Source: Microcoleus sp. CAWBG506
Lineage (GTDB): Bacteria > Cyanobacteriota > Cyanobacteriia > Cyanobacteriales > Microcoleaceae
Assembly (NCBI GenBank): GCA_020883125.1
Contig: JAHREW010000017.1
Coordinates: forward strand, 1-64,000
DNA: 64,000 nt
Direction: 5' to 3'
This document shows, in pieces, positions 1-64,000 of the stretch (within the stretch, counting starts at the first letter, position 1; every line of letters begins with the position of its first letter). The position numbers and the translations under genes are program-made. Below the pieces are notes generated by a model. That model made no database searches. It was given only the letters and a program-made list of their open reading frames with translations, and had not been told where the DNA came from.

Positions 1-283
1 TTGAACCAAATGTGCTATTACTATTTTTTGGCGGAGATCGAGAGAATATGCTTTCATTAATTTTTAATACAAGATGATATTTTGTTATTATTTATTGTAC
101 CATTATACAGCGGGAACCGCTGTATGAGGAAATCTACCGGGTAATCGCCCAGGGTCAATGTATATTTGTGTAGCCTATATTTGTGCAACCGAGTTGAATT
201 AAGTCCACCCGCTCGGATTTATTTAGTTGAGGTCAAAAAAGCGGTTTCAAATGCTTACTAATATCGTCTCCGGCTGCATCGGT
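1..283. other. Gene-free leading stretch
   Basis: I see no supportable gene here. A perfect 9-bp stem with a GAA loop lies at 105-125 (arms ATACAGCGG/CCGCTGTAT); it is not followed by a T-run, so it is not a clear terminator. Around 158-190 a 15-nt unit beginning TATATTTGTG is repeated in tandem. The rest is AT-rich. With the palindromic repeat that follows, this is ordinary repeat-rich cyanobacterial intergenic DNA. Confidence 0.5.
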
Positions 284-358
284 ATTAGACATCTCCCATA
301 ATTTATATGGAACAGCCATCCTGCCTGTTCTTGACTATCTTTTTAGGAGATGTCTAAT
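284..358. repeat. Palindromic extragenic repeat, family A, copy 1
   Basis: The ends form a 13-bp inverted repeat (ATTAGACATCTCC/GGAGATGTCTAAT) around a core with a smaller GAACAG/CTGTTC hairpin. A second copy of nearly the same 75-bp unit lies at 24019-24093, with the same end arms, the same CCCATAATT and GGAACAG blocks and the same TATCTTTTT block. Two dispersed copies with terminal inverted repeats and no coding capacity indicate a small non-autonomous palindromic element. Whether it is mobile or a transcript-level hairpin cannot be decided from sequence alone. Confidence 0.7.
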
Positions 359-623
359 GTTGAAACAGTCAACATTCAACCCTCAACAGTCAACAATCAT
401 ATCTGAGTGGAACCGGAATTGATCTAATTCCAAACTTGGCGATCGCCAAATAGAGGCATTCCCGTTGAGTCCTATAGTGTTTGACACCTTACTAATTCAT
501 TAGTATCACTCTATCTAACATTCGTTAGATATGAGTAAGTGTGTCCTCCATGGTATTACAATTGAACACAGAAACCATAAAACAGTCGTAATTTACAAAA
601 GTTTACTATCGAGAGGAAAACCT

Positions 624-1364
624 ATGCGAGTGACTACTGCAACGATTCTCGGTCTAGTGGCTCTGATAGCTCCTGGATTCACCAGGAATGCTACCGCAGC
701 TTTCGAGTCCAAACCCTTTGTCCAAGAACAGTACCGCAGAGACTTTGTGGCTCCGGCTGACCCTGGTACTTCATCCCCAGAGGCGAATTCCCAAACAGAT
801 ATGTTTAACAAGCCTTTTTATACCGGAGATCAAAAACCAGTCAAAAAGGAAAAAACTATATCCGCAGGAGCAGACGGACCTGAAGTTGCAGCCATACAAC
901 AACGGTTGCAAATTCATGGTTTCTCCATCGGCACGATCGACGGTGCCTATGGCTCCCGCACCACCGCTGCTGTCAGTGAATTTCAACGAGCTAAGGGGTT
1001 GGATTCAGACGGCATCGTAAACAAAGAGACTTGGACAGCATTAGCAGCCGAGCCGGTATCTGCTCCTAAAAAAGTTGAGGAGGAATCTCCCATTCAGAAG
1101 GATGCTTCAGTTCCCAGCAACGCTCCCAGCAACTCTCCCAGCAACGCTCCAACCACTGTAACTATTCTCTCTAAAGGCTCCTCTGGTGCCAAAGTGAAAA
1201 CACTACAGGTGCGCCTAGAAGTTCAAGGTTACGATCCAGGTCCGATCGACGGTATTTTTGGTGCCAAGACCATTGCTGCTGTCAAGGGGTTTCAGGATGA
1301 CAAAGGTTTCAAGGCAGATGGAGTGGTAGATGACACCACTTGGAAAGCACTGGGTCAAAAATAA
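624..1364 (+). CDS. Secreted protein with two peptidoglycan-binding domains
   Basis: This start gives a typical Sec signal peptide (MRVTTATILGLVALIAPG..ATAA) and has a GAGAGG ribosome-binding site just upstream; the open frame back to 531 has neither. The mature protein carries two PG_binding_1 (PF01471) repeats, at about residues 82-140 and 180-245. Each has the diagnostic pattern V..(I/L)Q.RL...G...G.IDG.(Y/F)G..T..AV..FQ...G...DG.V...TW.AL. They are joined by a linker with the small repeat SNAPSNSPSNAP. Such domains anchor proteins to cell-wall glycan stems. There is no catalytic domain, so it is probably a structural or cofactor wall protein of the periplasm. About 247 residues. The gene stands alone, followed by tRNA-Leu. 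Confidence 0.9.
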   Translation: MRVTTATILGLVALIAPGFTRNATAAFESKPFVQEQYRRDFVAPADPGTSSPEANSQTDMFNKPFYTGDQKPVKKEKTISAGADGPEVAAIQQRLQIHGFSIGTIDGAYGSRTTAAVSEFQRAKGLDSDGIVNKETWTALAAEPVSAPKKVEEESPIQKDASVPSNAPSNSPSNAPTTVTILSKGSSGAKVKTLQVRLEVQGYDPGPIDGIFGAKTIAAVKGFQDDKGFKADGVVDDTTWKALGQK

Positions 1365-1480
1365 GTTAGCATCACCCACCAGCCAACCCGGTTTCAACCT
1401 CCCCAAGTCTAAAGTCGGGGATGCTTGCCCACCCTCCAACTAGGCTTACTCAGAACCAAAACCGGGTTTTTCAATTAGGC

Positions 1481-1509
1481 TTGACAAATAAAGTAGTATG
1501 TGGTAATTT
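1481..1509 (+). promoter_or_regulatory. Sigma70-type promoter of tRNA-Leu
   Basis: A perfect -35 TTGACA (1481-1486) is followed after 17 bp by a -10 TAATTT (1504-1509), placing the transcription start roughly 10 bp before the tRNA 5' end at 1526. Spacing and position are what a stable-RNA promoter needs. The assignment rests on sequence match only. Confidence 0.55.
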
Positions 1510-1525
1510 TGTTTAATGTGACTAC

Positions 1526-1607
1526 GCGGATATGGCGGAATTGGCAGACGCGCCAGATTTAGGTTCTGGTTCCGAGAGGAGTGAAGGTTCAAGTCCTTTT
1601 ATCCGCA
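1526..1607 (+). tRNA. tRNA-Leu (UAG anticodon)
   Basis: The acceptor stem GCGGATA pairs with TATCCGC, followed by discriminator A. The D arm contains GGCGGAATTGGCAGACGCG. The anticodon stem CCAGA/TCTGG holds loop TTTAGGT, so the anticodon is TAG (reads CUA/CUN). The long variable arm before GGTTCAAGTCC marks a class II tRNA, as expected for leucine. CCA is not encoded. Length 82 nt. No intron is present, unlike the cyanobacterial tRNA-Leu(UAA). Confidence 0.97.
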
Positions 1608-1707
1608 CTAAATTCAATCCTTGACAAATCAAGGATTTGAGCTTATTTATACGCCCAATTTGAGATTTTTCGGTTGAGCGATCGCCTTTTTTTTTAAATT
1701 ATTACCC

Positions 1708-2013
1708 ATGTCTGAACAAACAAAATCAGTGGCTCAATCTACAACTGGCGCAGATGCGATCGATGTCGCGATCGCCTCTGGTATAGACTTTGATGGCTCT
1801 CCAATTCCCCAGGCAAAATTAGACCTTTACGAGAAAGTAATGGGATTAGAAGCAGGGAGACAGCGCAGTGGTGTATCAAATACCATGCGATCGCGCATTG
1901 TCCGCATCGGTGTCAAACACCTGCCTCAAGCAGAACTAGATCAAATGCTGATCGCTGCCAACTTTGCACCGCTCAAGGATAAAGAAGTTGCCTTTTATTA
2001 CGGTGGCAAGTAA
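1708..2013 (+). CDS. DUF4090 family small cyanobacterial protein
   Basis: A 101-residue soluble protein without signal peptide or membrane helix. The core GADAIDVAIASGIDFDGSPIP, then LYEKVMGLEAGRQRSGVSNTM and RSRIVRIGVKHL..AELD, is the pattern I recognise as DUF4090, a family found essentially only in cyanobacteria and of unknown function. The strong conservation of the central RQRSGVSNTMRSRIVR stretch suggests a binding surface, possibly for nucleic acid because of its basic and serine-rich character (inference). The gene is monocistronic, lying 100 bp after tRNA-Leu, with a run of T just before the start region. Confidence 0.8.
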   Translation: MSEQTKSVAQSTTGADAIDVAIASGIDFDGSPIPQAKLDLYEKVMGLEAGRQRSGVSNTMRSRIVRIGVKHLPQAELDQMLIAANFAPLKDKEVAFYYGGK

Positions 2014-2033
2014 CTCAGAAGTTATATCAATTC

Positions 2034-2225
2034 CGGTTGTATCGGAATGATTTAACCGCGAAGGCGCGAAGGACGCGAAGTTCGAGAAGAGAGAGTTTAA
2101 TAATTCCAATGAAGAGAGGATTTGATATTATATCAAATCCTTTGGTATCGTCCTGTATTCATCTCTCTCTTCTCCTCCTCTGTGCCCTCTGCGCTCTCTG
2201 CGGTTAAATCATTCCGATGCAACCG
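2034..2225. repeat. MITE-like palindromic element, family B, full copy
   Basis: The 26-bp ends 2034-2059 and 2200-2225 are inverted copies of each other with one mismatch (CGGTTGyATCGGAATGATTT...). The centre at about 2118-2140 is itself a palindrome, GGATTTGATATTATATCAAATCC with one central mismatch. The whole 190-bp unit is an imperfect palindrome. A right half of the same element is found at 9067-9153. It carries no transposase, so it looks like a non-autonomous miniature element. The open frame over 2122-2343 is an artefact of this repeat. Confidence 0.75.
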
Positions 2226-2367
2226 TAAACGATATTACACAAAAACCCGATTTTCTGAGACCAAATCATACCCCCTTATTTTTCATTCTCGCGTGGCGCG
2301 GACGAAATTTTTTATGGTAGCTGTTTCAACCGCCAAATCATAAACGGGTTAGCAAACTGCAAAAACA

Positions 2368-2814
2368 TCAAGGCAAATACTTTTGGACAATAGTCCATCC
2401 TGTCAGCAACACCAGCACAAATCCCCCACACAAAGTCAAATTAGCACCAATATGTAAAGGACGAGCCCAAGGATTTTTGGGGCTGATTTGCAGACCGCTA
2501 GCAACAGAAACTAACACCAAAGTAACAACTGCTAACCCCACAGGCAAATGAGCAGAATGACCTAAATAGCCGTATTCTCCCAGGGTTCCAACTATGCCAA
2601 TTCCCAGCAGTAAAATTACCAAAGTCGCCATCCCCGCACCTGTAGCTAAATGGAAAGGACGCAGCCATTTGGGACGGGGGTTTTTGGTGCTACGAGCGGC
2701 AAACATCCATGTTCCAGTAACCGCCAGCAACAGGTAAGCAAACAGGGAAAAACCCATGGACCAAGCCGCTATTTTCCACAACCACAAGAAAGAAGGTAGG
2801 TTCATCTGCTGCAT
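2368..2814 (-). CDS. DUF4079 family membrane protein
   Basis: 148 residues with four predicted transmembrane helices (about residues 10-38, 55-80, 88-108, 120-142). The layout of conserved histidines next to helices (RPFHLATGAG, GHSAHLPVG, ARPLHIGANL) matches DUF4079, a family widespread in cyanobacteria and resembling four-helix cytochrome b561-like folds. Haem binding is inference. ATG codons at 2814 and 2805 (MNLPSF) are both possible starts. The gene is alone, between the family B repeat and the divergently placed DnaK-like gene. Function unknown. Confidence 0.75.
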   Translation of the reverse strand: MQQMNLPSFLWLWKIAAWSMGFSLFAYLLLAVTGTWMFAARSTKNPRPKWLRPFHLATGAGMATLVILLLGIGIVGTLGEYGYLGHSAHLPVGLAVVTLVLVSVASGLQISPKNPWARPLHIGANLTLCGGFVLVLLTGWTIVQKYLP

Positions 2815-3019
2815 CCCTAATCAGAGATTTCTCAAAAAGTCTCATTCTGATTTTAGCTGGAATTGAAAGCAAAAATAAATAATCTAGCGCTCAGGAGCGA
2901 TCTGCTGAGGGTAGGCGACAGGTTAGCCAGCAATTTTCTGCCTGAAATATCCTATTTGCATAGGCGTCTCCAAATACCCTAATATGCTGTAATCCCTAGT
3001 AGCTGTGTATTTTGCTTCA

Positions 3020-4609
3020 ATGGCGATCGCAATTGATTTTGGAACTAGCAACACCGTCGTCGCTCGCTGGAATCCGGCGACTTCGCAGCCCGAAACTTTG
3101 AAATTTCCGGGACTCTCGGCAATTTCAGCTCAAAATCCGCCCCTAATTCCCAGTTTGCTCTACGTTGAGGACGCTGCTCAAAATCAAGTCATACTTGGTC
3201 AACAAGTCCGCGACAAAGGCCTTGACTTGACTACAGATTCTCGATTTTTTCGCAATTTCAAGCGAGGAATTGGCACTCCCATTCAAGGTTTCGTCCCGGA
3301 ACTTGATGGACAAATAGTTACTTTTGAAAAAGTAGGAGACTGGTTTTTGAGCCAAATTGTCGGCTCAATTCGCGAACTATCACTACCTGTAGATTCTTTG
3401 GTTTTTACCGTTCCTGTAGACAGTTTTGAAGCTTACCGCAATTGGCTTGGCAAAGTCTCTCAATCTTTGCAAGTAGAACAGGTGCGGATGTTGGATGAAC
3501 CAACTGCGGCGGCTTTGGGTTACGGTTTAGCCGATCGCGAAAATCTGTTAGTAATTGATTTCGGCGGCGGAACTCTCGACCTTTCCTTAGTGCGTTTAGA
3601 TATTTCTGCCAACAAAAAGCCCCTGGGTTTCCTGCTGAAATGGGGCGACAGATCCCTGGCTACATCTTCAGGACAAAAAGCCAAAATAGCCCGTGTTTTA
3701 GCTAAAGCTGGACAAAATTTAGGCGGTTCGGATATTGATAATTGGCTGGCAGATGATTTCATCAAAACTACAGGAATGATGCCATCTTCCATCATCACCA
3801 GATTAGCCGAACGTTTAAAAATTCAATTGTCTGTGCAAGAACGGGCTACAGAGGTCTATTTTGATGAAGAAAATTTTGAGACTTATGAATTAGAATTAAA
3901 TCGCGATCGCTTTGAATCCATCCTCGCCGAACATCAATTTTTTGACAACCTGGATGAGTCCATGAATCAAGTATTGCAGCAAGCGCGCCGTCAGGGTTTA
4001 GAAATTGGGGATATCGATGCAGTTTTGCTAGTTGGCGGCACTGTACAAATTCCGGCTGTAAAACGGTGGGTTGAACAATATTTCGACCAAGCAAAAATTA
4101 GGTGTGACAAGCCCTTTGAGGCGATCGCCCAAGGTGCTCTGCAACTGAGTCAAGGTATACAAATCAAAGATTTTCTCTACCACAGTTACGGCATTCGCTA
4201 CTGGAATCGTCGCGAAAATTGTCATAGTTGGCATAACTTAATCAAATCCGGTCAGTCTTACCCGATGACCGAACCAGTAGAATTAGTATTGGGAGCTTCT
4301 CTAGAAAATCAGCCGAGTATAGAATTAATTATCGGTGAATTGGGAGCGGAAACTGGTGGCACAGAAATTTATTTTGATGGTGATAGACTCATTACTCGCC
4401 AACTCGCAGGTAAAACATCTGTACAACCACTAAATGACAAAGATGGAGCCCGTAGCATCGCTCAATTGACACCGCCTGGGTATCCGGGAGGCGATCGTAT
4501 AAAAGTTTTGTTCCGCGTTGATGAACAGCGTTTTCTGCGAATTACCGTCGAAGATTTGCTGACAAATCAAACTTTGTTAGAGGATAAACCCGTGGTGCAA
4601 TTGAGTTAA
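3020..4609 (+). CDS. Hsp70/DnaK-like actin-fold ATPase
   Basis: About 529 residues. The ATP-binding site of the Hsp70 family is complete: phosphate 1 loop IDFGTSNTVVARW at the N-terminus, the DEPTAAALGYG connecting segment (~residue 160), phosphate 2 loop VIDFGGGTLDLSLV (~175), and the adenosine motif VLLVGGTVQIPAVKRWV (~340). After the nucleotide-binding domain only about 150 residues remain, with a short beta-rich C-terminus and no EEVD or helical lid. It is therefore a divergent stand-alone DnaK relative rather than the main chaperone. The start at 3020 puts the phosphate loop where the family has it; an upstream GTG at 3005 would add only MYFAS. No co-chaperone gene is adjacent. Confidence 0.88.
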   Translation: MAIAIDFGTSNTVVARWNPATSQPETLKFPGLSAISAQNPPLIPSLLYVEDAAQNQVILGQQVRDKGLDLTTDSRFFRNFKRGIGTPIQGFVPELDGQIVTFEKVGDWFLSQIVGSIRELSLPVDSLVFTVPVDSFEAYRNWLGKVSQSLQVEQVRMLDEPTAAALGYGLADRENLLVIDFGGGTLDLSLVRLDISANKKPLGFLLKWGDRSLATSSGQKAKIARVLAKAGQNLGGSDIDNWLADDFIKTTGMMPSSIITRLAERLKIQLSVQERATEVYFDEENFETYELELNRDRFESILAEHQFFDNLDESMNQVLQQARRQGLEIGDIDAVLLVGGTVQIPAVKRWVEQYFDQAKIRCDKPFEAIAQGALQLSQGIQIKDFLYHSYGIRYWNRRENCHSWHNLIKSGQSYPMTEPVELVLGASLENQPSIELIIGELGAETGGTEIYFDGDRLITRQLAGKTSVQPLNDKDGARSIAQLTPPGYPGGDRIKVLFRVDEQRFLRITVEDLLTNQTLLEDKPVVQLS

Positions 4610-4680
4610 CGTGAGTTCGACACGATCGATTGGACGATCGCATTATCGCTTTATCGAGACTTTAATTCAGAGGTAACAGC

Positions 4681-4953
4681 ATGGCAATTATTAATATAGA
4701 AATACCAGAAGAACTATCAGCTAAACTGAGTCTAATACAAGAGCGATTACCTGAAGTTTTAGCTCAATCAGTAGATCAACCATTATTACCAGTTCAGGTC
4801 TATCGTTATATTGTTGATTTTTTGGCAAGTGCGCCCACTCAACAACAAATAGCAGATTTTCAGCCAACGGATGAAATGCAACAAAGATTACGCCTTTTGT
4901 TATCTCGCGCTCAAAGAGGAGAATTAACAAATTTAGAAGAGATGGAATTATAA
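4681..4953 (+). CDS. Small helical protein of antitoxin-like type, possibly C-terminally shortened
   Basis: 90 residues. The N-terminus (MAIINIEIPEELSAKL) resembles the beginning of RHH/antitoxin-type proteins. The C-terminal DEMQQRLRLLLSRAQRGELTNLEEMEL resembles a common cyanobacterial small-protein tail, which usually continues with more acidic and helical residues; here the frame stops right after MEL. It precedes another small protein and a retropepsin-like gene in the same direction. I do not recognise a named family with certainty. It may be part of the following module or the remains of a toxin-antitoxin pair. Confidence 0.55.
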   Translation: MAIINIEIPEELSAKLSLIQERLPEVLAQSVDQPLLPVQVYRYIVDFLASAPTQQQIADFQPTDEMQQRLRLLLSRAQRGELTNLEEMEL

Positions 4954-5012
4954 AGAGCGATCGGCTTGACAAAAACGCAAAACTGTTGGCAATATGGATA
5001 AGTTGAATATAA

Positions 5013-5243
5013 ATGGAAATTTTAATTATGCCAATTGCACAATTATTTCCTCTGCTTGGTCATTTATCCCGTGTGGATAAATTAAGGGTAATAGAGTTTT
5101 TGGCTTCTGAGTTAGCAAAAGAAGAAGATTTGGCGAACTTAGATTCTAAAGATAATTATTTTGAGATGTTGCATAATTCCGATGAGGGAGCGCGTCAATT
5201 AGCACAATTTTTAGAGGAACAAAAGAAACTGCAAAATGCTTAA
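5013..5243 (+). CDS. Small hypothetical partner of retropepsin-like protein
   Basis: 76 residues, acidic, mostly helical. The sequence IAQLFPLLGHLSRVDKLRVIEFLASELAKEED reads like a short helical adaptor, with no catalytic motif. Its 3' end overlaps the next gene by 8 bp (start codon of the downstream gene within AAATGCTTAA), so the two are translationally coupled. An internal ATG at 5028 (MPIAQLF) is an equally good start. Pairs of a small helical protein and a DTGA aspartyl-protease-like protein recur in cyanobacterial genomes; a toxin-antitoxin role is possible but unproved. Confidence 0.6.
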   Translation: MEILIMPIAQLFPLLGHLSRVDKLRVIEFLASELAKEEDLANLDSKDNYFEMLHNSDEGARQLAQFLEEQKKLQNA

Positions 5244-5658
5244 TGGTGAAAAATACTCTTTTGCCTCTCAATTCGATCGCTTTGGGGAGGTGTCTTATGC
5301 GCCTTATTTACCAATAAGATTAAGCTATCGGAGCCAGTCGATTCAAGTGATGGGGTTGCTGGATACGGGGGCAAGTATGAATGTTTTGCCATATGAAATT
5401 GGGTTACAATTAGGGGCAGTTTGGGATGAACAAACTTTTATTATTTCTTTGTCGGGAAATCTGGCAAATATCGAGGCTAGGGCTTTGTTATTGTCAGGCA
5501 CAGTCAGCAGGTTTGCACCAGTTAACTTGGCTTTTGCTTGGACTAGACAAAGAAATATGCCGATCATTTTAGGAAGGTTAAATTTTTTGGCTGAGTTTGA
5601 TGTTTGTTTTTATGTATCTGAACTAGGGTTTGAAATTGCGCCTAAGCAATCTCACTAA
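5236..5658 (+). CDS. Retropepsin-like aspartyl protease family protein
   Basis: 140 residues. The flap/active-site motif VMGLLDTGASMNVLPYEIG (~residue 33) is the hallmark D-T-G-A of retroviral-type aspartic proteases, which act as dimers because each chain provides one aspartate. A later hydrophobic-hydrophobic-G block (IILGRLNFLAEFDVCF) matches the conserved ILG segment of the fold. No signal peptide or membrane segment is present, so it would be cytoplasmic. The gene overlaps its small upstream partner by 8 bp. The substrate is unknown; in bacteria such single-domain retropepsins are poorly characterised. Confidence 0.75.
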   Translation: MLNGEKYSFASQFDRFGEVSYAPYLPIRLSYRSQSIQVMGLLDTGASMNVLPYEIGLQLGAVWDEQTFIISLSGNLANIEARALLLSGTVSRFAPVNLAFAWTRQRNMPIILGRLNFLAEFDVCFYVSELGFEIAPKQSH

Positions 5659-5757
5659 TAGGTAGTTATAAGCGATCGCTATGATTAATCGAAATTATAA
5701 GTTGGGTCGCGCTGACGCTTGACCCAAGCTAACATCTGAAGGTAATTTAGTGCAAAT

Positions 5758-6213
5758 TTACCTGCTTAATTGTCTAAGCTTTTCATAAGTTTCATCCAAT
5801 TTTCTTTTAGTATCTTCTGCCTGCCTCATTTTTTGTTGAGACATTTGATTAGACATTCCATATATTCTACAGTCAATACCATTGTTCGCAATGATCAAAT
5901 CATAGCTAGAACCGATATTCCAGCAAGCATCTGCATAGAGAGGGTTCTGAAATATACTTCTCGTAGTGATAGGAGACAATCGATATAAACACCCTGTTCC
6001 GTCACAATTAGCTGGGGCTGGGCTAAGAGAATAGCAACTTTCACCATCACGACTACAGCGCACGTTTGGCCCCGGTTCTTCACCTTGTGGTAGGAAAAGA
6101 TATTTCTCACCTTGATAATTTACAACTCTGCCTTGAGCTAATGCTGTTGTTGCTGAAAAAATTCCTAAACTGGCAAACAAAGAACCTAATATTACAAAAG
6201 TTTTAATTTTCAT
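5758..6213 (-). CDS. Secreted hypothetical protein
   Basis: 151 residues beginning with a clear Sec signal peptide (MKIKTFVILGSLFASLGIFS..ALAQ, cleavage after ALA). The mature part has six cysteines (RCSRDGESCYS, NCDGTGC, ACWN, DCRIYG), suggesting disulphide bonds in the periplasm, and a charged helical C-terminus (KMRQAEDTKRKLDETYEKLRQL). I do not recognise the family. It is convergent with the retropepsin gene and divergent from the NB-ARC gene at 6385. Confidence 0.7.
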   Translation of the reverse strand: MKIKTFVILGSLFASLGIFSATTALAQGRVVNYQGEKYLFLPQGEEPGPNVRCSRDGESCYSLSPAPANCDGTGCLYRLSPITTRSIFQNPLYADACWNIGSSYDLIIANNGIDCRIYGMSNQMSQQKMRQAEDTKRKLDETYEKLRQLSR

Positions 6214-6384
6214 TTAGAAAACTCCTGTGTGGTAAGATACATACCTTTTAAAATATTCTAAACTACATAAACCAAGTACCTGTTTAGGAAACTTCGGGAC
6301 TTAATAATGACCAATTAAATTAGGAAAATTAGGAAAAATCGGAAAGTTATGATATAATGGCTAAAATTTTAGCATCTCTATATT

Positions 6385-7782
6385 ATGGACATAGCCCAAG
6401 TTGTCGATCTTTTAGATGATCTACTCTTTGATAAAACAGGGTTACATCTGGATTTTATACAAAAATCTGTTTTAGAAGGCACTTTACAAGATCAAACTTA
6501 TGCGGAAATTGCTCTCAAATCTGGATATAGTGAAAGTCATGTCGGTGATACCGCTTCTGATTTATGGAAACTTTTATCTCAGTTATTAGGAGAAAAGGTT
6601 AGAAAAGCCAATGTTAAAGCTATTTTAGAAAAAACAAATTTTTCATCAGCAATTATCAGTAATACATCATCTAATATAACAGTTACTAACAACATTAATT
6701 TGTGTTCAAACAATACATACCCAAACAATAACTCACCCCCAACGCAAAAAAAATCTATCCCTAAACTCCACCTCAACAATGCCCCTAAATTTCCCTATTT
6801 TTACGGTAGAAATAACGAACTCTCTACTCTCAAAGATTGGATAATCAATCAACAGATTCACCTCATCACCATTTTCGGTATTAGCGGAATTGGAAAAACT
6901 GCGATCGCGCTTCATCTGATTAACGAAATTCCCCAACACTTCGACTATATTATTTATCGTTCTCTCTATTTTTCCCCTTCCCTTACCACCACATTAACTA
7001 ACTTATTACAAATCTTCTCACCGCTAGAAATACCTAACGATATTGAATCCCAAATTAACCTCTTTATTGACTACTTAACTCAATATCAATGTTTAATTAT
7101 TCTTGACGATATCCAAAATCTTTTTACTAACCAAAAATTAGCGGGAACGTGGCAAACCGATCGCACTTCCTATAACTTATTATTTCAGGCGATCGCCCAA
7201 TCTTCCCATAACAGTAACATCATCCTCCTCTCCCAAGAAAAATGGCAAGAAATTCAACAACTAGAAAAATCTAATTATCCCATTAAATCTTTAATATTAT
7301 CAGGCTTAGACTCAGATACAGCAGAAATTTTACATCACCAAAACTTAGAAAATGAAGAACTATGGTCGCAATTAATTACCATTTATCAAGGTCATCCCTT
7401 ATGGTTAGATTTTACCGCCACATTAATCTTACATTTATATGCCGGGAATGTGAGTCAATTCTTAGAATATAATCAATTAATTGTTCCAGAAGGAGTGCGA
7501 TCGCACCTCGATCGACAATGGCAAAAATTAGCGCCAACAGAACAAACCATCATGTTACAATTAGCCCAAGAAACAGCACCGATTGGCATCTCTAAAATCA
7601 CCCATAAAATTGACCTAGTAGCGACAGAAATAGTCAATAGCATATTATCCTTAAAAATGCGATTTTTACTGGAAACAGAAACTACAGAAAATGGTAATTT
7701 CATCAGTTTAATCCCGATTTTAAAAGAATATATTAAAAGTCGTTATTTGCTGAATCTACCTGATAAAGGCTATAACAACTAA
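6385..7782 (+). CDS. NB-ARC STAND ATPase with VMAP-type N-terminal helical domain
   Basis: 465 residues. Residues 1-85 form a helical/HTH-like domain (DDLLFDKTGLHLDFIQKSVLEG..DQTYAEIA..SGYSESHVGD) of the kind found at the N-termini of vWA-MoxR-associated (VMAP) and effector-associated STAND proteins in cyanobacteria. After an Asn-rich linker comes an NB-ARC ATPase: Walker A ITIFGISGIGKTAIALHL (~residue 170), Walker B CLIILDDIQNLF (~235) and a GLPL-equivalent GHPLWLDFTA (~335). The chain ends soon after the winged-helix region. The usual WD40 or TPR sensor repeats are missing, and the last codons run into a tandem-repeat block, so a C-terminal loss is possible. Probable signalling or defence switch. 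Confidence 0.85.
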   Translation: MDIAQVVDLLDDLLFDKTGLHLDFIQKSVLEGTLQDQTYAEIALKSGYSESHVGDTASDLWKLLSQLLGEKVRKANVKAILEKTNFSSAIISNTSSNITVTNNINLCSNNTYPNNNSPPTQKKSIPKLHLNNAPKFPYFYGRNNELSTLKDWIINQQIHLITIFGISGIGKTAIALHLINEIPQHFDYIIYRSLYFSPSLTTTLTNLLQIFSPLEIPNDIESQINLFIDYLTQYQCLIILDDIQNLFTNQKLAGTWQTDRTSYNLLFQAIAQSSHNSNIILLSQEKWQEIQQLEKSNYPIKSLILSGLDSDTAEILHHQNLENEELWSQLITIYQGHPLWLDFTATLILHLYAGNVSQFLEYNQLIVPEGVRSHLDRQWQKLAPTEQTIMLQLAQETAPIGISKITHKIDLVATEIVNSILSLKMRFLLETETTENGNFISLIPILKEYIKSRYLLNLPDKGYNN

Positions 7783-7857
7783 CAACTAACAGTTAACTGT
7801 TAAAAGTTAACAACTAACAATTAACAACTAACAGTTAACTGTTAAAAACTAACAATT
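7780..7857. repeat. Short tandem repeat block (TAACAACTAACA type)
   Basis: Two copies of AACAACTAACAGTTAACTG followed by TTAAAA (7780-7804 and 7823-7847) are embedded in further AACAA/ACTAAC units. Each copy contains the palindrome CAGTTAACTG. The block fills the whole space between the stop codon of the NB-ARC gene and the stop codon of the convergent L,D-transpeptidase gene. Similar AACCAATAAC blocks occur at 31660-31795. It is a short tandemly repeated repetitive (STRR-like) sequence typical of filamentous cyanobacteria and is not a CRISPR. Confidence 0.75.
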
Positions 7858-8371
7858 AAGATTTGTGTACCACCACCGCAGTCCCCACCGATGCCCAATT
7901 GAAGAGCCATTTAGCGTGATTTACCGCCACATTTGTACAGCCGTGAGTCACAGGATTGCCAAACAAATTGTGCCAATAAGCGCCGTGGATTGCCATGCCC
8001 CCATCGTAATACATTGTATAAGGAACGTCGGGGACATCGTAGTCCGGCCCAGTCATCCTAGCGACGCGATATTTGGTTTGAATCGCAAAAGTTCCCGTGC
8101 GGGTGGGAGTCGAAGATTTACCACTGGAAATATTTACAGCATAAACTGATTTATTTCCTTCCCAAGCTATGAGCTTTTGTCTTGATAGATCGATTTCAAT
8201 CCAGCGTTGACTAGATTGTTGCAACTCCATAATTCGATAGGCAATTGTGTTGTGCTGTTCGCCAGCAATTACAGCATTTGAACCACCACAAAAAGCTGCA
8301 ACTGTCAAGGCGAAACCAGCACAGAAAGTTCCAACCCAGCGGAAGTAACTTGAGTTTATATTGTTTTTCAT
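7856..8371 (-). CDS. L,D-transpeptidase (YkuD domain)
   Basis: 171 residues with an N-terminal signal or anchor segment (VGTFCAGFALTVAAFCGGSNAV). The YkuD domain starts at about residue 55 (IEIDLSRQKLIAWEG). Its catalytic signature is HGAYWHN.....THGCTNV near the C-terminus, with the nucleophilic cysteine in THGCTN and the conserved histidine 15 residues earlier. These enzymes make 3-3 cross-links in peptidoglycan or attach proteins to it, in the periplasm. Length fits the single-domain class. The gene ends inside the tandem-repeat block shared with the convergent neighbour. Confidence 0.9.
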   Translation of the reverse strand: MKNNINSSYFRWVGTFCAGFALTVAAFCGGSNAVIAGEQHNTIAYRIMELQQSSQRWIEIDLSRQKLIAWEGNKSVYAVNISSGKSSTPTRTGTFAIQTKYRVARMTGPDYDVPDVPYTMYYDGGMAIHGAYWHNLFGNPVTHGCTNVAVNHAKWLFNWASVGTAVVVHKS

Positions 8372-8430
8372 GTCTCACACCTCATATCATTTGAAATTTC
8401 AGATTTGAGATTTTAGATTGGGAAACAGGA

Positions 8431-9069
8431 TTAAGAAGTTGTTAAGTTTTGGGTGAGAGTTCGAGCAATTTGCCCGATCGCCTCCCAATCGCCATTAGCC
8501 ACCAAATGTTTGGGAAATAAGTCTCCAGCTAAACCAACGGCGATCGCCCCAGCATCAATAAATACCTTCGCATTATCCAGCGTCACCCCACCCGTCGGAA
8601 TCAAAGGAATGTCACCCAGCGGGCCTTGCAGAGCTTTCAGGTAAGCCGCACCTCCCAAACTCGATATCGGAAACACTTTAACGCAGGTAGCGCCAGCTTG
8701 CCACGCTGTGACAATTTCCGTCGGAGAGAAAGCACCAGGGACGATCGGCACTCCCGCATCAACAGCTACTTTAATCATAGCTACATCAGTGTGAGGAGTA
8801 AACAGGAATTGAGCGCCACAAGCTATAGCTTCCTGCAACTGTTCTAAATTCAATAATGTGCCAGTACCAATACTAAACTCCGGCAATTCCAAGCGGAGTT
8901 GAGAAATTAACTCACCCGCTTTTTCAGTATTCCAAGTAATTTCAATAAACTGAATTCCCCCTTTTGCTACGGCTTTTGCCATTTGCAAAGCCATTTCCTT
9001 GTCTGAGGAACGAATAACTGCGATCGCCCGGTGTGTTTTTAGTAATGTCAACCAAGTTTGATGATTCAT
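8431..9069 (-). CDS. eda: Bifunctional 2-keto-3-deoxy-6-phosphogluconate/4-hydroxy-2-oxoglutarate aldolase
   Basis: From this ATG the protein is 212 residues (MNHQTWLTLLKTHRAIAVIR...). Class I aldolase barrel features are present: AVIR at strand 1, the glutamate of FIEITWNT, FLFTPHTD, the Schiff-base lysine in TCVKVFPISSLGG, and the phosphate loop PLIPTGGVTLDNA. It cleaves KDPG to pyruvate and glyceraldehyde 3-phosphate in the Entner-Doudoroff route known in cyanobacteria. The usual arginine shortly after the conserved glutamate (TLRT in Escherichia coli) reads WNT here. The frame is open 32 codons further upstream, but that stretch (LTAESAETTE) is translated palindromic repeat and is not part of the enzyme. 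Confidence 0.88.
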   Translation of the reverse strand: MNHQTWLTLLKTHRAIAVIRSSDKEMALQMAKAVAKGGIQFIEITWNTEKAGELISQLRLELPEFSIGTGTLLNLEQLQEAIACGAQFLFTPHTDVAMIKVAVDAGVPIVPGAFSPTEIVTAWQAGATCVKVFPISSLGGAAYLKALQGPLGDIPLIPTGGVTLDNAKVFIDAGAIAVGLAGDLFPKHLVANGDWEAIGQIARTLTQNLTTS

Positions 9070-9153
9070 ATCAAATCCCTTGGTATCGGAATTATTCATC
9101 TCTCTCATCTCGAACTCTGTGGTCTCTGCGCTCTCTGCGGTTAAATCATTCCG
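9067..9153. repeat. Palindromic element, family B, right half-copy
   Basis: This stretch matches the right half of the element at 2034-2225: the blocks ATCAAATCC, TTGGTATCG, ATTCATCTCTCTC, CTCTGCGCTCTCTGCGG and TTAAATCATTCCG appear in the same order and spacing. The left half is missing. It is cut at the element's centre of symmetry, exactly where the aldolase start codon lies, so the element forms the immediate 5' region of that gene and may supply its leader. Confidence 0.75.
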
Positions 9154-9176
9154 AAACCATATCATTTTATTACCAT

Positions 9177-9210
9177 AAAAAGGCTCCTGCGATTAAACAG
9201 GAGCCTTTTA
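9177..9210 (-). terminator. Rho-independent terminator after psbC
   Basis: Reading the minus strand, the stem AGGCTCCTG/CAGGAGCCT with an 8-nt loop is followed by a T-run (TTTTTATGG). It lies 40-70 bp past the psbC stop codon. A-tracts flank both arms, so it could work in both directions. Confidence 0.85.
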
Positions 9211-9247
9211 ATGATTAGACAATCAAATCAGCAATAAATGCGATCGA

Positions 9248-10627
9248 TTAATCCAAATCAGGCATAGAAAGAACCGCTTCCGTCTCACGATTGATACCCT
9301 TCTCAAAGCCAGCGACAGCCGCGCGAGCGCGACCAGCGTGCCACAAGTGGCCGACCAAGAAAAAGAAACCCATCACAAAGTGGAAACAGGACAACCAAGA
9401 ACGAGGAGAAGTGAAGTTAAACGAGTTAACTTCAGTCGCCACACCACCCACAGAGTTCAAAGAACCCAAAGGAGCGTGAGTCATGTACTCAGCAGCGCGG
9501 CGAGCTTGCCAAGGCTGAATGTCATTCTTGATTTTGTTCAAATCCAAGCCATTAGTACCACGCAAAGGTTCCAACCAAGGGCCTTGGAAATCCCAGAAAC
9601 GCATGGTTTCACCGCCGAAAATGATTTCGCCAGTAGGAGAGCGCATCAGGTATTTACCCAAACCAGTCGGGCCTTGTGCAGAACCAACGTTAGCACCCAA
9701 GCGTTGGTCGCGGATCAAGAAGGTCAAAGCTTGCGCTTGAGAAGCTTCAGGACCAGTCGGACCGTAGAATTCGCTGGGGTAAGCAGTGTTGTTGAACCAA
9801 ACAAAACAGCAAGCGATGAAGCCCATCAGGGACAAAGCACCCAAGCTGTAAGACAAGTAAGCTTCGCCAGACCAGATTAAAGCGCGACGAGCCCAGCCGA
9901 AAGGCTTGGTCAAAATGTGCCAAACACCGCCAGCGATACAAATCAGGCCCAGCCAGATGTGACCGCCGATAATGTCTTCCATGTTGTTGACGCTGACTAT
10001 CCAGCCTTCGCCACCAAAAGGAGAGCGAACCAAGTAGCCAAAAATCACAGCGGGGTTGAGAGTCGGGTTCGTGATAATACGCACGTCGCCGCCGCCCGGA
10101 GCCCAAGTGTCATAGACACCGCCGAAGAACATAGCCTTAGCAACCAGCAGCAAGCAACCGCCACCCAACAAAATCAGGTGATAGCCGATGATATTGGTCA
10201 TCTGGTTCTTATCTTTCCAGTCGTAGCCGAAGAACGAAGAGTATTCTTCGAGAACTTCAGGGCCGCGAACGGCGTGATAAATGCCGCCCAAACCGAGAAC
10301 AGCAGATGAAATCAAGTGGAGAACACCAACTACGAAGAACGGGAAGATGTCTGTAACTTCACCGCCAGGGCCGACGCCCCAACCCAAAGTAGCGACGTGA
10401 GGCATCAAGATTAAGCCTTGTTCGTACATGGGCTTTTCTGGAATAAAGTGAGCAACTTCAAACAAAGTCATTGCTCCTGCCCAGAAAACGATCAAGCCGG
10501 CGTGAGCGACGTGGGCGCCGAGCAGTTTACCGGAAAGATTGATCAAACGAGCGTTGCCAGACCACCAAGCGAACCCGGAGGACTCTTGGTCGCGACCGCT
10601 TGCATAGGAATTAGAGAGCGTTACCAC
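9248..10627 (-). CDS. psbC: Photosystem II CP43 chlorophyll apoprotein
   Basis: 459 residues, full length for CP43, the inner antenna of photosystem II in the thylakoid membrane. Recognised from [21 protein letters not shown], the six-helix antenna layout with its paired histidines, the long lumenal loop with [14 protein letters not shown] and [15 protein letters not shown] (the loop that supplies a ligand to the manganese cluster), and the C-terminal [15 protein letters not shown]-like tail. The start is GTG, as is normal for psbC, with GGAGG 9 nt upstream. Unusually, no psbD overlaps it: the next gene upstream, psbD, ends 152 bp away, and a ten-codon psbD-tail remnant covers the GTG. Confidence 0.98.
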
Positions 10628-10643
10628 GCGGTATAACCTCCAT
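10611..10643 (-). pseudogene. Fossil 3' end of a lost psbD overlapping the psbC start
   Basis: On the minus strand an ATG is followed by codons reading E-V-I-P-R-G-N-A-L-stop. The D2 protein ends in [10 protein letters not shown] (seen in the intact psbD at 10780). In cyanobacteria the psbD tail normally overlaps the psbC GTG start, and here the fossil overlaps it in the usual register, with the psbC ribosome-binding sequence GGAGGTT in the Glu-Val codons. The rest of that psbD is absent. The mini-frame could still serve as a translational-coupling leader. Confidence 0.7.
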
Positions 10644-10779
10644 CAATTTGGGATTTTTGATTGGGACTTTCAGGTTTTTTCGTTACCAGATTGGTTGCGG
10701 GGAAGCAGCCCCTCCGCCTGGGAACTAGGATTTGGAGATCAGTGTTTAAAGATTAATCTGAAATCCAAATCCTGATTTA

Positions 10780-11838
10780 TTAAAGTGCGTTACCACGAGG
10801 CAGAACTTCTTCTGGGAAGATGAAGTTTTCGTGTGGTTGGTCCGTTGGAGCCATCCAAGCACGAATACCTTCGTTCAACAGAATATTCTTAGTGTAGAAC
10901 GTTTCAAACTCAGGATCTTCTGCTGCACGAAGTTCTTGGGATACAAAGTCATAGGCCCGCAGGTTTAATGCTAAACCAACGATACCCAAAGAGCTCATCC
11001 ACAAGCCTGTGACAGGTACGAACAACATGAAGAAGTGTAACCAACGTTTGTTGGAGAATGCAATTCCGAAGATTTGCGACCAAAAACGGTTAGCTGTCAC
11101 CATGGAGTAGGTTTCTTCAGACTGAGTTGGGTTGAAAGCGCGGAAGGTGTTTGAACCTTCACCGTCTTCAAACAAGGTGTTTTCCACCGTTGCACCGTGA
11201 ATGGCGCACAACAGCGCACCACCCAAGATACCTGCAACACCCATCATGTGGAAGGGGTTGAGGGTCCAGTTGTGGAAGCCTTGCAGGAATAATAGGAAGC
11301 GGAAAATTGCTGCCACGCCGAAGCTAGGGGCGAAGAACCAGCCTGATTGACCCAAGGGGTAAAGCAGGAACACCGAGACGAACACGGCGATGGGGCCGGT
11401 GAATGCCAAGGCGTTGTAAGGACGGATGCCGACTAAACGGGAGATTTCGATCTGACGCAAGCAGAAGCCGATCAGTGCGAAAGCGCCGTGGAGTGCGACA
11501 AAGGCCCATAGGCCACCGAGTTGGAACCAGCGGGTGAAGTCCCACTGTGCTTCGGGGCCCCACAGGAACAGCAGGGAGTGTCCGAGGCTGTTGGCTGGGG
11601 TGGATACTGCGACGGTGAGGAAGTTGGCTCCTTCGAGGTAGGAGCTTGCCAAACCGTGGGTGTACCAGGATGTGACGAAGGTGGTGCCGGTCAGCCAGCC
11701 ACCGATGGCCATGTAGGCGCAGGGGAATAGCAGGATGCCAGACCAGCCTACGAAGACGAAGCGATCGCGTTTGAGCCAGTCGTCGAGTACATCAAAGATG
11801 CCTCGCTCGTTCTGGGCGCGTCCGACTGCGATTGTCAT
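10780..11838 (-). CDS. psbD: Photosystem II D2 reaction-centre protein
   Basis: 352 residues, the standard D2 length. Start [21 protein letters not shown], five transmembrane helices, redox-partner and ligand regions ([44 protein letters not shown]) and the canonical C-terminus [11 protein letters not shown]2 binds P680 chlorophylls, pheophytin and QA together with D1. The ribosome-binding sequence AGAGGA lies 11 nt before the ATG. Many cyanobacteria have two psbD genes, one in a psbD-psbC operon and one alone. This copy is separated from psbC by 152 bp and its tail uses different codons from the fossil at psbC, so its origin as second copy or as the rearranged operon copy is open. Confidence 0.98.
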
Positions 11839-12034
11839 TGCTGTAAAATCCTCTTGCTTGTTAAAAGGTTAAGGTTTGTCAATTACCCCAACTAAAATTC
11901 TTCATCAGATGAATGTTAGTTGGGGATGAAAGGTGGTTCTAATTAAAGTTAACATAACTATACATTATAATTTCATAAAATTTCAACTCGATTGGTAGTT
12001 GAATTAAGATTTGGCTTTAAGGCTTTTGAATTTT
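11839..12034. promoter_or_regulatory. Divergent psbD/ycf4 promoter region
   Basis: This 196-bp spacer separates psbD (minus) from ycf4 (plus). It contains a palindromic -10-like core, ATTATAAT at 11964-11971, which gives TATAAT on both strands. On the plus strand a weak -35 TTAAAG lies 17 bp upstream (11943-11948). No good -35 is seen for psbD. The region is AT-rich from 11940 to 11985. Confidence 0.35.
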
Positions 12035-12601
12035 ATGACTGCACAAACAACGACTTCGAGCGGACGCATCCTGCGCCAGCAGGTTTTGGGTTCCCGCCGC
12101 TTCAGCAATTACTGGTGGGCGACGGTGGTGAGCATTGGAGGGACTGGCTTCCTGCTGTCGAGCATTTCTAGCTACTTGCACGTAAATCTGCTGCCTTTTG
12201 CTGACCCGACTCAGCTAATTTTTATCCCCCAGGGGATAGCGATGGGTTTCTACGGTGTCTGTGCTCTGCTGTTGGGGTCTTACCTCTGGCTGACTGTGCT
12301 CTGGGATCTTGGTGGCGGGTATAATGAGTTCGATCGCGAAACTGGCAATATTCGCATCTTTCGCTGGGGTTTTCCAGGCAAAAACCGTAAAGTAGACTTT
12401 ACCTGCAAAACATCCGATGTTCAATCGGTACGGGTGGACATCAAAGACGGTCTCAGTCCCCGTCGCAGTATTTATCTCAAGCTCAAAGACCGCCGTCAGT
12501 TTCCCCTGACTAGAGTCGGACAACCCATATCCTTGTCTAAGGTGGAAAATGAAGCGGCCGAATTGGCTCGATTTTTGAAGGTTCCCTTGGAAGGACTTTA
12601 A
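12035..12601 (+). CDS. ycf4: Photosystem I assembly protein Ycf4
   Basis: 188 residues from this ATG (MTAQTTTSSGRILRQQVLGSRR), which agrees with the family length; the frame is open to a TTG at 12011 that would add eight residues. Two transmembrane helices (about residues 22-45 and 65-88) are followed by a cytoplasmic domain with EFDRETGNIRIFRWGFPGKNRK and PLTRVGQP. Ycf4 is a thylakoid scaffold that helps assemble newly made PSI subunits. The gene is divergent from psbD, a neighbourhood seen in several cyanobacteria and consistent with joint light-dependent control. Confidence 0.95.
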   Translation: MTAQTTTSSGRILRQQVLGSRRFSNYWWATVVSIGGTGFLLSSISSYLHVNLLPFADPTQLIFIPQGIAMGFYGVCALLLGSYLWLTVLWDLGGGYNEFDRETGNIRIFRWGFPGKNRKVDFTCKTSDVQSVRVDIKDGLSPRRSIYLKLKDRRQFPLTRVGQPISLSKVENEAAELARFLKVPLEGL

Positions 12602-12848
12602 CAATTTTAAATTTGGGATTTGAGATTTGGGATTTGGGATTGGTAAGTGGGGGGGTAGGCACTGACCCATCCACCACCCCTACAAAACGATGATTTACCT
12701 GAAAATGAAACCGCCTCGCCTCCCATCCCCCTTCACTAGGGGGACCAAACAGAATGTTCCGATTCCTCTGTTTCGATTACTTAGCAATTTCTAAGTTTTT
12801 TGGTCTAATATCTCTAGTTGCCAAGTTTTTAATCAAGTGAAAGTAAAA

Positions 12849-13628
12849 ATGCAAATCCGAATTCAGCAGTGGTTTTTCTCAATTTTAATCATTGGTGCCA
12901 TTTTTGTAGGTGGATGCGGTAGTTCTACTCCCGCCAATTCTACTCCCACACCGAATCCGGCATCTGGTGAAACTATTTCTTTGTCTCCGTCTCCGTCTCC
13001 TGCTGTTGTGGCTGCTAGTTCACAATTTAGTAACTTGCCGCGTTTGGAAGGAAAAGCAACGGTGGTGATGACGGTTAAAGGAGCACCAATTACGATCGAA
13101 CTTGACGGTACAAATGCTCCGATTACTGCGGGCAATTTTGTGGATTTGGTTCAGAAAGGTGTCTATGATGGGCTGGTATTTCACCGCGTAGTACGGGAAC
13201 CTCAGCCTTTTGTGGTTCAAGGTGGCGACCCCCAGGGGAAAGATCCTAAATTCCCTTCTCAGAGGTTGGGAACTGGTGGTTTTATTGACCCGAAAACTTC
13301 TCAGGAACGATATATTCCTCTGGAAATTAAAGCTAAAGGTGCCCAAAGTCCTACTTACAGTATGACGTTTGAGGAAGCTAGGATTGTTGAGAAACCTGTG
13401 TTGCTGCATAGTCGTGGGGCTGTGGCTATGGCTCGATCGAATGCTCCTGATTCGGCTTCTTCGCAGTTTTATTTTACTTTGACGGATGTACCTTTTTTGG
13501 ACGGTAGCTATGCGGTTTTTGGCTACGTCAAGCAAGGGATGGATGTGGTTGATAAGATTGAGGCTGGCGATCGCATTGAGAAAGCTACTGTGACTCAAGG
13601 TTTGGAAAATTTTAAGGCTGTTCAGTAG
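12849..13628 (+). CDS. Lipoprotein cyclophilin-type peptidyl-prolyl cis-trans isomerase
   Basis: About 259 residues from the ATG at 12849; a GTG at 12837 in frame would add four residues. The N-terminus is a lipoprotein signal (FFSILIIGAIFVGGCGSS, lipobox VGGC), so the protein is membrane-anchored on the periplasmic or lumenal side. A Pro/Ser/Thr-rich linker leads to a cyclophilin domain with APITAGNFVDLVQKGVYDGL.FHRVV, QGGDPQGKD, GAVAMARSNAPDSASSQFYF and FLDGSYAVFGYV. It carries an insertion of about 30 residues (RLGTGGFIDPKTSQERYIPLE...) common in cyanobacterial cyclophilins. It probably folds extracytoplasmic proteins. Confidence 0.92.
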   Translation: MQIRIQQWFFSILIIGAIFVGGCGSSTPANSTPTPNPASGETISLSPSPSPAVVAASSQFSNLPRLEGKATVVMTVKGAPITIELDGTNAPITAGNFVDLVQKGVYDGLVFHRVVREPQPFVVQGGDPQGKDPKFPSQRLGTGGFIDPKTSQERYIPLEIKAKGAQSPTYSMTFEEARIVEKPVLLHSRGAVAMARSNAPDSASSQFYFTLTDVPFLDGSYAVFGYVKQGMDVVDKIEAGDRIEKATVTQGLENFKAVQ

Positions 13629-13657
13629 TCATTAGTTATTAGTCATTAGTCAGTAGT
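13627..13657. repeat. Heptamer-type tandem repeat before the ketosynthase gene
   Basis: The spacer between the cyclophilin stop codon and the next ATG is almost entirely TAGTTATTAGTCATTAGTCAG-like sequence, an imperfect 7-bp tandem repeat. It leaves no room for an independent promoter. Co-transcription of the flanking genes is likely. Confidence 0.6.
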
Positions 13658-13659
13658 GA

Positions 13660-14838
13660 ATGGATGTTGTTGTTACTGGAATTGGTTTAGTTTCTGCTTT
13701 AGGCTCTCTGGAAAATAGCTGGAAAAAACTGTTGGCTGGGGAATCGGGAATTGAGCACCATCAACCTTTTCTAGAACTTGAACCTCGACCTCTGGCTTTA
13801 ATTTATCCAAAACCTGCGGATTTTATAACTTTAATTCGGCGGGTTTTGGCAGATGCTTTGCAAGATGCTAATTTGACTTTGCCGATTCCTGATTGTGGAA
13901 TTGCGATCGGCTCTAGCCGTGGTTTTCAAGCCAATTTGGAAGAGTTGTTAACAGAAGTCAGAAGACCCCCCCTTACCCCAGTATGGGGAAGTCAGAAGCA
14001 AGAAGGAAGGGAATTCCCGATTCCCCATGCTGAATTTGTGCATTTTTTGCCTCACATGGGGGCGATCGCGGTGGCCAGAGCAATTGGTTCTACCGGGCCG
14101 GTGCTGGCGCCGATGGCGGCTTGTGCGACTGGTATTTGGTCGATCGCCCAAGCTGTTGAGTTAATCCAAACTGGTCTGTGTCAGCGGGCGATCGCAGGTG
14201 CTGTGGAAGCGCCCATCACACCCTTAACTCTGACTGGGTTTAACCGGATGGGTGCTTTGGCCACAACTGGTTGCTATCCCTTCGATCGAGACCGGGAAGG
14301 GTTGGTACTCGGCGAAGGTGGAGCTTTATTTGTATTAGAATCGGCGGATTTGGCAATTGGTCGCGGTGCTCAAATTTACGGCCGAGTTTCGGGTTTTGGC
14401 TTGACAAATGATGCGTGTTATGGTAACGCGCCGGAAATTGGAGGAAAAAGTGCGATCGCCGCGGTAAATCAATGTTTGAAACGGAGCAATTTATCAACCT
14501 TTGACATCGATTACATTCACGCTCACGGCACTGCAACGGGGTTAAATGACCAACACGAAGCACTTTTAATTAATAAGTTGTTTCCTTTCGGAGTTGCTGT
14601 TAGTTCCACTAAAGGGGGGACTGGACATACTTTGGGAGCTTCGGGAGCTTTGGGTATAGCTTTTTGTTTAATGAGTATCAAACAGCAGATATTGTTACCT
14701 TGCACCGGAATGCGCCAACCGGGATTTGAATTAGATTTTGTGCGCTGTGCCCGATCGACCAAAGTGAGAAATGCGGTTGGTTTGAGTTTTGGCTTTGGGG
14801 GTCAGAATGCAGCGATCGCTCTGAGTCAGTATAGTTAA
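13660..14838 (+). CDS. Beta-ketoacyl-ACP synthase (FabF-like)
   Basis: 392 residues with thiolase fold and the complete Cys-His-His triad: nucleophile C155 in PMAACATGIWS, H in IHAHGTATGLND (~residue 290) and H in KGGTGHTLGASGA (~325). The GFGGQNAAI C-terminus is typical for KAS I/II. It condenses malonyl-ACP with acyl-ACP in fatty-acid or polyketide assembly. Between residues ~102 and 126 an extra stretch (RRPPLTPVWGSQKQEGREFP) looks like translated low-complexity intergenic repeat inserted in frame. It is shorter than the main FabF (about 415), so it may be a second, specialised synthase. Confidence 0.88.
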   Translation: MDVVVTGIGLVSALGSLENSWKKLLAGESGIEHHQPFLELEPRPLALIYPKPADFITLIRRVLADALQDANLTLPIPDCGIAIGSSRGFQANLEELLTEVRRPPLTPVWGSQKQEGREFPIPHAEFVHFLPHMGAIAVARAIGSTGPVLAPMAACATGIWSIAQAVELIQTGLCQRAIAGAVEAPITPLTLTGFNRMGALATTGCYPFDRDREGLVLGEGGALFVLESADLAIGRGAQIYGRVSGFGLTNDACYGNAPEIGGKSAIAAVNQCLKRSNLSTFDIDYIHAHGTATGLNDQHEALLINKLFPFGVAVSSTKGGTGHTLGASGALGIAFCLMSIKQQILLPCTGMRQPGFELDFVRCARSTKVRNAVGLSFGFGGQNAAIALSQYS

Positions 14839-14948
14839 TTTTTTAATAATTTTTTTTAAACCAAAAGTTGATCTGCAATTAAATTCGAGGAATAAGAGAA
14901 GATATAAAAAAGAAACTGTTTAGATTAAGCTTCAGGTGGTATTTTCAC

Positions 14949-16043
14949 ATGGATTTAGCCTCTCATCGATTTATGTCCTACTTTGAACCCGAACAAGCCG
15001 CGCACCTGTGCAAAATAGCGATCTTGGAGAATTTTGCCCAGGAAACCCTGGTTTTTGAGGAGGGAGAACCAGCGGATTTTTTATATTTAGTCTTAGAAGG
15101 TGAAGTCAAGTTTAGCAAACGGATTGACAACAATAAACATCAAACTGTTGCTCTAGCTAAACCGGATGACTTTTTTGGGGAACTCGGAGTTTTAGACGGA
15201 CAGCCGCGCAGTGCGAGGGCCTTAGCCATTGCAGGCTCAAATTTAGCCAAAATATCTCGCACAGAACTGATAGATACACTCCATTTTAGCAAAGGAACTT
15301 CCGTGCTGCAAATTTTTAGCTTTATTGTTCAAAATTTGCGCGACACAACCGATCAGTATGTCAACCAGTTTGTTCACAAACAAAAAATGGTACTTGTAGG
15401 AGAAATGGTGAGTACAATTATTCACGATTTCAAAAGTCCTTTTACAGGAATTAAACTCTCAAGTGAAATGATCAAAGAAATTCACCCGGACGAGGATACT
15501 CAGGAATGGTGCGACCTGATTCTATTGCAGGTTCAGCGAATGTTGGGAATGGCAGAGGAAGTATTAGAATTTTCTCGTGGCAATTCTGTTTTGCATAAAA
15601 AACAAATTAACCTCATCCAGACTTTGCACCAATTTGAAAAGTTGAATAGGGTTTATTTTGAAGCGGCTAAAGTAGAGTTTGTAGTACGGGTAACAGAAGT
15701 GATAGTGCTAGCTGACGAAAATAAGATTTTGCGCATTTTGCAAAATTTAGTCGGCAATGCTGTGGAAGCTTTTGGGGGACGAGGGGGCCGTGTAGAGATT
15801 ACTGTCACAGAAAGTGAGGACTGGGCAGAAATTAGCATTTACGATAATGGGTCTGGTATTCCGCAGGCAATTAAGGAAAAATTATTTGAACCTTTTGTGA
15901 CCTATGGAAAGCGCACTGGTACTGGTTTGGGAACGGCGATTGCTAAGTCGATGGTTGATGCTCACAAAGGGGAAATTACCTATAAATCGGAAGATGATAA
16001 AGGAACAACTTTTTACATTCGTTTGCCTAAAAATATAAGTTAA
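14949..16043 (+). CDS. Cyclic-nucleotide-binding-domain histidine kinase
   Basis: 364 residues. Residues ~10-130 form a cNMP-binding/CRP-like sensor (LVFEEGEPADFLYLVLEGEVKF, FFGELGVLDGQPRSARALA). The kinase core follows: phospho-acceptor H159 in VSTIIHDFKSPFTGIKLS, then HATPase_c with N box LQNLVGNAVEAFGG, G1 box DNGSGIP and G2 box GTGLGTAIAKSMVDAHKG. No transmembrane helix, so a soluble sensor. The arginine-containing phosphate cassette (GQPRSARALA) suggests that real cyclic nucleotide could bind, but the ligand is not known. No response regulator is adjacent. It lies 110 bp downstream of the ketosynthase gene. Confidence 0.9.
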   Translation: MDLASHRFMSYFEPEQAAHLCKIAILENFAQETLVFEEGEPADFLYLVLEGEVKFSKRIDNNKHQTVALAKPDDFFGELGVLDGQPRSARALAIAGSNLAKISRTELIDTLHFSKGTSVLQIFSFIVQNLRDTTDQYVNQFVHKQKMVLVGEMVSTIIHDFKSPFTGIKLSSEMIKEIHPDEDTQEWCDLILLQVQRMLGMAEEVLEFSRGNSVLHKKQINLIQTLHQFEKLNRVYFEAAKVEFVVRVTEVIVLADENKILRILQNLVGNAVEAFGGRGGRVEITVTESEDWAEISIYDNGSGIPQAIKEKLFEPFVTYGKRTGTGLGTAIAKSMVDAHKGEITYKSEDDKGTTFYIRLPKNIS

Positions 16044-16093
16044 ATTAAGGGCAAAATGAAGTATAATTGAATTGAGAAATAGCTAAAATTATA

Positions 16094-18052
16094 ATGCCAC
16101 TTAGTATTCAAACTTTACCCCCAGAAGTGATCGATTTAATTGCCGCCGGCGAGGTAATTGACTCGATGGCTGCGGCGGTGCGAGAATTAGTGGAAAATTC
16201 TCTGGATGCTGGCGCAACTCGCATCATTGTTTCTGTATGGCCTCAACAGTGGCGACTGCAAGTTGCAGATAACGGTACGGGAATGGATTTGAAAAATTTG
16301 CAGCAGGCTGCTTCTGCTCACAGTACCAGCAAAATTAGCACTGAAGCAGACCTTTACAAAATTGCTACTTTGGGGTTTCGTGGCGAAGCTTTGCACAGTT
16401 TGGCTCAGTTGGGTTCTTTGGAAATCTTGAGCAGAACAAATGATTTGGGATTTGCCGATTTAGATGAAAATCCAGAGCATCAGGCTGTTGAACATCTCTC
16501 TGCGAGGGGGGAAATAGAAAATGCTCGATCGGGCTGGCGGGTAGTTTACTCCTGCGCTGGGGAACCTGTGGAGGTGGAAACAATTGCGATCGCTCCAGGG
16601 ACGGTGGTGACAGTTAGTAACTTGTTTGGGAATTGGCCAGTCCGTCGCGGCTTTTTGGCACCGGCACAGCAAATGCGATCGGTACAATTAATTATTCAGC
16701 AAATTGCTCTGTGTCACCCTCAAGTAAATTTGCAGTTGCGACAAGGAAATACGCCTTGTTTTCAGATAACACCGGGCTTGACAGGAAAACAAATTTTACC
16801 TCAATTTGTGCGGGGAGTTCGCTTGCATGATTTGCAGTATTTAAAGGTAAATTTGCCATCTGTTCCCCATAGCAATAAAATCGCAGACTCTTTGGTTAAA
16901 ACGCAATTAGTTTTGTCAAAAACCGAGTCTAGTTATTCATTACCAATTGCCAATACTTCCCCTACGTGCGCCCTGAACCCTTCGACTACGCTCAGGGACT
17001 ATGAAGGACTCAGGCTCGATCCTGTTCTTGGGTTTAGTAAAAATTCCCCATTGACAATTCCCAATTTCCCGTCTTTGGAGTTAGTAATTGGTTTGCCCGA
17101 TCGCTGTCATCGCAGACGCCCGGATTGGGTGAAAGTGGCGGTGAATCGGCGGGTGGTGCGATCGCCAGAATTGGAGCAAACTATTCTCAGCGCCTTTGCT
17201 CGTACTTGTCCGCGCGATCGCTATCCTCTGTGTTTTATTCACCTGCAAATTTCTCCCTCGGAAATTGACTGGAATCGACACCCAGCTAAGGTGGAAATTT
17301 ATTTGCAATATCCGAGTTTTTGGCAAGCACAAGTTAGAGCGGCAATTGCTCGTGCTTTGGAGTTGAATGAAGATGTTTTGCCGCAGCAGACTATTCCCGA
17401 TCGAGTGGAAAAATTGCTCAAAGCATCGGAACAAAAAGGTGCTTATAGTCTGGGTATTTCTAAGGAGCAGAAGGATGACGGCGAACAGGTAAAAGCTCAT
17501 CCCATAGGATTGATGGAATTGAGGGCGATCGCTCAAGTTCACCATACTTACATTGTAGCGGAACATCCCAGCGGAATGTGGTTAGTAGAACAACACATCG
17601 CTCACGAGCGTGTTTTGTACGAGCAATTGTGCGCTGCTTGGCAGTTAAAACCTCTAGAAAAACCCATAATTATCAGTCAATTATCGGCGTGGCAAATTGA
17701 GAATTTGTCTCGCTTAGGTTTAGAGGTAGAAACTTTTGGCGAACAGCTATGGGCGCTGCGGGAAGTTCCTGCATTGTTTGCCGAGCGAGATGACTGTAGA
17801 GATGCTATTTTTGAACTCAGTAAAGTAGCCGATTTGCAAGCAGCTCAAGTTGCTACGGCTTGTCGTAGTGCCATTCGCAATGGTACTCCTTTAACTCTGG
17901 ATGAAATGCAAAATTTGTTGAATGAATGGCAACAAACTCGGAATCCTCGCACTTGTCCTCACGGCCGCCCAATCTATTTTGCTTTGGAAGAATCGACTTT
18001 GGCTCGGATTTTTCGGCGCAATTGGGTGATTGGTAAGAGTCACGGCATTTAA
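16094..18052 (+). CDS. mutL: DNA mismatch repair protein MutL
   Basis: 652 residues. The N-terminal GHKL ATPase is clear: ELVENSLDAGATRI, ADNGTGMD, STSKI, LGFRGEALHSLAQ. The C-terminal dimerisation/endonuclease region has EQHIAHERVLYEQL, ATACRSAIRNG and CPHGRPIYF. The last two match the metal-site motifs of nicking MutL proteins, while the first motif (normally DQHA..E....E) has D-to-E and A-to-I changes. The linker contains an in-frame palindromic repeat (16971-16997), translated as ALNPSTTLRDYEG. It acts with MutS in mismatch repair. The gene is followed within 25 bp by the SGNH hydrolase gene. Confidence 0.95.
   Translation: MPLSIQTLPPEVIDLIAAGEVIDSMAAAVRELVENSLDAGATRIIVSVWPQQWRLQVADNGTGMDLKNLQQAASAHSTSKISTEADLYKIATLGFRGEALHSLAQLGSLEILSRTNDLGFADLDENPEHQAVEHLSARGEIENARSGWRVVYSCAGEPVEVETIAIAPGTVVTVSNLFGNWPVRRGFLAPAQQMRSVQLIIQQIALCHPQVNLQLRQGNTPCFQITPGLTGKQILPQFVRGVRLHDLQYLKVNLPSVPHSNKIADSLVKTQLVLSKTESSYSLPIANTSPTCALNPSTTLRDYEGLRLDPVLGFSKNSPLTIPNFPSLELVIGLPDRCHRRRPDWVKVAVNRRVVRSPELEQTILSAFARTCPRDRYPLCFIHLQISPSEIDWNRHPAKVEIYLQYPSFWQAQVRAAIARALELNEDVLPQQTIPDRVEKLLKASEQKGAYSLGISKEQKDDGEQVKAHPIGLMELRAIAQVHHTYIVAEHPSGMWLVEQHIAHERVLYEQLCAAWQLKPLEKPIIISQLSAWQIENLSRLGLEVETFGEQLWALREVPALFAERDDCRDAIFELSKVADLQAAQVATACRSAIRNGTPLTLDEMQNLLNEWQQTRNPRTCPHGRPIYFALEESTLARIFRRNWVIGKSHGI
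16971..16997. repeat. Palindromic repeat inserted in frame within mutL
   Basis: CCCTGA and TCAGGG end a 27-bp hairpin unit with the core ACCCTTCGACTACGC. This motif is a common extragenic repeat in cyanobacterial genomes (recalled, not searched). It lies in the variable linker between the two MutL domains, where extra residues are tolerated, and keeps the frame open. Confidence 0.55.
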
Positions 18053-18075
18053 ACTTTGCAATTGTAAAATACGAC

Positions 18076-18831
18076 ATGAAAAATACCATCGCAATTTTTT
18101 CGATTTTTTTTAATATAATTTTGATAGGGGTGATTTTTATCTATGCAGGAAAACGGGGATATTTGGGCAGGACTTTGGTGATGGCGAATGCTAATTACCT
18201 GGAATTACCCACAGATACGCTGAGTTCTCAACCAGGGTGGCTGGATGAGGTAAAATATCAAGTTGCTGTGGCTCACCAGAGGCAAATTAAAACTTGTTTT
18301 TTTGGGGATTCCATAACTTCGATGTTGGGAAATACTCTCGGAAACGATACTTTTAATTGGGCCATGGGCGGCATGAGTGCAATTTCTCAGCTAGAACAGC
18401 TTAAGTTTCTCACTGCTGTTAAAGTTAAGTGCGATCGAGCCATCATTGCTCTGGGTACTAATGATGCTATTTACAGAACTATGGATGAGCAATTTGTGAA
18501 CAATATGAGGCAAATAATCGCGACTGTTAAACAAGATATGGGGGCAAAAAAAGTGGTTTTACTACCAGTTTTTTATTCAACTGTTGAGGCAATCCACGAT
18601 GTGACTGTTGCTGCTCCTATTTCAAGAGTAGATCGGTTTAATCGGTTGATTCGTCAAGTTGCTACTGTGGAAAAGTTATCAATTTATGAAGAAGTTGTGC
18701 AGCCATTATTTGACGGTAAAGCTTTGAAGGCTAATTTGACATCGGATGGTGTTCATCTTAATAGTGATGGCAAAATAATCTATCGTGAAGCTTTATTAAA
18801 AATAGTGGCTAATTTAGATAAAAATCCTTAG
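18076..18831 (+). CDS. SGNH/GDSL-type hydrolase, membrane-anchored
   Basis: 251 residues. An N-terminal hydrophobic segment (IFSIFFNIILIGVIFIYAG) acts as signal anchor. Catalytic blocks of the SGNH superfamily: CFFGDSITSM with the nucleophile serine (block I), WAMGGMSA (block II), IIALGTNDAIY (block III with the oxyanion asparagine) and SDGVHLNSDG (block V with Asp-x-x-His). It probably hydrolyses an ester, such as an acyl or acetyl group on lipid or polysaccharide, outside the cytoplasm. Substrate unknown. It starts 23 bp after mutL and ends 27 bp before the SirB1-like gene, so a three-gene operon is likely. Confidence 0.85.
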   Translation: MKNTIAIFSIFFNIILIGVIFIYAGKRGYLGRTLVMANANYLELPTDTLSSQPGWLDEVKYQVAVAHQRQIKTCFFGDSITSMLGNTLGNDTFNWAMGGMSAISQLEQLKFLTAVKVKCDRAIIALGTNDAIYRTMDEQFVNNMRQIIATVKQDMGAKKVVLLPVFYSTVEAIHDVTVAAPISRVDRFNRLIRQVATVEKLSIYEEVVQPLFDGKALKANLTSDGVHLNSDGKIIYREALLKIVANLDKNP

Positions 18832-18858
18832 ATTAGAGCCTTTAAATAAATAATACCA

Positions 18859-19683
18859 ATGGATTTTCCCAGAGCGCGACAACTATTTCATTTAGAAATT
18901 AATCAACCAGATAATTCGATAGATCTGGCAAAAGCTGCTTTGTATATAGCTTTAGAAGAATATCCGAACTTAGAGACACAGGAATATCTCAATGCCCTGG
19001 ACGACATGGCGGATGAAGTTCGCGATCGCCTGCCGGCACAGAATTATCCCCTGCGCATCATTCAAACTATTAACCGTTACTTATACGAGGATTTGAGATT
19101 TGCTGGCAATGATGCGGATTATTATGACGCCCGTAATAGTTTTTTGAATCAGGTGATCGATCGCCGTATGGGTATTCCAATCTCTTTGTCTCTGGTTTAT
19201 TTGGAAGTTGCCAAGCGGATTGATTTTCCGATGGTGGGAATTGGGATGCCAGGACATTTTTTAATTAAGCCAAATTTTGAAGATGCTGGGATTTTTGTTG
19301 ATGCGTTTAACGGTGGTGAGATTTTATTTACTGAAGATTGTCAAGAGAGAATTTCTCAAATTTATGGTCAAACTATGGAGTTGCAGCCGGCATTCCTCGC
19401 CGCAGTCAGTCCCCGGCAATTATTGGCGCGAATGCTGGGAAATCTGAAGGCGATTTATTTGCAACAGCAAGATGCTAGGAGGGTACTCAGGGCGATCGAA
19501 GGAATTTTACTGCTGTTTCCAGATGCTCTGGGAGAAAGGCGCGATCGCGGAATTCTGTACTATCAACTGGGGCGCTTGGCAGAAGCACGTCACGATTTGG
19601 AAGTATACCTGAGAAATGCTCCTAATGCTCCTGATGCTCTTAGAATTCGCCAATTACTCGATATGCTCGATCGGGATATGTGA
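18859..19683 (+). CDS. SirB1 family protein (transglutaminase-like plus TPR)
   Basis: 274 residues. The N-terminal two thirds form a transglutaminase-like domain of the SirB1 family: YLYEDLRFAGNDADYYDARNSFLNQVIDRR..GIPISLSLVYLEVA, then GIGMPGHFLIKP. The C-terminus has tetratricopeptide-type helices (LGERRDRGILYYQLGRLAEARHDLEVYL). The classical catalytic cysteine of transglutaminases is replaced (GIPISLSL), so an enzymatic role is uncertain. The family is widely conserved in cyanobacteria without an assigned function. Cytoplasmic. Probable last gene of the mutL operon. Confidence 0.88.
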   Translation: MDFPRARQLFHLEINQPDNSIDLAKAALYIALEEYPNLETQEYLNALDDMADEVRDRLPAQNYPLRIIQTINRYLYEDLRFAGNDADYYDARNSFLNQVIDRRMGIPISLSLVYLEVAKRIDFPMVGIGMPGHFLIKPNFEDAGIFVDAFNGGEILFTEDCQERISQIYGQTMELQPAFLAAVSPRQLLARMLGNLKAIYLQQQDARRVLRAIEGILLLFPDALGERRDRGILYYQLGRLAEARHDLEVYLRNAPNAPDALRIRQLLDMLDRDM

Positions 19684-19998
19684 ACCCAACTTGCACGATC
19701 GATCGTCCCTAGATTAAGGTGGATGTGGCTTTCATAGAATTTGTCCTGACAACCCCGTGTTGTCAGACCCGGAGTGTCAAAAGTTTTGCAAAGATATATA
19801 ATCAATGCAGGAAAATATGTAAGGTGGTGACTTAACATATAAGTGACAAATGGACACCTATCTGATGAGAGGTTAAAATTCCTGGACATCACTCTAAAAT
19901 CATAAATTCTTGGCTTAACTCCCAAGTCCATTTTTCAGATTTACACCCATAGAGACGATCGCTCAAAAAAGTATTTTGACGTAAACAGGCAAAAAACC
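19684..19998. other. Intergenic stretch with one hairpin
   Basis: No gene is supported. A perfect 7-bp stem (TGACAAC/GTTGTCA, loop CCCGT) lies at 19747-19765 about 65 bp after the SirB1 stop; it lacks a T-run, so termination is uncertain. The remainder is probably the promoter region of the DUF1400 gene. Confidence 0.4.
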
Positions 19999-20685
19999 AT
20001 GAACTTTCAGTTTCAATCAGGTTATCTCGATGCCATGGGCCGGCATTCAACTCATTTTACCAATAAAATCTCAAAGTCTTTATCATTAAGTTTGGCACTT
20101 TTGTTAGGAACAAGTGCAGTATTGCTAAGCAGCGGTAAGGCTTTGGCATTAGAAACAGTCACAGTCAAATATGGCGCTATTGACGTCACTTTACCCCTAG
20201 CCGACTTGCAAAGCTTTACACAAACTGGCAAACCATCTCCTCAACTGCAAAGCGTTCTAAGTCTGGCGAAACAAACTCCTGAATCAGTGCGAGAAATATT
20301 AACGCGAGAAGTAGCTTTAGATTCTCAATTAGTAACGCGCCTCGCAAATTCCTACTTCGGGGAAATTGTTTTGAAACAATTGGCAGAAGTAGCTTATGCA
20401 CCAGCAACTCGCGCTCAAAGTGCTCCGGCCCTGCGGGATGCTTTAGTTGGAGCTTCCAAAGATGGCAAAATATCCTTGATCGAAGTGATGCAAAATTACA
20501 CTCCTTCGGCTTTGGAAGTAGATGGAAATCAAGCTATGGCTGTCTATCAGCGGGTGATGAAAGATATGCAAGATTTGCAGGCAATGTATAAAAATTCACC
20601 TGCCATGCAAGGCACTGCTGGTCAAGCATTGAATTCGGCGAGACAAATGATTTGTCAGCCCAATTCATCGGGCAATATGAAGTAA
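19999..20685 (+). CDS. DUF1400 family exported protein
   Basis: 228 residues. A hydrophobic signal segment (SLSLSLALLLGTSAVLLSSGKALA) ends with an ALA cleavage site at about residue 50. The mature part (LETVTVKYGAIDVTLPLADLQSFTQTG..SPQLQS) matches DUF1400, a cyanobacterial domain usually found in front of an alpha/beta-hydrolase. Here it stands alone, with no GxSxG motif, so it should not be called an esterase. An internal ATG at 20032 would shorten the pre-sequence while keeping the signal. Location is predicted periplasmic. Confidence 0.8.
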   Translation: MNFQFQSGYLDAMGRHSTHFTNKISKSLSLSLALLLGTSAVLLSSGKALALETVTVKYGAIDVTLPLADLQSFTQTGKPSPQLQSVLSLAKQTPESVREILTREVALDSQLVTRLANSYFGEIVLKQLAEVAYAPATRAQSAPALRDALVGASKDGKISLIEVMQNYTPSALEVDGNQAMAVYQRVMKDMQDLQAMYKNSPAMQGTAGQALNSARQMICQPNSSGNMK

Positions 20686-20790
20686 AAAAGTCCAGTTAGC
20701 GGGTAGGGGAAATGGGGAATAGAGCATTGGGAATTGATCGTCTTTTCTCTCGCTCTCCAATGCTCCCCAGTTTCTTCCTTGTTGCTTCTG

Positions 20791-21234
20791 TTATAATTTC
20801 TCGGCTACTCGTTTGAGGCGACGAAGTTGGTCTTTCATGTCTTTCTGGGTCCAAGGGGCTGCAAAGCGATGGAAACCAAATCGAATTAACTGATTGGGAA
20901 TCTCAAATTCAAAGCGGTTGATCAAAAGTGTGCCTTGGATTTGTGGTTGACATTCCCAGCGATCGCATCCTTGAAAAAATCCATCAAACCCCCAGACAAT
21001 TAAACCCGGTTCTCGCTCTAAAACTACACTCTCTAAAGTGGGTTGCCAAACAGGAATTTTTATGATAAATAAGCTGCGACTTCCGACAGCAGTATCCCAT
21101 TCGCCGACAGGCTCGCAGCGGAGTAATGGATTGAGCCACTGGTGCATTAAAGTGCGATCGGCGATACAGCGCTCCACCAAGGTAGCAGCAGCGCGAATTT
21201 CAATTGATTGCTCGAAAACTTGACGAATTGACAT
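20791..21234 (-). CDS. SRPBCC/START-like ligand-binding protein
   Basis: 147 residues from MSIRQVFEQSIEIRAAA; an ATG four codons upstream is also possible. The pattern EIRAAATLVERCIADRTLMHQWLNPLL..EPVG.W with later LIVWGFDGFF..CDRWECQP and LINRFEFEIPN is the helix-grip fold of the polyketide-cyclase/SRPBCC superfamily, which binds hydrophobic ligands. No catalytic residues can be named. Convergent with DUF1400 and divergent from the MscS-like gene, 78 bp away. Confidence 0.75.
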   Translation of the reverse strand: MSIRQVFEQSIEIRAAATLVERCIADRTLMHQWLNPLLRCEPVGEWDTAVGSRSLFIIKIPVWQPTLESVVLEREPGLIVWGFDGFFQGCDRWECQPQIQGTLLINRFEFEIPNQLIRFGFHRFAAPWTQKDMKDQLRRLKRVAEKL

Positions 21235-21311
21235 GAAAACCTGCAAGCTAGAAGCGTATTCTTACAGTTTCTTATCTTCCTTGTCAAATCTAACCTAAAC
21301 CGGATCAAAAA

Positions 21312-22988
21312 ATGAATGAAACTTGGCAAGAAATCACTCAACCGACATGGACTCCCATGGGGCTTCTGTCCGATCGCATCTTAGCCCAGGGGCAGCCGGC
21401 CCTAAATCCACTGGCAGATGCCGAACGTGGATTAAACAATCTATTTCAGGGTTCAAACATTGAAAATCTCATCTGGGCAGTGGGAATTCTGCTGTTGGGT
21501 TTGATCGTAGCCACCCTCGTTTCGTCAGTAATCGCAGGATTACTCAAAAAAACTAACATCGATAACAAAATGGCCGCCTGGGTTACAGGGCGTCCAGACT
21601 CCACAGAGTCACCACCAGTCGAAAAATGGGTGGCGACTTCGGTGTTCTGGATCATTTTGATCTTCTTCCTGGTAGCCTTTTTCAACCGACTGAATTTGAC
21701 TGCTGTCTCGCAACCGCTTAATACTTTTCTCGATCAAATAGCTGCTTTCTTGCCGAAGTTAGCCGGCGCGCTGATTTGGCTGGGTATAGCTTGGGTATTG
21801 GCCACTGTTGCCAAATTGACTGTATCACGGGCGATGCGGGCTTTTGGTTTGGATGAGCGTTTGAATCAGCAAGTGGGTGCAGCACCAGGAGAAAGCCCTT
21901 TGCTGCTGAGCGAAACAGTAGCGAATGCGCTGTATTGGTTTATCTTTCTGCTGTTTTTGCCACTGATTCTGGAATCTCTGCAATTGTCTCAGGCGCTGCT
22001 ACCGGTTCAGAATTTGCTCAATCAAATTCTGGCTGCTATTCCTAAGATTTTGGAAGCGGTGCTGATTGGGGCTGTGGGCTGGCTGCTGGCTCAGGTGGTG
22101 CGGCGGATTGTCACAAATTTGCTGGCTGCTACTGGGGCTGACAGTGTGGGCGCTAGGTTCGGAATTTCGCGGACGAATGGCGGCCAATCGCTGTCGTGGA
22201 TTGTCGGGACGATCGTCTATGTCTTGATTTTAATTCCAACGGCGATCGCTGCACTCAACGCTTTGGACATTCAGGCGATTTCCCAGCCGGCAATCGCGAT
22301 GCTCAACACGATTTTGGGCGCAATTCCCAATATTTTTACCGCAGCCATAATTTTAGTGGTTGCTTACATTTTGGGACGCTGGATTAGCGATTTGGTGATT
22401 AATATCCTGACGGGGATTGGCTTTAATAATGTCTTTTCTTGGTTGGGAGTGCCACCGAAGCCACCATTGTCTATCGCCCACAACCAGCTAGATCCCGATG
22501 CAACGGTACTCCAGGCGGAACCCGAAATTCCATCCCGTACTCCTTCGGAGTTTGTGGGGATTGTCGTGCAAGTAGGTATTATCCTGTTTGCTGTGGTGGC
22601 TGCTACTGATGTGCTGCGCATTCCGGCACTGACGGCGATTGTCAGCGGTATTGTGCTGGTAGCTGGTCGGGTTTTGTCTGGTTTGATCGTATTTGCGATC
22701 GGCTTATACTTAGCGAATCTGGCCTTTAGTTTGATTGCCAGTTCTGGCACTCGCCAAGCCCGGTTGTTGGGCCAAACGGCTCGGATCGCGATTATTGCCT
22801 TTGTGTTGGCCTTGGCGCTGCAACAGATGGGCATTGCTAGCGATATTGTGAATTTGGCCTTTGGGCTGCTGCTAGGCGCGATCGCCGTGGGGATTGCTCT
22901 GGCCTTTGGTTTGGGCGGGCGTGATATTGCCTCCGAGCAAATTCGCGAATGGTTAGCGGCTTTTAAACAAGATAAAACGCCGCGGTAA
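21312..22988 (+). CDS. Multi-helix MscS-related membrane protein
   Basis: 558 residues, mostly membrane. It contains several copies of the mechanosensitive-channel TM-helix repeat (PF05552 type): GALIWLGIAWVLATVAKL..RAMRAFGLDERL, EAVLIGAVGWLLAQVVRRIVTNLLAATGAD, AAIILVVAYILGRWISDLVINILTGIGF, and GLIVFAIGLYLANLAFSLIASS near the end, followed by GLLLGAIAVGIALAFGLGGRD. The cytoplasmic beta domain of true MscS is missing, because the chain ends right after the GLGGRD helix. It is probably a small-conductance channel or channel-like protein of the plasma membrane. A strong terminator follows at once. Confidence 0.85.
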   Translation: MNETWQEITQPTWTPMGLLSDRILAQGQPALNPLADAERGLNNLFQGSNIENLIWAVGILLLGLIVATLVSSVIAGLLKKTNIDNKMAAWVTGRPDSTESPPVEKWVATSVFWIILIFFLVAFFNRLNLTAVSQPLNTFLDQIAAFLPKLAGALIWLGIAWVLATVAKLTVSRAMRAFGLDERLNQQVGAAPGESPLLLSETVANALYWFIFLLFLPLILESLQLSQALLPVQNLLNQILAAIPKILEAVLIGAVGWLLAQVVRRIVTNLLAATGADSVGARFGISRTNGGQSLSWIVGTIVYVLILIPTAIAALNALDIQAISQPAIAMLNTILGAIPNIFTAAIILVVAYILGRWISDLVINILTGIGFNNVFSWLGVPPKPPLSIAHNQLDPDATVLQAEPEIPSRTPSEFVGIVVQVGIILFAVVAATDVLRIPALTAIVSGIVLVAGRVLSGLIVFAIGLYLANLAFSLIASSGTRQARLLGQTARIAIIAFVLALALQQMGIASDIVNLAFGLLLGAIAVGIALAFGLGGRDIASEQIREWLAAFKQDKTPR

Positions 22989-22992
22989 TAAC

Positions 22993-23034
22993 AAAAAAAA
23001 TGGCGTTTGTCAAGTGCAAACGCCATTTTTTTTG
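22993..23034 (+). terminator. Rho-independent terminator after MscS-like gene
   Basis: A 15-bp stem, AAAAAATGGCGTTTG/CAAACGCCATTTTTT, with a 7-nt loop and a run of eight T lies directly behind the stop codon at 22988. The A-tract on the other arm makes it potentially bidirectional. Confidence 0.92.
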
Positions 23035-23210
23035 TCCAAATCATTCCCAAAGAGTCAATCTTTTGGAGTTTAGCTTTCCCCAGACTTGGTATTACCGACG
23101 ACTCAACAGAACTTGATACTAGACATCGATCTGTAATAAAATGCAACAAAAGCTTTGATAAACAATGCAAATAATGTCCTATACGCGCTGGAGATTTTCA
23201 GCTTTGAACC

Positions 23211-23765
23211 ATGTCACCCTATGTATCGCAAGCGGTTTTACTTGTAGACGGTTATAACATGATTGGGCTTTGGCCTAAACTCCGACAGAGGCGCGATCGC
23301 GACGAACTCGAAACAGCTCGCCGCGAGTTAATTGAAGTTTTAGTTAACTACAGCGCTGTTCAAGATTTTGAGGCTCGACTGGTGTTTGATGCTCACTATC
23401 GACATACTCCCAGCGTCAAAGAAATTATTACAAAACATTTATCCGTGCACTACACTGACTTCGGTCAGACAGCAGATACTTATATTGAAAAATCTTGTGC
23501 TAGTTTGCGCTATGAATTGCGATCGCGATCGGGAAAAGGTCGCATGATTGTCGCCACATCAGACCGAGCGCAGCAATTGACCGTCGTCGGCTACGGTGCC
23601 GAATGGATGTCTGCCGAGCAACTTGCAGCCGACATCGAATCGACAGCCCGCCGCTGCGAGCGCCTGCACAAATCTCGCAAACAAACTTCTAGTCGCTTTC
23701 TTGCGAGTTCTCTCGATCCAGAATCCCAACAGCGGCTCGCTAAACTGAGAATGGGATTGCCTTAA
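23211..23765 (+). CDS. NYN-domain (YacP-like) ribonuclease
   Basis: 184 residues. Conserved acidic residues of the PIN-like NYN fold are present: ILLVDGYNMIG at the N-terminus, RLVFDAHY, the central QTADTYIEKSCA and the IVATSD block. These form the metal site of the YacP/Rae1-type endoribonucleases that cut mRNA. Cytoplasmic. The family is conserved in cyanobacteria. The gene is monocistronic, 180 bp after the terminator of the MscS-like gene and about 110 bp before tRNA-Asn. Confidence 0.88.
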   Translation: MSPYVSQAVLLVDGYNMIGLWPKLRQRRDRDELETARRELIEVLVNYSAVQDFEARLVFDAHYRHTPSVKEIITKHLSVHYTDFGQTADTYIEKSCASLRYELRSRSGKGRMIVATSDRAQQLTVVGYGAEWMSAEQLAADIESTARRCERLHKSRKQTSSRFLASSLDPESQQRLAKLRMGLP

Positions 23766-23874
23766 CTCCTGAAACCCGCTTGTGGTATGAATTGAAAAAA
23801 AGTTTGTCAAAGGCCTTGCCAAATTCACGATGTTGGTATTAATATTAGTAAATGTGGCAAGCAAAAAGCACCAA

Positions 23875-23946
23875 TCCTCGGTAGCTCAGTGGCAGAGCGG
23901 TCGGCTGTTAACCGATTGGTCGTAGGTTCAAATCCTACCCGGGGAG
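23875..23946 (+). tRNA. tRNA-Asn (GUU anticodon)
   Basis: Acceptor stem TCCTCGG/CCGGGGA (one T-G pair), discriminator G. The D arm is TAGCTCAGTGGCAGAGC. Anticodon stem GTCGG/CCGAT with loop CTGTTAA gives anticodon GTT. The T arm is GTAGGTTCAAATCCTAC. 72 nt, CCA not encoded. The first base is T, as in other bacterial tRNA-Asn. Confidence 0.97.
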
Positions 23947-23951
23947 TTAGT

Positions 23952-23990
23952 AAAAATCAGAAGTTGGAATTTTCCAGCTTCTGATTTTTT
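23952..23990 (+). terminator. Rho-independent terminator after tRNA-Asn
   Basis: The stem AATCAGAAGTTGGA/TCCAGCTTCTGATT (one mismatch) with a short AATTT-type loop ends in a run of six T, 6 bp behind the tRNA. Confidence 0.88.
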
Positions 23991-24018
23991 GTGTTTCAAC
24001 CCATTTGCACCTAAATTG

Positions 24019-24093
24019 ATTAGAGATCTCCCATAATTCTTGTGGAACAGGCATCGGGCCTGTTCTTGAATATCTTTTTGGGAGATGTCTATT
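24019..24093. repeat. Palindromic extragenic repeat, family A, copy 2
   Basis: Same organisation as 284-358: outer arms AGAGATCTCCC/GGGAGATGTCT with one mismatch, the inner hairpin GAACAGGC/GCCTGTTC, and the shared CCCATAATT and TATCTTTTT blocks. Its right end touches the stop codon of the glycosyltransferase gene (24092-24094), so the element forms that gene's 3' untranslated region. Confidence 0.7.
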
Positions 24094-25297
24094 AAACATC
24101 CCGTTCTGTGCGTACCCATTTGGTTTGCCGTTTCAGCAGAAAACCGAAATACAGAGGTATTTTCCAGAGGATGTAAAAGGGTACGGATAACAGAGTGGAA
24201 CCGGAAATATCGGCACGCCCAAATTTAGCCCAAGCGCCGATAATTGAAACAAAAATTAACAATCCTTGTATTGCTAACAGGATGGCTGGAATTGGGGATG
24301 TTCCCAAGGTTTTTGCTAGTAATGAGGCTGCAAAAGCTGCTAGCCACAGGGCGACTAAAAGAGACAGGGGAGGGACTGATAAGTCGAGGGCGATCGCCAA
24401 TAAGTCAAATCTTTTTTGCTGTAGGGATGCTGCTGCGAGGCGGGGGGTTTGGGTTAACAAAGTCTGTATGTGACCGTGTTCCCATCGGGTTCTTTGACTT
24501 GTCGCTGCTTGCTGCTGCTGGGGTAAACAACCGGTGACTCTGGCTGCGGGACAAAACATGGTTGGATGTCCGGCGATCGCCAAATCCAAACTCATCTGCA
24601 TATCTTCAACAATATTACCGCTGGCTAGGGAAACCGATCGAATTATCGACCAGGGAAAAGCCATGCCTGTTCCTGTTAGTAATGATGGGAATCCTAACTG
24701 TTTTAATCCGCTTGGTCTGACTAAGTTTTTGACTAGAAATGCTAAGGCAGAAATGGAATCTTTGGGAGTAGGATTTGGTGGCTGTTCCATGAGATAAGTT
24801 GCTTGGACTGGCCGTGTTGAAGCAACTGCAATTCTGGCTAATTTATCGATAGCGTCTGGTTGACAAATACAGTCTGCATCCACCATGATTACTACTTCTG
24901 GCGGGTCGGAGGCGATCGACTCTAAACCGAAGTCTAGGGCGTATCCTTTGCCTTTGCGTTCCGTGTCTTGGCGTTCTAGGGCCGTTGCGCCGCAGTTACG
25001 GGCGATATTTGCTGTGGAGTCGGTGCAGTTGTCTGCAATCACTAATAGGCGATCGTCCGGTGTTAATTGTGGCAATATTGTGGATATTGTGGCTGCAATG
25101 CCCGCTGCTTCGTTGTAAGCTGGAATTAAAACGGCTACTTTCGGACGGGGAGATTTAGTATCGGCGGTGGATTGGCTAGCTGAAAATAAAGATGCTGTGC
25201 ATTCTAGAAATAGAACTGCAACGGGAATCAGGAGAATTAGCGCGATCGCCCATAACAGGATATCAATAAATAGGAACACTAGCTGACTATTTTCCAC
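24092..25297 (-). CDS. Family 2 glycosyltransferase, membrane-bound
   Basis: 401 residues. An N-terminal membrane helix (FLFIDILLWAIALILLIPVAVLFL) precedes a GT-A domain: VAVLIPAYNEA, the nucleotide site VIADNCTDST, the metal-binding DADC, the acceptor-side ED (GNIVEDMQMSL) and the QRTRWEHGH motif, the QxxRW signature of processive enzymes. Two or three more helices follow (~residues 300-370). It transfers sugars from nucleotide-sugar donors at the plasma membrane, for polysaccharide or glycolipid synthesis. The substrate cannot be read from sequence. The gene ends in the family A repeat. Confidence 0.88.
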   Translation of the reverse strand: MENSQLVFLFIDILLWAIALILLIPVAVLFLECTASLFSASQSTADTKSPRPKVAVLIPAYNEAAGIAATISTILPQLTPDDRLLVIADNCTDSTANIARNCGATALERQDTERKGKGYALDFGLESIASDPPEVVIMVDADCICQPDAIDKLARIAVASTRPVQATYLMEQPPNPTPKDSISALAFLVKNLVRPSGLKQLGFPSLLTGTGMAFPWSIIRSVSLASGNIVEDMQMSLDLAIAGHPTMFCPAARVTGCLPQQQQAATSQRTRWEHGHIQTLLTQTPRLAAASLQQKRFDLLAIALDLSVPPLSLLVALWLAAFAASLLAKTLGTSPIPAILLAIQGLLIFVSIIGAWAKFGRADISGSTLLSVPFYILWKIPLYFGFLLKRQTKWVRTERDV

Positions 25298-25444
25298 GCT
25301 CTAGTACCTTATTTTAATTTGGCCAATCCTAGTCTAACCTAAAATTCAGACACCGAGAAGCCCAACTTTTAGAAAAAGTCGGGCTTCTCAATTTCTAGGT
25401 TTTATATTGTTAAAATCAGAACTCACTGAGTATTTTTGATGATG

Positions 25445-27076
25445 TTAGGCTGCATCACGGATGGGAACACCTTCATAGTTACTATTGCTTAATTGTGCCA
25501 CTGGCATCAATTCTCTCACATATTTTGACACCGATCGCAAATAGTGTACCTCCGATTCCAGAGAATCAAGTGCAGCCAAACTATTCACTAATTCATGAAA
25601 ATCATCAGCGCTAATTCCCGATTTTTGCAACACTTCTGCATCGACTCTGCCGTAAATCCCTTGCAGCAGTAGTTCGATAATCTCGCTATAGCTAGAGATG
25701 TCTGTTCCGTAACCTTGCAATTTCTTCGGATTAATTCCCCAATGCAAAATTCTCAATAAATTTGGGGCGGAACTCCATGCAAAAGAGGAAGCAATTACTT
25801 CTTTTTCTGCTGATACCAGAACTTCTTTAATTTGTGATTCTGGGAAATCAGAAGCGTTGATAAAGCTTTCCAAGTGAGACACTTGTCTATCAAACACCCG
25901 GAAAGAAAAAGGAGCCAACTCTGCACTCACGATATCGCCCGAATCATCAATAATTCTAAAAGGGTCTTCCAGAACATTAATTAAGAGGTGAATGTCTCTA
26001 GGTTTGCTCCAGTCAAATTGTCCCATAAAAAATGGTTCTTCATAGCCTGGTAAAAGTCCTTGAAAATAAATCGGCAGATTTTTACCTGACTGAACAATTT
26101 TATAGAGAGCTACTTCCAAAGTTTCTGTGGGCCATCCGAGATTTCGCACCGTCAGAAATTTCAGTTTTCCGGGAACAGATAAAACCAGTGCGTTCAGCAA
26201 TAAATGCACGGCTTCCAGAACATTTTGAGCGGTGACGTAGCGGTGGGGAGCGTGAACGTTGACAATTTTTCCTTGGTCTACTTTCTTGGACATTTGTTCG
26301 CAGAACAAGCTGTTTTCCAGCATATGAGTAAAGCGAACCATCCCGTAGGTGACTTTTCCTGATTGAGCTGCTCTGGCAAATTGCCATTCAGCAAATTTTT
26401 TAGAAGCTGCATAAACTTCCGTGGTAAAATACCGAGATGCTTTTCCAGTGGAAGAAAAAATGCACTGTTCCACACCGTATTCTTCCGAGAGTTCGATGAC
26501 GTGCTTGGTTCCTAAAATACTGGTTGTCACTGTTTCTCGGATTTGAATTTCAGCTAGCCCTGGGGAGCGTTGAGCTGCTAGGTGAAAAACAATTTCTGGC
26601 TTGTGAACTTCAAATATCTGTTTAAGGGCTCCAAAGTTGCGAATGTCGGTAGCATAGAAGGTAACAGCACCTTCTTGTTGACAAAGGGAAAGAGTTTCTA
26701 AGGGGTTTTGACATCGGGCTTTGTCTACGCAAATGATTTGATTTGCACCTAAATCCAGGAGTTTTTCGATTAAGAAACGGCCGACGCATCCTTCGCCACC
26801 GGTGACGAGGATGGTTTTTCCTTGGATTTGGTTGGTGACTGCGGTGGCCCACAGGTGCACTTCGCTCGATCGCACGTCCTCAAAAGGTTCGCTTTCTAAT
26901 TGTCCGTCTGCTTTGTAGGCCCAGATTAACTGTGCGGTCAAAGTTTGTAAAGCAGCTATAGTTTCAGGAGCTTGCGGTTCCAAGGAGCCTGGGGGAACTA
27001 ACTTTTGGATGCGATCGATTATTTCTGCTTTACTTGGACATTCCAATACTTCTGAGGGGTTAGATGCACTCTTCAC
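25445..27076 (-). CDS. NAD-dependent epimerase/dehydratase family protein
   Basis: 543 residues. A Rossmann domain begins at about residue 88 with ILVTGGEGCVGRFL (GxxGxxG), then DKAR, ATDIRN, FHLAAQRSP, the catalytic FSSTGKAS and YAASKK (Tyr-x-x-x-Lys), which marks an extended short-chain dehydrogenase/sugar epimerase similar to the CapD/FlaA1 group. About 85 residues in front and 190 behind this domain have no feature I recognise, which makes the protein longer than usual. Likely substrate: a nucleotide sugar. The neighbouring glycosyltransferase in the same direction, about 150 bp downstream, suggests a joint role in surface polysaccharide synthesis (inference). Confidence 0.8.
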   Translation of the reverse strand: MKSASNPSEVLECPSKAEIIDRIQKLVPPGSLEPQAPETIAALQTLTAQLIWAYKADGQLESEPFEDVRSSEVHLWATAVTNQIQGKTILVTGGEGCVGRFLIEKLLDLGANQIICVDKARCQNPLETLSLCQQEGAVTFYATDIRNFGALKQIFEVHKPEIVFHLAAQRSPGLAEIQIRETVTTSILGTKHVIELSEEYGVEQCIFSSTGKASRYFTTEVYAASKKFAEWQFARAAQSGKVTYGMVRFTHMLENSLFCEQMSKKVDQGKIVNVHAPHRYVTAQNVLEAVHLLLNALVLSVPGKLKFLTVRNLGWPTETLEVALYKIVQSGKNLPIYFQGLLPGYEEPFFMGQFDWSKPRDIHLLINVLEDPFRIIDDSGDIVSAELAPFSFRVFDRQVSHLESFINASDFPESQIKEVLVSAEKEVIASSFAWSSAPNLLRILHWGINPKKLQGYGTDISSYSEIIELLLQGIYGRVDAEVLQKSGISADDFHELVNSLAALDSLESEVHYLRSVSKYVRELMPVAQLSNSNYEGVPIRDAA

Positions 27077-27479
27077 TTGTTTGGCTCCTTTGATTTTTCA
27101 AAATATACTCGTTCTAACTAACACTGATTTAACAGCCCAAATAACTCGGACTAAAAAGACCTGGTTTTTTGATCCACTGGTTAATAGAACTCCCTAAAAA
27201 CCTGCTCCGGTACTGATTATTCTATTCATCCTGTTTGTAGCTTGACTAATGGTTTTGGTTGACTGGTTAATTTGGGCATATCCTAAATTTAAACTTTTTA
27301 TAAAAAAATATTTATTATAATTACGATTATAAACTTGAGTTGCTAGGTACTGGCAATAGTCACAACACATCTTTACCATTTCTTTGCAATCATCTCAGGG
27401 TTTTCTCGGATTTTTAAATTTCATGTAAAGCTGGGTATTTGTTAAAAAAAATTAATATTAATTTTTACTAAGATTTAGT
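27077..27479. other. AT-rich intergenic stretch upstream of the epimerase gene
   Basis: No coding frame is convincing. The sequence is very AT-rich between 27290 and 27480 and would hold the promoter of the epimerase gene (minus strand). Short frames over 27009-27379 have no family resemblance. Confidence 0.4.
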
Positions 27480-27514
27480 AAAAAAAGGGTAGAGTCCCAT
27501 ATACTCTTACCCTT
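27480..27514 (-). terminator. Rho-independent terminator after pilT
   Basis: On the minus strand the stem AAGGGTAAGAGT/ACTCTACCCTT (one bulge) with a 7-nt loop is followed by a run of seven T. It begins 13 bp after the pilT stop codon. Confidence 0.85.
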
Positions 27515-27527
27515 CTGAGATGGACTG

Positions 27528-28787
27528 CTACTTAGCACGAACGCCACGTTCTTTTTTGCTACCTTTAAAGCCACGAGCATCCGCAGCATCATAGCCTCCT
27601 GTCCGCAAGCGACGGTCTAAATCGGTCGCTTCAGGAGAAGCTTTATTTGCTTCTTCTATCGTCACTCTGCCCTCAATTACAAGGTTATAAAGAGCCTGAT
27701 TGATAATCTGCATCCCTTCATAGGTATCAATTTCCATCAACCGGAAAGCCTCGTCATCAGCACCTTTCATTAAGTAATCGTGCATAGCAGGGGTATTCAC
27801 CAAAATGTCGTGAACTGCGACGCGGCGGTTGTCAACGGTTGGTAACAAAAGTTGAGCAATTACTGCTACCAACGAGTCGCAGATTTGAATCCGCATCGCC
27901 TGCTGTTCTTCTGGGGGATACATATTCAACAAGCGGTTGATAGCGTTGATGGCGCTGCGAGTGTGGAGAGTACCCAAGACTAAGTGACCTGTTTGAGCTG
28001 CTTGCAAAGCTGTATTGATGGTAATACGATCGCGCATTTCCCCAATCAGAATCACATCGGGGTCTTCCCGCAACACAGCCCGCAACGCCTGCTGAAACTC
28101 GTGGGTGTGCAAGCCCACTTCCCGCTGGCTGACTAAACATTTCTTGGAAGGGTGAATGAATTCGATCGGGTCTTCAATGGTAACTACGTGCTTTTGCTCC
28201 ATCTGGTTCAGGTGGTCGATCATCGCAGCCACGGTGGTCGATTTTCCCGAACCTGTCGGTCCGGTAACTAATATTAACCCTTGCGATCGCAGGATGATGC
28301 TTTTGAGCACTTCTGGCAATCTCATCGCGTCGATACTCGGTATTTGCAGATCGATCAAACGCAATACTATAGCACCGCCACTGAGGGAATCAAAACAGTT
28401 TACCCGACACCGCACGAAACCAGGATAGAAAATTGCTGCATCTAATTCTTTGCTATCTGCGAACTGTTTGCGCTGTTGGGGAGAAAGAATTTCTGCTAAG
28501 TAATGTTCAAAAATTTCTGGGGTTACTTTGACGTGGTTCATAGCTACTTGCATCGTGCCCCGAATCCGAAACCGTGGCACTTGACCGACTCGAATGTGAA
28601 TGTCGGAAGCCCCAGCGGCATGGGCATCTCTGACCATTTGCTCGATCGTACTGAGGGGAACTTCTGGCTGTCGTGGGACTGCGGGAGCCGGAGGCGCAGG
28701 AGGGGCTGCTAAGGGCGGTGGCGGTGGCGGTGTGCGACGTGCTTGAGCCTCTGGTCTAACGGGTGTAGGATTATCTAATGGGTTCAT
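27528..28787 (-). CDS. pilT: Type IV pilus retraction ATPase PilT (PilT2-like)
   Basis: 419 residues. A 45-residue Pro/Ala-rich N-terminal extension is followed by the PilT core: ASDIHIRVGQVPRFRIRG, Walker A VTGPTGSGKSTTVAAMID, the Asp box ILREDPDVILIGEMRD-like (Walker B), the His box TGHLVLGTLHTRSAI, and AIRSLM-type C-terminal sequence reading AFRLMEIDTYEGMQ. Hexameric PilT depolymerises pili and drives twitching and phototactic movement. The proline-rich extension is closer to the second PilT of Synechocystis than to the first (from memory). The C-terminal tail is basic (GFKGSKKERGVRAK). No other pil gene is adjacent. Confidence 0.9.
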   Translation of the reverse strand: MNPLDNPTPVRPEAQARRTPPPPPPLAAPPAPPAPAVPRQPEVPLSTIEQMVRDAHAAGASDIHIRVGQVPRFRIRGTMQVAMNHVKVTPEIFEHYLAEILSPQQRKQFADSKELDAAIFYPGFVRCRVNCFDSLSGGAIVLRLIDLQIPSIDAMRLPEVLKSIILRSQGLILVTGPTGSGKSTTVAAMIDHLNQMEQKHVVTIEDPIEFIHPSKKCLVSQREVGLHTHEFQQALRAVLREDPDVILIGEMRDRITINTALQAAQTGHLVLGTLHTRSAINAINRLLNMYPPEEQQAMRIQICDSLVAVIAQLLLPTVDNRRVAVHDILVNTPAMHDYLMKGADDEAFRLMEIDTYEGMQIINQALYNLVIEGRVTIEEANKASPEATDLDRRLRTGGYDAADARGFKGSKKERGVRAK

Positions 28788-28852
28788 TTTTTGGTCTCCA
28801 TTGAATGTAGATTTTTTGCTAAAAAATGGCTTACTTCTAATCTAATCGCTAA

Positions 28853-28956
28853 TATAGCAATCCTAAATCATTTGTGAATTTCTTGCTCCCTCCCCTGATG
28901 CAAGGTCCGGGTTTGGGTGGGGTAAAAAATTTACGACTCCTGCCAGGATTGCTATA
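28853..28956. repeat. Palindromic element with TATAGCAATCCT ends
   Basis: The perfect 12-bp inverted ends TATAGCAATCCT/AGGATTGCTATA enclose 80 bp with CTCCC and GGGTTTGGGTGGGG blocks. The gene-free interval 28788-29231 otherwise holds a purine-rich run (28959-28985) and the likely promoter of the DUF58 gene. A related element with TATAGCAACCGCCA ends lies at 61362-61489. Confidence 0.65.
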
Positions 28957-29231
28957 ATTAGAAGGAAGAAGGAAGAGGGAAGAAGATCGATGTGAAGAAT
29001 AGCAAGCCAGTAAGCTTTTTAGCGATTTGGATCTTGCATTAAATTAGGTGGACTTACTTATCTAATTCGCTGCTAAGTTATTAGAAGATTTTACAATTAG
29101 CTTTTGAGGATTTGGCGAGACTCCTCAGTGACTAGACCGAACTCAAAAAGTTGGTCAGTCAAGAGGCTAAATCCGATCTTCTTGCTAGTTTGATTGCGAT
29201 TGATTAACCATTCCTTACCATTGAAAGTGCT

Positions 29232-30401
29232 ATGAACATCGGTCTAAAAATTGCCAACTGGCTCGAAAGTCGCGCTGCAACACCGTCTTACGGTGCTTGG
29301 GTGCTGATCGGGTTGACTGTTTTCTTTTTTGGCTCTGCTACTAATACAATGGCTGGGTGGCTTTACGTACTCAGCGGTGGGGGTTTGGCGCTGTTGGGAA
29401 TAGCGGCTTTTTTATCGACGAGATCGCTCCGTGCTTTGGAAGTCCGCCGTCGCGCGATCGAACCTGTGAGTGTGGGCGATAAAATGACGATCGAACTCGA
29501 AATCGAAAATTGCTCCGACCAACCTCAAACCCTGTTGCAAGTCATAGATGTCTTGCCCTTTGTACTCGCAGAGCCCGTAGTTCGCCCCATTGAGGCGATC
29601 TCCGCCAAAAGTATTTACAGGGATACATACTATCTGGAAGTGCAGCAGCGGGGTGTCTATCGCTGGTTAGAGGTGTACTTGAGGACAGCAGCACCTTTGG
29701 GGTTGTTTTGGTGTCGGCGCAGTCGCCCGGTGGCGGCGAAGGCGGTGGTTTATCCCCAGGTTTTACCCTTGAGCACTTGTCCTTTGATCGATCGCATCGG
29801 TCAAGAAGACAGTCCGCAATTGTACGATCGTAGCCGATCGCAAAATGCTACAGAAGGACTCACCCGTAACCTCAGACCCTACCGACACGGAGACCCCACC
29901 AGACTGATTCACTGGCGTACCAGCGCCCGCCACGGGGAATTGCGGGTGCGGGAGTTGGAAGTTGCAGCCGGTGGTCAAGAAATTATGATTGCTCTCGACA
30001 GCGGTGCCACCTGGGAACCAAAGGAATTTGAACGAGCTGTGACAGTCGCTGCGTCCCTTTACTTCTATGCTAGCAAGCGCTTGTTAAACGTCAAACTTTG
30101 GACAACCGGAACTGGAATCGTATCGGGGAACCGGGTAGTTTTGGAAACTTTAGCAGCAGTTAATGCAGCGGAAGATGTGGTGCAAAACAGACCTAAACTG
30201 CCACTAATTTGGCTGACTCAAAACTCTGCAAGTTTAAGCACTCTTACCCAGGGTAGTCGTTGGGTACTCTGGCCCAGACCTAGTACGGAAATCGGCGAAA
30301 AAATATTAGTAAAAAATGATTTTCCTGGTCTCGAAATTCGGTCCGATCGACCTTTAGAAATCCAGTTACAATCACCTTTAGAAAGAGCGATGAATTATTA
30401 A
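29232..30401 (+). CDS. DUF58 domain protein
   Basis: 389 residues. Two N-terminal transmembrane helices (~residues 18-38 and 40-58) precede a soluble beta-sandwich region. The DUF58 signature [21 protein letters not shown] and then [15 protein letters not shown] is at about residue 215, with a VWA-like stretch after it ([13 protein letters not shown]). Such proteins are usually coupled to MoxR ATPases and VWA proteins in metal-insertion or protein-activation systems; neither partner is adjacent here. Membrane-anchored. Its last 4 bp overlap the convergent minE gene. Confidence 0.88.
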
Positions 30402-30706
30402 TCCTCATCCGCCATCTCATCCGCCATCTCTTCGGGTACTTTATCCACCCTGACTCGCCGGATCGGCAGATTCGCAATCAACGATGTCGCCCGCTGGTCG
30501 CTGGCTAGGGAAAACTCTGACTCGCTAGTATCAATTTCCACATAACGCGACACCACCTCTAGAATTTCTCGGCGCATCGCCTCAACCATTTCTGGACTGA
30601 GTTCCGAGCGATCGTGGGCTAGAACCAGTTTCAGGCGGCGTTTGACCTCATCGCGGCTGTTATCAGACGTGCGCGGGAAAAGTCGTTCGAGGAGTGTGTA
30701 TATCAT
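30398..30706 (-). CDS. minE: Cell division topological specificity factor MinE
   Basis: 102 residues. The N-terminal membrane-targeting/anti-MinCD region has LLERLFPR, then [38 protein letters not shown], the classic MinD-binding and dimerisation segment. The C-terminus is acidic ([11 protein letters not shown]). MinE drives release of MinD from the membrane and so sets the pole-to-pole pattern that keeps FtsZ at mid-cell. It is the third gene of minC-minD-minE on the minus strand. Confidence 0.95.
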
Positions 30707-30824
30707 GATTGGTACTCATTTGTCAAGGGTGATGCCTAGAAAAAGTTAACTTTGGGAACATCTAGACGATGGCGCTAGATTCAGTTCCTATGGATGAAAG
30801 TCGATCGCCCCTAGCGGCCGCACA

Positions 30825-31631
30825 TTAAATAATCTTAGTATTGAAGAATTTGCGGAGGCGACTAAAAAAAGTTTCGGGACGAGGATTGAGATCGAGAAAA
30901 TCAACTTTTTCCCCTTCCAAGCGACGAGCAATATTGTCGAAAGCGGTTCCAGCCATAGAAGCTGTTTCTGACAAAACTAATGGTTCTCCTCGGTTGGTGG
31001 AAACAATGACGCGCTCATCGTCAGGGACTACGCCCAGCAGCGGAATGGCGAGGATTTCCCGCACGTCTTGTACCGACATCATATCATTGGCGAGTACCAT
31101 TGCCGGTCTGATCCGGTTCACGATCAGGTTGATTTTCTTGACATTATTAGCTTCGAGCAAACCGATGACTCGATCGGCATCTCTGACAGCAGCGATTTCT
31201 GGAGTAGTGACAATCACACCTTCAGTAGCCGGGGCGATCGCATTTTGAAAACCCTGTTCAATTCCCGCGGGAGAATCAATTAAAATATAATCATATTTTG
31301 TCCCCAACATCCCCACAAGTTGCTTCATTTGCTCGGCACTAATGGCATCTTTCATGCGAGTTTGGGCCGCCGGCAACAATACCAAACGTGGCTGACGCTT
31401 ATCTTTCACCAAAGCTTGCTCTAAGCGACACTCTCCAGCCAGCACTTCCAGTGCAGTATAAACAATGCGATTTTCTAAGCCCAGCAGCAAGTCTAAGTTT
31501 CTGAGGCCAAAATCGGCATCAATCACCGCAACGCTGCGCCCCCGCTTAGCTAAAGCCATACCAAGATTAGCAGTGGAGGTGGTTTTGCCAACTCCGCCTT
31601 TCCCTGATGTAACAACAATAATGCGAGCCAT
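30825..31631 (-). CDS. minD: Septum site-determining ATPase MinD
   Basis: 268 residues from the ATG before ARIIVVTSGKGGVGKTTSTAN, the deviant Walker A of ParA/MinD ATPases; this start is right because MinD proteins begin just before that motif. Further marks: VIDADFGLRNLDLLLGLE, DSPAGIEQGF and the C-terminal amphipathic membrane-binding helix (FFSRLRKFFN). The frame upstream to 31724 is translated repeat (MPKAQCPMPMPNAP) and should not be included. MinD recruits MinC and MinE to the membrane. Confidence 0.95.
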   Translation of the reverse strand: MARIIVVTSGKGGVGKTTSTANLGMALAKRGRSVAVIDADFGLRNLDLLLGLENRIVYTALEVLAGECRLEQALVKDKRQPRLVLLPAAQTRMKDAISAEQMKQLVGMLGTKYDYILIDSPAGIEQGFQNAIAPATEGVIVTTPEIAAVRDADRVIGLLEANNVKKINLIVNRIRPAMVLANDMMSVQDVREILAIPLLGVVPDDERVIVSTNRGEPLVLSETASMAGTAFDNIARRLEGEKVDFLDLNPRPETFFSRLRKFFNTKII

Positions 31632-31659
31632 AAGCGATTTTAGATTTGAGATTTTAGAT

Positions 31660-31795
31660 TTAGTGATTGGGGATGGGGCATTGGGCATGGGCATGGGGCA
31701 TTGGGCCTTAGGCATTGGTAACAACTAACCAATAACCAATAACAACTAACCAATAACAACTAACCAATAACCACTAACCAATAACCACTAACCGA
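31660..31795. repeat. Tandem short repeats between minD and minC
   Basis: Two low-complexity blocks are present. At 31672-31715 GGGCATTGG/GGGCATGG units repeat. At 31722-31795 AACTAACCAATAAC-type units repeat about six times. The second block runs up to the minC stop codon. They separate minC and minD without an obvious promoter and resemble the 7780-7857 block. Confidence 0.7.
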
Positions 31796-32588
31796 CTAAC
31801 AGGGATTTGTCAAAATCAGAAGCTCTGCCAATCCTAATCCCTTGAGGTGTCACGTAGGCGACTTCCGGGAAAAACTGAGCCGGCGAAGCTTCTGGACCTC
31901 TGGCAACATACTTAGCAATCCTAATCACCATCGGTTCCATCTGCAAGGTCATAATCACACTTTTGGTATTGCCACCAGCACCAGCATGAACAATCCCCCG
32001 CAAACGCCCCCAAACTAGGATATCGCCCCCGGCGATGACTGAACCACCTGGATTCACATCTCCCAAAAGTACGACGGTGCCCGGATGGCGAATTTCTACC
32101 CCCGATCGCACCGTCATCTGCAAATATAAAGGTTCCGCCAGGGATTGCGGTTTTTCCGTGGGTACTTTATTCAACGATGAAACAGGAGGCTGCTGTTCTA
32201 CACAATACCCGACAGTGGCGGCGGCAACCGCAGTTTGACGACGGCTAGTGTGGACTCGTTTGAGTTGAAGTTCCACTTCCGATAGGGCTTCGGCGATTTC
32301 TTGTAGTTGGCGAATATCCAAAAGTCGATCGCTCGCCATCAATTGTACTTCGGCATTCGCCTGCCAAAAGCGTTCTCCTGCATTCAGCCTCACCTTTAAC
32401 TGTTGCCAAATTTCAGTCCAACTAGAGGCTGAGACGGTGGGTGTTTCACTGGTGTTAGTTTCTGAGGGTAACAGCAGCAGTAGCTGTCCATCTTCAGTTT
32501 TCATGCGGACTTGCATATCGAGGCTGACTTCATGTGTCCCTTGAGAGTCGGGGGCGGAAGTGGCTCTGGGAAAGGCATCGGGTGTCAT
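31788..32588 (-). CDS. minC: Septum site-determining protein MinC
   Basis: 266 residues. The C-terminal beta-helix domain is diagnostic: VRSGVEIRHPGTVVLLGDVNPGGSVIAGGDILVWGRLRGIVHAGAGG, which binds MinD and FtsZ. The N-terminal ~120 residues are the weakly conserved inhibitory domain. MinC blocks FtsZ polymerisation away from the division site. First gene of minCDE. The IS607-type element begins only a short distance upstream of its start, in the opposite direction, so its promoter region may have been altered. Confidence 0.93.
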   Translation of the reverse strand: MTPDAFPRATSAPDSQGTHEVSLDMQVRMKTEDGQLLLLLPSETNTSETPTVSASSWTEIWQQLKVRLNAGERFWQANAEVQLMASDRLLDIRQLQEIAEALSEVELQLKRVHTSRRQTAVAAATVGYCVEQQPPVSSLNKVPTEKPQSLAEPLYLQMTVRSGVEIRHPGTVVLLGDVNPGGSVIAGGDILVWGRLRGIVHAGAGGNTKSVIMTLQMEPMVIRIAKYVARGPEASPAQFFPEVAYVTPQGIRIGRASDFDKSLLVG

Positions 32589-32712
32589 GGGAACGGGTCT
32601 GAGTTCGGGTAGGGACAGGTTACGATCAATCTTAGCTCGATCGGTTCGCCTCTAATAATTAATTCATTGGAAAAAGCTGGACAACAAGCACATATGGTGC
32701 GAAAGTTTTCCT

Positions 32713-33339
32713 ATGGCTAAATATGTGAAACCCAATGAAGCAGCTAACACTCTGGGAGTTTGCCTGCGAACCCTCAGACGATGGGAAGCAAACGGCAATA
32801 TCTCCACCGTCAAAACGCCGTCAGGTCAAAGACGGTACGACATCGAAAAGTTCATCAAACAGGAATCAGAGCCAGACAGAGGACGCGCCACTGTTGTCTA
32901 TGCTCGCGTCTCTACCAGGCCACAAAAGGCAGACCTCGATCGACAAGTTGAACGACTATCAACGCTCTACCCAGGCGCTGAAATTGTTAAGGAAGTGGGA
33001 GGAGGACTCAATCTTAGGAGGAAAGGACTCATCAATATTTTGGGACGAGTTCTGCGAGGTGATATCGCAATTATTGTGGTTGCCCACAAAGACCGACTGG
33101 CAAGATTCGGATTCGACATTATCGAATGGCTCTGTGAGCAATTTGACTGCAAAATCGTGGTTCTCAACCAAATCAGTCTCTCTCCACACGCCGAACTCGT
33201 TCAAGATATCGTCGCAATCCTCCACAGTTTTTCAAGCCGACTTTACTCCATTAGAAGACTTGAAAACCAAATCAAGCAGGAGTTACAAGTCGAATCCAAG
33301 GCACAAGAAGGAGAAGAAGTCGCCCAACAAAACACTTAA
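32713..33339 (+). CDS. tnpA: IS607-type serine recombinase (TnpA)
   Basis: 208 residues. N-terminal MerR-like winged helix (KPNEAANTLGVCLRTLRRWEANG, GQRRYDIEKF). Serine-recombinase catalytic domain with the nucleophile in VVYARVSTRPQKADLDRQ (~residue 69), GGGLNLRRKGL, VVAHKDRLARFGFD and SPHAELVQDIVAILHSFSSRLY, all typical of IS607 transposases. It catalyses excision and integration through a circular intermediate. It overlaps the tnpB frame over nearly its entire length. Intact. Confidence 0.93.
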   Translation: MAKYVKPNEAANTLGVCLRTLRRWEANGNISTVKTPSGQRRYDIEKFIKQESEPDRGRATVVYARVSTRPQKADLDRQVERLSTLYPGAEIVKEVGGGLNLRRKGLINILGRVLRGDIAIIVVAHKDRLARFGFDIIEWLCEQFDCKIVVLNQISLSPHAELVQDIVAILHSFSSRLYSIRRLENQIKQELQVESKAQEGEEVAQQNT

Positions 33340-34417
33340 GATTCGGGTTTATCCTGAGCTTGAACTGCACCAAAAATGGAAGTCTTGGCTATCAGCATCG
33401 CGTTACTGCTACAACAAGGCTATTGCAGCCTTGAAAGCAGGCGAAAAAATAACCAGTGCTTATTCTTTGAGGGACTACGTGTTAGGACTGGACTTACCTG
33501 ATTGGGTTAAGTCAGCACCGTCTCACCCAAAAGAAAATGCTATTTTTGACGCGATCGATGCCTGGAAACAAGCTCTGTCCGTAAAAGGAGAAGCAAGATT
33601 TAGGAGCTGCCGCCAACCATCACAGTCAATCAAATTCCACAAAGTTAATTTCAACGGCAAGACTTGGTTCCCATCCCTAGTTAAAGGGCTTAGCTTTAGA
33701 AGTACAGAGCCAATTCAAAAGACCGAGTTTGCAACCCAACTTATTAGAGACAAAAAGCGATGGTTCGCTTGTATCCCAGTAACAGAAGAGGTGAGGACGA
33801 AGGAACTAGACAAGGTAATTGCACTTGACCCTGGCGTTAGAACCTTTTTGACTGGCTACGACGGCGACTCATTTCAAGAATTTGGCAAGGCAGACATTGG
33901 ACGCATTCAAAGATTGTGTTCTCACCTTGACAAACTAATGGGACGTGCGTCAAAAGCTGGTAGAAAGCAGAAACGCCGGATGCTAGAAGCGGCAAGCAAG
34001 CTGAGAATCAGGATTCGTGACTTGGTTGACGAGTGCCACAAGCAGGTAGTTAATTACCTGACAAGTCAATACAAAGTCATATTGCTGCCTACATTTGAAA
34101 CATCACAAATGGTTGTTAAATCAAAGCGCAAGTTACGCACCAAGACTGCTAGACAGATGCTCACTTGGGGGCATTACCGTTTTGAATGCCACCTCAAGCA
34201 ATCAGCCAAAAAACGGGGTGTCATTGTTATTGATGTTAACGAATCCTACACTAGCAAAACTTGCACCAAGTGCGGATACAATCATTCAAAACTGGGTGGT
34301 TCAAAAACATTTAAATGCCCCAACTGCGGTCACGAACATGACCGAGATTGGGGCGGCGCTCGAAACATTATGATTCGAGCTTTGAGGGACGGCTACGAGA
34401 GCTCTCTCTATCAATAG
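32735..34417 (+). CDS. tnpB: TnpB RNA-guided nuclease-type protein (OrfB family)
   Basis: The open frame has 560 codons, but the recognisable protein starts near KTLKIRVYPELELHQKWKSWL (from ~33315). A TTG at 33260 would give 385 residues, a normal TnpB length; the ATG at 32735 would include ~190 residues read from the tnpA gene in the +1 frame. RuvC residues are present: D in VIALDPGVRTFL, E in LLPTFETSQ, D in HDRDWGGARN. A zinc finger is formed by CTKCGYNH.......CPNCGHEHD. TnpB proteins cut DNA guided by an omega-RNA made from the element's 3' end. The WGG in place of the usual VNA after DRD is slightly unusual. Confidence 0.85.
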   Translation: MKQLTLWEFACEPSDDGKQTAISPPSKRRQVKDGTTSKSSSNRNQSQTEDAPLLSMLASLPGHKRQTSIDKLNDYQRSTQALKLLRKWEEDSILGGKDSSIFWDEFCEVISQLLWLPTKTDWQDSDSTLSNGSVSNLTAKSWFSTKSVSLHTPNSFKISSQSSTVFQADFTPLEDLKTKSSRSYKSNPRHKKEKKSPNKTLKIRVYPELELHQKWKSWLSASRYCYNKAIAALKAGEKITSAYSLRDYVLGLDLPDWVKSAPSHPKENAIFDAIDAWKQALSVKGEARFRSCRQPSQSIKFHKVNFNGKTWFPSLVKGLSFRSTEPIQKTEFATQLIRDKKRWFACIPVTEEVRTKELDKVIALDPGVRTFLTGYDGDSFQEFGKADIGRIQRLCSHLDKLMGRASKAGRKQKRRMLEAASKLRIRIRDLVDECHKQVVNYLTSQYKVILLPTFETSQMVVKSKRKLRTKTARQMLTWGHYRFECHLKQSAKKRGVIVIDVNESYTSKTCTKCGYNHSKLGGSKTFKCPNCGHEHDRDWGGARNIMIRALRDGYESSLYQ

Positions 34418-34569
34418 TGAGAGTATTGCTATCGCGTATGCCCTGTTTGTTCAGGGTTGTACAGCGTAACACCGTCAGCCCCTATACAAAATGATATCAT
34501 TAAGACTTGCGTCATTTGAGACTGCCGAGCGCACTTAGCAATTCTCCACCCATCTCAACAACATCTACA

Positions 34570-36567
34570 ATGCAATTCCTCGAACTCGTCCTCAAAAACT
34601 TCGGTCCCTATGCAGGCACTCAAACCATCAATCTCCGTCCAGAAAAAGACGGCAATCCATGCCCCATAGTCCTATTTGGGGGCATGAATGGCGGTGGCAA
34701 AACTACCCTCTTGGACGCCATTCGCCTCGCCCTCTACGGCGGCAGAGCTCAATGTTCCACCAGAGGCAATTTAAGCTACAGCGACTTCCTCAATCAATCA
34801 GTCAATCGCCACACTCCACCCTTAGACGATACCAGGGTTGAATTAATATTTGAACAAGTTCAAGATGATAAATTAAGCACATTTAAAATAGTTAGATACT
34901 GGAAAAAAAACGATATCAAAGACACCCTAAGTATTCTCATATATAGCGAATTTGTGACCGATTGGTGGGCAGACAAAGCCCTGAGCAACACCTGGGATGA
35001 ATACATCGAAACCATGCTACCAGTCGGCATATCTAACCTGTTTCTTTTTGATGGTGAACAAGTAAAAGAACTCGCGGAACTCGAAACTCCACCAGAATTT
35101 GTAGTGGGCGCAATTAAATCTCTTTTAGGTTTAGAATTAGCCGAACGCCTCGCCGTTGACTTAGAAATATTAGCCAGTCGCAAGCGTAAAGAAATGTCCG
35201 GCAAAAAAGACTTAGCAGCTTTAGAAAAAATTGAAGAAAAATTTAGTAAAATTACTCATAAAATCGCCGATGTCAAGGAAGATGCAACTAACTTAAAAAA
35301 CAAGTTAGAGCAAGCTAAAAAAAATCAGCAACAAGCATCAGATAAGTTTATTTCCGAAGGTGGGAAAATCGCAGCCGATCGCAGCCAACTAGACAGACAA
35401 CTAAACGACTACAGAGCCACTGCTGAAAAATCCCGTGAAGCGATGATTGAATTAGCATCAAATACCCTCCCCTTAGCCCTAATTTCCCCCCTGCTCAGCC
35501 AAGCCAAAACCCAAGCAGAAACAGAAGCCAGCCAGCAGCGAGCCAAAATTGCCCAAAATATTATCAAAGAAAAAAGCGATCGCCTCCTCAACTACATCGC
35601 CGAAATTTCATTGAACCCCGAACAACTAGACAAAATACAAGACTTCATCCGCCAAGAAAATAGAGAACTAGAACAGCTAATCGGCTCCGACACCACCCCC
35701 TGGTTAGCAGCCGACAATGACAACATCCAACAACTAGAAAATATCCTCAACCACCAAATCCAATTCCAGCAAACCACAGCCGCCGAAATCATAAAAAAAA
35801 TCCAAAATATAGAATCAGAAATCGACTTCTCTGAGAGACAATTAGCCACCGCCGCTTCTCCCGAAGCCTACAAAGAACTAGAAATAGAGTTAAAAAACAC
35901 CCAAGAAGCAGTCGCTAATGCAGCAGCAGACTTGGTGTCAGTTAACCGCTACATCGAGGAATTAGAAAAAGAATTAGCCCAAGTCAAAAAAGAATTAGAA
36001 AACTACAGCAGCGAATTCATCACCATCAGAAACAGCCAACACATCATCGCCTCCATCGCTAAAGCCCAAGCCACTCTCAAACAATTCAAAGAAAAACTTA
36101 CCCTCAAAAAACTCAATAAACTAGAAGTAGAAATCACCGATTGTTTCCGCTACCTGCTGCACAAAACTGACTTAGTACACAGAGTAGCCATAGATACCCA
36201 AACCTTTAGTCTTTCCATCTACGATACCGAAGGAAAACAAGTACCCAAACACCGACTTTCAGCAGGAGAAAAACAACTGCTAGCGATCGCCTTTTTGTGG
36301 GGATTAGCCAGGGTATCCGGGAGACAATTACCAGTCGCCATCGACACTCCCCTAGGCCGCCTCGACTCCTCCCATCGCAACAACCTAGTCGAACGCTATT
36401 TCCCCTCCGCCAGCCACCAAGTCATCCTACTATCAACAGATACAGAAATTGGCAAAACAGAATATGATAAGCTGCAAGAATTAGAGGCGATCGCCCACAG
36501 CTACATCCTCCAATATGATTCCGCCAAACGCCAAACCACCGTTGAAACTGGTTACTTTTGGCCATAA
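34570..36567 (+). CDS. dndD: DNA sulfur modification ATPase DndD
   Basis: About 665 residues from this ATG (MQFLELVLKNFGPYAGTQTI), where SMC-like DndD proteins begin; the frame is open 21 codons further into IS-flanking DNA. Walker A is GGMNGGGKTTLLDAIRLALYG (21 residues; core NGGGKTT), followed by a long coiled coil (~residues 200-510) and the ABC signature/Walker B end (HRLSAGEKQLLAIAFLWGLAR, LPVAIDTPLGRLDS). DndD works with DndC and DndE to put phosphorothioate into the DNA backbone. The usual upstream dndB and dndC are absent; an IS607-type element stands there. The remaining DndD looks complete. Confidence 0.92.
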   Translation: MQFLELVLKNFGPYAGTQTINLRPEKDGNPCPIVLFGGMNGGGKTTLLDAIRLALYGGRAQCSTRGNLSYSDFLNQSVNRHTPPLDDTRVELIFEQVQDDKLSTFKIVRYWKKNDIKDTLSILIYSEFVTDWWADKALSNTWDEYIETMLPVGISNLFLFDGEQVKELAELETPPEFVVGAIKSLLGLELAERLAVDLEILASRKRKEMSGKKDLAALEKIEEKFSKITHKIADVKEDATNLKNKLEQAKKNQQQASDKFISEGGKIAADRSQLDRQLNDYRATAEKSREAMIELASNTLPLALISPLLSQAKTQAETEASQQRAKIAQNIIKEKSDRLLNYIAEISLNPEQLDKIQDFIRQENRELEQLIGSDTTPWLAADNDNIQQLENILNHQIQFQQTTAAEIIKKIQNIESEIDFSERQLATAASPEAYKELEIELKNTQEAVANAAADLVSVNRYIEELEKELAQVKKELENYSSEFITIRNSQHIIASIAKAQATLKQFKEKLTLKKLNKLEVEITDCFRYLLHKTDLVHRVAIDTQTFSLSIYDTEGKQVPKHRLSAGEKQLLAIAFLWGLARVSGRQLPVAIDTPLGRLDSSHRNNLVERYFPSASHQVILLSTDTEIGKTEYDKLQELEAIAHSYILQYDSAKRQTTVETGYFWP

Positions 36568-36589
36568 AAATTCGCCCTAAAAAATAGAA

Positions 36590-36618
36590 GCAACCCCTTG
36601 ACTTTGCCCTGGGGTTGC
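36590..36618 (+). terminator. Hairpin after dndD
   Basis: GCAACCCC/GGGGTTGC form a perfect 8-bp stem with a 13-nt loop, 23 bp past the dndD stop. No T-run follows, so it is either a weak terminator or a processing hairpin. Confidence 0.4.
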
Positions 36619-36633
36619 GGTACTATATATAGA

Positions 36634-36680
36634 ATAATGGGATGCTTGCGAAAATTTTATTTTTGCCACCATCCCATTAT
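36634..36680. repeat. Inverted repeat between dndD and dndE
   Basis: The 11-bp arms ATAATGGGATG/CATCCCATTAT enclose a 25-nt AT-rich loop. With the preceding hairpin it fills the 311-bp gap between dndD and dndE, genes that are normally a few bases apart. The rest of the gap contains a doubled TTTTTGTGGT unit (36759-36785). Confidence 0.6.
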
Positions 36681-36878
36681 ATAGGATAAATCCTTATATA
36701 ATCACAATAGCAGAAAACCCTGTATATATCAACCCAGCGCCGTGTAAAAAAATGTAAATTTTTGTGGTAAATTTTTGTGGTGAATTTTGGTTGACAACCT
36801 CAGTTTTGAAAAGCCTATCTAGAGGCTGTGCAGGCTCAATATTAACAATCATACAACATATCAAAAAATCATCAACCT

Positions 36879-37280
36879 ATGGAACCACCAGTCGATCGCA
36901 TCCGCCTCTCCCAAACAGGGAAAGACCAACTATCCAAACTGAAACGAGCGACCAAAATTGACCAGTGGAACATCTTGTGTCGGTGGGGTTTTTGCCGATC
37001 GCTAGCCGAGCCGAGCATTCCCTCTCCCGTACCAATTCCTAGCGACAGCAATGTCGAATTAAGTTGGGATGTTTTTGGTGGCGACATGGCTGATATCTTG
37101 ATAATTGCTCTGAAGCAGCGCTGTCACAATGACAACTTAGGAACAGAAAAAGATACTCTCGCTAAACAGTTTCGCCTCCACTTGCACCGTGGGATAGGCT
37201 ATTTAGCTGGCGATCCGAATATTAAAAAAATAGAAAACTTAATTGCGATCGCCCGATCGCCAGAAAAATTAAGAAATTAA
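36879..37280 (+). CDS. dndE: DNA sulfur modification protein DndE
   Basis: 133 residues. The sequence PPVDRIRLSQTGKDQLSKLKRATKIDQWNILCRW..CRSLAEPS is characteristic of DndE, a small basic protein that forms tetramers and binds nicked DNA in the phosphorothioation complex. The middle VELSWDVFGGDMADILIIALKQRC and the C-terminal LHLHRGIGYLAGD are also as in the family. It is separated from dndD by a 311-bp repeat-containing gap, so close coupling is lost, although the same direction is kept. It looks full length. Confidence 0.9.
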   Translation: MEPPVDRIRLSQTGKDQLSKLKRATKIDQWNILCRWGFCRSLAEPSIPSPVPIPSDSNVELSWDVFGGDMADILIIALKQRCHNDNLGTEKDTLAKQFRLHLHRGIGYLAGDPNIKKIENLIAIARSPEKLRN

Positions 37281-37607
37281 CTGATTGTGGAATCTGGAGA
37301 GACTTGTGACTTCAACAGCGGGAAAAAATGACCTACAGGACCTTGACCTTTTCCAATATCTAAAGCATATTGGATAATTATCATGGTATTTTGACAAAGC
37401 TCGGATACCGTAATCGCTCAAAAATTCATTGGAATCTAACATTTTTTGCAAGATAAGTTGCAGTCGCTCTTTATTCACCAACGACAAGTACAAGCCTTTT
37501 TTATTATCGCTAACAAGTTCAATATTGCTGTGTTTGGTAAGCGTGTGGCGATTTTCAACAAACCAATACATGCGGTTTTTGAAATCGGAAGCTAAATATT
37601 TATCCAC
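37269..37607 (-). pseudogene. Fragment of an MGH1-like (GH63-type) glycoside hydrolase gene
   Basis: On the minus strand the segment MYWFVENRHTLTKH, then LVNKERLQLILQKML and NEFLSDYGIRALSKYHDNYP, matches the catalytic-domain stretch of large (about 900-residue) MGH1-like glucosidases, where FLSPYGIRSLSRYH is highly conserved (recalled). No further parts of such a gene are found on either side, and after YHDNYP the reading changes to unrelated sequence. It is an isolated remnant of about 75 codons. Its 3' end overlaps the dndE end by 12 bp. Confidence 0.6.
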
Positions 37608-37630
37608 TGGAATTCAATAAAAATCTACTT

Positions 37631-37726
37631 TCTACCTTTATTGATAAGTTAGATTTAGACCCGGATTTGATTTTAAATCACCCTAACTTTCCTTCAGTCT
37701 TGTCTTATGGTACTCTGGCTGCTTAA
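37631..37726 (+). pseudogene. Short orphan coding remnant
   Basis: The plus strand reads S-T-F-I-D-K-L-D-L-D-P-D-L-I-L-N-H-P-N-F and continues for 11 residues to a stop, with no start codon upstream in frame. The composition looks coding, but the family is not recognised. With the adjacent fragment, it shows that the 330 bp before the CHAT gene are debris. The remaining gap to 37937 is AT-rich and probably holds the CHAT gene promoter. Confidence 0.35.
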
Positions 37727-37937
37727 AAACTGTCCGGAGTATTGAAATATAACAAACATTAAAAATTAACAGCTATTCACATATTCACAACAATTTTATT
37801 TTTATTCAAAACAACGAATTTGGTCGGTATGCCGTAGCTGATTACTCCAAACGAAAGTATCGTTAGTTATGGCTCTTTCGTAGGATTATTACGATCTGAC
37901 AATATGGAGAGCAAGAAATAATGAGAGGACATGACGC

Positions 37938-40900
37938 ATGAACGCCTTTGAGTTCGAGATTACCATCCAGAGCCAATCAGGTGTGAGTAGCTGGCCGATT
38001 GTTGTCAGGTGTAAGCAACCAGATGGGCTAACCACCCATTCAAAAGAGACTCTTGAGCTAACTCAGGATGACTTAAACAAACTCACCCAACAGCAAGAGA
38101 ACGAGAAAGAATATGGCATCCTTTTGGGCCAAGCCCTGTTTCGAGGATCTGTGCGCGAGACTTTTGTTCGCGCCCTATCCAAGAGTACCCAAGACTGCCG
38201 CCTGCGAATTTTACTCTCAATTGAAGCGGCGGACAACGATAAAGTCAAGACCTTACATTGGGAACGACTGTGTGCTCCCATTGATGCCGACGGAGATTGG
38301 TATCTTTTAGCCCGTAACCAGCGCGTGCCATTTTCCCTGTACATTCCCACTATTATAGATCGCCGCTTTCCGCCAATTGGGCGGCGTGACTTGCGATCGC
38401 TGGTGCTGGCAGCCAGTCCCTCGAATATAGGAAAATATCAACTAGCGCCCTTTGATGTTGAGGCAGCCTTATCAGGAGTCAAAGCAGCTCTCGGTGATAT
38501 TCCTTACGATATGCTAGCAAATGACGTTACAGGTGCCCTCGGTCCGCCCACGCTACAAGAACTATCTAAGCAACTGACCCAGGCCCAGAAACCCTACACC
38601 TTACTCCACTTGATCTGCCACGGCAAGCTGATGGCGACAGGTGAGACAGTTTTATACTGGGCGCAAGCTGACAATCAAGTTCTGCCAGTAACTGCCGAAG
38701 ACCTGATCGGAGAATTGAAGAACATCGGTAATTATCAGAGGAGTTTACCTCACTTTGCCTTCCTCTGCACTTGTGAGAGTGCCGACCCCAGAGCCGAAGG
38801 AGCATTAGGCGGATTAGCTCAGCGATTAGTCAGAAATCTGGGGATGCCCGCAGTCATCGCCATGACCCGCAAAGTGAGCGTAGAGACAGGCTTGGCTCTA
38901 GGACAGAGCTTTTACCGACGACTCAGAGAGTCCGGAGAAGTAGACACGGCCCTGCAAGAAGCCACAGCCGGACTGTCCAAGCGCCACGATATTACAGTAC
39001 CAGCCCTATTCAGCCGCTTGGGTGGACGTCCCTTGTTCAGCGATCGCCTCGACGATCGGGAACTAACAGACGAGGAAATCGAGTATGGTCTGGAAAAGCT
39101 GCAACAGCTCCTCCAAGAGCGAGCCCCTCATGCCTCCGTACTCAAACAGAGGTTTGAAACCCAGGTAAAGACGCTAAAAAATACCAGGGGAGCCGACTCA
39201 CGCACCGCCCGCTCAGATCGTCATCAGGCAATAGTTGAACTCAACAACCTCTGCGACCAAGTGCTCGATCTCACTTTTGACGCTCTGGCAGCCTTGGGTA
39301 AGGAACCACCAGAATACAAGGCCCAGTGCCCCTTCCCTGGGCTGTCTTCCTTCGGTGATCAAAAATACCACAAGTTCTTCTTTGGGCGTGACGAGCTGAT
39401 TAAGGACTTACAAAAAGAACTGGCGAAGGACAATTTCTTAGCCGTAATCGGCACTTCGGGTAGTGGCAAGTCATCGGTGGTGTTAGCGGGGCTGATTCCT
39501 AAGCTCAAAGAGGAGGAGCTAAGCCTCCAGTGGGCTTACATGACGCCAGGAAAAGAGCCTCTGAGACAGCTAGAAAGACAATTAAAAAGATTATCGAAGG
39601 TATTAGAGCCACATTCAATATTAGTAGTAGACCAATTTGAGGAACTTTTTACACTCTGTGAGGATAAAGACCATCGGCAAGCATTCATCGAAAAGTTGTT
39701 AAATATTGCCGAGCCGCGGAAAGTTGTAATCACGATGCGGGCTGACTTTTTGGGAGAGTGTACCTTCTACCCCGAACTGAGAAAGCGGATTGAAACCCGA
39801 CAAAAATTGGTTGGGCCGATGGAACCTGCGGAACTGATTACAGCCATGAAGATGCAGGCAGATAGTGCGGGACTGCGCTTTGAATCGGGCTTGAGCCACT
39901 CGATTCTCAATGACGTGGAAGGGGAGCCTGGAGCGATGCCGCTGCTGCAATATGCGTTGCAGGAACTGTGGAAGCGACGGCGGGGGCGGTGGTTGTGCGA
40001 TGAGGAGTACCAGGCGATTGGCAGAGTCGAAAAGGCGATCGCTAAGACTGCCGATGATTTCTACAATAGCTTGTCAGCTTCGGAGCAAGAGCCAATCCGC
40101 AATATCTTCCTGCGCTTAACTCGCTTGGATGCGAGTGCTGTACCAGGGGAGAAGCGACGGGACACGCGCCGAAGAGTGGAGTTAGAGGATTTAGTGCAAA
40201 CAGGCGATGAGTTAGCCGCGACAAGGAAGTTGGTGCAGCAGTTGTCGGGTGAAGGGGTGCGGCTGGTAGTTACCAGTCGGAACGAAGCTACGGGAAAGGA
40301 AGAAGTAGAAGTCGCTCATGAAGCTTTAATCCGCCACTGGCCGACGTTGCAAAATTGGTTGAATCAGAATCGCAGTGACTTGCAACTGCGAGAAACCATC
40401 AATCAGGCAGCACAGGAGTGGCAGCAGCACCAGGAGCAACCAGACAAAGACATTTATCTCATCCTTCAGGGGGGACGATTAGAAGATGCTGAGGTGTTGT
40501 GGAAGCACCCCAAATTTGTGCATCTCAATCAACTTGAGGCGGAGTATGTTTTGGCTTGTGTCCAGTTGCGCCAGCGACGACGCCAGCTTGAGGAACAACG
40601 CAGAAAGCGTCAGCTTATGGTGGCTGTGAGCGTTGCTTGGGTCTTGGGTGGATTTGCCATTTTTGCTGGGTATCAGTGGAGGAAAGCAGAAAGTCAGCAA
40701 ATTCAGGCTTTTCTAACATCTGCTGAAGCCCGCTTGACTTCTAATCAAACACTGGATGCAAGGATAGAAAGTTTAAGAGCTGCCAAAGCACTTAAGCAGT
40801 CATTCTGGCAACCACTTTGGCATGAGGCTGGGTTAAAAAATCAAGTGCTAGGCAAGCTGTCCCAAACAATTTATGCAGGACAGGAAGTTAACCGTTTAGA

Positions 40901-42893
40901 AAGCAATCAAAGGCAAGTTTATAATCTCGCTTTCAGCCCGGATGGCAAGACTCTGGCTACCAGTGGATCTGAAAGCCTATTTCGCCCGGTGTCAACGATC
41001 GTCCTGTGGGACACTTTTGGCAAGCAGTTGGCCAATTTCAAAACGAAGCAAGGTAAGGTCAATAGCGTGGTGTTCAGCCGGGATGGCAAGCTCCTAGTCA
41101 CTGCTGGATTAGACGGCACCGCCCGCCTGTGGGACACTTCTGGCAATCAGTTGGCTGTCCTCAAAGAGCATCAAGGCGAGGTCAAGAGCGCCGTGTTCAG
41201 CCGGGATGGCAAGGTCATAGTCACTGCTGGAAAAGACCGCACCGCCCGCCTGTGGAACACAAAAGGCAAGCAGTTGGCCGTTCTCCAAGGGCATCAAGGC
41301 GAGGTCAAGAGCGCCCTGATCAGCCGGGATGGCAAGCTCATAGTCACTGCTGGAAAAGACGGCACCGCCCGTCTGTGGGACACAAAAGGCAAGCCGTTGG
41401 GCATTCTCAAAGAGCATCAAGGTGAGGTTAATAGCGTGGCGTTAAGCCCGAATGGCAAGCTTTTCGTCACTGCGGGAGACGAGGGCTTCATTCATGTGTG
41501 GGACACTTCCAGTGAACGATCGATCAACCGCAAACAGCATAAAGGTGAGGTCTATACCGTGGCGTTCAGTCCGGATGGCAAGCTTTTCGTCAGTGGTGGG
41601 CAAGACAACACCGCCCACCTGTGGGACACCGCCCGTCTGTGGGACACAAAAGGCAAGCTGTTTGTCACTCTCTATGGGCATAAAGGTGATATCAATAACG
41701 TGGTGTTCAGCCCGGACGGCAAGCTCCTAGCCACTGCTGGATTAGACGACACCACCCGCCTGTGGGACACAAAAGGCAAGCCGTTGTTCGTCCTCAAAAT
41801 GAATCAAGGTGAGGACAAGAGCGCCATGTTCAGCCCGGATGGCAAACTTTTGGTCACTGCAGGAGAAGACGGCACCGCCCGCCTGTGGGACACTACAGGC
41901 AAGCAGTTTGTCATTCTCAAAGGACATCAAGGTAATGTCTATGATGCAAAGTTCAGCCGGGATGGCAAGCTCATACTCACTACTGGAGAAGATGGCACCG
42001 CCCGTCTGTGGAACACGTCGGGCAAGCCGTTGGCTGTCCTCAAAGGGCATCAAGGTAATGTCTATGATGCGGAGTTTAGTGAGGATGGCAAGCTCATATT
42101 CACTGCGGGAGCAGACGGCACCGCCCGTCTGTGGTACACCTCTGGCAAGCCGTTGACTGTCCTCCAAGGGCATCAAGGTAATGTCTGGAGTGTGAATTTC
42201 AGCCGGAATGGTAAGTTCATAGTCACGGCGGGTGCAGATGGCACCGCCCGTCTGTGGGACATAAAAGGCAAGCAGTTGGCCGTTCTCAAAGGGCATCTAG
42301 GTAATGTCTATGATGCGGAGTTTAGTGGGGATGGCAAGCTCCTAGTCACTGCGGGAGCAGATGGCACCGCCCGTCTGTGGGACATAAAAGGCAAGCAGTT
42401 GGCCGTTCTCAAAGGGCATCTAGGCAATGTTGGGGGTGCCGAATTTAGTGCCGATGGCAAGCTCATAGTCACTGCGGGAGAAGATAGCACCGCCCGTCTG
42501 TGGGACATAAAAGGCAAGCAGTTGGCCGTTCTCAAAGGGCATCTAGGAAAGCTCTTGGGTGGGGAGTTTAGCCAGGATGGCAAGCTCATAGTTACTGCTG
42601 GAGAAGACGGTACCGCCCGTCTGTGGGACATAAAAGGCAAGCAGTTAGCCGTTCTCCAAGGGTATCAAGGCCGAGTCCATAATGCCAGGTTCAGCCCCGA
42701 TGGCAAGCAGCTAGTCACTGCTGGAGGAGACGGCACCGCTCGCCTGTGGAAAATCGGAGAAATGGATGAACTCGTAGCAATGAACTGCGATTGGGTGCGT
42801 GACTATCTAAAGAACCCCAGTGTCGATCTCAGTGAGAGCGATCGCCATCTTTGTGATGATATTGGCACTGCTAGTAGTTCAACAAAAAATTAG
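37938..42893 (+). CDS. CHAT protease - STAND ATPase - WD40 repeat protein
   Basis: 1651 residues. Residues ~1-380 form a CHAT (caspase-HetF-associated) domain with catalytic-dyad candidates H228 (LLHLICHGKL) and C279 (FLCTCESAD). A STAND ATPase follows at ~460-830: Walker A GTSGSGKSS at 505-513, Walker B HSILVVDQFEELF, and the winged-helix end EVAHEALIRHWPTLQNWL. A single transmembrane helix is at ~893-912. About 15 WD40 repeats follow (~995-1610), then a cysteine-containing tail (MNCDWVRDYL...DRHLCDDI) common to such cyanobacterial proteins. Expected mode: WD40 sensor binding triggers ATPase oligomerisation and protease activation. Convergent with the lipoxygenase operon. Confidence 0.93.
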   Translation: MNAFEFEITIQSQSGVSSWPIVVRCKQPDGLTTHSKETLELTQDDLNKLTQQQENEKEYGILLGQALFRGSVRETFVRALSKSTQDCRLRILLSIEAADNDKVKTLHWERLCAPIDADGDWYLLARNQRVPFSLYIPTIIDRRFPPIGRRDLRSLVLAASPSNIGKYQLAPFDVEAALSGVKAALGDIPYDMLANDVTGALGPPTLQELSKQLTQAQKPYTLLHLICHGKLMATGETVLYWAQADNQVLPVTAEDLIGELKNIGNYQRSLPHFAFLCTCESADPRAEGALGGLAQRLVRNLGMPAVIAMTRKVSVETGLALGQSFYRRLRESGEVDTALQEATAGLSKRHDITVPALFSRLGGRPLFSDRLDDRELTDEEIEYGLEKLQQLLQERAPHASVLKQRFETQVKTLKNTRGADSRTARSDRHQAIVELNNLCDQVLDLTFDALAALGKEPPEYKAQCPFPGLSSFGDQKYHKFFFGRDELIKDLQKELAKDNFLAVIGTSGSGKSSVVLAGLIPKLKEEELSLQWAYMTPGKEPLRQLERQLKRLSKVLEPHSILVVDQFEELFTLCEDKDHRQAFIEKLLNIAEPRKVVITMRADFLGECTFYPELRKRIETRQKLVGPMEPAELITAMKMQADSAGLRFESGLSHSILNDVEGEPGAMPLLQYALQELWKRRRGRWLCDEEYQAIGRVEKAIAKTADDFYNSLSASEQEPIRNIFLRLTRLDASAVPGEKRRDTRRRVELEDLVQTGDELAATRKLVQQLSGEGVRLVVTSRNEATGKEEVEVAHEALIRHWPTLQNWLNQNRSDLQLRETINQAAQEWQQHQEQPDKDIYLILQGGRLEDAEVLWKHPKFVHLNQLEAEYVLACVQLRQRRRQLEEQRRKRQLMVAVSVAWVLGGFAIFAGYQWRKAESQQIQAFLTSAEARLTSNQTLDARIESLRAAKALKQSFWQPLWHEAGLKNQVLGKLSQTIYAGQEVNRLESNQRQVYNLAFSPDGKTLATSGSESLFRPVSTIVLWDTFGKQLANFKTKQGKVNSVVFSRDGKLLVTAGLDGTARLWDTSGNQLAVLKEHQGEVKSAVFSRDGKVIVTAGKDRTARLWNTKGKQLAVLQGHQGEVKSALISRDGKLIVTAGKDGTARLWDTKGKPLGILKEHQGEVNSVALSPNGKLFVTAGDEGFIHVWDTSSERSINRKQHKGEVYTVAFSPDGKLFVSGGQDNTAHLWDTARLWDTKGKLFVTLYGHKGDINNVVFSPDGKLLATAGLDDTTRLWDTKGKPLFVLKMNQGEDKSAMFSPDGKLLVTAGEDGTARLWDTTGKQFVILKGHQGNVYDAKFSRDGKLILTTGEDGTARLWNTSGKPLAVLKGHQGNVYDAEFSEDGKLIFTAGADGTARLWYTSGKPLTVLQGHQGNVWSVNFSRNGKFIVTAGADGTARLWDIKGKQLAVLKGHLGNVYDAEFSGDGKLLVTAGADGTARLWDIKGKQLAVLKGHLGNVGGAEFSADGKLIVTAGEDSTARLWDIKGKQLAVLKGHLGKLLGGEFSQDGKLIVTAGEDGTARLWDIKGKQLAVLQGYQGRVHNARFSPDGKQLVTAGGDGTARLWKIGEMDELVAMNCDWVRDYLKNPSVDLSESDRHLCDDIGTASSSTKN
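40918..42770 (+). repeat. WD40 repeat array with 123-bp DNA period
   Basis: About fifteen 41-residue units are present. The last third (42240-42660) is nearly identical at DNA level: the block GACATAAAAGGCAAGCAGTT recurs at 42258, 42381, 42504 and 42627, exactly 123 bp apart. Near 41620-41640 the sequence CTGTGGGACACCGCC leads directly into CGTCTGTGGGACAC, leaving a duplicated W-D-T-A-R-L-W-D-T, a trace of slippage or unequal recombination. Confidence 0.9.
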
Positions 42894-42948
42894 GGAGCTT
42901 CAGACCGAAACCAGGATACAAGTCCGCTGTGGCCGATCGGCTCCCTAA
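42890..42948. repeat. Inverted repeat between convergent CHAT and C25-like genes
   Basis: Perfect 9-bp arms TTAGGGAGC (42890-42898) and GCTCCCTAA (42940-42948). The left arm contains the TAG stop of the CHAT gene. There is no T-run. It may be a shared hairpin at the transcript ends or a small palindromic element. Confidence 0.5.
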
Positions 42949-43008
42949 CAACCTGAAAGCTGCGCGGCAAAAGTCCCGGCAGCCGTGAGCTGAGGTGCGA
43001 TCGCCCAA

Positions 43009-44721
43009 TTAACTTAATGCCTTCAACACATTCAACAGATTGGTGGCTATTGACGTTGCTGTTTTCAGGCTTTCGGCGCTGTCAGATGAAGCTTTTTGAG
43101 CAGTATTGACAAATTGCTCGATTGATGATATTAGCTGTGTCTGAGCCTGCTTGAGGTCAATTTCACTAGCCACTGAGCCTGCGCTGCTTTCTGCGGGCTT
43201 TTGTCCCAGGTCAGAAGGCAAATACACAGGAGTTTCAATCGTAGGGCGATCGGTGCTGGCCTCTTTACTATCACTGACAACCAGCCGGACTGCTGGATCG
43301 CCGATAATGCCATAGTTGCGAGCATCATTATTAGCCGTCCACATACCAGCCAAACTCTGATTGTTGGGGATTCCCCCAAACTTGATGTCTTCTAGCTCAA
43401 CGCTAAGGTCGGAGGAGATTTCAGCATAGCGCTGGTCAAAATATTCTAGCGCTGACCCCACTGGATGACCTTCTAGCAAACGCTTCACGGTACTCTGAAA
43501 AACTGCGATCTGCCTTTTTTCTGCACTAGAACCGCGAATGTCTGACCAGGAGAAAGAACAGCCCCACGCGCGATCGATGTGACCAATTACAGCGAGAGCA
43601 CCTCCCTTGGGATGACTCAAGAGTTTTTGCGGTAAGCGGGCAATAAAGGGATACGGTGCAAGGTCTGGTCGTTCAGAAAGGGATTTTTTGTGACCGTCGA
43701 ATTCATCTTTTTGGGGGCAACCTGCGCCATAGCAAGCAAAGTGAAAAGCAATTAGCCCTAGCAAGCGGGCTTGTTCGCCAATATCATCCCCAGAAAAGTA
43801 AAAATCTTCCGGGATCGGCTTTCGTCCCCATTCGCGACCCGGCCAGTCTTGGCACAGCAATGCGCCTTGGTGGGGCAACTGACGCGGATCGCCATTGGGA
43901 AAGCCCATGCCATGGCTGGCAGTGAAAAGCAAACCAGGCGTTTCGCTACCTCCTAGCAGTTGCCCCAAGCGGGCCTTGGTTGCTTCTTCTTTAAGAATCG
44001 TTTTTACATTCCAGTTAGGATGTTCCTCGACAACCCATTCAGAAAGTGGCTGAATCAGGTCTTGAGTGCTGAGATTAGTCGCAGCGTCTCCTGGGTTGCA
44101 CACGCCGAAAAAGGCAGCGCTTGGGGATAGGGATAAATTGCTAGTTTCAGATTCTACTACACTGTGAGCGTACTGCGCGTATTCCTGTAGCGTATCAAAA
44201 TAAATGCGACCCACTGCGTATTGAACATCGAGCTGGCACTGAAAGCGATAGGGAATTGTTACAGGATCTCCAACAATTAGTAGGTAATAGGGCATTTTGT
44301 CTGGATCGGCTGGCCCTGGCCCTACTCCCTGACGCGACAGAAACTGATTTTTTGACTCGCCCGGACGATAACCCTTGACACCACTGTATTCCTGGTAGTA
44401 TTTTTCTTTCTTCTGGGTGGCTTGCCTTTTGCGGTGATCTAATAGTTCGCTGAGTGCCTCCCGGATTGCCGGATCGACATTATGAGCGAAAATTACTCCC
44501 CAACCTGTTTCAGCTAGGTTTTTGGGGTCTACTCCCTCTATAACAGCAAAATCAGGCTCTTCATTTTGTCGCTTTTTTAGCTGGATATCTTCTATATCTT
44601 CTGGAGCAAATTCTTCGCCTTGGGCAATTCTAGATACTTGCTCCGCAGTCAGAGGGGGGAGCAAATAATCACCCGTCGAGCCATTAATTCCATTAAAAAA
44701 TAGCAGGTCTTCTTCGTTCAT
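43009..44721 (-). CDS. Caspase-fold (C25/CHAT-like) cysteine protease
   Basis: 570 residues, no signal peptide. The catalytic pair of the caspase clan is visible: H270 in PGLLFTASHGMGF and C330 in IAFHFACYGAGCP, each after a hydrophobic strand as in gingipain-type C25 and CHAT proteins. Upstream a conserved YYLLIVGDPVTIPYRFQCQLD with YAVGRIYFD resembles the C25 N-terminal subdomain. Downstream are GGALAVIGHIDRAW and MWTANNDARNYGIIGDPAVRL, the latter also typical of C25. The C-terminus is Ala/Ser-rich and helical. Last gene of a three-gene minus-strand operon with lipoxygenase and GHSFG hydrolase. An AGGAAA ribosome-binding site precedes the start. Substrate unknown; activation of a neighbour by cleavage is a hypothesis. 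Confidence 0.85.
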   Translation of the reverse strand: MNEEDLLFFNGINGSTGDYLLPPLTAEQVSRIAQGEEFAPEDIEDIQLKKRQNEEPDFAVIEGVDPKNLAETGWGVIFAHNVDPAIREALSELLDHRKRQATQKKEKYYQEYSGVKGYRPGESKNQFLSRQGVGPGPADPDKMPYYLLIVGDPVTIPYRFQCQLDVQYAVGRIYFDTLQEYAQYAHSVVESETSNLSLSPSAAFFGVCNPGDAATNLSTQDLIQPLSEWVVEEHPNWNVKTILKEEATKARLGQLLGGSETPGLLFTASHGMGFPNGDPRQLPHQGALLCQDWPGREWGRKPIPEDFYFSGDDIGEQARLLGLIAFHFACYGAGCPQKDEFDGHKKSLSERPDLAPYPFIARLPQKLLSHPKGGALAVIGHIDRAWGCSFSWSDIRGSSAEKRQIAVFQSTVKRLLEGHPVGSALEYFDQRYAEISSDLSVELEDIKFGGIPNNQSLAGMWTANNDARNYGIIGDPAVRLVVSDSKEASTDRPTIETPVYLPSDLGQKPAESSAGSVASEIDLKQAQTQLISSIEQFVNTAQKASSDSAESLKTATSIATNLLNVLKALS

Positions 44722-44776
44722 ATTTTTATTTCCTGATTGGTTACGCTAACAATCGCTATTTGATAAATATAAAACA

Positions 44777-44825
44777 GATAGAAACCCCACAAGCTTTTTG
44801 TACAGGGGCTTTCTGAGTTTCTATC
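44777..44825 (-). promoter_or_regulatory. Hairpin in the hydrolase-protease intergenic gap
   Basis: GATAGAAAC (44777-44785) and GTTTCTATC (44817-44825) form a perfect 9-bp stem with inner CCCC/GGGG complementarity. It lies in the 143-bp gap after the hydrolase stop, before the protease gene. No T-run, so it may tune read-through or mRNA stability within the operon. Confidence 0.45.
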
Positions 44826-44864
44826 CGTTCTGACAGGCAAAAAAATTTGGTCCAACCCTAGGGG

Positions 44865-46199
44865 TTACGTGGGATAAGCTGCCGACCACACGGCATGAGC
44901 AACTTCGGGTTTGGCAATGTCGCAATGGGCACCGCTAGTTGGTCCTCCTAGCTCGACGTTACAAATAAATTTGCTGCTTTCCAGGTTATAGATTTTGCCC
45001 GGTTTAAAATCATAAGAGGCATCGCAGGGGAGCATATTCGTGTTTTCCGCTGCGAGATCATCTCCACCTAGACCAAAGCTGCCAATTCCACCATACTTAG
45101 GCAATTGACCGGGGGCAAAATCCACACTACTAAAGGCAGTTTTTCCCGCTAGGGGGTACATCCTGCCGACTGCATAGTCGAACTGGGAGTGAGTTGTAAC
45201 GATCGGACCTGCGACTTTACTTTGAGCGATGATTGTATTAAAGTAACCAGGCCGATCGCGTTCGTATGAAATCTTTGAACAGTAAGACCAGAGCGATACA
45301 GCGCCTTGTACCAACGCCAGAGAATCCACTGGGCGGACTAAGATGCCCTTTCCTTTTGGACCAGACAGGATGGAAGAGACAACAACGCATCCGAAACTGT
45401 GACCCATCAGGTGGAATCGCACCGTTTCAGCAGCCTTCTCTTGCAGTGTTTTTAACAAGTTGAAGCCACTGTTCTCACCGATTTGGCGAGCGCGATCTTT
45501 CATTTTCCAATAAGACAGTACCCGCAGGGGATCCAAAACCTTATCCCAGACTGAACTGCTGTCGGTGCTGAAACTTACTGGTTCATCTTTACTCGCTTCA
45601 TAAATGGCTTCTGGATCGAAACCTTCCCAATCGGAACCCGGTGCCCCACCTTCACCTTCGGTACCCAAGTCAGCTTCTTGGTTTAACACTTGGTAGGCGC
45701 TTAGTACCTCTGGTGGCAAGCTATCAAGTGTATTGTCTTCGCTCGCCGAGTTGAGAATTGTGTGCAGGGCTTGTCGGGCTGCTTCTGTGTTCGCGATGCG
45801 CGAGGCATATTCATCAACTAACTGCTCGCGTGGATCTTCGTCGTCCACGTCAAAGGACACCGAACTTGTCAAATCTTCATTGCCCCAAGGCTTGCTAGGC
45901 CAGTGCAGCCCAATCATTAAGGGACGAAATCCCGATCGCACCTGTTTGATTTTTTCAATATCGGCTGTTTGTTTAGCCATTGCGCCAATCCAGTCGTTGT
46001 ACTGCTGTCGCGCTGCGGGGATGTCGCCCAGCCACCCGTGGCTCATCAGGAATACATCTGTGATTGGCTCATTCGCTAGTGCTGAGAAGATTTGTTCGCT
46101 CAGTTTCTTCCCATCAGCTTCATCGCGTTCCTTGCCATCCTTATCAAAGGCAATCAGGTAGTAATTCAAGGAAGTATTAGGTACTTTTTCAATTGGCAT
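44865..46199 (-). CDS. Alpha/beta-hydrolase (GHSFG serine hydrolase, lipase/esterase-like)
   Basis: 444 residues, soluble. FLMSHGWLGD (~50-59) is the oxyanion-hole strand of alpha/beta-hydrolases, followed by LMIGLHWPSKPWG. The nucleophile elbow is FHLMGHSFGCVVVSSIL with S268. A long acidic insertion (~110-225) sits between them. The C-terminal part has VTTHSQFDYAVGRMYPLA, whose D and H could complete the triad (inference), and ends VELGGPTSGAHCDIAKPEVAHAVW with another candidate histidine. No signal peptide. Second gene of the operon, 145 bp after the lipoxygenase gene. Such a hydrolase could release fatty acids for a lipoxygenase, but the substrate is not shown by the sequence. Confidence 0.8.
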   Translation of the reverse strand: MPIEKVPNTSLNYYLIAFDKDGKERDEADGKKLSEQIFSALANEPITDVFLMSHGWLGDIPAARQQYNDWIGAMAKQTADIEKIKQVRSGFRPLMIGLHWPSKPWGNEDLTSSVSFDVDDEDPREQLVDEYASRIANTEAARQALHTILNSASEDNTLDSLPPEVLSAYQVLNQEADLGTEGEGGAPGSDWEGFDPEAIYEASKDEPVSFSTDSSSVWDKVLDPLRVLSYWKMKDRARQIGENSGFNLLKTLQEKAAETVRFHLMGHSFGCVVVSSILSGPKGKGILVRPVDSLALVQGAVSLWSYCSKISYERDRPGYFNTIIAQSKVAGPIVTTHSQFDYAVGRMYPLAGKTAFSSVDFAPGQLPKYGGIGSFGLGGDDLAAENTNMLPCDASYDFKPGKIYNLESSKFICNVELGGPTSGAHCDIAKPEVAHAVWSAAYPT

Positions 46200-46344
46200 G
46201 GCATTTACTCACTTAAGAAAAACTGGTCGAACGGTAGGTAAAGGAACGGGGGTTCTGATGGCGGTGTTTTGTTTCTACTTCTGGGCTTATGTTATCAAGC
46301 AGCTATCTACTTTGGATTGCGCTGCCTGAATCAATAAAGTAGAA

Positions 46345-48528
46345 CTAAATATTTATACTTTGCGGAATTTGAGAAGGTAGCAAGAATTTGTAAGGCATGA
46401 GCCGGGAAAAGTTTTTCTTGCTAATCTCAATTTCAATATCTCTTAGCTGATTTTGAAATTGGCCCAGATAGGACATGACTTTGGCATCTTTAAAGTGTCC
46501 TTTGTTGTATTGACCTAGCTGCGTGTAATATACTGAACCAAGTAAATAATCTACCCCTATTTGAGTTTGGGAGCGGTCTAGGGAAGGTAGCATACTCATA
46601 AAGTTCCCTTGTTTCTCCGAACTTGTAGGTGCTGGGGAGTAGATGGCGAAAGGAAAAGCCGGCGCATAGCTCATTAATTCAGATTGAGGGAAATTAACTG
46701 CCGCGTGCTGAGCACTTGCAGTAAAAATGACACTAGAGACAGCATCAATTAAATAATTGAGTGTTTTAATCGCACCTGAAGCATCTTCTCCAAAATTCTT
46801 TAAGCGACCCCCTTGGTCAGAAACTAATTCCTGTGCCCAATTTTGTAAAGCTTTATCTTCGAGTAATTGGTGGTCGCTAGTGTAGTAAATGCTTAAATAA
46901 GAACCAACCCAGGTATGAATAGCATCCCAAATCAGCCGTCCATCATCTCGATAAGGATAATCGGGTAACTGAGCGCTGTTGCCTACACCGTGCTTTGTCA
47001 AGGTTTTGGGAAACATTACATCATTGAAGTTGTGCAGATAGCTTTTTGCTCCTTCAACGGCAAGAACACGATCGTCCTCAATAGTGCTAGCTAGAAGCTG
47101 ATCTACTTTTCCTCCGGTAGCAATTAAGGTTTTATGAGCCCCGTAATTGATTAATATAGTTCCTTCAAAGTGAGGTTCTAGCAAAATTCTTAATTTGTGA
47201 TGTGCTGGCAATTTCCGCTTACTAGCTAGAACAAAAGGTTCGATAAATAAATGAGTGCGACCTAAATGACTAACTAATTCGTGGTAGTTACTATCCGCCA
47301 TTTGAACGATGGTTTTAGCGACCATCCAGTTGTCACCATCTAGCGGCGTAAATACGGGTGGATTTTCACTGACAGAAGGGGGCTGGCATTGAATAGCTAC
47401 TGGGATTAGAGAACGAGATGAACTATTAACTGGGGGAACCGCAAATAATGCTAAAGGCGCAGCAGGGTATTTTTTGACGTTGTTTGGAAAACTCCCCTGT
47501 GCCATGTCTTTTAACATGGAATAATCGGCTTGATAAAGTCGGCCTTCTTGCAGAGCAGCTTCAAGTGAGTCGGAAAACTCAAACTTTTCGATTATTTGCT
47601 GATATTTTTCGTTGGTAATCTGCAAAGGTTTATTTTGTTCTGATAGCTGCTGGAGCATAAGTGGGTTTGGCCCAGCAACTCGCATATAGGCAAAAATTAA
47701 ATCTTCTTGAAACCTTTGGCTAATCTGGGGTAAGCGGATATCTACAAATAATTTATTGTAATCCTCCAGACTGGGAAAATCTTGAAATCCTCCTGTAGAA
47801 AAATCTACATTTGAACTTGGCTCACTTTCTAATTCCAACAATTTTATGTTTTCTTTGATAATTTCCTTAAAAGCTAAATCCAGCGATTCTCCTGACCTAT
47901 CTTCCAAGTCAGAGCCAACACCAACACTAAAGTCTAATTCCTCTGAAGTTTCACTAGATTGGTAGGCTTTAGCAAATTGCTCATCTATATGTCTTAGCTG
48001 CTCATCAATTGCAGAACTTTCTGCCGATTCAATAGGATCATCTACGCTGAAAGATACTCCACCAGGAGAAAGTTCTTGCGTGATTTGTTTAGCAGTCGAG
48101 GCTATTTTCCAAGCAATATTTGTCAAATATTCTTTACTATCAACGCTCTTAATTTCTTGTTCAATATCTTTCAATACTTGCAATTTTTCATCAAAAAATG
48201 AACTTTCTTCTATACTAGATCCCACACTAAAAGATGGAATATCGTTTTCAAATTTTCGGGCTTTATTAGCATTTAAAATAGTTATTTTTTGTACGACTAG
48301 CATCACCCATTCTTTACTTGGTAGCTCTTCACTTGGTATATTGAGATGAATGACAGGCAATGGAGGCGAACTCGTCATAGCGAGGCTTGAAATATAATCA
48401 TAATTATAATTATATTTCCCAAATGGACGAAGCCAGAAAGCAAATTTGACTACCTTATAAAGTGTTAAGAGAGTATTGATTAGGGTGGTTTTGTCCGAAT
48501 AATTTAGTTGTTCAGAAGATAAAGACAT
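46345..48528 (-). CDS. Lipoxygenase with novel N-terminal region
   Basis: 727 residues. All five iron ligands of lipoxygenases are present: H416 and H421 in NYHELVSHLGRTH, H608 and N612 in SAQHAAVNFPQ, and the C-terminal isoleucine I727. The surrounding WMVAKTIVQMADS and THLFIEPF are also canonical. It would insert dioxygen into polyunsaturated fatty acids. There is no PLAT/C2 domain. Instead, residues ~80-250 are helical and contain four similar motifs (SFSVGSSIEESS, SFSVDDPIESAESS, DFSVGVGSDLED, DFSTGGFQDF). Strong ribosome-binding site AGGAGGG 3-4 nt before the ATG supports this start. First gene of the minus-strand operon. Confidence 0.93.
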   Translation of the reverse strand: MSLSSEQLNYSDKTTLINTLLTLYKVVKFAFWLRPFGKYNYNYDYISSLAMTSSPPLPVIHLNIPSEELPSKEWVMLVVQKITILNANKARKFENDIPSFSVGSSIEESSFFDEKLQVLKDIEQEIKSVDSKEYLTNIAWKIASTAKQITQELSPGGVSFSVDDPIESAESSAIDEQLRHIDEQFAKAYQSSETSEELDFSVGVGSDLEDRSGESLDLAFKEIIKENIKLLELESEPSSNVDFSTGGFQDFPSLEDYNKLFVDIRLPQISQRFQEDLIFAYMRVAGPNPLMLQQLSEQNKPLQITNEKYQQIIEKFEFSDSLEAALQEGRLYQADYSMLKDMAQGSFPNNVKKYPAAPLALFAVPPVNSSSRSLIPVAIQCQPPSVSENPPVFTPLDGDNWMVAKTIVQMADSNYHELVSHLGRTHLFIEPFVLASKRKLPAHHKLRILLEPHFEGTILINYGAHKTLIATGGKVDQLLASTIEDDRVLAVEGAKSYLHNFNDVMFPKTLTKHGVGNSAQLPDYPYRDDGRLIWDAIHTWVGSYLSIYYTSDHQLLEDKALQNWAQELVSDQGGRLKNFGEDASGAIKTLNYLIDAVSSVIFTASAQHAAVNFPQSELMSYAPAFPFAIYSPAPTSSEKQGNFMSMLPSLDRSQTQIGVDYLLGSVYYTQLGQYNKGHFKDAKVMSYLGQFQNQLRDIEIEISKKNFSRLMPYKFLLPSQIPQSINI

Positions 48529-48564
48529 ATGCCCTCCTGTAGTTGTGAGAGATTTATTTAGCGA

Positions 48565-48580
48565 GTAAGCTTAAGCTTAC
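48565..48580. promoter_or_regulatory. 16-bp perfect palindrome upstream of lipoxygenase
   Basis: GTAAGCTTAAGCTTAC lies 37 bp before the lipoxygenase start codon, within the expected promoter or leader. A perfect palindrome of this length at this position is a good operator candidate for a dimeric repressor (inference). Confidence 0.5.
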
Positions 48581-48581
48581 C

Positions 48582-48712
48582 ATAAGTAGGTAGGTGCTGT
48601 AAAACAAAACTATGTAAACAATCGTAAAGTATCCAAATACCCTAAGCGTGGCTGACAGAGCAATGTTTACATACTGTTACATAGATTTGTTTAATCCCGC
48701 TTACCTACTTAT
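48582..48712. repeat. Palindromic element upstream of the lipoxygenase operon
   Basis: The outer arms ATAAGTAGGTA (48582-48592) and TACCTACTTAT (48702-48712) are perfect inverted copies. Inner arms AAACAAAACTATGTAAACA and a partner around 48664-48692 (TGTTTACAT...ACATAGATTTGTTT) add further pairing. The element is non-coding and spans the region where the operon promoter must lie, so it is either a small mobile element or the regulatory structure itself. Confidence 0.6.
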
Positions 48713-48716
48713 CGTT

Positions 48717-48867
48717 TCAGCCAAGCGCGTAAGCAGCGATCGCATCATCAAAGTGATTTTGCCTAACTAACGCATTACCCAGTATCATCTGGCTTGATTG
48801 TCAATGCCTGATGGTAAAGTTGGATGTCGTCGGGGTTGGATGCGATGCGAGAGCGATAGTAGTTCAT
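48717..48867 (-). pseudogene. TPR-protein remnant
   Basis: The minus strand reads M-N-Y-Y-R-S-R-I-A-S-N-P-D-D-I-Q-L-Y, then HQALTIKPDDTG and a stop; one base shift restores GNALVRQNHFDDAIAAYALG to a stop. These are the helix patterns of tetratricopeptide repeats (ALxIKPD, GNALxxxxxxDDAIAAY). A frameshift and loss of all flanking repeats make this a decayed end of a TPR gene. The following ~200 bp up to 49077 contain nothing I can assign. Confidence 0.6.
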
Positions 48868-49077
48868 AACTCTCTCTATTCCCTAAGTGGAACTTGCTCA
48901 AAATGTTGGGTGCGATCGCCCTTCAAAGAGCGATATATTTTGCAAACAGGCGATCGCCCGATCGGGATACCATTACCGGATCGACAACCAGCTTTTAAAA
49001 TTCCTGAAAATACCTAATGTTTTCGCCCATCGAAGCAAACCCGCAAAAATTAGCTCACAACACTAGCCAATCCCCGT

Positions 49078-49518
49078 CTAAATTTCTCCTAACAATTGTC
49101 GAATAGTAGTTACTAATAATTTCATTTTAACTGGTTTCGACAAATATTCATTAGCACCAGCAGCCAAACATCTCTCGCGATCGCCTACCAGTGCTAGGGC
49201 TGTGAGCGCCACAATGGGAACTCTGTCTAATTTTGGTTCTTTACGCAAGGTTAGGATAGCTTCAAAACCATCTATAATTGGCATTTGAATATCCATGATA
49301 ATTAAATCAAGAGTAGCTGTGGTAGCAATTTCGATCGCCTCCTTACCATTATTGGCAATAATAATTTCATACCCAAAAGCACTCAAATAAGAAGAAAAAG
49401 TTTCAATATTTGCTTCATTATCGTCTGCCAATAAAATGACATTTTTGGCTCGCTCAACATCAGAAATAGTATGTGTTTTTTCCATATCTAGCATTTCCTT
49501 AATTAATTTAATCACCAC
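49078..49518 (-). CDS. Single-domain response regulator (CheY-like receiver)
   Basis: 146 residues. Receiver domain with acidic pocket DDNEAN, phospho-acceptor Asp in LIIMDIQMPIIDGFEA, Thr/Ser in VALTALAL and Lys in EYLSKPVKM. No output domain follows. The start could also be the ATG before EKTHTISDVERAK (49485). The sequence is of the kind found at the C-terminus of hybrid histidine kinases, so it may be a detached part of one. A GGDEF remnant lies directly upstream in the same direction, which suggests the former neighbour or downstream output was lost. Confidence 0.9.
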   Translation of the reverse strand: MVIKLIKEMLDMEKTHTISDVERAKNVILLADDNEANIETFSSYLSAFGYEIIIANNGKEAIEIATTATLDLIIMDIQMPIIDGFEAILTLRKEPKLDRVPIVALTALALVGDRERCLAAGANEYLSKPVKMKLLVTTIRQLLGEI

Positions 49519-49574
49519 GATTGTATCAGTTAGCCTATTTACTAGGTGACTTTGGTAGATTATTTTGAGTCAGG

Positions 49575-49846
49575 CTATAAACAGGAGTATGTTAGATTTA
49601 TCTTCAATCCCGATCGATCGGCAACAATCACCTGATTGCGTCCAGCAGCCTTGGCTCGATACAGCGCAGCATCGGTGGCCTGAATCGCCACAAAACCCGT
49701 CCTACCTCGATCGGGGTAGGAAGCTACTCCGAGTGAAGCGGTAATAGATGTCATCTTTTTTCCTTGATAATTGAGTTGTAGTTTTGCGATCGCCTTTCTG
49801 ATTTCTTCGGCTTTTTGATAAGTTCCTTCCAGAGAAGCTTCTGGTT
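49575..49846 (-). pseudogene. C-terminal GGDEF-domain remnant
   Basis: The minus strand codes EASLEGTYQKAEEIRKAIAK, then TSITASLGVASYPDRG, DAALYRAKAAGRNQVIVADR and a stop. These are the last ~90 residues of a diguanylate cyclase. The catalytic GGDEF part is missing, an in-frame stop stands just upstream, and the MBL-fold gene begins there. It is a non-functional gene end. Confidence 0.85.
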
Positions 49847-49904
49847 AAAATCGCAACTAAATTGCTATGATAGAAAGAATTGTAAAGTATTATTTAAAAC
49901 AGCC

Positions 49905-50669
49905 ATGAAACTCACCAGAATTGACCTAAATTCTTGGATTTTTCACGTAGCAGACAAAACTATCCTCGTCGATCCCTGGCTGGTAGATCCCCTCGTATTT
50001 TACGGTCAACCCTGGCTGTTCACCGCCTACCACAACACGCCTGTTGCTTTCACTCCCGACACCTTACCGCCCATCGACTTGTTACTGATTTCCCAAGGAT
50101 TAGACGACCACTGCCACAAACCTACCCTCGAACGGCTCGATCGCACCATTCCTGCGATCGCATCTCCCACCGCAGCCAAAGTGCTCAGCAGTTTAGGCTA
50201 CCTAAATATCACATCTTTAGCAAATTGGCAAGAATTTAATTATCAAGAAAAGTTACAAATAACCGCAGTTCCCGGAGCCGAAATCCAGCCCGGACAGGAA
50301 GAAAACGGTTATTTGCTCAAAGACTTAACCAGCGGTGAAACACTCTACTACGAACCGCACTTACCAAACTTAGAAAAAGTTAAACAAAAAATAGAGACAG
50401 TAGACGTAGCGATCGCCCCTGTCATCGGTCAAATTTTCCCATTCCTCGGACAAGTCATCATCGGGCCATCGGGTGCCCTGAGCCTCGCCCAAGCCCTAAA
50501 GCCTAGGTTTTTCCTACCTACAACTATGGGAGACATCCGAGCCACGGGCATTTTGCCAATGTTGGTGCGATCGATCGGCACCATCGCCGAATTTCGCCAC
50601 TTACTGGCCAATTCAGGACTTACAACCCAACTTCTCGAACCCGAACCAGGTCAAACCCTTGAAATTTAA
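49905..50669 (+). CDS. MBL-fold metallo-hydrolase (UlaG-like)
   Basis: 254 residues from the ATG before KLTRIDLNSWIFHVADKTILVDPWL; upstream codons to 49815 lie in the GGDEF remnant and are not part of it. Features of the beta-lactamase fold: TILVDPWLV (metal-binding strand), LLISQGLDDHCHKPTLERL (variant of HxHxDH in which the first histidine reads Q) and LYYEPHLP. The altered motif means metal binding may be partial, as in the cyanobacterial branch of this family. Cytoplasmic, substrate unknown. Convergent with ftsZ. Confidence 0.82.
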   Translation: MKLTRIDLNSWIFHVADKTILVDPWLVDPLVFYGQPWLFTAYHNTPVAFTPDTLPPIDLLLISQGLDDHCHKPTLERLDRTIPAIASPTAAKVLSSLGYLNITSLANWQEFNYQEKLQITAVPGAEIQPGQEENGYLLKDLTSGETLYYEPHLPNLEKVKQKIETVDVAIAPVIGQIFPFLGQVIIGPSGALSLAQALKPRFFLPTTMGDIRATGILPMLVRSIGTIAEFRHLLANSGLTTQLLEPEPGQTLEI

Positions 50670-50711
50670 GATTTAAGATTTAAGGTTCAATCCCAAATCC
50701 CAAATCCCAAA

Positions 50712-51980
50712 TCATCTTGGTGGGAGTCGCTTGCGCAAAAAAGCCGGAATATCCAATGCCGAATCCTGTTGCTGTTTCGGGTCAGGCGTCGATTGAGCCG
50801 GAGCCACCTGAACAGTAGCAGCCCGCCAAGGAGCATTAGCATTTTGCGTCCTACTCACCGGCTGCTGCGCTGGAATTTCCCCCGAAAAACCAGTAGCGAT
50901 CACAGTAATCTTAATTTCGCCCTGAAGCCGCTCGTCAATCACCGCGCCAAATATAATATTGGCATTGGGATCGACCACCTCGTAAATGGTTTCCGCCGCC
51001 GCATTCACCTCGTGCAAGGTCATATCAGTACCGCCAGTAATGTTAAACACCACACCTCTAGCGCCCTCTATAGACGAAGCCTCCAGCAACGGCGAAGAAA
51101 TCGCCTGCATCGCCGCTTCCCTAGCCCGCGACTTGCCAGAACCCACGCCAATACCCATCAGCGCCGAACCTGCATCAGCCATGACAGCCCGCACGTCAGC
51201 AAAGTCAACGTTTACCAAACCAGGAATAGTAATAATATCAGAAATACCCTGAACCCCTTGGCGCAGGATATCGTCAGCAACTCGAAAAGCCTCTTGCACA
51301 GGCATTTGTTCGGAAATCACCGACAACAGCTTATCGTTGGGAATCACGATCAGCGTATCAACTCGGCTTTTCAACTCTGCGATGCCTTCCTCAGCTTGAC
51401 TGGTACGACGCCGCCCCTCAAAAGTAAAAGGTCGGGTGACTATCCCCACAGTCAAAGCGCCCATTTCCTTAGCAACCTCAGCCACAATCGGTGCCGCGCC
51501 CGTACCTGTACCGCCGCCCATACCTGCGGTGATAAACACCAAATCTGCGTGATTTAACGCATTGGCAACTTCGTCGCGAGATTCCTCAGCAGCCTTTTGA
51601 CCGATGGCAGGATTGCCTCCTGCACCCAAACCGCGAGTCAGCTTTTGTCCTACTTGCAAGCGTTTGGGTGCGTTGGATAGAACTAGAGCTTGGGAATCGG
51701 TATTCACACACCAAAATTCTACGCCTGAAACCTCGCTAGCAATCATGCGGTTAACGGCATTGCCCCCACCCCCGCCGACACCAATTACTTTGATTTTGGC
51801 TGCACTACTGGGCATGATTTCTTTGGGATTGACCATAGGATCGATATCAATACTATCTACATTTACATAACCAGACTTGCGTCTAAATGGGTTGGTGGAA
51901 TCGTAGGCCACCGGAAAATTTTTGACTTCTTCGGAAGGGGGACTGTTTTCGCTAGACCCCTGTTTAGGATTCAGGGTCAT
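50712..51980 (-). CDS. ftsZ: Cell division protein FtsZ
   Basis: 422 residues. Tubulin-like GTPase with [18 protein letters not shown], the tubulin signature [41 protein letters not shown] and the synergy helix. An N-terminal extension of ~60 residues and a C-terminal variable linker ending [13 protein letters not shown], the conserved peptide that binds FtsA/SepF-type partners, are typical for cyanobacteria. It forms the division ring whose position the minCDE products of this window control. It follows ftsQ in the same direction after a 562-bp gap. Confidence 0.97.
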
Positions 51981-52542
51981 CTCTCTTCCTCCTTGGAGAC
52001 TCCCGCCAATGCTTTACTCAGTTTGGCTTCGACGTGAGCGCTCAGCCGAGCGGCGGTGAGAGGAAAAGGAAAGCATGGTAAGGGTGACATAACTATTCCT
52101 GTGGTCGGTGAGGGAACCGTTGCGCCTCAAAAGTGGTGAAACTCCTTGGCATACCTGCTGGCATTGCAGGATAGAGACTACCGATATTATTCTCCAAAGA
52201 CCCGCCTCGGTAGGGCGTTTGATTTGGGGATTTCTCCCCGTCGGATTTCTCCGGTATGGTTAGCGCGCGCCTTGGTTGTCAGTAAAAATCCCAGGAGTAT
52301 GAACTTTACAGCTTTTTAGCTAAGCACTAATTTACAATCAACTATAGGCTAAGTTGCGCAAAAAACTAGCGCAAGCAAGGCTAAATATTCGCAAGCCTGG
52401 ATTTTGCCTAGCAACTAGCCGAGACTTAAATCGATCGAAATCTTTCGATTGATTATTTTTGCTTGACTTCTCCCTGGGACTTTCTCACCAGGGCGATGGT
52501 GAAGCTCAAGTCTGGGCGCGAGTTGGTGAGGTACTTGAGTTG
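51981..52542. promoter_or_regulatory. Long ftsQ-ftsZ intergenic region
   Basis: 562 bp without a gene. It contains short arms such as GCAAG and a GGGGATTTCTCCCC-like hairpin around 52218-52232 (GGGGATTT/CTCCCC). In several cyanobacteria the ftsZ gene has its own promoters with a long leader; this gap is large enough for that. I see no convincing -10/-35 pair. Confidence 0.35.
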
Positions 52543-53409
52543 TCACCAACTGCGGAGGATGGAGGGGCGGTGGACGACGGGAAAAGCCGGATTTTTCAAG
52601 TCAATATAGGCAATTTTGCTTGCATCTAGCTGTTTTGGTAATTGTCGCATCCGGTCTAAAACTTTCAGTTGCTCGATGGTTCTGGAACTATGGGGGCCTA
52701 GGTGTACAGTTCCAATCTCTGTTTTCAGGATCAAGTTATTGGGGTCTTGCCAATCTATTTCAAACACTTTCAACGTCAAAGTGCTCAACCCTTGGTAAAA
52801 CCGAGGCCATTCGGTGCGATAGAGTTCCCAGTCTCCGATGACTTTTAAACTTGGCAAAGAACGCTGAGACTGTGTTTCCTGACTGTTGTTACCCAGGGAG
52901 CTACTTTGGGATTGTTTATCAGTAGTATAGCTGTCAAAGGGCATCCAACCTCCCTTAGCATCCAGCCACCCTACTTTTTGCTTGTCCCTGTGACCGGTGG
53001 CCACCGCCCTAGGTTGGGCCACCGCCACTGGCAGCCTTTCTGCCACTTCTACCGTCAAACTTGGTGGAAATAGGTTGCGAGTCACCTTGGCTTTGGCGAT
53101 CGGGCCGGTGGCTTCGAGTTTAGAAGCTAGGGCTTGGGGTTGAATCCCCCACAGAGACTGCGGGTAAGAAAGTGGCATCAAAGACCGGACTGCCTTGTCA
53201 GAGAGCCAATGATTCCCCTCCACCTTCACTTGTTCCGATCGAGCAATCAACCAAGTCGGCTGGGCTATCCACCACACTAGACCCCCAGCCATCCCACTGG
53301 CAGCCAGCATTTGCCACACCACAGTCGCCAATCGAGCGCGACGAAGCCGCTGCAACTGTTGGCGTCTGTGCCCTAACTCTGTTTCTGACACTGATGCAAA
53401 ACTAGCCAT
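52543..53409 (-). CDS. ftsQ: Cell division protein FtsQ/DivIB
   Basis: 288 residues. A basic cytoplasmic N-terminus (RRQQLQRLRRARLA), one transmembrane helix (VVWQMLAASGMAGGLVWWIA) and a POTRA domain (SEQVKVEGNHWLSDKAVRSL, VTRNLFPPSLTVEVAERLPVAVA), then a beta domain with FEIDWQDPNNLILKTEIGTVHLG and LKVLDRMRQLP. FtsQ links early and late divisome proteins. Its position upstream of ftsZ reflects the dcw cluster order. Confidence 0.92.
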   Translation of the reverse strand: MASFASVSETELGHRRQQLQRLRRARLATVVWQMLAASGMAGGLVWWIAQPTWLIARSEQVKVEGNHWLSDKAVRSLMPLSYPQSLWGIQPQALASKLEATGPIAKAKVTRNLFPPSLTVEVAERLPVAVAQPRAVATGHRDKQKVGWLDAKGGWMPFDSYTTDKQSQSSSLGNNSQETQSQRSLPSLKVIGDWELYRTEWPRFYQGLSTLTLKVFEIDWQDPNNLILKTEIGTVHLGPHSSRTIEQLKVLDRMRQLPKQLDASKIAYIDLKNPAFPVVHRPSILRSW

Positions 53410-53727
53410 CTACCTCTTGACAATTTGGTAATTATAAAGTATGGACTACTCAAAACTCTTGAATTTTTCTCAAGCTGTCTCCTTTTCCCCTACTATTTAA
53501 GCAGATCTCCGCAGAATTACCCAAATTCCTCGTCATCTCAGTAAGATTACTGATCCAGTTGCTCCCTAAAAATTAATTAATTATTTAGAATTCCCCCCTA
53601 CGGAAGCCGATGAGCAGACAGAGGTTGTTTAGGTATTGAGGGCATTACCCCACAGGGCAAAAGGCTAAAATTCAAACTAAACTAGAGTTTGAAAGTATAT
53701 ACTTTCTCTAAACAATTTAACTTTTAG
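53410..53727. other. Intergenic stretch with a 16-bp palindrome
   Basis: No gene. A perfect palindrome GAAAGTATATACTTTC lies at 53691-53706, just ahead of the decayed ATPase gene, and may be the former operator of that gene. The remainder is unremarkable. Confidence 0.45.
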
Positions 53728-54408
53728 TTAGCTTCAATTGCGATCGCACTGGAATTAGACAGATTCTATAAAGCCTGCAACCCTAGCAAGACCCTTGTCG
53801 CGGGCGACCCAGGAGATTATCAATACTACATTGATTTTGCTTCGGTACGGGGTGGTAAAATCATTGAATCTTTGCAGCGGACAATTACCCGTATCTCCCC
53901 AGACCAGCCTACTTGTCAACTATTTACAGGACATATCGGTTGTGGCAAATCTACTGAATTGTTTCGACTTAAAGCTGAGCTAGAGCAAGATGGTTTTTAC
54001 GTCGTTTACTTTGAGTCTTCTCAAGATTTAGACATGGGTGACGTAGACATCAGCGATATTTTGCTCAGCATTGCTCGCCAAGTAAGTGAAACGATGGAGT
54101 CAGCTAAAATTAAAGTCAGACCAAGTTATTTCACTAATCTGTTTGCTGAAGTCGCAGAATTTTTGCAGACTCCGATTGACTTATCCGCAGAAGCAGAGTT
54201 ATCTGTAGGGATTGCTAGAGTTACCGCTAAAACTAAAGACTCTCCCAAACTCAGATCGCAGCTTAGACAATACCTCGAACCCCGCACTAATAGCATCTTG
54301 CAGTCAATTAACGAAGAACTCCTGGATGTAGCCAACCTCGAACTCAAACGTCAAGGTAAAAAAGGACTCGCAGTGAAGGAGTGGCAACAGCGCGTGCACA
54401 AAAAATAG
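53728..54408 (+). pseudogene. Truncated STAND/AAA P-loop ATPase
   Basis: The frame is open from 53728, although the first ATG is at 53872. The reading before it (LELDRFYKACNPSKTLVAGD, DFASVRGGKIIESL) is clearly the family's N-terminus, so the original start is lost. Walker A is FTGHIGCGKSTELFRL, followed by VVYFESSQDLDMGDVDISDILLSIARQ. The chain ends in LELKRQGKKGLAVKEWQQRVHKK, just where the Walker B strand (usually GLVVIVDNLD or similar) should come. Both ends are damaged; only about 220 codons of a much larger protein remain. Confidence 0.75.
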
Positions 54409-55122
54409 TTTTAAATTTTGAGATTGTTTCCCGATCGGACCGATTTGAAATTAAAACTAGAACCAGCCCCCGGAGCAATCGAGGGGGGCAATTTTTTATT
54501 TATAAAATCTCCCATCTAAAATATCTATGCTTTAGGAGATATTTGCAGCCCTAGGAAGTTCTCATGTCAGACCCCCTGGGGCTGGTTTTACCTATTGCTT
54601 TTAACCTCACATAGTCTTATCCCCTATCTCATAAATTTTTGTGTCCTTTGGTTTGGCTGAGTTCCTGCTACAGATAATTGAGGGTTGACACTAATAGCTA
54701 ACTCCCAGAGTGCTTAGATGATGTCATATTTAATACCGAGAATACTGGTGTTAGACCATTGCTTTGTTCAGGTATCTAGCCTATATCCCTACACTATTTA
54801 TCAGCACTTAACCGGAGTTGATATCATAGGTTAGCAATTAACCATTCATTCCCTAGATAAATTTATCTGTAGCTGACTAAAAAACAGATTAATTTTAATT
54901 TTATATTTAATTTTATATTTAGATATCAATCTAGCTTTCTATTAGATTGAGAGGTATAATGTGTTTGGATTGAACTAGCGTCAGTAGGGCCGAAGCGACT
55001 AGATAAGTGCGAAAAATTACGTAGTAATAAAGGTATAAAGTTATTGACGCAAATAAGTGTATATAAGTAGTGACTGTTTCAGTCATCATTAGGTTGTTTA
55101 TTTCTGCAAATGGGGTGCACGC
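54409..55122. other. Gene-free 714-bp stretch with paired GC-rich arms
   Basis: AACCAGCCCC (around 54461) is complementary to GGGGCTGGTT (around 54583), enclosing about 110 bp. Inside are a GAGGGGGGCAATTTTTTATTT segment and ATCTCCCATCTAAAATATC.../...AGGAGATAT pairing. This could be a palindromic element or a structured RNA. From 54880 to 54925 TTAATTTTATATTTA is doubled. No coding frame is convincing. The end of the gap probably held the promoter of the following pseudogene. Confidence 0.4.
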
Positions 55123-56730
55123 GTGACAGACATGATTAAATTACGAGAAACTGCCAGCTACAACGAGCGATCGCTCAAAACGCTGGTACGGTCGATCGCG
55201 ATGTCTCAACAGCAATTCTCCCTAATCTTGGTGCGCTGCAACTACGAGCACTTGCGCCAGCAAATGGTCAAGCGACTGCGAGAAATGTCCCCAATGCCGA
55301 TCCAAGATCTAGTCCTACGGCCTGGAGTCAAAACCCTCTACACTACCTTGCTGGCCAACACCCAAAACCACGGGCAGTCCCCAGGGGCTGCGGCCTCTGC
55401 TGTGATGGTGTTCGGCTTAGAAACAGTAGTAGCGATCGACGAAGTGATGGCATCTACCAATCAAGTCCGAGACGAGTTTCGCAAAAATTTTTCCTGTCCG
55501 GTGGTTTTGTGGGTGACAGATGACATCGTAACCAAAATGATTCGTCTGGCCGCGGATTTCAAAGTTGGGGCGCGGCCACAATTAAATTTGAAATGGCCGT
55601 GGACGAATTGATCGATTTTCTAGCCCAGGGAGCTGATGGCATATTTCGAGTAGGCGAACTCAACCCACAACGGGGAAACAGCACACCCGCCAAATCCGGC
55701 TTTAGCACCTACGACGAAACCGACTTAGAAACACCCACTCAGGAGAGCCAAATCCGGCGGGAGGAGCGTTTTCTGACACCTCATCCTCGATCGTCAAACT
55801 CCCAAGCATGGAATATCCAGTCCTATTCGCCCTTGAGTCCGGGAAATAACCTCGATTTGGCGATCGGTTCCTGATCGCGCCGAGAACTCGAATTAGCTTT
55901 AAGAGATTTGCAAAATCGCGACCAAGAATTAGAACCAGCCCTCGAAGCCAGCCTGCAATTCGTTCTCGGTCGAGATTACTACGTCAGCGACCAAACCGAA
56001 ACCGCTTTGATTCACTACCAGCAAAGCTTAGTATTTTGGCAGCAGCAAACCGGCAATTGGGAACTGACAAACTGGGAAAAGTCCTGGGAAACACAAAACC
56101 TTTGGTGTACTTTGTCCAATCCCGCCCCTAATATTGTTTGTTTAGAGAGAGAGGGCATAGTGCTCTTTCACATAGCCCTGTGTCACCGCTTACAAGCAGC
56201 CAGAAATCCAGTAGCCAACCGACAGCATTGGGAGCAAGCATGGATTAGCCTCGAACAGTCGAGAAATGCCTTCTCCCTGGCCGATCGCCCCGAATTAGTA
56301 GCAGAGGTAACGGCACACCTAGGAGAGGTATTGCAACGGCTGGAAGCTGTGGAATGTGGATGGGACTTTGGTGGCGACGCTGCGGTCGGGTTCTAGCGAC
56401 AGTGTGAGTAGCGTCAGTTTTAGCCCGGATGGTTTGTTGATTGCTTCGGGTAGTTACGATCGCAAGGTGAAATTGTGGAGTCGCAGCGGGACTTTGTTGA
56501 AAACTTTGACTGGACATAAAGACAGTGTGATGAGTGTGAGTTTTAGCCCGGATGGGAAGGTTCTGGCTTCTGCTGGTAGGGATAATCGGGTGATTTTGTG
56601 GAATTTGGATCTTGATGATTTGTTGGTGAGGGGCTGCGATTGGGTGGGGGATTATCTGAGGACTAATCCTAATGTGAGCGATCGCGATCGGCATTTGTGC
56701 GACGGGGTAGCGCCTAAATCTCAGTTTTAG
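55123..56730 (+). pseudogene. Decayed, internally deleted TPR/STAND-WD40 gene
   Basis: Four pieces in changing frames make up one former gene. (1) 55123-55611: LKTLVRSIAMSQQQFSLILV..., an N-terminal domain common to large cyanobacterial TPR/WD40 proteins. (2) After a frameshift near 55600, LIDFLAQGADGIFRVGELN... up to a TGA at 55872-55874. (3) 55908-56396, TPR-like LEASLQFVLGRDYYVSDQTETALIHYQQSL and WISLEQSRNAFSLADRPELV. (4) From ~56350, in a third frame, LWNVDGTLVATL and two WD40 units (VSFSPDGLLIASGSYD, VSFSPDGKVLASAGRD) with the C-terminal tail CDWVGDYLRTNP. The junction at ~56343 fuses TPR to the last WD40 units, so the ATPase and most WD40 repeats were deleted. Confidence 0.85.
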
Positions 56731-56936
56731 TCAGTTACTTGAGCTTCACTAATGTCATATTCATTCGCAATTTCATTTGGAGATAAACCGCGATCGTCAT
56801 TCCGCTGGTTGAGGGTAGCGACTTTTTCGGCTACAGCGCAGAGAATAAACTCATCGAGTGAAATGCCTTGGAGTGCAGCCAATTTTTCTGCTTCTTGCTG
56901 TAGTTGAATGGGTAAAGTTAAAGTGTATGGTGTCAT
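56727..56936 (-). CDS. Orphan RHH antitoxin-like protein, probably shortened
   Basis: 69 residues. The N-terminal TPYTLTLPIQLQQEAEKLAAL..ISLDEFILCAVAEKVATL has the ribbon-helix-helix layout of CopG/HicB-type antitoxins. The C-terminal RGLSPNEIANEYDISEAQVTD looks like part of a DUF433 domain. In related proteins (from memory) a longer region joins the two and the tail continues, so an internal deletion and truncation are likely. No toxin gene is next to it. It lies between the WD40 remnant and the kinase gene. Confidence 0.6.
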   Translation of the reverse strand: MTPYTLTLPIQLQQEAEKLAALQGISLDEFILCAVAEKVATLNQRNDDRGLSPNEIANEYDISEAQVTD

Positions 56937-56960
56937 TTTAATTGAGAATCTAAAAAAACG

Positions 56961-58979
56961 TTATATACCTTCCAGTGTTGAATCCTTATCATTAAAATTC
57001 CAATTATTTGTACCAGGAGAAACAGCAAACTCACTCATTGTTACTTGTCTTAGGTTGTCGCCACTACAACTAGCTTTGTCGCTGTTCGGAATCTTGAAAG
57101 CATTAACTATATCTACACAAAATGATGAATTTCCCGCTCCCCAACTACTTTCACCTGTTTTGGCATAAACATATAAATTACCCCGGTAATTTTGTTCAAC
57201 ATCAACTTCTATACATTTTCCTAGCTCAATATTCCACCAACCTCTTGAACGCAATCCTTTTCCGTCCCAATATGCTAAAGCAGCACTTATTTCTTTTTTG
57301 GATGTTTTATTGCAGAAGTTTATATAAGTAGTTTTTTCAAATTCATTGACTTTGCTTTGCAACCGATCGCGTTCCTCCTGCAAAGATCCATTTTGACCTT
57401 CAAGTTTATTAACTCTACTTTTCCAAGTATTAATCTCTTTTGCAAAATCTGAGTTTTGGGTTTCTATTTTGGAGATTAATTCTTCTATATTTAGATATAA
57501 AAATGACTCATTTCCTTTAAATACATTCATCACGTCTTGTAGTTCAACTGACAAGGATGGTTTGTTTCCTTTGGGTGGAATCAATTTTTTATCAAGTCTA
57601 ATTTTCTCTATATGTTGCTTAACTTGATTGATTTGTTGATACTGGTAGTAACAGAATCCACCAAGAGCAGTAGCAATGACTGTTGAAATTACAGCAATAC
57701 TTTTTACCAAAATAGGATAACTCCATTTTTGAGTTTGTTGAGTCAGTGAATTTTGCGAGGGATTAATCGGTTGTTTACCCTGGGTTGAAATTGCTGGTTG
57801 AACCAAGGATTGTAGATGAGTATTTTGCTGAGTATTTGTATTTTTCTGAGGACTCGTAAATAGACTTGTTGCATCTATCGGCTGTGATGAGCCTGATGTA
57901 GCACCCCCTTGTTTATTTTGTTGAGAACCCGTGAATAAACTTGTTACATCTACCTGCTGTGATGAGCCTGATGTAGCACCCCCTTGTTTATTTTGTTGAG
58001 AACCCGTGAATAAACCTGTTACATCTATCGGAGTTGGTGTAACAATCTTCAATACATCATCAAGGGAAGGAATTTTGCTGAAATCTGTTAACTTGCAAAT
58101 TTTTTTTACTTCATCAGCCAGTCGTGCAACCTCGGTAGACAATTGAGAGAGAACATGAAAGACTTGTGAACTATCTGGATTTTCTAAATCTGCAACAGAA
58201 AACAATAATCTTTCAGTATTATCCATATTATAAGTTTGCCATAAATGAGGGTTTTCAGCAATTGCAACAATTGACAGATAAATAACCAGTTGAGGAAAAT
58301 AATCTATTTGAAGGCACTGCTTTTGGAGCTTGATTATCAACGGATGTTGATAATCAAGTAGACCTTTAATTTCGTCATTAATGCCATTGCCATCTGCCGC
58401 AAAATAAAGACTATCGTAGTCGATTAATTTTATATTTACGCCACTACTATCATCAACAGTGATATTCTCTGGATGCAAATCTCCATGAGCGATTCCGGCA
58501 TCAGCCAAGTCTTTCGATAATTTAACCCAAGCTTGAGCTAACAAATCTAATTTATTTTTATTTTTAAGATTGTCTTGAATGAAATTCCTTAAATCTTTAC
58601 CCTCAGCCCATTCCATTTTGATAGTTGGGTAAATATTGCCATCAACTCTAATTCCCTTAGCTGAGAAGCTACATTCAAGAAAGTAAGATGAACAAGGAAT
58701 GTTTGGGAGGCGACTGGAGACTTTGCCATAATGACTAGCAACATTCGATGTACTTCGTAAAAAACATCTAACAGCCCACAACTTTTTAGGATTGAAAGTT
58801 TCATATTTAACAACGCAAGCCCAGCCGCCAGCGGAACTCCAAAAATCTTGACTATTGGGTGCTATTTTCACAGGTTTACCAGCAACCAATATGGGGTCAA
58901 GGTTCTTAAATGCAATTTGAGGATAACGAAGAGCGCGGTGGTATTGACTGATACTTGGATAAACGCAATTAGTTGCCAA
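56961..58979 (-). CDS. Membrane-anchored protein kinase with C-terminal DUF1036-like domain (TerY-P triad kinase)
   Basis: About 672 residues from a TTG (58979) that lies 4 nt after the PP2C stop and has GGGGG 8 nt upstream; an ATG at 59099 would overlap PP2C by 116 bp and precede any kinase sequence. Kinase catalytic loop GIAHGDLHPENITVDD and metal-binding IDYDSLYF (DFG equivalent) are present. Then follow three repeats around VTSLFTGSQQNKQGGATSG, a transmembrane helix (LVKSIAVISTVIATALGGFCYY), a coiled coil and a domain with CNKTSKKEISAALAYWDG, SRGWWNIELGKC and YRGNLYVYAK that resembles DUF1036. Third gene of the VWA-PP2C-kinase triad. Confidence 0.85.
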   Translation of the reverse strand: MATNCVYPSISQYHRALRYPQIAFKNLDPILVAGKPVKIAPNSQDFWSSAGGWACVVKYETFNPKKLWAVRCFLRSTSNVASHYGKVSSRLPNIPCSSYFLECSFSAKGIRVDGNIYPTIKMEWAEGKDLRNFIQDNLKNKNKLDLLAQAWVKLSKDLADAGIAHGDLHPENITVDDSSGVNIKLIDYDSLYFAADGNGINDEIKGLLDYQHPLIIKLQKQCLQIDYFPQLVIYLSIVAIAENPHLWQTYNMDNTERLLFSVADLENPDSSQVFHVLSQLSTEVARLADEVKKICKLTDFSKIPSLDDVLKIVTPTPIDVTGLFTGSQQNKQGGATSGSSQQVDVTSLFTGSQQNKQGGATSGSSQPIDATSLFTSPQKNTNTQQNTHLQSLVQPAISTQGKQPINPSQNSLTQQTQKWSYPILVKSIAVISTVIATALGGFCYYQYQQINQVKQHIEKIRLDKKLIPPKGNKPSLSVELQDVMNVFKGNESFLYLNIEELISKIETQNSDFAKEINTWKSRVNKLEGQNGSLQEERDRLQSKVNEFEKTTYINFCNKTSKKEISAALAYWDGKGLRSRGWWNIELGKCIEVDVEQNYRGNLYVYAKTGESSWGAGNSSFCVDIVNAFKIPNSDKASCSGDNLRQVTMSEFAVSPGTNNWNFNDKDSTLEGI

Positions 58980-58983
58980 AATA

Positions 58984-60369
58984 TTATCCCCCTTTTTTTT
59001 CCAAACTAAAATTAACCTTAACCCAACGAGCATCCTTGAATGTTTTTGACTCTGTAGGCTTAAATACAGAGTATTTTCCAGGTAGCAAGTAACCAGCAAA
59101 GTCTTGAGGCGAAAGCTCCTTTGATTCAGGCTTATCCATGTAGACTGCTAAAGGTGTAGCATCACCAGGAATTGTCATAATAAATTTATCTGTTTCTTCT
59201 TTCTTTAGGTACGTTTTTGGAACGTGAACCCATAATTGCTGCGAATATTGTAAGTCCGAAGCTTTTTTGAAAACATAACCAATAGTCATTCTATTATTAT
59301 TGCTTTCAACAGAGTATATAGTAAGTATTTGATAATTAGGTGAGTTGCTATTATTGGAGGTAGGAGTAATATTAACTGTCGGCGTAGGTTTTTCCGGTGG
59401 GGTAGCTTGACTAGGAAGAGAGTCTTGATTCTGATTGGCGTTATGAGTTTTCTTGTCGTTAACAAATGATATATAAATTACACCAACAAAAAAGATAAGT
59501 AAAACTGCTACAATAACTAACAAAAGGTTATCTGGATTCGGATGGTTTGAATTTGTATGGTTTAGATCTGGATGGTCTGGATTTAGTGGCTTAGTTGTTT
59601 GACCTTCAACGATTACAACCTTAAGTCGCAAAAGTGTGGTATCGTCATCTTTAATCAGTCTGTCGCCTCTAAGTTGGTTAATCAAATTGATAAATCCTTC
59701 TTCGTCAACTGAAATCAAGTCTCTCCATCTGTCGCTACGAATTTGATAATCATTGAGAATCCATTCTGCTAAGGCATCCGTTGCTAATAAAAATATGTCT
59801 CCTGGATCGTATGAACCATTAGTATAAACAGGTTGATGAGACTTGTAATCTGGAAGACTGTGAAAACACTTTGTTACTGTCGTAAATTGTTCTGATTTAT
59901 CAAGTGGGAAAGCTATTAGCTTATCTGAGTTAGCCTTGATTTGAAACAAGCAGCTATCACCAACAGCTAAAGCCTCCCATATTTTTTCCCCGGCTTGACT
60001 TGGAGGTTGAAGTTTTAGACCAACAAAAGTAGCTGAACCATGATCTTTGTCTCCCCCCTTGGCATTCCAGGGTATAGTTTTATCTGTTTTTATCTTTAAA
60101 TAATGCTGTCTCCACTTTTGCTGTACTGGGCGTAACCATTCTTCCCATCGTCGATAGATTTCATCAATTGAGGATTCATTCGGGAGGCAAAAATGTTCAA
60201 CCAGAAGTTTAGCCCACTTTCCAGCCAAAAAAGAAGTAGATGTACCATCAGCGATCGCTACTACGCTGCGATCGCTACTGAAGGAATAAGCATCCTCTAT
60301 ATCTGATTTTTGTTCACCTACCTTTGGTATGGTGAAGTAGGCTATCTCATTCTGATTCTGATTTTGCAT
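58984..60369 (-). CDS. PP2C-type protein phosphatase with transmembrane helix (TerY-P triad)
   Basis: 461 residues. The PP2C core (~residues 1-255) shows EDAYSFSSDRSVVAIADGTSTSF (metal-binding Asp in IADGTS), VGDSCLFQI, DIFLLATDALAEWIL and the C-terminal DDTTLLRL. A proline/asparagine linker (~265-285, HPDLNHTNSNHPNPDN) leads to one helix (LLLVIVAVLLIFFVGVIYISF) and an extracytoplasmic domain of ~150 residues with no recognised family. It would remove phosphate from substrates of the neighbouring kinase. The gene lies 50 bp downstream of the VWA gene. Confidence 0.88.
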   Translation of the reverse strand: MQNQNQNEIAYFTIPKVGEQKSDIEDAYSFSSDRSVVAIADGTSTSFLAGKWAKLLVEHFCLPNESSIDEIYRRWEEWLRPVQQKWRQHYLKIKTDKTIPWNAKGGDKDHGSATFVGLKLQPPSQAGEKIWEALAVGDSCLFQIKANSDKLIAFPLDKSEQFTTVTKCFHSLPDYKSHQPVYTNGSYDPGDIFLLATDALAEWILNDYQIRSDRWRDLISVDEEGFINLINQLRGDRLIKDDDTTLLRLKVVIVEGQTTKPLNPDHPDLNHTNSNHPNPDNLLLVIVAVLLIFFVGVIYISFVNDKKTHNANQNQDSLPSQATPPEKPTPTVNITPTSNNSNSPNYQILTIYSVESNNNRMTIGYVFKKASDLQYSQQLWVHVPKTYLKKEETDKFIMTIPGDATPLAVYMDKPESKELSPQDFAGYLLPGKYSVFKPTESKTFKDARWVKVNFSLEKKGG

Positions 60370-60419
60370 TTTTACTTCATTTATTACGATGATAGGAATG
60401 GTTTGAAAGTGAACTCCAA

Positions 60420-61283
60420 TTATTCCTGTCGCTCACCTATACTGCCTATACTGCCAATGTTCAACAACTTAATCATTGTTTGAGCGTCAGCGTTATAAAC
60501 AAATCCTCTGGCACCAGCCGTTAGGTTATATCCTGCTCCCATTGCCCGTTCAAGCAAGACTGGCGGTAACTCGCTGGAAATATCAAACAAAAACTTGGCA
60601 TTCCCATCTCCCGGCGGTAACTCACTTGACGAAGAAGGTAATTCTACTCTAGCAGCGTTGCCTTCTGAGATATGTGCATTCAGTATTAAGGTAGTGCCAT
60701 CACTGGTTCCTAATTTAGATAGCTTTGAGACCGTATTTTGGGCATCAGTTTGGCTATCGGGCGCACCATCAGTGATGTTAATTACGGTTGGTGGAAAACT
60801 TGCTGGGTGGTTTTGAACCCAACTATCCACAAGGTTGTAAGCCATCTCAAAAGCGGCTGCCATCGGAGTACCACCACTAGCAACTGGATCGATCCAGATG
60901 GGAAATTGCTCCTCAACTTCTACCCGTCCGCCATCACCGTCATCGATTTCCCTCTTTTCAGTACGGAGTTTGGGGCAGTTTTGTAATAACTCTTGAATCG
61001 TTACCACTGATTTAGAAGCTAAGTTGCCTAAAAAAGCATTCTTGGCTTGATTCCCAGATGCACCGTAACTCAACACTGAAATATCGCATCGGTTCCTAAT
61101 TTTTGAACCTTTTGTACTATTAAGACCCAACTCTTGCAACACGCTGTTAACAGCTTTGGCACATTCCTCTGCTTTAGAGCCTCCTGTCTTGCCACCAAAG
61201 GAACCTCCCATTGAACCTGATTGATCGATTAGAATTAATATGTATCCTGGATTTTCGCTGTTGAGCAATTGACTGTAAGGCAT
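60420..61283 (-). CDS. TerY-like von Willebrand factor A domain protein
   Basis: 287 residues, all one VWA domain. The metal-ion-dependent adhesion site is complete: DQSGSMGGSF (DxSxS), the threonine in SGGTPMAAAFEMAYNLVD and the aspartate in INITDGAPDS. No signal peptide. VWA, PP2C and kinase genes in this order form the TerY-P triad described in comparative genomics of tellurite/stress and conflict systems, in which the VWA protein is thought to bind the phosphorylated component. First gene of the triad operon. No ter genes are in the window. Confidence 0.9.
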   Translation of the reverse strand: MPYSQLLNSENPGYILILIDQSGSMGGSFGGKTGGSKAEECAKAVNSVLQELGLNSTKGSKIRNRCDISVLSYGASGNQAKNAFLGNLASKSVVTIQELLQNCPKLRTEKREIDDGDGGRVEVEEQFPIWIDPVASGGTPMAAAFEMAYNLVDSWVQNHPASFPPTVINITDGAPDSQTDAQNTVSKLSKLGTSDGTTLILNAHISEGNAARVELPSSSSELPPGDGNAKFLFDISSELPPVLLERAMGAGYNLTAGARGFVYNADAQTMIKLLNIGSIGSIGERQE

Positions 61284-61361
61284 AGCTGTACAAATGTTTC
61301 CAAAACTAAAACGAATAAACTGTTGCTCATCGTTAGGTCATGTCCGATGAGCGCCTTAAGG

Positions 61362-61489
61362 TATAGCAACCGCCAGGGTGGTTAAGTCGTGGGGTGGGGG
61401 CGGGTTTATAGAATTTGTCTATACCAATGAAAGATATCGGTGAACCCGCCCCTACAAAATCTGCCCTAATCGCCTTGGCAGTTGCTATA
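61362..61489. repeat. Palindromic element with TATAGCAACCGCCA ends
   Basis: 14-bp ends TATAGCAACCGCCA and TGGCAGTTGCTATA (one mismatch) enclose an inner pair GGGGGCGGGTTTAT/GGTGAACCCGCCCCTACA. The inner unit recurs at 63119-63187 without the outer ends. It sits in the 351-bp divergent region between the VWA gene and the HTH gene. The rest of that interval should contain both promoters, but I see no clear boxes. Confidence 0.7.
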
Positions 61490-61634
61490 TCTAAGGTGTA
61501 CCCGCTACGATTTTCGATCTTGCACCCTTGCGACCTGGCGCATTATTTAATAATAAACTAGCCAGACTCAGCTTTTACCTAGCCAAGACTACAATTTAAG
61601 CTAGGATTAGACTAGAAAAATTTTTTATTAAAGA

Positions 61635-62135
61635 ATGTCTGTCATGCCATCCACTAACGAGCAATTCTCCCAAGCTTCAAACGAGTGGGACTTGGAAACG
61701 CTATATGCTGACCTATCTTCCGCTAAGGGAAAGCGTCTCACACCCACCGAAAAGCTGCACCTGCGGGGGTTGCTGTGCGGTTACAGTCCCGCTGAAATCG
61801 CTGAAAAGCTCCATAAGAGCGTTAAAGGTGTGGAAAGTGAGATGTGTACGACTCTGTATCCACACGTTAAAAGTCTTGTGGGCAAATCTCATGAAAAAAT
61901 GGACAACTGGAGGAATATTACTGAGTGGCTTGAAGTAGCCGGATATAAAACTCAGTCATCTGCTGAATCTTTATTGAAGAATTCGGTACCAGTTGACATC
62001 ATCGGAAAAATAGCACATATAAGTATTAAAAAAAATAGAATAACAATTGAAATAGATTTGCAACTGACTGATCAATTACCTTCACAACCCCCAACTGAAG
62101 ACCTAAACAACAACAATAACCACACTAATAACTAA
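61635..62135 (+). CDS. VMAP-type helical/HTH domain protein
   Basis: 166 residues. The core LTPTEKLHLRGLLCGYSPAEIAEKLHKSVKGVESEMCTTLYPHVKSLV looks like a LuxR-type helix-turn-helix and matches the N-terminal domain found on cyanobacterial vWA-MoxR-associated (VMAP) and STAND proteins. Here it is followed by WRNITEWLEVAGYK and a C-terminal segment (SIKKNRITIEIDLQLTD) that ends in an Asn-rich tail (NNNNNHTNN). There is no effector domain. It is divergent from the TerY-P triad and could regulate it or act as an adaptor (inference). The NB-ARC protein at 6385 carries a similar N-terminal domain. Confidence 0.7.
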   Translation: MSVMPSTNEQFSQASNEWDLETLYADLSSAKGKRLTPTEKLHLRGLLCGYSPAEIAEKLHKSVKGVESEMCTTLYPHVKSLVGKSHEKMDNWRNITEWLEVAGYKTQSSAESLLKNSVPVDIIGKIAHISIKKNRITIEIDLQLTDQLPSQPPTEDLNNNNNHTNN

Positions 62136-62227
62136 ATTATAGAAACAAATTGCGATCGCCCCTTCAGCCAAAAACACCAAAGGTCGATCGCCCTTTTCAC
62201 CCAAATTTCCACCTACACACCCCAACA

Positions 62228-62295
62228 AAAGAAACCGGGTTTTTCACTAAATCTGCCGTTTCAACGCAGTATCTTCGCAAAAAACCAGGTTTCTG
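62228..62295. repeat. Inverted repeat AGAAACCGGGTTTTT
   Basis: AGAAACCGGGTTTTT (62230-62244) and AAAAAACCAGGTTTCT (62279-62294) are inverted copies with one mismatch. They lie downstream of the HTH gene and upstream of the convergent ferrochelatase-like gene. The same motif half (AACCGGGTTTTTC) is seen at 1460-1472. The T-runs next to the arms could let it end transcripts from both sides. Confidence 0.55.
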
Positions 62296-62312
62296 AGCTC
62301 TCCTAAATCAGA

Positions 62313-62831
62313 TTAGTGGTTGTGTCCGTGTCCACCATGAGAATGACCATGATCCCCATGAGAATGCTCGCCATGAGAATGACCGTGCGCTTCGTGAGAA
62401 TGCACATGATCGCGGACAACCAAATTCGGATTAACCGCGATCGCACTTTCACTCAACAACGCTTCAATTTGAGGATTAGCCCACTCCGCCGCCATTTTCA
62501 GAAACTCAGGATGGTCGTTTACGCAAGGCAATTTGCGGTAAGTAACTCCTTGACGCTGTTTCTGCAAACCCTCAATAATGTGGTCAACATCTAACAAAGT
62601 TTCGTGATTTTCTGTCGCAAATCCGATCGGCATAAACACGATCGCAGTTGCACCCAAATCAATCAAATTCTTCGCAGCCAACGTCGCATCCGGCTGTGTC
62701 CATTCAATCAGTGGCGTGTCATGATTCAGCCAGCCCACCGAAATCAAAGGATAGCGATACATCAAACGTTCCCGCACGCGATCGTACAAAGATCGTTGGT
62801 TGGGGCTGGCAATGAAAAATGGGTAATTGTT
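62313..62831 (-). pseudogene. 5'-truncated ferrochelatase-like gene with His-rich tail
   Basis: The reading starts after an in-frame stop with NYPFFIASPNQRSLYDRVRERL; only a TTG (62789) is available as start. The part LIEWTQPDATLAAKNLIDLGATAIVFMPIGFATENHETLLDVDHI, then LPCVNDHPEFLKMAAEW, matches the C-terminal third of class I ferrochelatases (FVSEHIETL...ALNxxPxFI). The C-terminus is a metal-binding tail, (G)HSHGEHSHGDHGHSHGGHGHNH-like, shown here in part. The N-terminal half with its catalytic histidine is absent, so it is probably inactive, unless it works as a nickel/metal carrier. The tail's repetitive HGHSH coding could be recent. Confidence 0.55.
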
Positions 62832-63459
62832 TTAAATCATTATTGAGCGGCTACTCATTGTTATCATCCGCTAGACTCGATTTTAAGTAAATTCGGGAAA
62901 ATACTGAATTTCAGAGTTTTTGCTGCTGCTGCGAGTCAGTTGGATTTCCCCATATTTACTGATAATTGTTAAACTGATGCCAAGTTTTTATGAAAGTAAC
63001 TTAGAATCAGGCAGGAAAATACTTAAATAACCGATCGCACATACGGTCTCTCTCTATTACGATCGGCTTGAATTATTATTAATCTGAGATGTTGCACCAA
63101 TATCAATAAGGGGCTTTTTTGTGGGTGGGGGCGGGTTTATTTAACCTGTCTGCACCCCTTAAAGCTTTTGGTGAACCCGCCCCTACAGGTTTTTGATTGC
63201 GGGTGCAAGATATTCAGATCAATACTCACCTGTCAGGAAATCGAGCTCTTGTTTAACGATGGTTGGCAGACCGATCGCGCCCTGTACAGTTAATTGTCAG
63301 CCCCTTCCCTGTTGAAAACTTTCTTTTCCCAACCCTTCCCCTTCCCCCCCGCTTCCTGTAAAGTAAATAATTGTAAAGAAATATGAGTTTTCTCTTATCT
63401 TCTGGTTAAAACCGCCAGCTAGCATTCATTCACAATTGAGACCCAGATTAGAACTTCCT
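62832..63459. other. Gene-free stretch upstream of psb32 with a GC-rich repeat
   Basis: No gene is supported. At 63119-63187 GTGGGTGGGGGCGGGTTTAT and GGTGAACCCGCCCCTACA form an inverted pair identical in type to the inner part of the element at 61362-61489. Near 63340 there is a C-rich run (CCCTTCCCCCCCG). A TTGTAAAG-containing AT-rich segment at 63368-63400 may hold the psb32 promoter. Confidence 0.45.
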
Positions 63460-64000
63460 ATGTCACAGTTTTTTCCACGCCAATTTCTAGCCTCTGCTGC
63501 TGCCTTTTTCCTGGCTTTGTCCCTGTGGGCGATCGCACCAGCAGCCCATGCTTTCAACAATCCTGATTTGTTGCCCCAAGTTCAAACGCCGATCATTGAT
63601 TTAGCTAAAGCCCTCACAGACATTGAAGAACAGGACTTGGCAAAAAATTTAGATGCCTTTGAGGCGGAAACTGGCTGGAAGTTGCGAGTGCTGACTCAGT
63701 ACGATCGCACCCCTGGTTTGGCTGTCAAAAGTTATTGGGGCTTAGATCAAAAGAGTGTATTGTTAGTTGCCGATCCGCGTGGTGGCAATCTCCTGAACTT
63801 TAATGTGGGAGACTCTTTGTATCCATTGTTGCCACGCACTTTTTGGGTGGAACTGCAAACCCGCTACGGTAATCAGTTTTTTGTACGGGACAATGGGGAA
63901 GATCGAGCGATTATTGAATCTTTGGAGTCGATCGAAGGCTGTCTGCGTCAAGGTGGATGTCGCGTGGTTCCTGGTTTGCCTAGGGAACAGTGGATTTTGA
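63460..64000 (+). CDS. psb32: Photosystem II repair protein Psb32 (TPM domain), 3' end outside window
   Basis: 180 residues are visible. An N-terminal signal peptide (FLASAAAFFLALSLWAIAPAAHA) directs it to the thylakoid lumen or membrane. The TPM/TLP18.3 domain follows: VQTPIIDLAKALTDIEEQDLAKNLDAFEAETGWKLRVLTQY, LDQKSVLLVADPRGGNLLNFNVGD and FWVELQTRYGN. Psb32 protects and speeds repair of photodamaged photosystem II. A C-terminal membrane helix is expected beyond the window end. The ATG lies 4 bp behind GAACTTCC; no strong ribosome-binding site is visible. Confidence 0.85.
   Translation, partial: MSQFFPRQFLASAAAFFLALSLWAIAPAAHAFNNPDLLPQVQTPIIDLAKALTDIEEQDLAKNLDAFEAETGWKLRVLTQYDRTPGLAVKSYWGLDQKSVLLVADPRGGNLLNFNVGDSLYPLLPRTFWVELQTRYGNQFFVRDNGEDRAIIESLESIEGCLRQGGCRVVPGLPREQWIL

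Follow-up and report, generated by a model that had tools for sequence, protein, structure and literature searches.

Gene content of the locus

The window, meaning the whole 64,000-nucleotide stretch of DNA that was analyzed, contains three consecutive open reading frames on the minus strand, encoding a C25-like clan CD cysteine protease (570 aa; 43009..44721), a putative alpha/beta-hydrolase (444 aa; 44865..46199) and a lipoxygenase (LOX; 727 aa; 46345..48528), separated by intergenic gaps of 143 and 145 bp. Position, common strand and gaps agree with a preliminary description of this DNA, and the residues named there were all recovered: H416, H421, H608, N612 and I727 in the LOX, GHSFG in the hydrolase, and H270 and C330 in the C25-like protein. 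A fourth gene, on the plus strand and convergent with the C25 gene, encodes a CHAT-nSTAND1-WD40 receptor-like protein (1651 aa; 37938..42893).

The LOX matched PF00305 (8.8e-56) and lipoxygenases in the PDB (up to 1.6e-104). Domain content and a complete set of five iron ligands (three His, Asn and the C-terminal Ile) place it in the LOX family, with predicted dioxygenation of polyunsaturated fatty acids.

The hydrolase contains a G-x-S-x-G nucleophile elbow (GHSFG, with S268) that was invariant in 18/18 aligned hydrolases. The window protein itself had no Pfam match; Abhydrolase_6 was weakly matched by 10 of the 18 (best E 0.044) and Hydrolase_4 by three (best E 9e-4). A structural model (pLDDT 72) retrieved nothing at E <=0.001 with Foldseek, cutinases appearing only at E 0.9-2.6, and the motif and weak profiles are therefore the basis of the alpha/beta-hydrolase assignment. 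The model places a large insertion between strand 93-99 and the nucleophile strand 261-267.

PF01364 matched the C25-like protein at 1.4e-6, above the Pfam cut-off but covering residues 365-480 only. The AlphaFold2 model (pLDDT 84) gave the gingipains Kgp and RgpB as best Foldseek matches (E 1e-7 to 2e-6, TM ~0.4 by query), with unrelated alpha/beta folds, namely AMPA receptor N-terminal domains (E >=5e-5, TM ~0.14), ranked between these and SAVED-CHAT; no C25 protein was retrieved when the PDB was searched by sequence. H270 (ASHG) and C330 (ACYGAG) were invariant in 29 aligned C25-like sequences. Predicted fold and His/Cys dyad thus assign the protein to C25 within clan CD, with proteolytic activity and specificity as predictions. 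The protease had been called "C25/CHAT-like"; the fold match bears out the C25/gingipain-like part, while the CHAT label belongs to the protease encoded by the neighboring gene.

That neighbor yielded an nSTAND1 match (5e-114), 15 WD40 stretches and, in a search of residues 1-450, a CHAT match (1.9e-14). The CHAT profile match spans residues 211-348 (38568..38981, plus strand) and includes HLICHG and CTCES, which we take from CHAT motifs to be the likely His/Cys dyad. The WD40 repeats are encoded by a tandem array with a 123-bp unit (41003..42749, plus strand), similar also at the DNA level (TRF, 79% matches). By its domain matches the protein has a STAND/NLR-like architecture, combining a STAND NTPase, sensor repeats and a protease domain.

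A strong hairpin with a 17-bp outer stem lies in the hydrolase-C25 gap (44771..44831, minus strand; z -2.5, with 2/200 shuffles equally stable). The stem is also visible by eye in loci L013-L015; a terminator scan did not list it. It is possibly a terminator or processing site, and together with the convergent orientation of the CHAT-STAND gene it argues against a single transcript in the window. The proposal of a co-transcribed operon is accordingly doubtful, the more so as the LOX gene has a divergent orientation in both L016 and L046 and, in Nostoc, is found on the far side of CHAT-STAND.

Recurrence of the module

Across 27 cyanobacterial C25 loci, the hydrolase was present in 22, a STAND gene of the CHAT-nSTAND1-WD40 kind in 19, and LOX sequence in nine (six intact, one frameshifted and two fragments). 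In a search of 386 cyanobacterial genomes, both the hydrolase and the CHAT-STAND gene adjoined C25 in all six hydrolase-bearing genomes. Linkage of the module genes is well supported. The conserved cyanobacterial unit consists of the hydrolase, the C25 protease and the CHAT-STAND protein, with LOX as a recurrent accessory. The "self-contained" set of three genes proposed earlier is not sustained, since it omitted the usual CHAT-nSTAND1-WD40 partner and included a LOX that is optional. Within 10 kb, LOX was absent from seven of the ten intact module loci with ~10 kb on both sides (L017, L021, L025, L026, L027, L030 and L038), and is thus not essential. LOX, hydrolase and C25 nevertheless occur together in several genomes besides this one, as a co-occurrence check had been meant to establish, which is more than chance would give. 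The cyanobacteria in which both lipid enzymes adjoin the two caspase-like proteases are filamentous.

The distribution is patchy: the module was absent in all six other genomes listed for the same genus. C25 is also plasmid-borne in Nostoc, Planktothrix and Sinorhizobium, and elsewhere its neighbors include patatins, a GH108 muramidase and an LCAT-like protein. P270-like ORFs in L029, L037, L047 and L060 were found by profile, the longest-ORF rule overlooking them.

LOX was found in 58 of the 386 cyanobacterial genomes, mostly without C25, and both hydrolase and C25 were absent from 20/20 stand-alone LOX neighborhoods examined. The module-linked LOXs form a single clade (support 99/98) with three gene arrangements relative to the module. 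One genome (L099) keeps the LOX at the same ferrochelatase locus but has no hydrolase or C25 match; the spacer resembles a deletion scar, and the module seems to have been deleted there. Pairwise dN/dS between the L020 and L099 LOXs was 0.16 for the catalytic part and 0.27 for the linker, giving no sign of LOX decay after module loss. A candidate linkage in Nannocystis was rejected: LOX and C25 are present in the same pair of genomes, yet ~165-175 kb separates them, assuming that contig C2 is the matched record.

A motif common to the hydrolase and the linked lipoxygenases

A short motif, roughly V-[SD]-F-[SGD], occurs in both the flexible insertion of the hydrolase and the N-terminal linker of the LOX (up to four copies), and is a new observation. 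All four copies are present in the N-terminal ~250 aa of the window LOX (minus strand): IPSFSVGS (residues 97-104; 48217..48240), GVSFSVDD (157-164; 48037..48060), ELDFSVGV (197-204; 47917..47940) and, directly before the catalytic domain, NVDFSTGG (240-247; 47788..47811). Pattern and profiles both identified these, except that the third was recovered by the pattern and a joint profile and fell below threshold with a hydrolase-only profile. The hydrolase copies, on the same strand, are SVSFDVDD (113-120; 45840..45863), within a low-confidence model loop (112-120), and PVSFSTDS (207-214; 45558..45581), the second of which is weak or missing in some relatives.

Using a profile trained on hydrolases only, and therefore blind to LOX, at least two copies were detected in 7/7 module-linked LOXs tested and in 0/17 unlinked ones. 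Within the tested set the repeated motif was restricted to module-linked LOXs; because these are one lineage, the contrast does not represent many independent events. Stand-alone cyanobacterial LOXs share the catalytic domain of the window LOX but, unlike it, had at most one N-terminal motif match (17 tested) and no hydrolase or C25 neighbors (20 loci). The same profile found one copy in the L099 LOX, which has no module, and one copy has been lost in the L020 LOX, where the module is present.

Alignment of the LOX linker, the hydrolase insertion and P270 with hhalign gave homology probabilities of 0.6%, 0.6% and 15.9%, the last over a 30-column stretch around the motif, so the common element was taken as a motif and not a shared domain. 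By eye, it has no obvious P1 residue. In 25 non-cyanobacterial loci (L057-L059 included, the cyanobacterial L032 excluded, core proteins removed), the motif occurred in 18/54 C25-near proteins versus 21/164 others (p 0.001, threshold 8), or 12/46 versus 20/163 without the P270 family (p 0.02); at the strictest threshold the difference was not significant (p 0.07, and p 0.31 without P270). WD40 proteins were left out of this count since their repeats (SVSFSPDG) confound the motif. These values point to a modest enrichment near C25 in other phyla.

Proposed function and alternative explanations

Recurrence, the single linked-LOX clade and the common motif support the idea, put forward in the preliminary description, that protease, hydrolase and LOX are coupled. 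Our leading reading, to which we assign a probability of roughly 45%, is a STAND/caspase conflict module that would serve regulated cell death or abortive infection and in which the lipid-attacking effectors would bear a motif where a protease docks or cuts. The CHAT-nSTAND1-WD40 protein, as receptor, would detect an insult with its WD40 propeller and assemble, activating one or both of the CHAT and C25-like proteases, in whichever order. The active protease might then engage the hydrolase and LOX as clients by docking at, or cleavage of, their V-[SD]-F-[SGD] motifs, and cleaved or repositioned motif segments would unleash both enzymes. The hydrolase could release acyl chains and the LOX could peroxidize polyunsaturated ones, with membrane damage, oxylipin signals or both as the outcome, and presumably death.

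A broader version of this reading, which we consider rather unlikely as a whole, treats the often-repeated motif as a portable client tag by which a C25/CHAT caspase pair, controlled by a STAND sensor, would recognize unrelated effectors (LOX, hydrolase, patatin, muramidase and P270). The cyanobacterial payload of lipase and lipoxygenase would then represent a genetically encoded, protease-triggered death by iron-enzyme lipid peroxidation, so that a single bacterial locus would unite caspase-like with ferroptosis-like chemistry.

An oxylipin-making cluster, in which the hydrolase frees fatty acids, the LOX oxidizes them for signaling or grazer deterrence and the proteases only tune turnover, is improbable but deserves the most weight among the alternatives. 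It is favored by the many cyanobacterial LOXs without C25, by the LOX retained in L099, by a P450 gene between CHAT-STAND and LOX in L018, and by an animal-haem-peroxidase-family gene upstream of hydrolase-C25-CHAT on a Nostoc plasmid. However, comparison with the other loci turned up no second such P450, the motif repeats are missing from unlinked LOXs, and C25 and STAND genes are much commoner companions of the hydrolase than LOX is. That LOX is missing from most intact module loci would also suit a hitchhiker beside an ordinary hydrolase-C25-STAND defense module, a reading we regard as the least probable of all, given that one LOX clade has stayed with the module through three arrangements and carries the motif of the module hydrolase.

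The motif could instead be an assembly or amyloid-like signaling element that recruits effectors to the receptor and is no protease substrate, which would fit its hydrophobic-polar-aromatic character and its occurrence in flexible parts of proteins that are unrelated. In known amyloid signaling the receptor, too, bears the motif. No match fell within residues 1-1000 of the window CHAT-STAND protein, its relatives in L025, L028, L030 and L038 had single low ones, and cyanobacterial C25 proteins had none or one low match. Amyloid motifs have been described in NLR systems, but the motif common to receptor and effector that defines such signaling is lacking in the searched part (residues 1-1000) of the window receptor, and we consider this explanation unlikely, somewhat more so than an oxylipin cluster.

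Should the conflict-module reading hold, bacterial LOXs would be a payload of caspase/STAND systems, and bacteria would be using enzymatic lipid peroxidation as a programmed weapon. A readable motif would predict which neighboring proteins a bacterial caspase-like protease controls, and small gene sets that can be expressed would allow a direct test of how protease-gated lipid death arose.

Comparison with known systems

Gingipains (peptidase family C25) share the His/Cys dyad with the window protease and are its best fold match, at an identity of 11-13% over that match. Unlike gingipains, the window protein has no signal peptide evident by eye and has a STAND protein as its genomic partner.

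The Apaf-1 apoptosome couples a STAND NTPase bearing a WD40 propeller to a caspase cascade. By analogy, the STAND NTPase, WD40 propeller and caspase-fold proteases of the window may be compared with this assembly, which is mentioned in PMC7159879. In the window, by contrast, receptor and CHAT protease form one fused protein, and lipid enzymes are the proposed clients.

In bacterial gasdermin operons a caspase-like protease acts on a neighboring effector. The same is described for Craspase (TPR-CHAT; PMC9729208) and is proposed here, with lipid-metabolism enzymes as the distinguishing clients. Membership in either system was rejected, no such domain being among the matches listed for the four window proteins (for CHAT-STAND, the best 25 of 73 families). 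PADLOC matched none of the C25, hydrolase and LOX proteins of the window, and no paper on this gene set was among the matches listed in literature searches.

Pairing of a caspase with an alpha/beta-hydrolase has been reported in bacterial conflict systems (PMC7159879), in whose main text lipoxygenase, c25 and patatin each have 0 occurrences. In the MoxR-vWA-VMAP and iSTAND systems described there (Kaur et al. 2020), which are found in multicellular bacteria as here, a caspase-superfamily domain is always beside an alpha/beta-hydrolase gene, a pairing resembled in the window by the C25-like protease and the putative alpha/beta-hydrolase. Proteolysis is proposed to deploy effectors in those systems, and STAND domains and variable effectors are further points of likeness. 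The window module is set apart from them by its C25-like protease combined with CHAT-nSTAND1-WD40, its LOX client and its repeated linear motif.

Gene content and conservation of the module

Three open reading frames on the reverse strand encode a C25-like protease (43009-44721), a putative hydrolase (44865-46199) and a lipoxygenase (LOX, 46345-48528), and their strand, gaps (143 and 145 bp) and active-site residues all match the preliminary description. LOX identity was unambiguously borne out by Pfam family and PDB lipoxygenase matches. GHSFG is invariant in the hydrolase family alignment, and the predicted alpha/beta-hydrolase fold was not confirmed by the model, the fold search or weak Pfam matches. 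The protease had been termed C25/CHAT-like; the C25 part held, since gingipains were the first fold match of its AlphaFold2 model (pLDDT 84), while SAVED-CHAT and separase ranked lower, after unrelated folds with low TM-scores. Its PF01364 match is confined to residues 365-480, and H270 and C330 were unchanged in 29 of 29 aligned sequences (48 available).

The view of the trio as self-contained overlooked the adjoining forward-strand gene for a CHAT-nSTAND1-WD40 protein (CHAT-STAND, 37938-42893; CHAT 1.9e-14, nSTAND1 5e-114, about 15 WD40 stretches), which belongs to the core by adjacency in relatives. Its WD40-coding array is a DNA-level repeat (123-bp unit, 79% matches), which fits a sensor that can change. 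Elsewhere in the window, PADLOC matched a TerY-type triad on the reverse strand (56961-61283; vWA TerY 3.2e-63, PP2C-like 7.6e-28, kinase-like STK_OB 1.5e-59) and a protein matching PbeC (9.5e-280) and DndD (5.5e-231) at 34507-36567, adjoined by a resolvase/TnpB-like pair (32713-34417).

Of 386 cyanobacterial genomes drawn, 6 had the hydrolase, 7 the C25 protein (one a remnant) and 58 LOX. Hydrolase, C25 and CHAT-STAND are same-strand neighbors in the other five hydrolase-bearing genomes, and these three genes were therefore taken as the core. A GTDB genome scan with the C25 alignment yielded 56 loci, 27 of them classed as cyanobacterial (L013-L030, L032, L035, L038, L046, L052, L064, L066-L068); counts over the 27 take in loci cut by contig ends (e.g. 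L015, L023, L035, L046, L066), C25 remnants (L064, L067, L068) and pairs apparently from one genome each (L017/L035, L019/L032, L026/L030). The hydrolase occurs at 22 of the 27 (in pieces at L028 and L067) and a STAND gene of the CHAT-STAND kind at 19, including L032, whose nSTAND1-WD40 protein had no CHAT among the matches listed. By eye, the N-terminus of this L032 protein (14747-17392) seems p20-caspase-like in place of CHAT. For four proteins (those of the window, L014, L029 and the Nostoc plasmid locus L133) a Pfam match established CHAT; the remainder were identified by similarity to residues 1-930 of the window protein. CHAT-STAND is convergent in the window, L013, L014 and L016; the L013 C25 is 99% identical to that of the window, and L013 is therefore close to the same species. 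In L013 a transposon-like gene (by eye; 11986-13245) separates C25 from CHAT-STAND, and the CHAT-STAND ORF begins within the STAND part.

LOX sequence accompanies C25 at 9 of the 27 loci: six full ORFs (L013, L014, L016, L018, L020, L046), a frameshifted one (L015) and two fragments (L022, L052). Among ten intact loci having about 10 kb either side, three carry LOX, one as a fragment.

With regard to transcription, the hydrolase-C25 gap of the window contains a hairpin (17-bp stem, z -2.5) recognizable by eye in L013-L015, and L013 and L015 have an insert of about 135 bp between LOX and hydrolase. Located within L013: 8225-8540 and L015: 2680-2995, this insert has inverted CTCTTGCAAAA ends and is MITE-like by eye. 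With such gap lengths, the hairpin and the insert, co-transcription of the window LOX, hydrolase and C25 genes is possible but doubtful. Several Nostocales have just tens of bases between hydrolase and C25 and between C25 and CHAT/STAND, and small overlaps there may come from choice of ORF start.

Lipoxygenase lineage and arrangement

In a midpoint-rooted tree of 28 LOX rows, the nine treated as linked, with the L015 piece and L099 (a LOX locus in genome G278) among them, fell on one side of a branch supported at 99/98. LOX lies upstream of the module on the same strand in the window and L013-L015, divergently upstream in L016 and L046, and 3' of CHAT-STAND in L018 and L020. The order in L018, L020 and L022 is ferrochelatase, hydrolase, C25, CHAT-STAND, LOX. 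In L099 the ferrochelatase gene adjoins LOX, and neither hydrolase nor C25 was matched in a search of G278. The L099 spacer resembles the L020/L018 ferrochelatase-hydrolase spacer (78% over about 345 bases plus a shorter piece), followed by a weak 27-residue match to the CHAT-STAND end (E 0.001, one-sequence search). These pieces stand in L018/L020 order, consistent with a deletion of the module between ferrochelatase and LOX.

A cytochrome P450 gene (L018: 16809-18128; PF00067 1.4e-20), possibly an oxylipin-processing step, lies between CHAT-STAND and LOX, and no similar protein was found in the other loci compared. In L133 an animal-haem-peroxidase-family gene (4941-6716; PF03098 8.1e-24) lies 5' of hydrolase-C25-CHAT-CHAT, perhaps another lipid oxygenase at the LOX position.

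A motif common to hydrolase and lipoxygenase

The motif VSF[SGD], more loosely V-[SD]-F-[SGD], was first noticed by eye in both proteins. In the hydrolase it sits in an extended insertion that separates a core strand from the nucleophile strand (alignment and predicted model); S209 and F210 are invariant in six aligned members. By profile, L025, L029 and L030 show a weaker or absent second copy, and L027 a weaker or absent first one. The LOX N-terminal linker has up to four copies and is otherwise poorly conserved (L018 versus L020: linker 55% identity, catalytic part 85%).

A profile built from octamers of 13 hydrolases, LOX excluded, was scanned against the N-terminal parts of seven module-linked LOXs, L099, five unlinked sister LOXs and twelve short LOXs, a set without frameshifted L015, sister L105 and the other LOXs of the 58 genomes. 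The seven linked LOXs gave two (L013), three (window, L014, L018, L020) or four (L016, L046) matches, and L099 one; the observed number was equalled or exceeded by 0 to 12 of 300 shuffles in linked rows. Four of five unlinked sister LOXs had no match and the fifth had one, and twelve short LOXs had none. When the 43 window proteins of 150 aa or more were scanned, hydrolase and LOX were the only ones with three matches. Because the linked LOXs form one lineage, this pattern reflects conservation with a single apparent loss rather than repeated independent gain.

C25 neighborhoods in other phyla

The hydrolase was found at 1 of 29 non-cyanobacterial C25 loci (L040), and a 44% identical hydrolase adjoins C25 on a separately found Sinorhizobium plasmid. 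In Chloroflexi, Acidobacteria and others, C25 is often accompanied by CHAT, STAND-WD40, a protein of about 270 aa (P270) and one of about 110 aa; single loci have patatins (L031, L055), a GH108 muramidase (L041) or an LCAT-like protein (L034). The L041 muramidase (7038-7991) bears the motif, as GVDFGLID, in a linker ahead of a C-terminal part that by eye resembles the 110-aa protein. P270 relatives (E <1e-30) occur at 14 loci, two cyanobacterial (L029, L032), and had no match in Pfam (7 members), NCBIfam (5 members) or PADLOC (1 member). In P270, profiled from ten relatives, as many as three aligned positions carry the motif.

Enrichment was examined with a profile trained on LOX and hydrolase at the 25 of 29 non-cyanobacterial loci with C25 in the ORF set, core and WD40 proteins removed. 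At threshold 8 the motif was present in 18/54 C25-near proteins and 21/164 others (Fisher p 0.001; 0.001 at threshold 7, 6e-4 at 10, 0.07 at 12), and without P270 in 12/46 and 20/163 (p 0.02; 0.02, 0.015 and 0.31, respectively). The same count over a slightly different locus set gave p 6e-4. The enrichment is genuine but modest, the p-values treating loci as unrelated.

Proposed function and comparison with known systems

From the observed gene anatomy, adjacency, conserved catalytic residues and motif restriction within the tested set, a STAND/caspase conflict module with lipid effectors marked by the motif is proposed, at a probability of about 0.45, slightly below even. The WD40 part would sense a trigger, the proteases would act in some order, and a protease would dock at or cleave the motif; the effectors would then attack lipids, with cell death as the putative outcome. 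Docking is as likely as cleavage because the motif, by eye, has no constant P1 residue.

The preliminary description knew of no bacterial system with this set. No paper on the gene set was found among the open-access matches listed, and a term search for "lipoxygenase" gave none in the main texts of PMC7159879, PMC8195603, PMC10907252 and PMC12419801; the protease-hydrolase pairing is already covered as a theme in passages of Kaur et al. 2020 (PMC7159879), according to which caspase-superfamily domains of VMAP systems always neighbor an alpha/beta-hydrolase. The module is thus a new version of a known theme, in which the motif-based targeting principle is possibly new.
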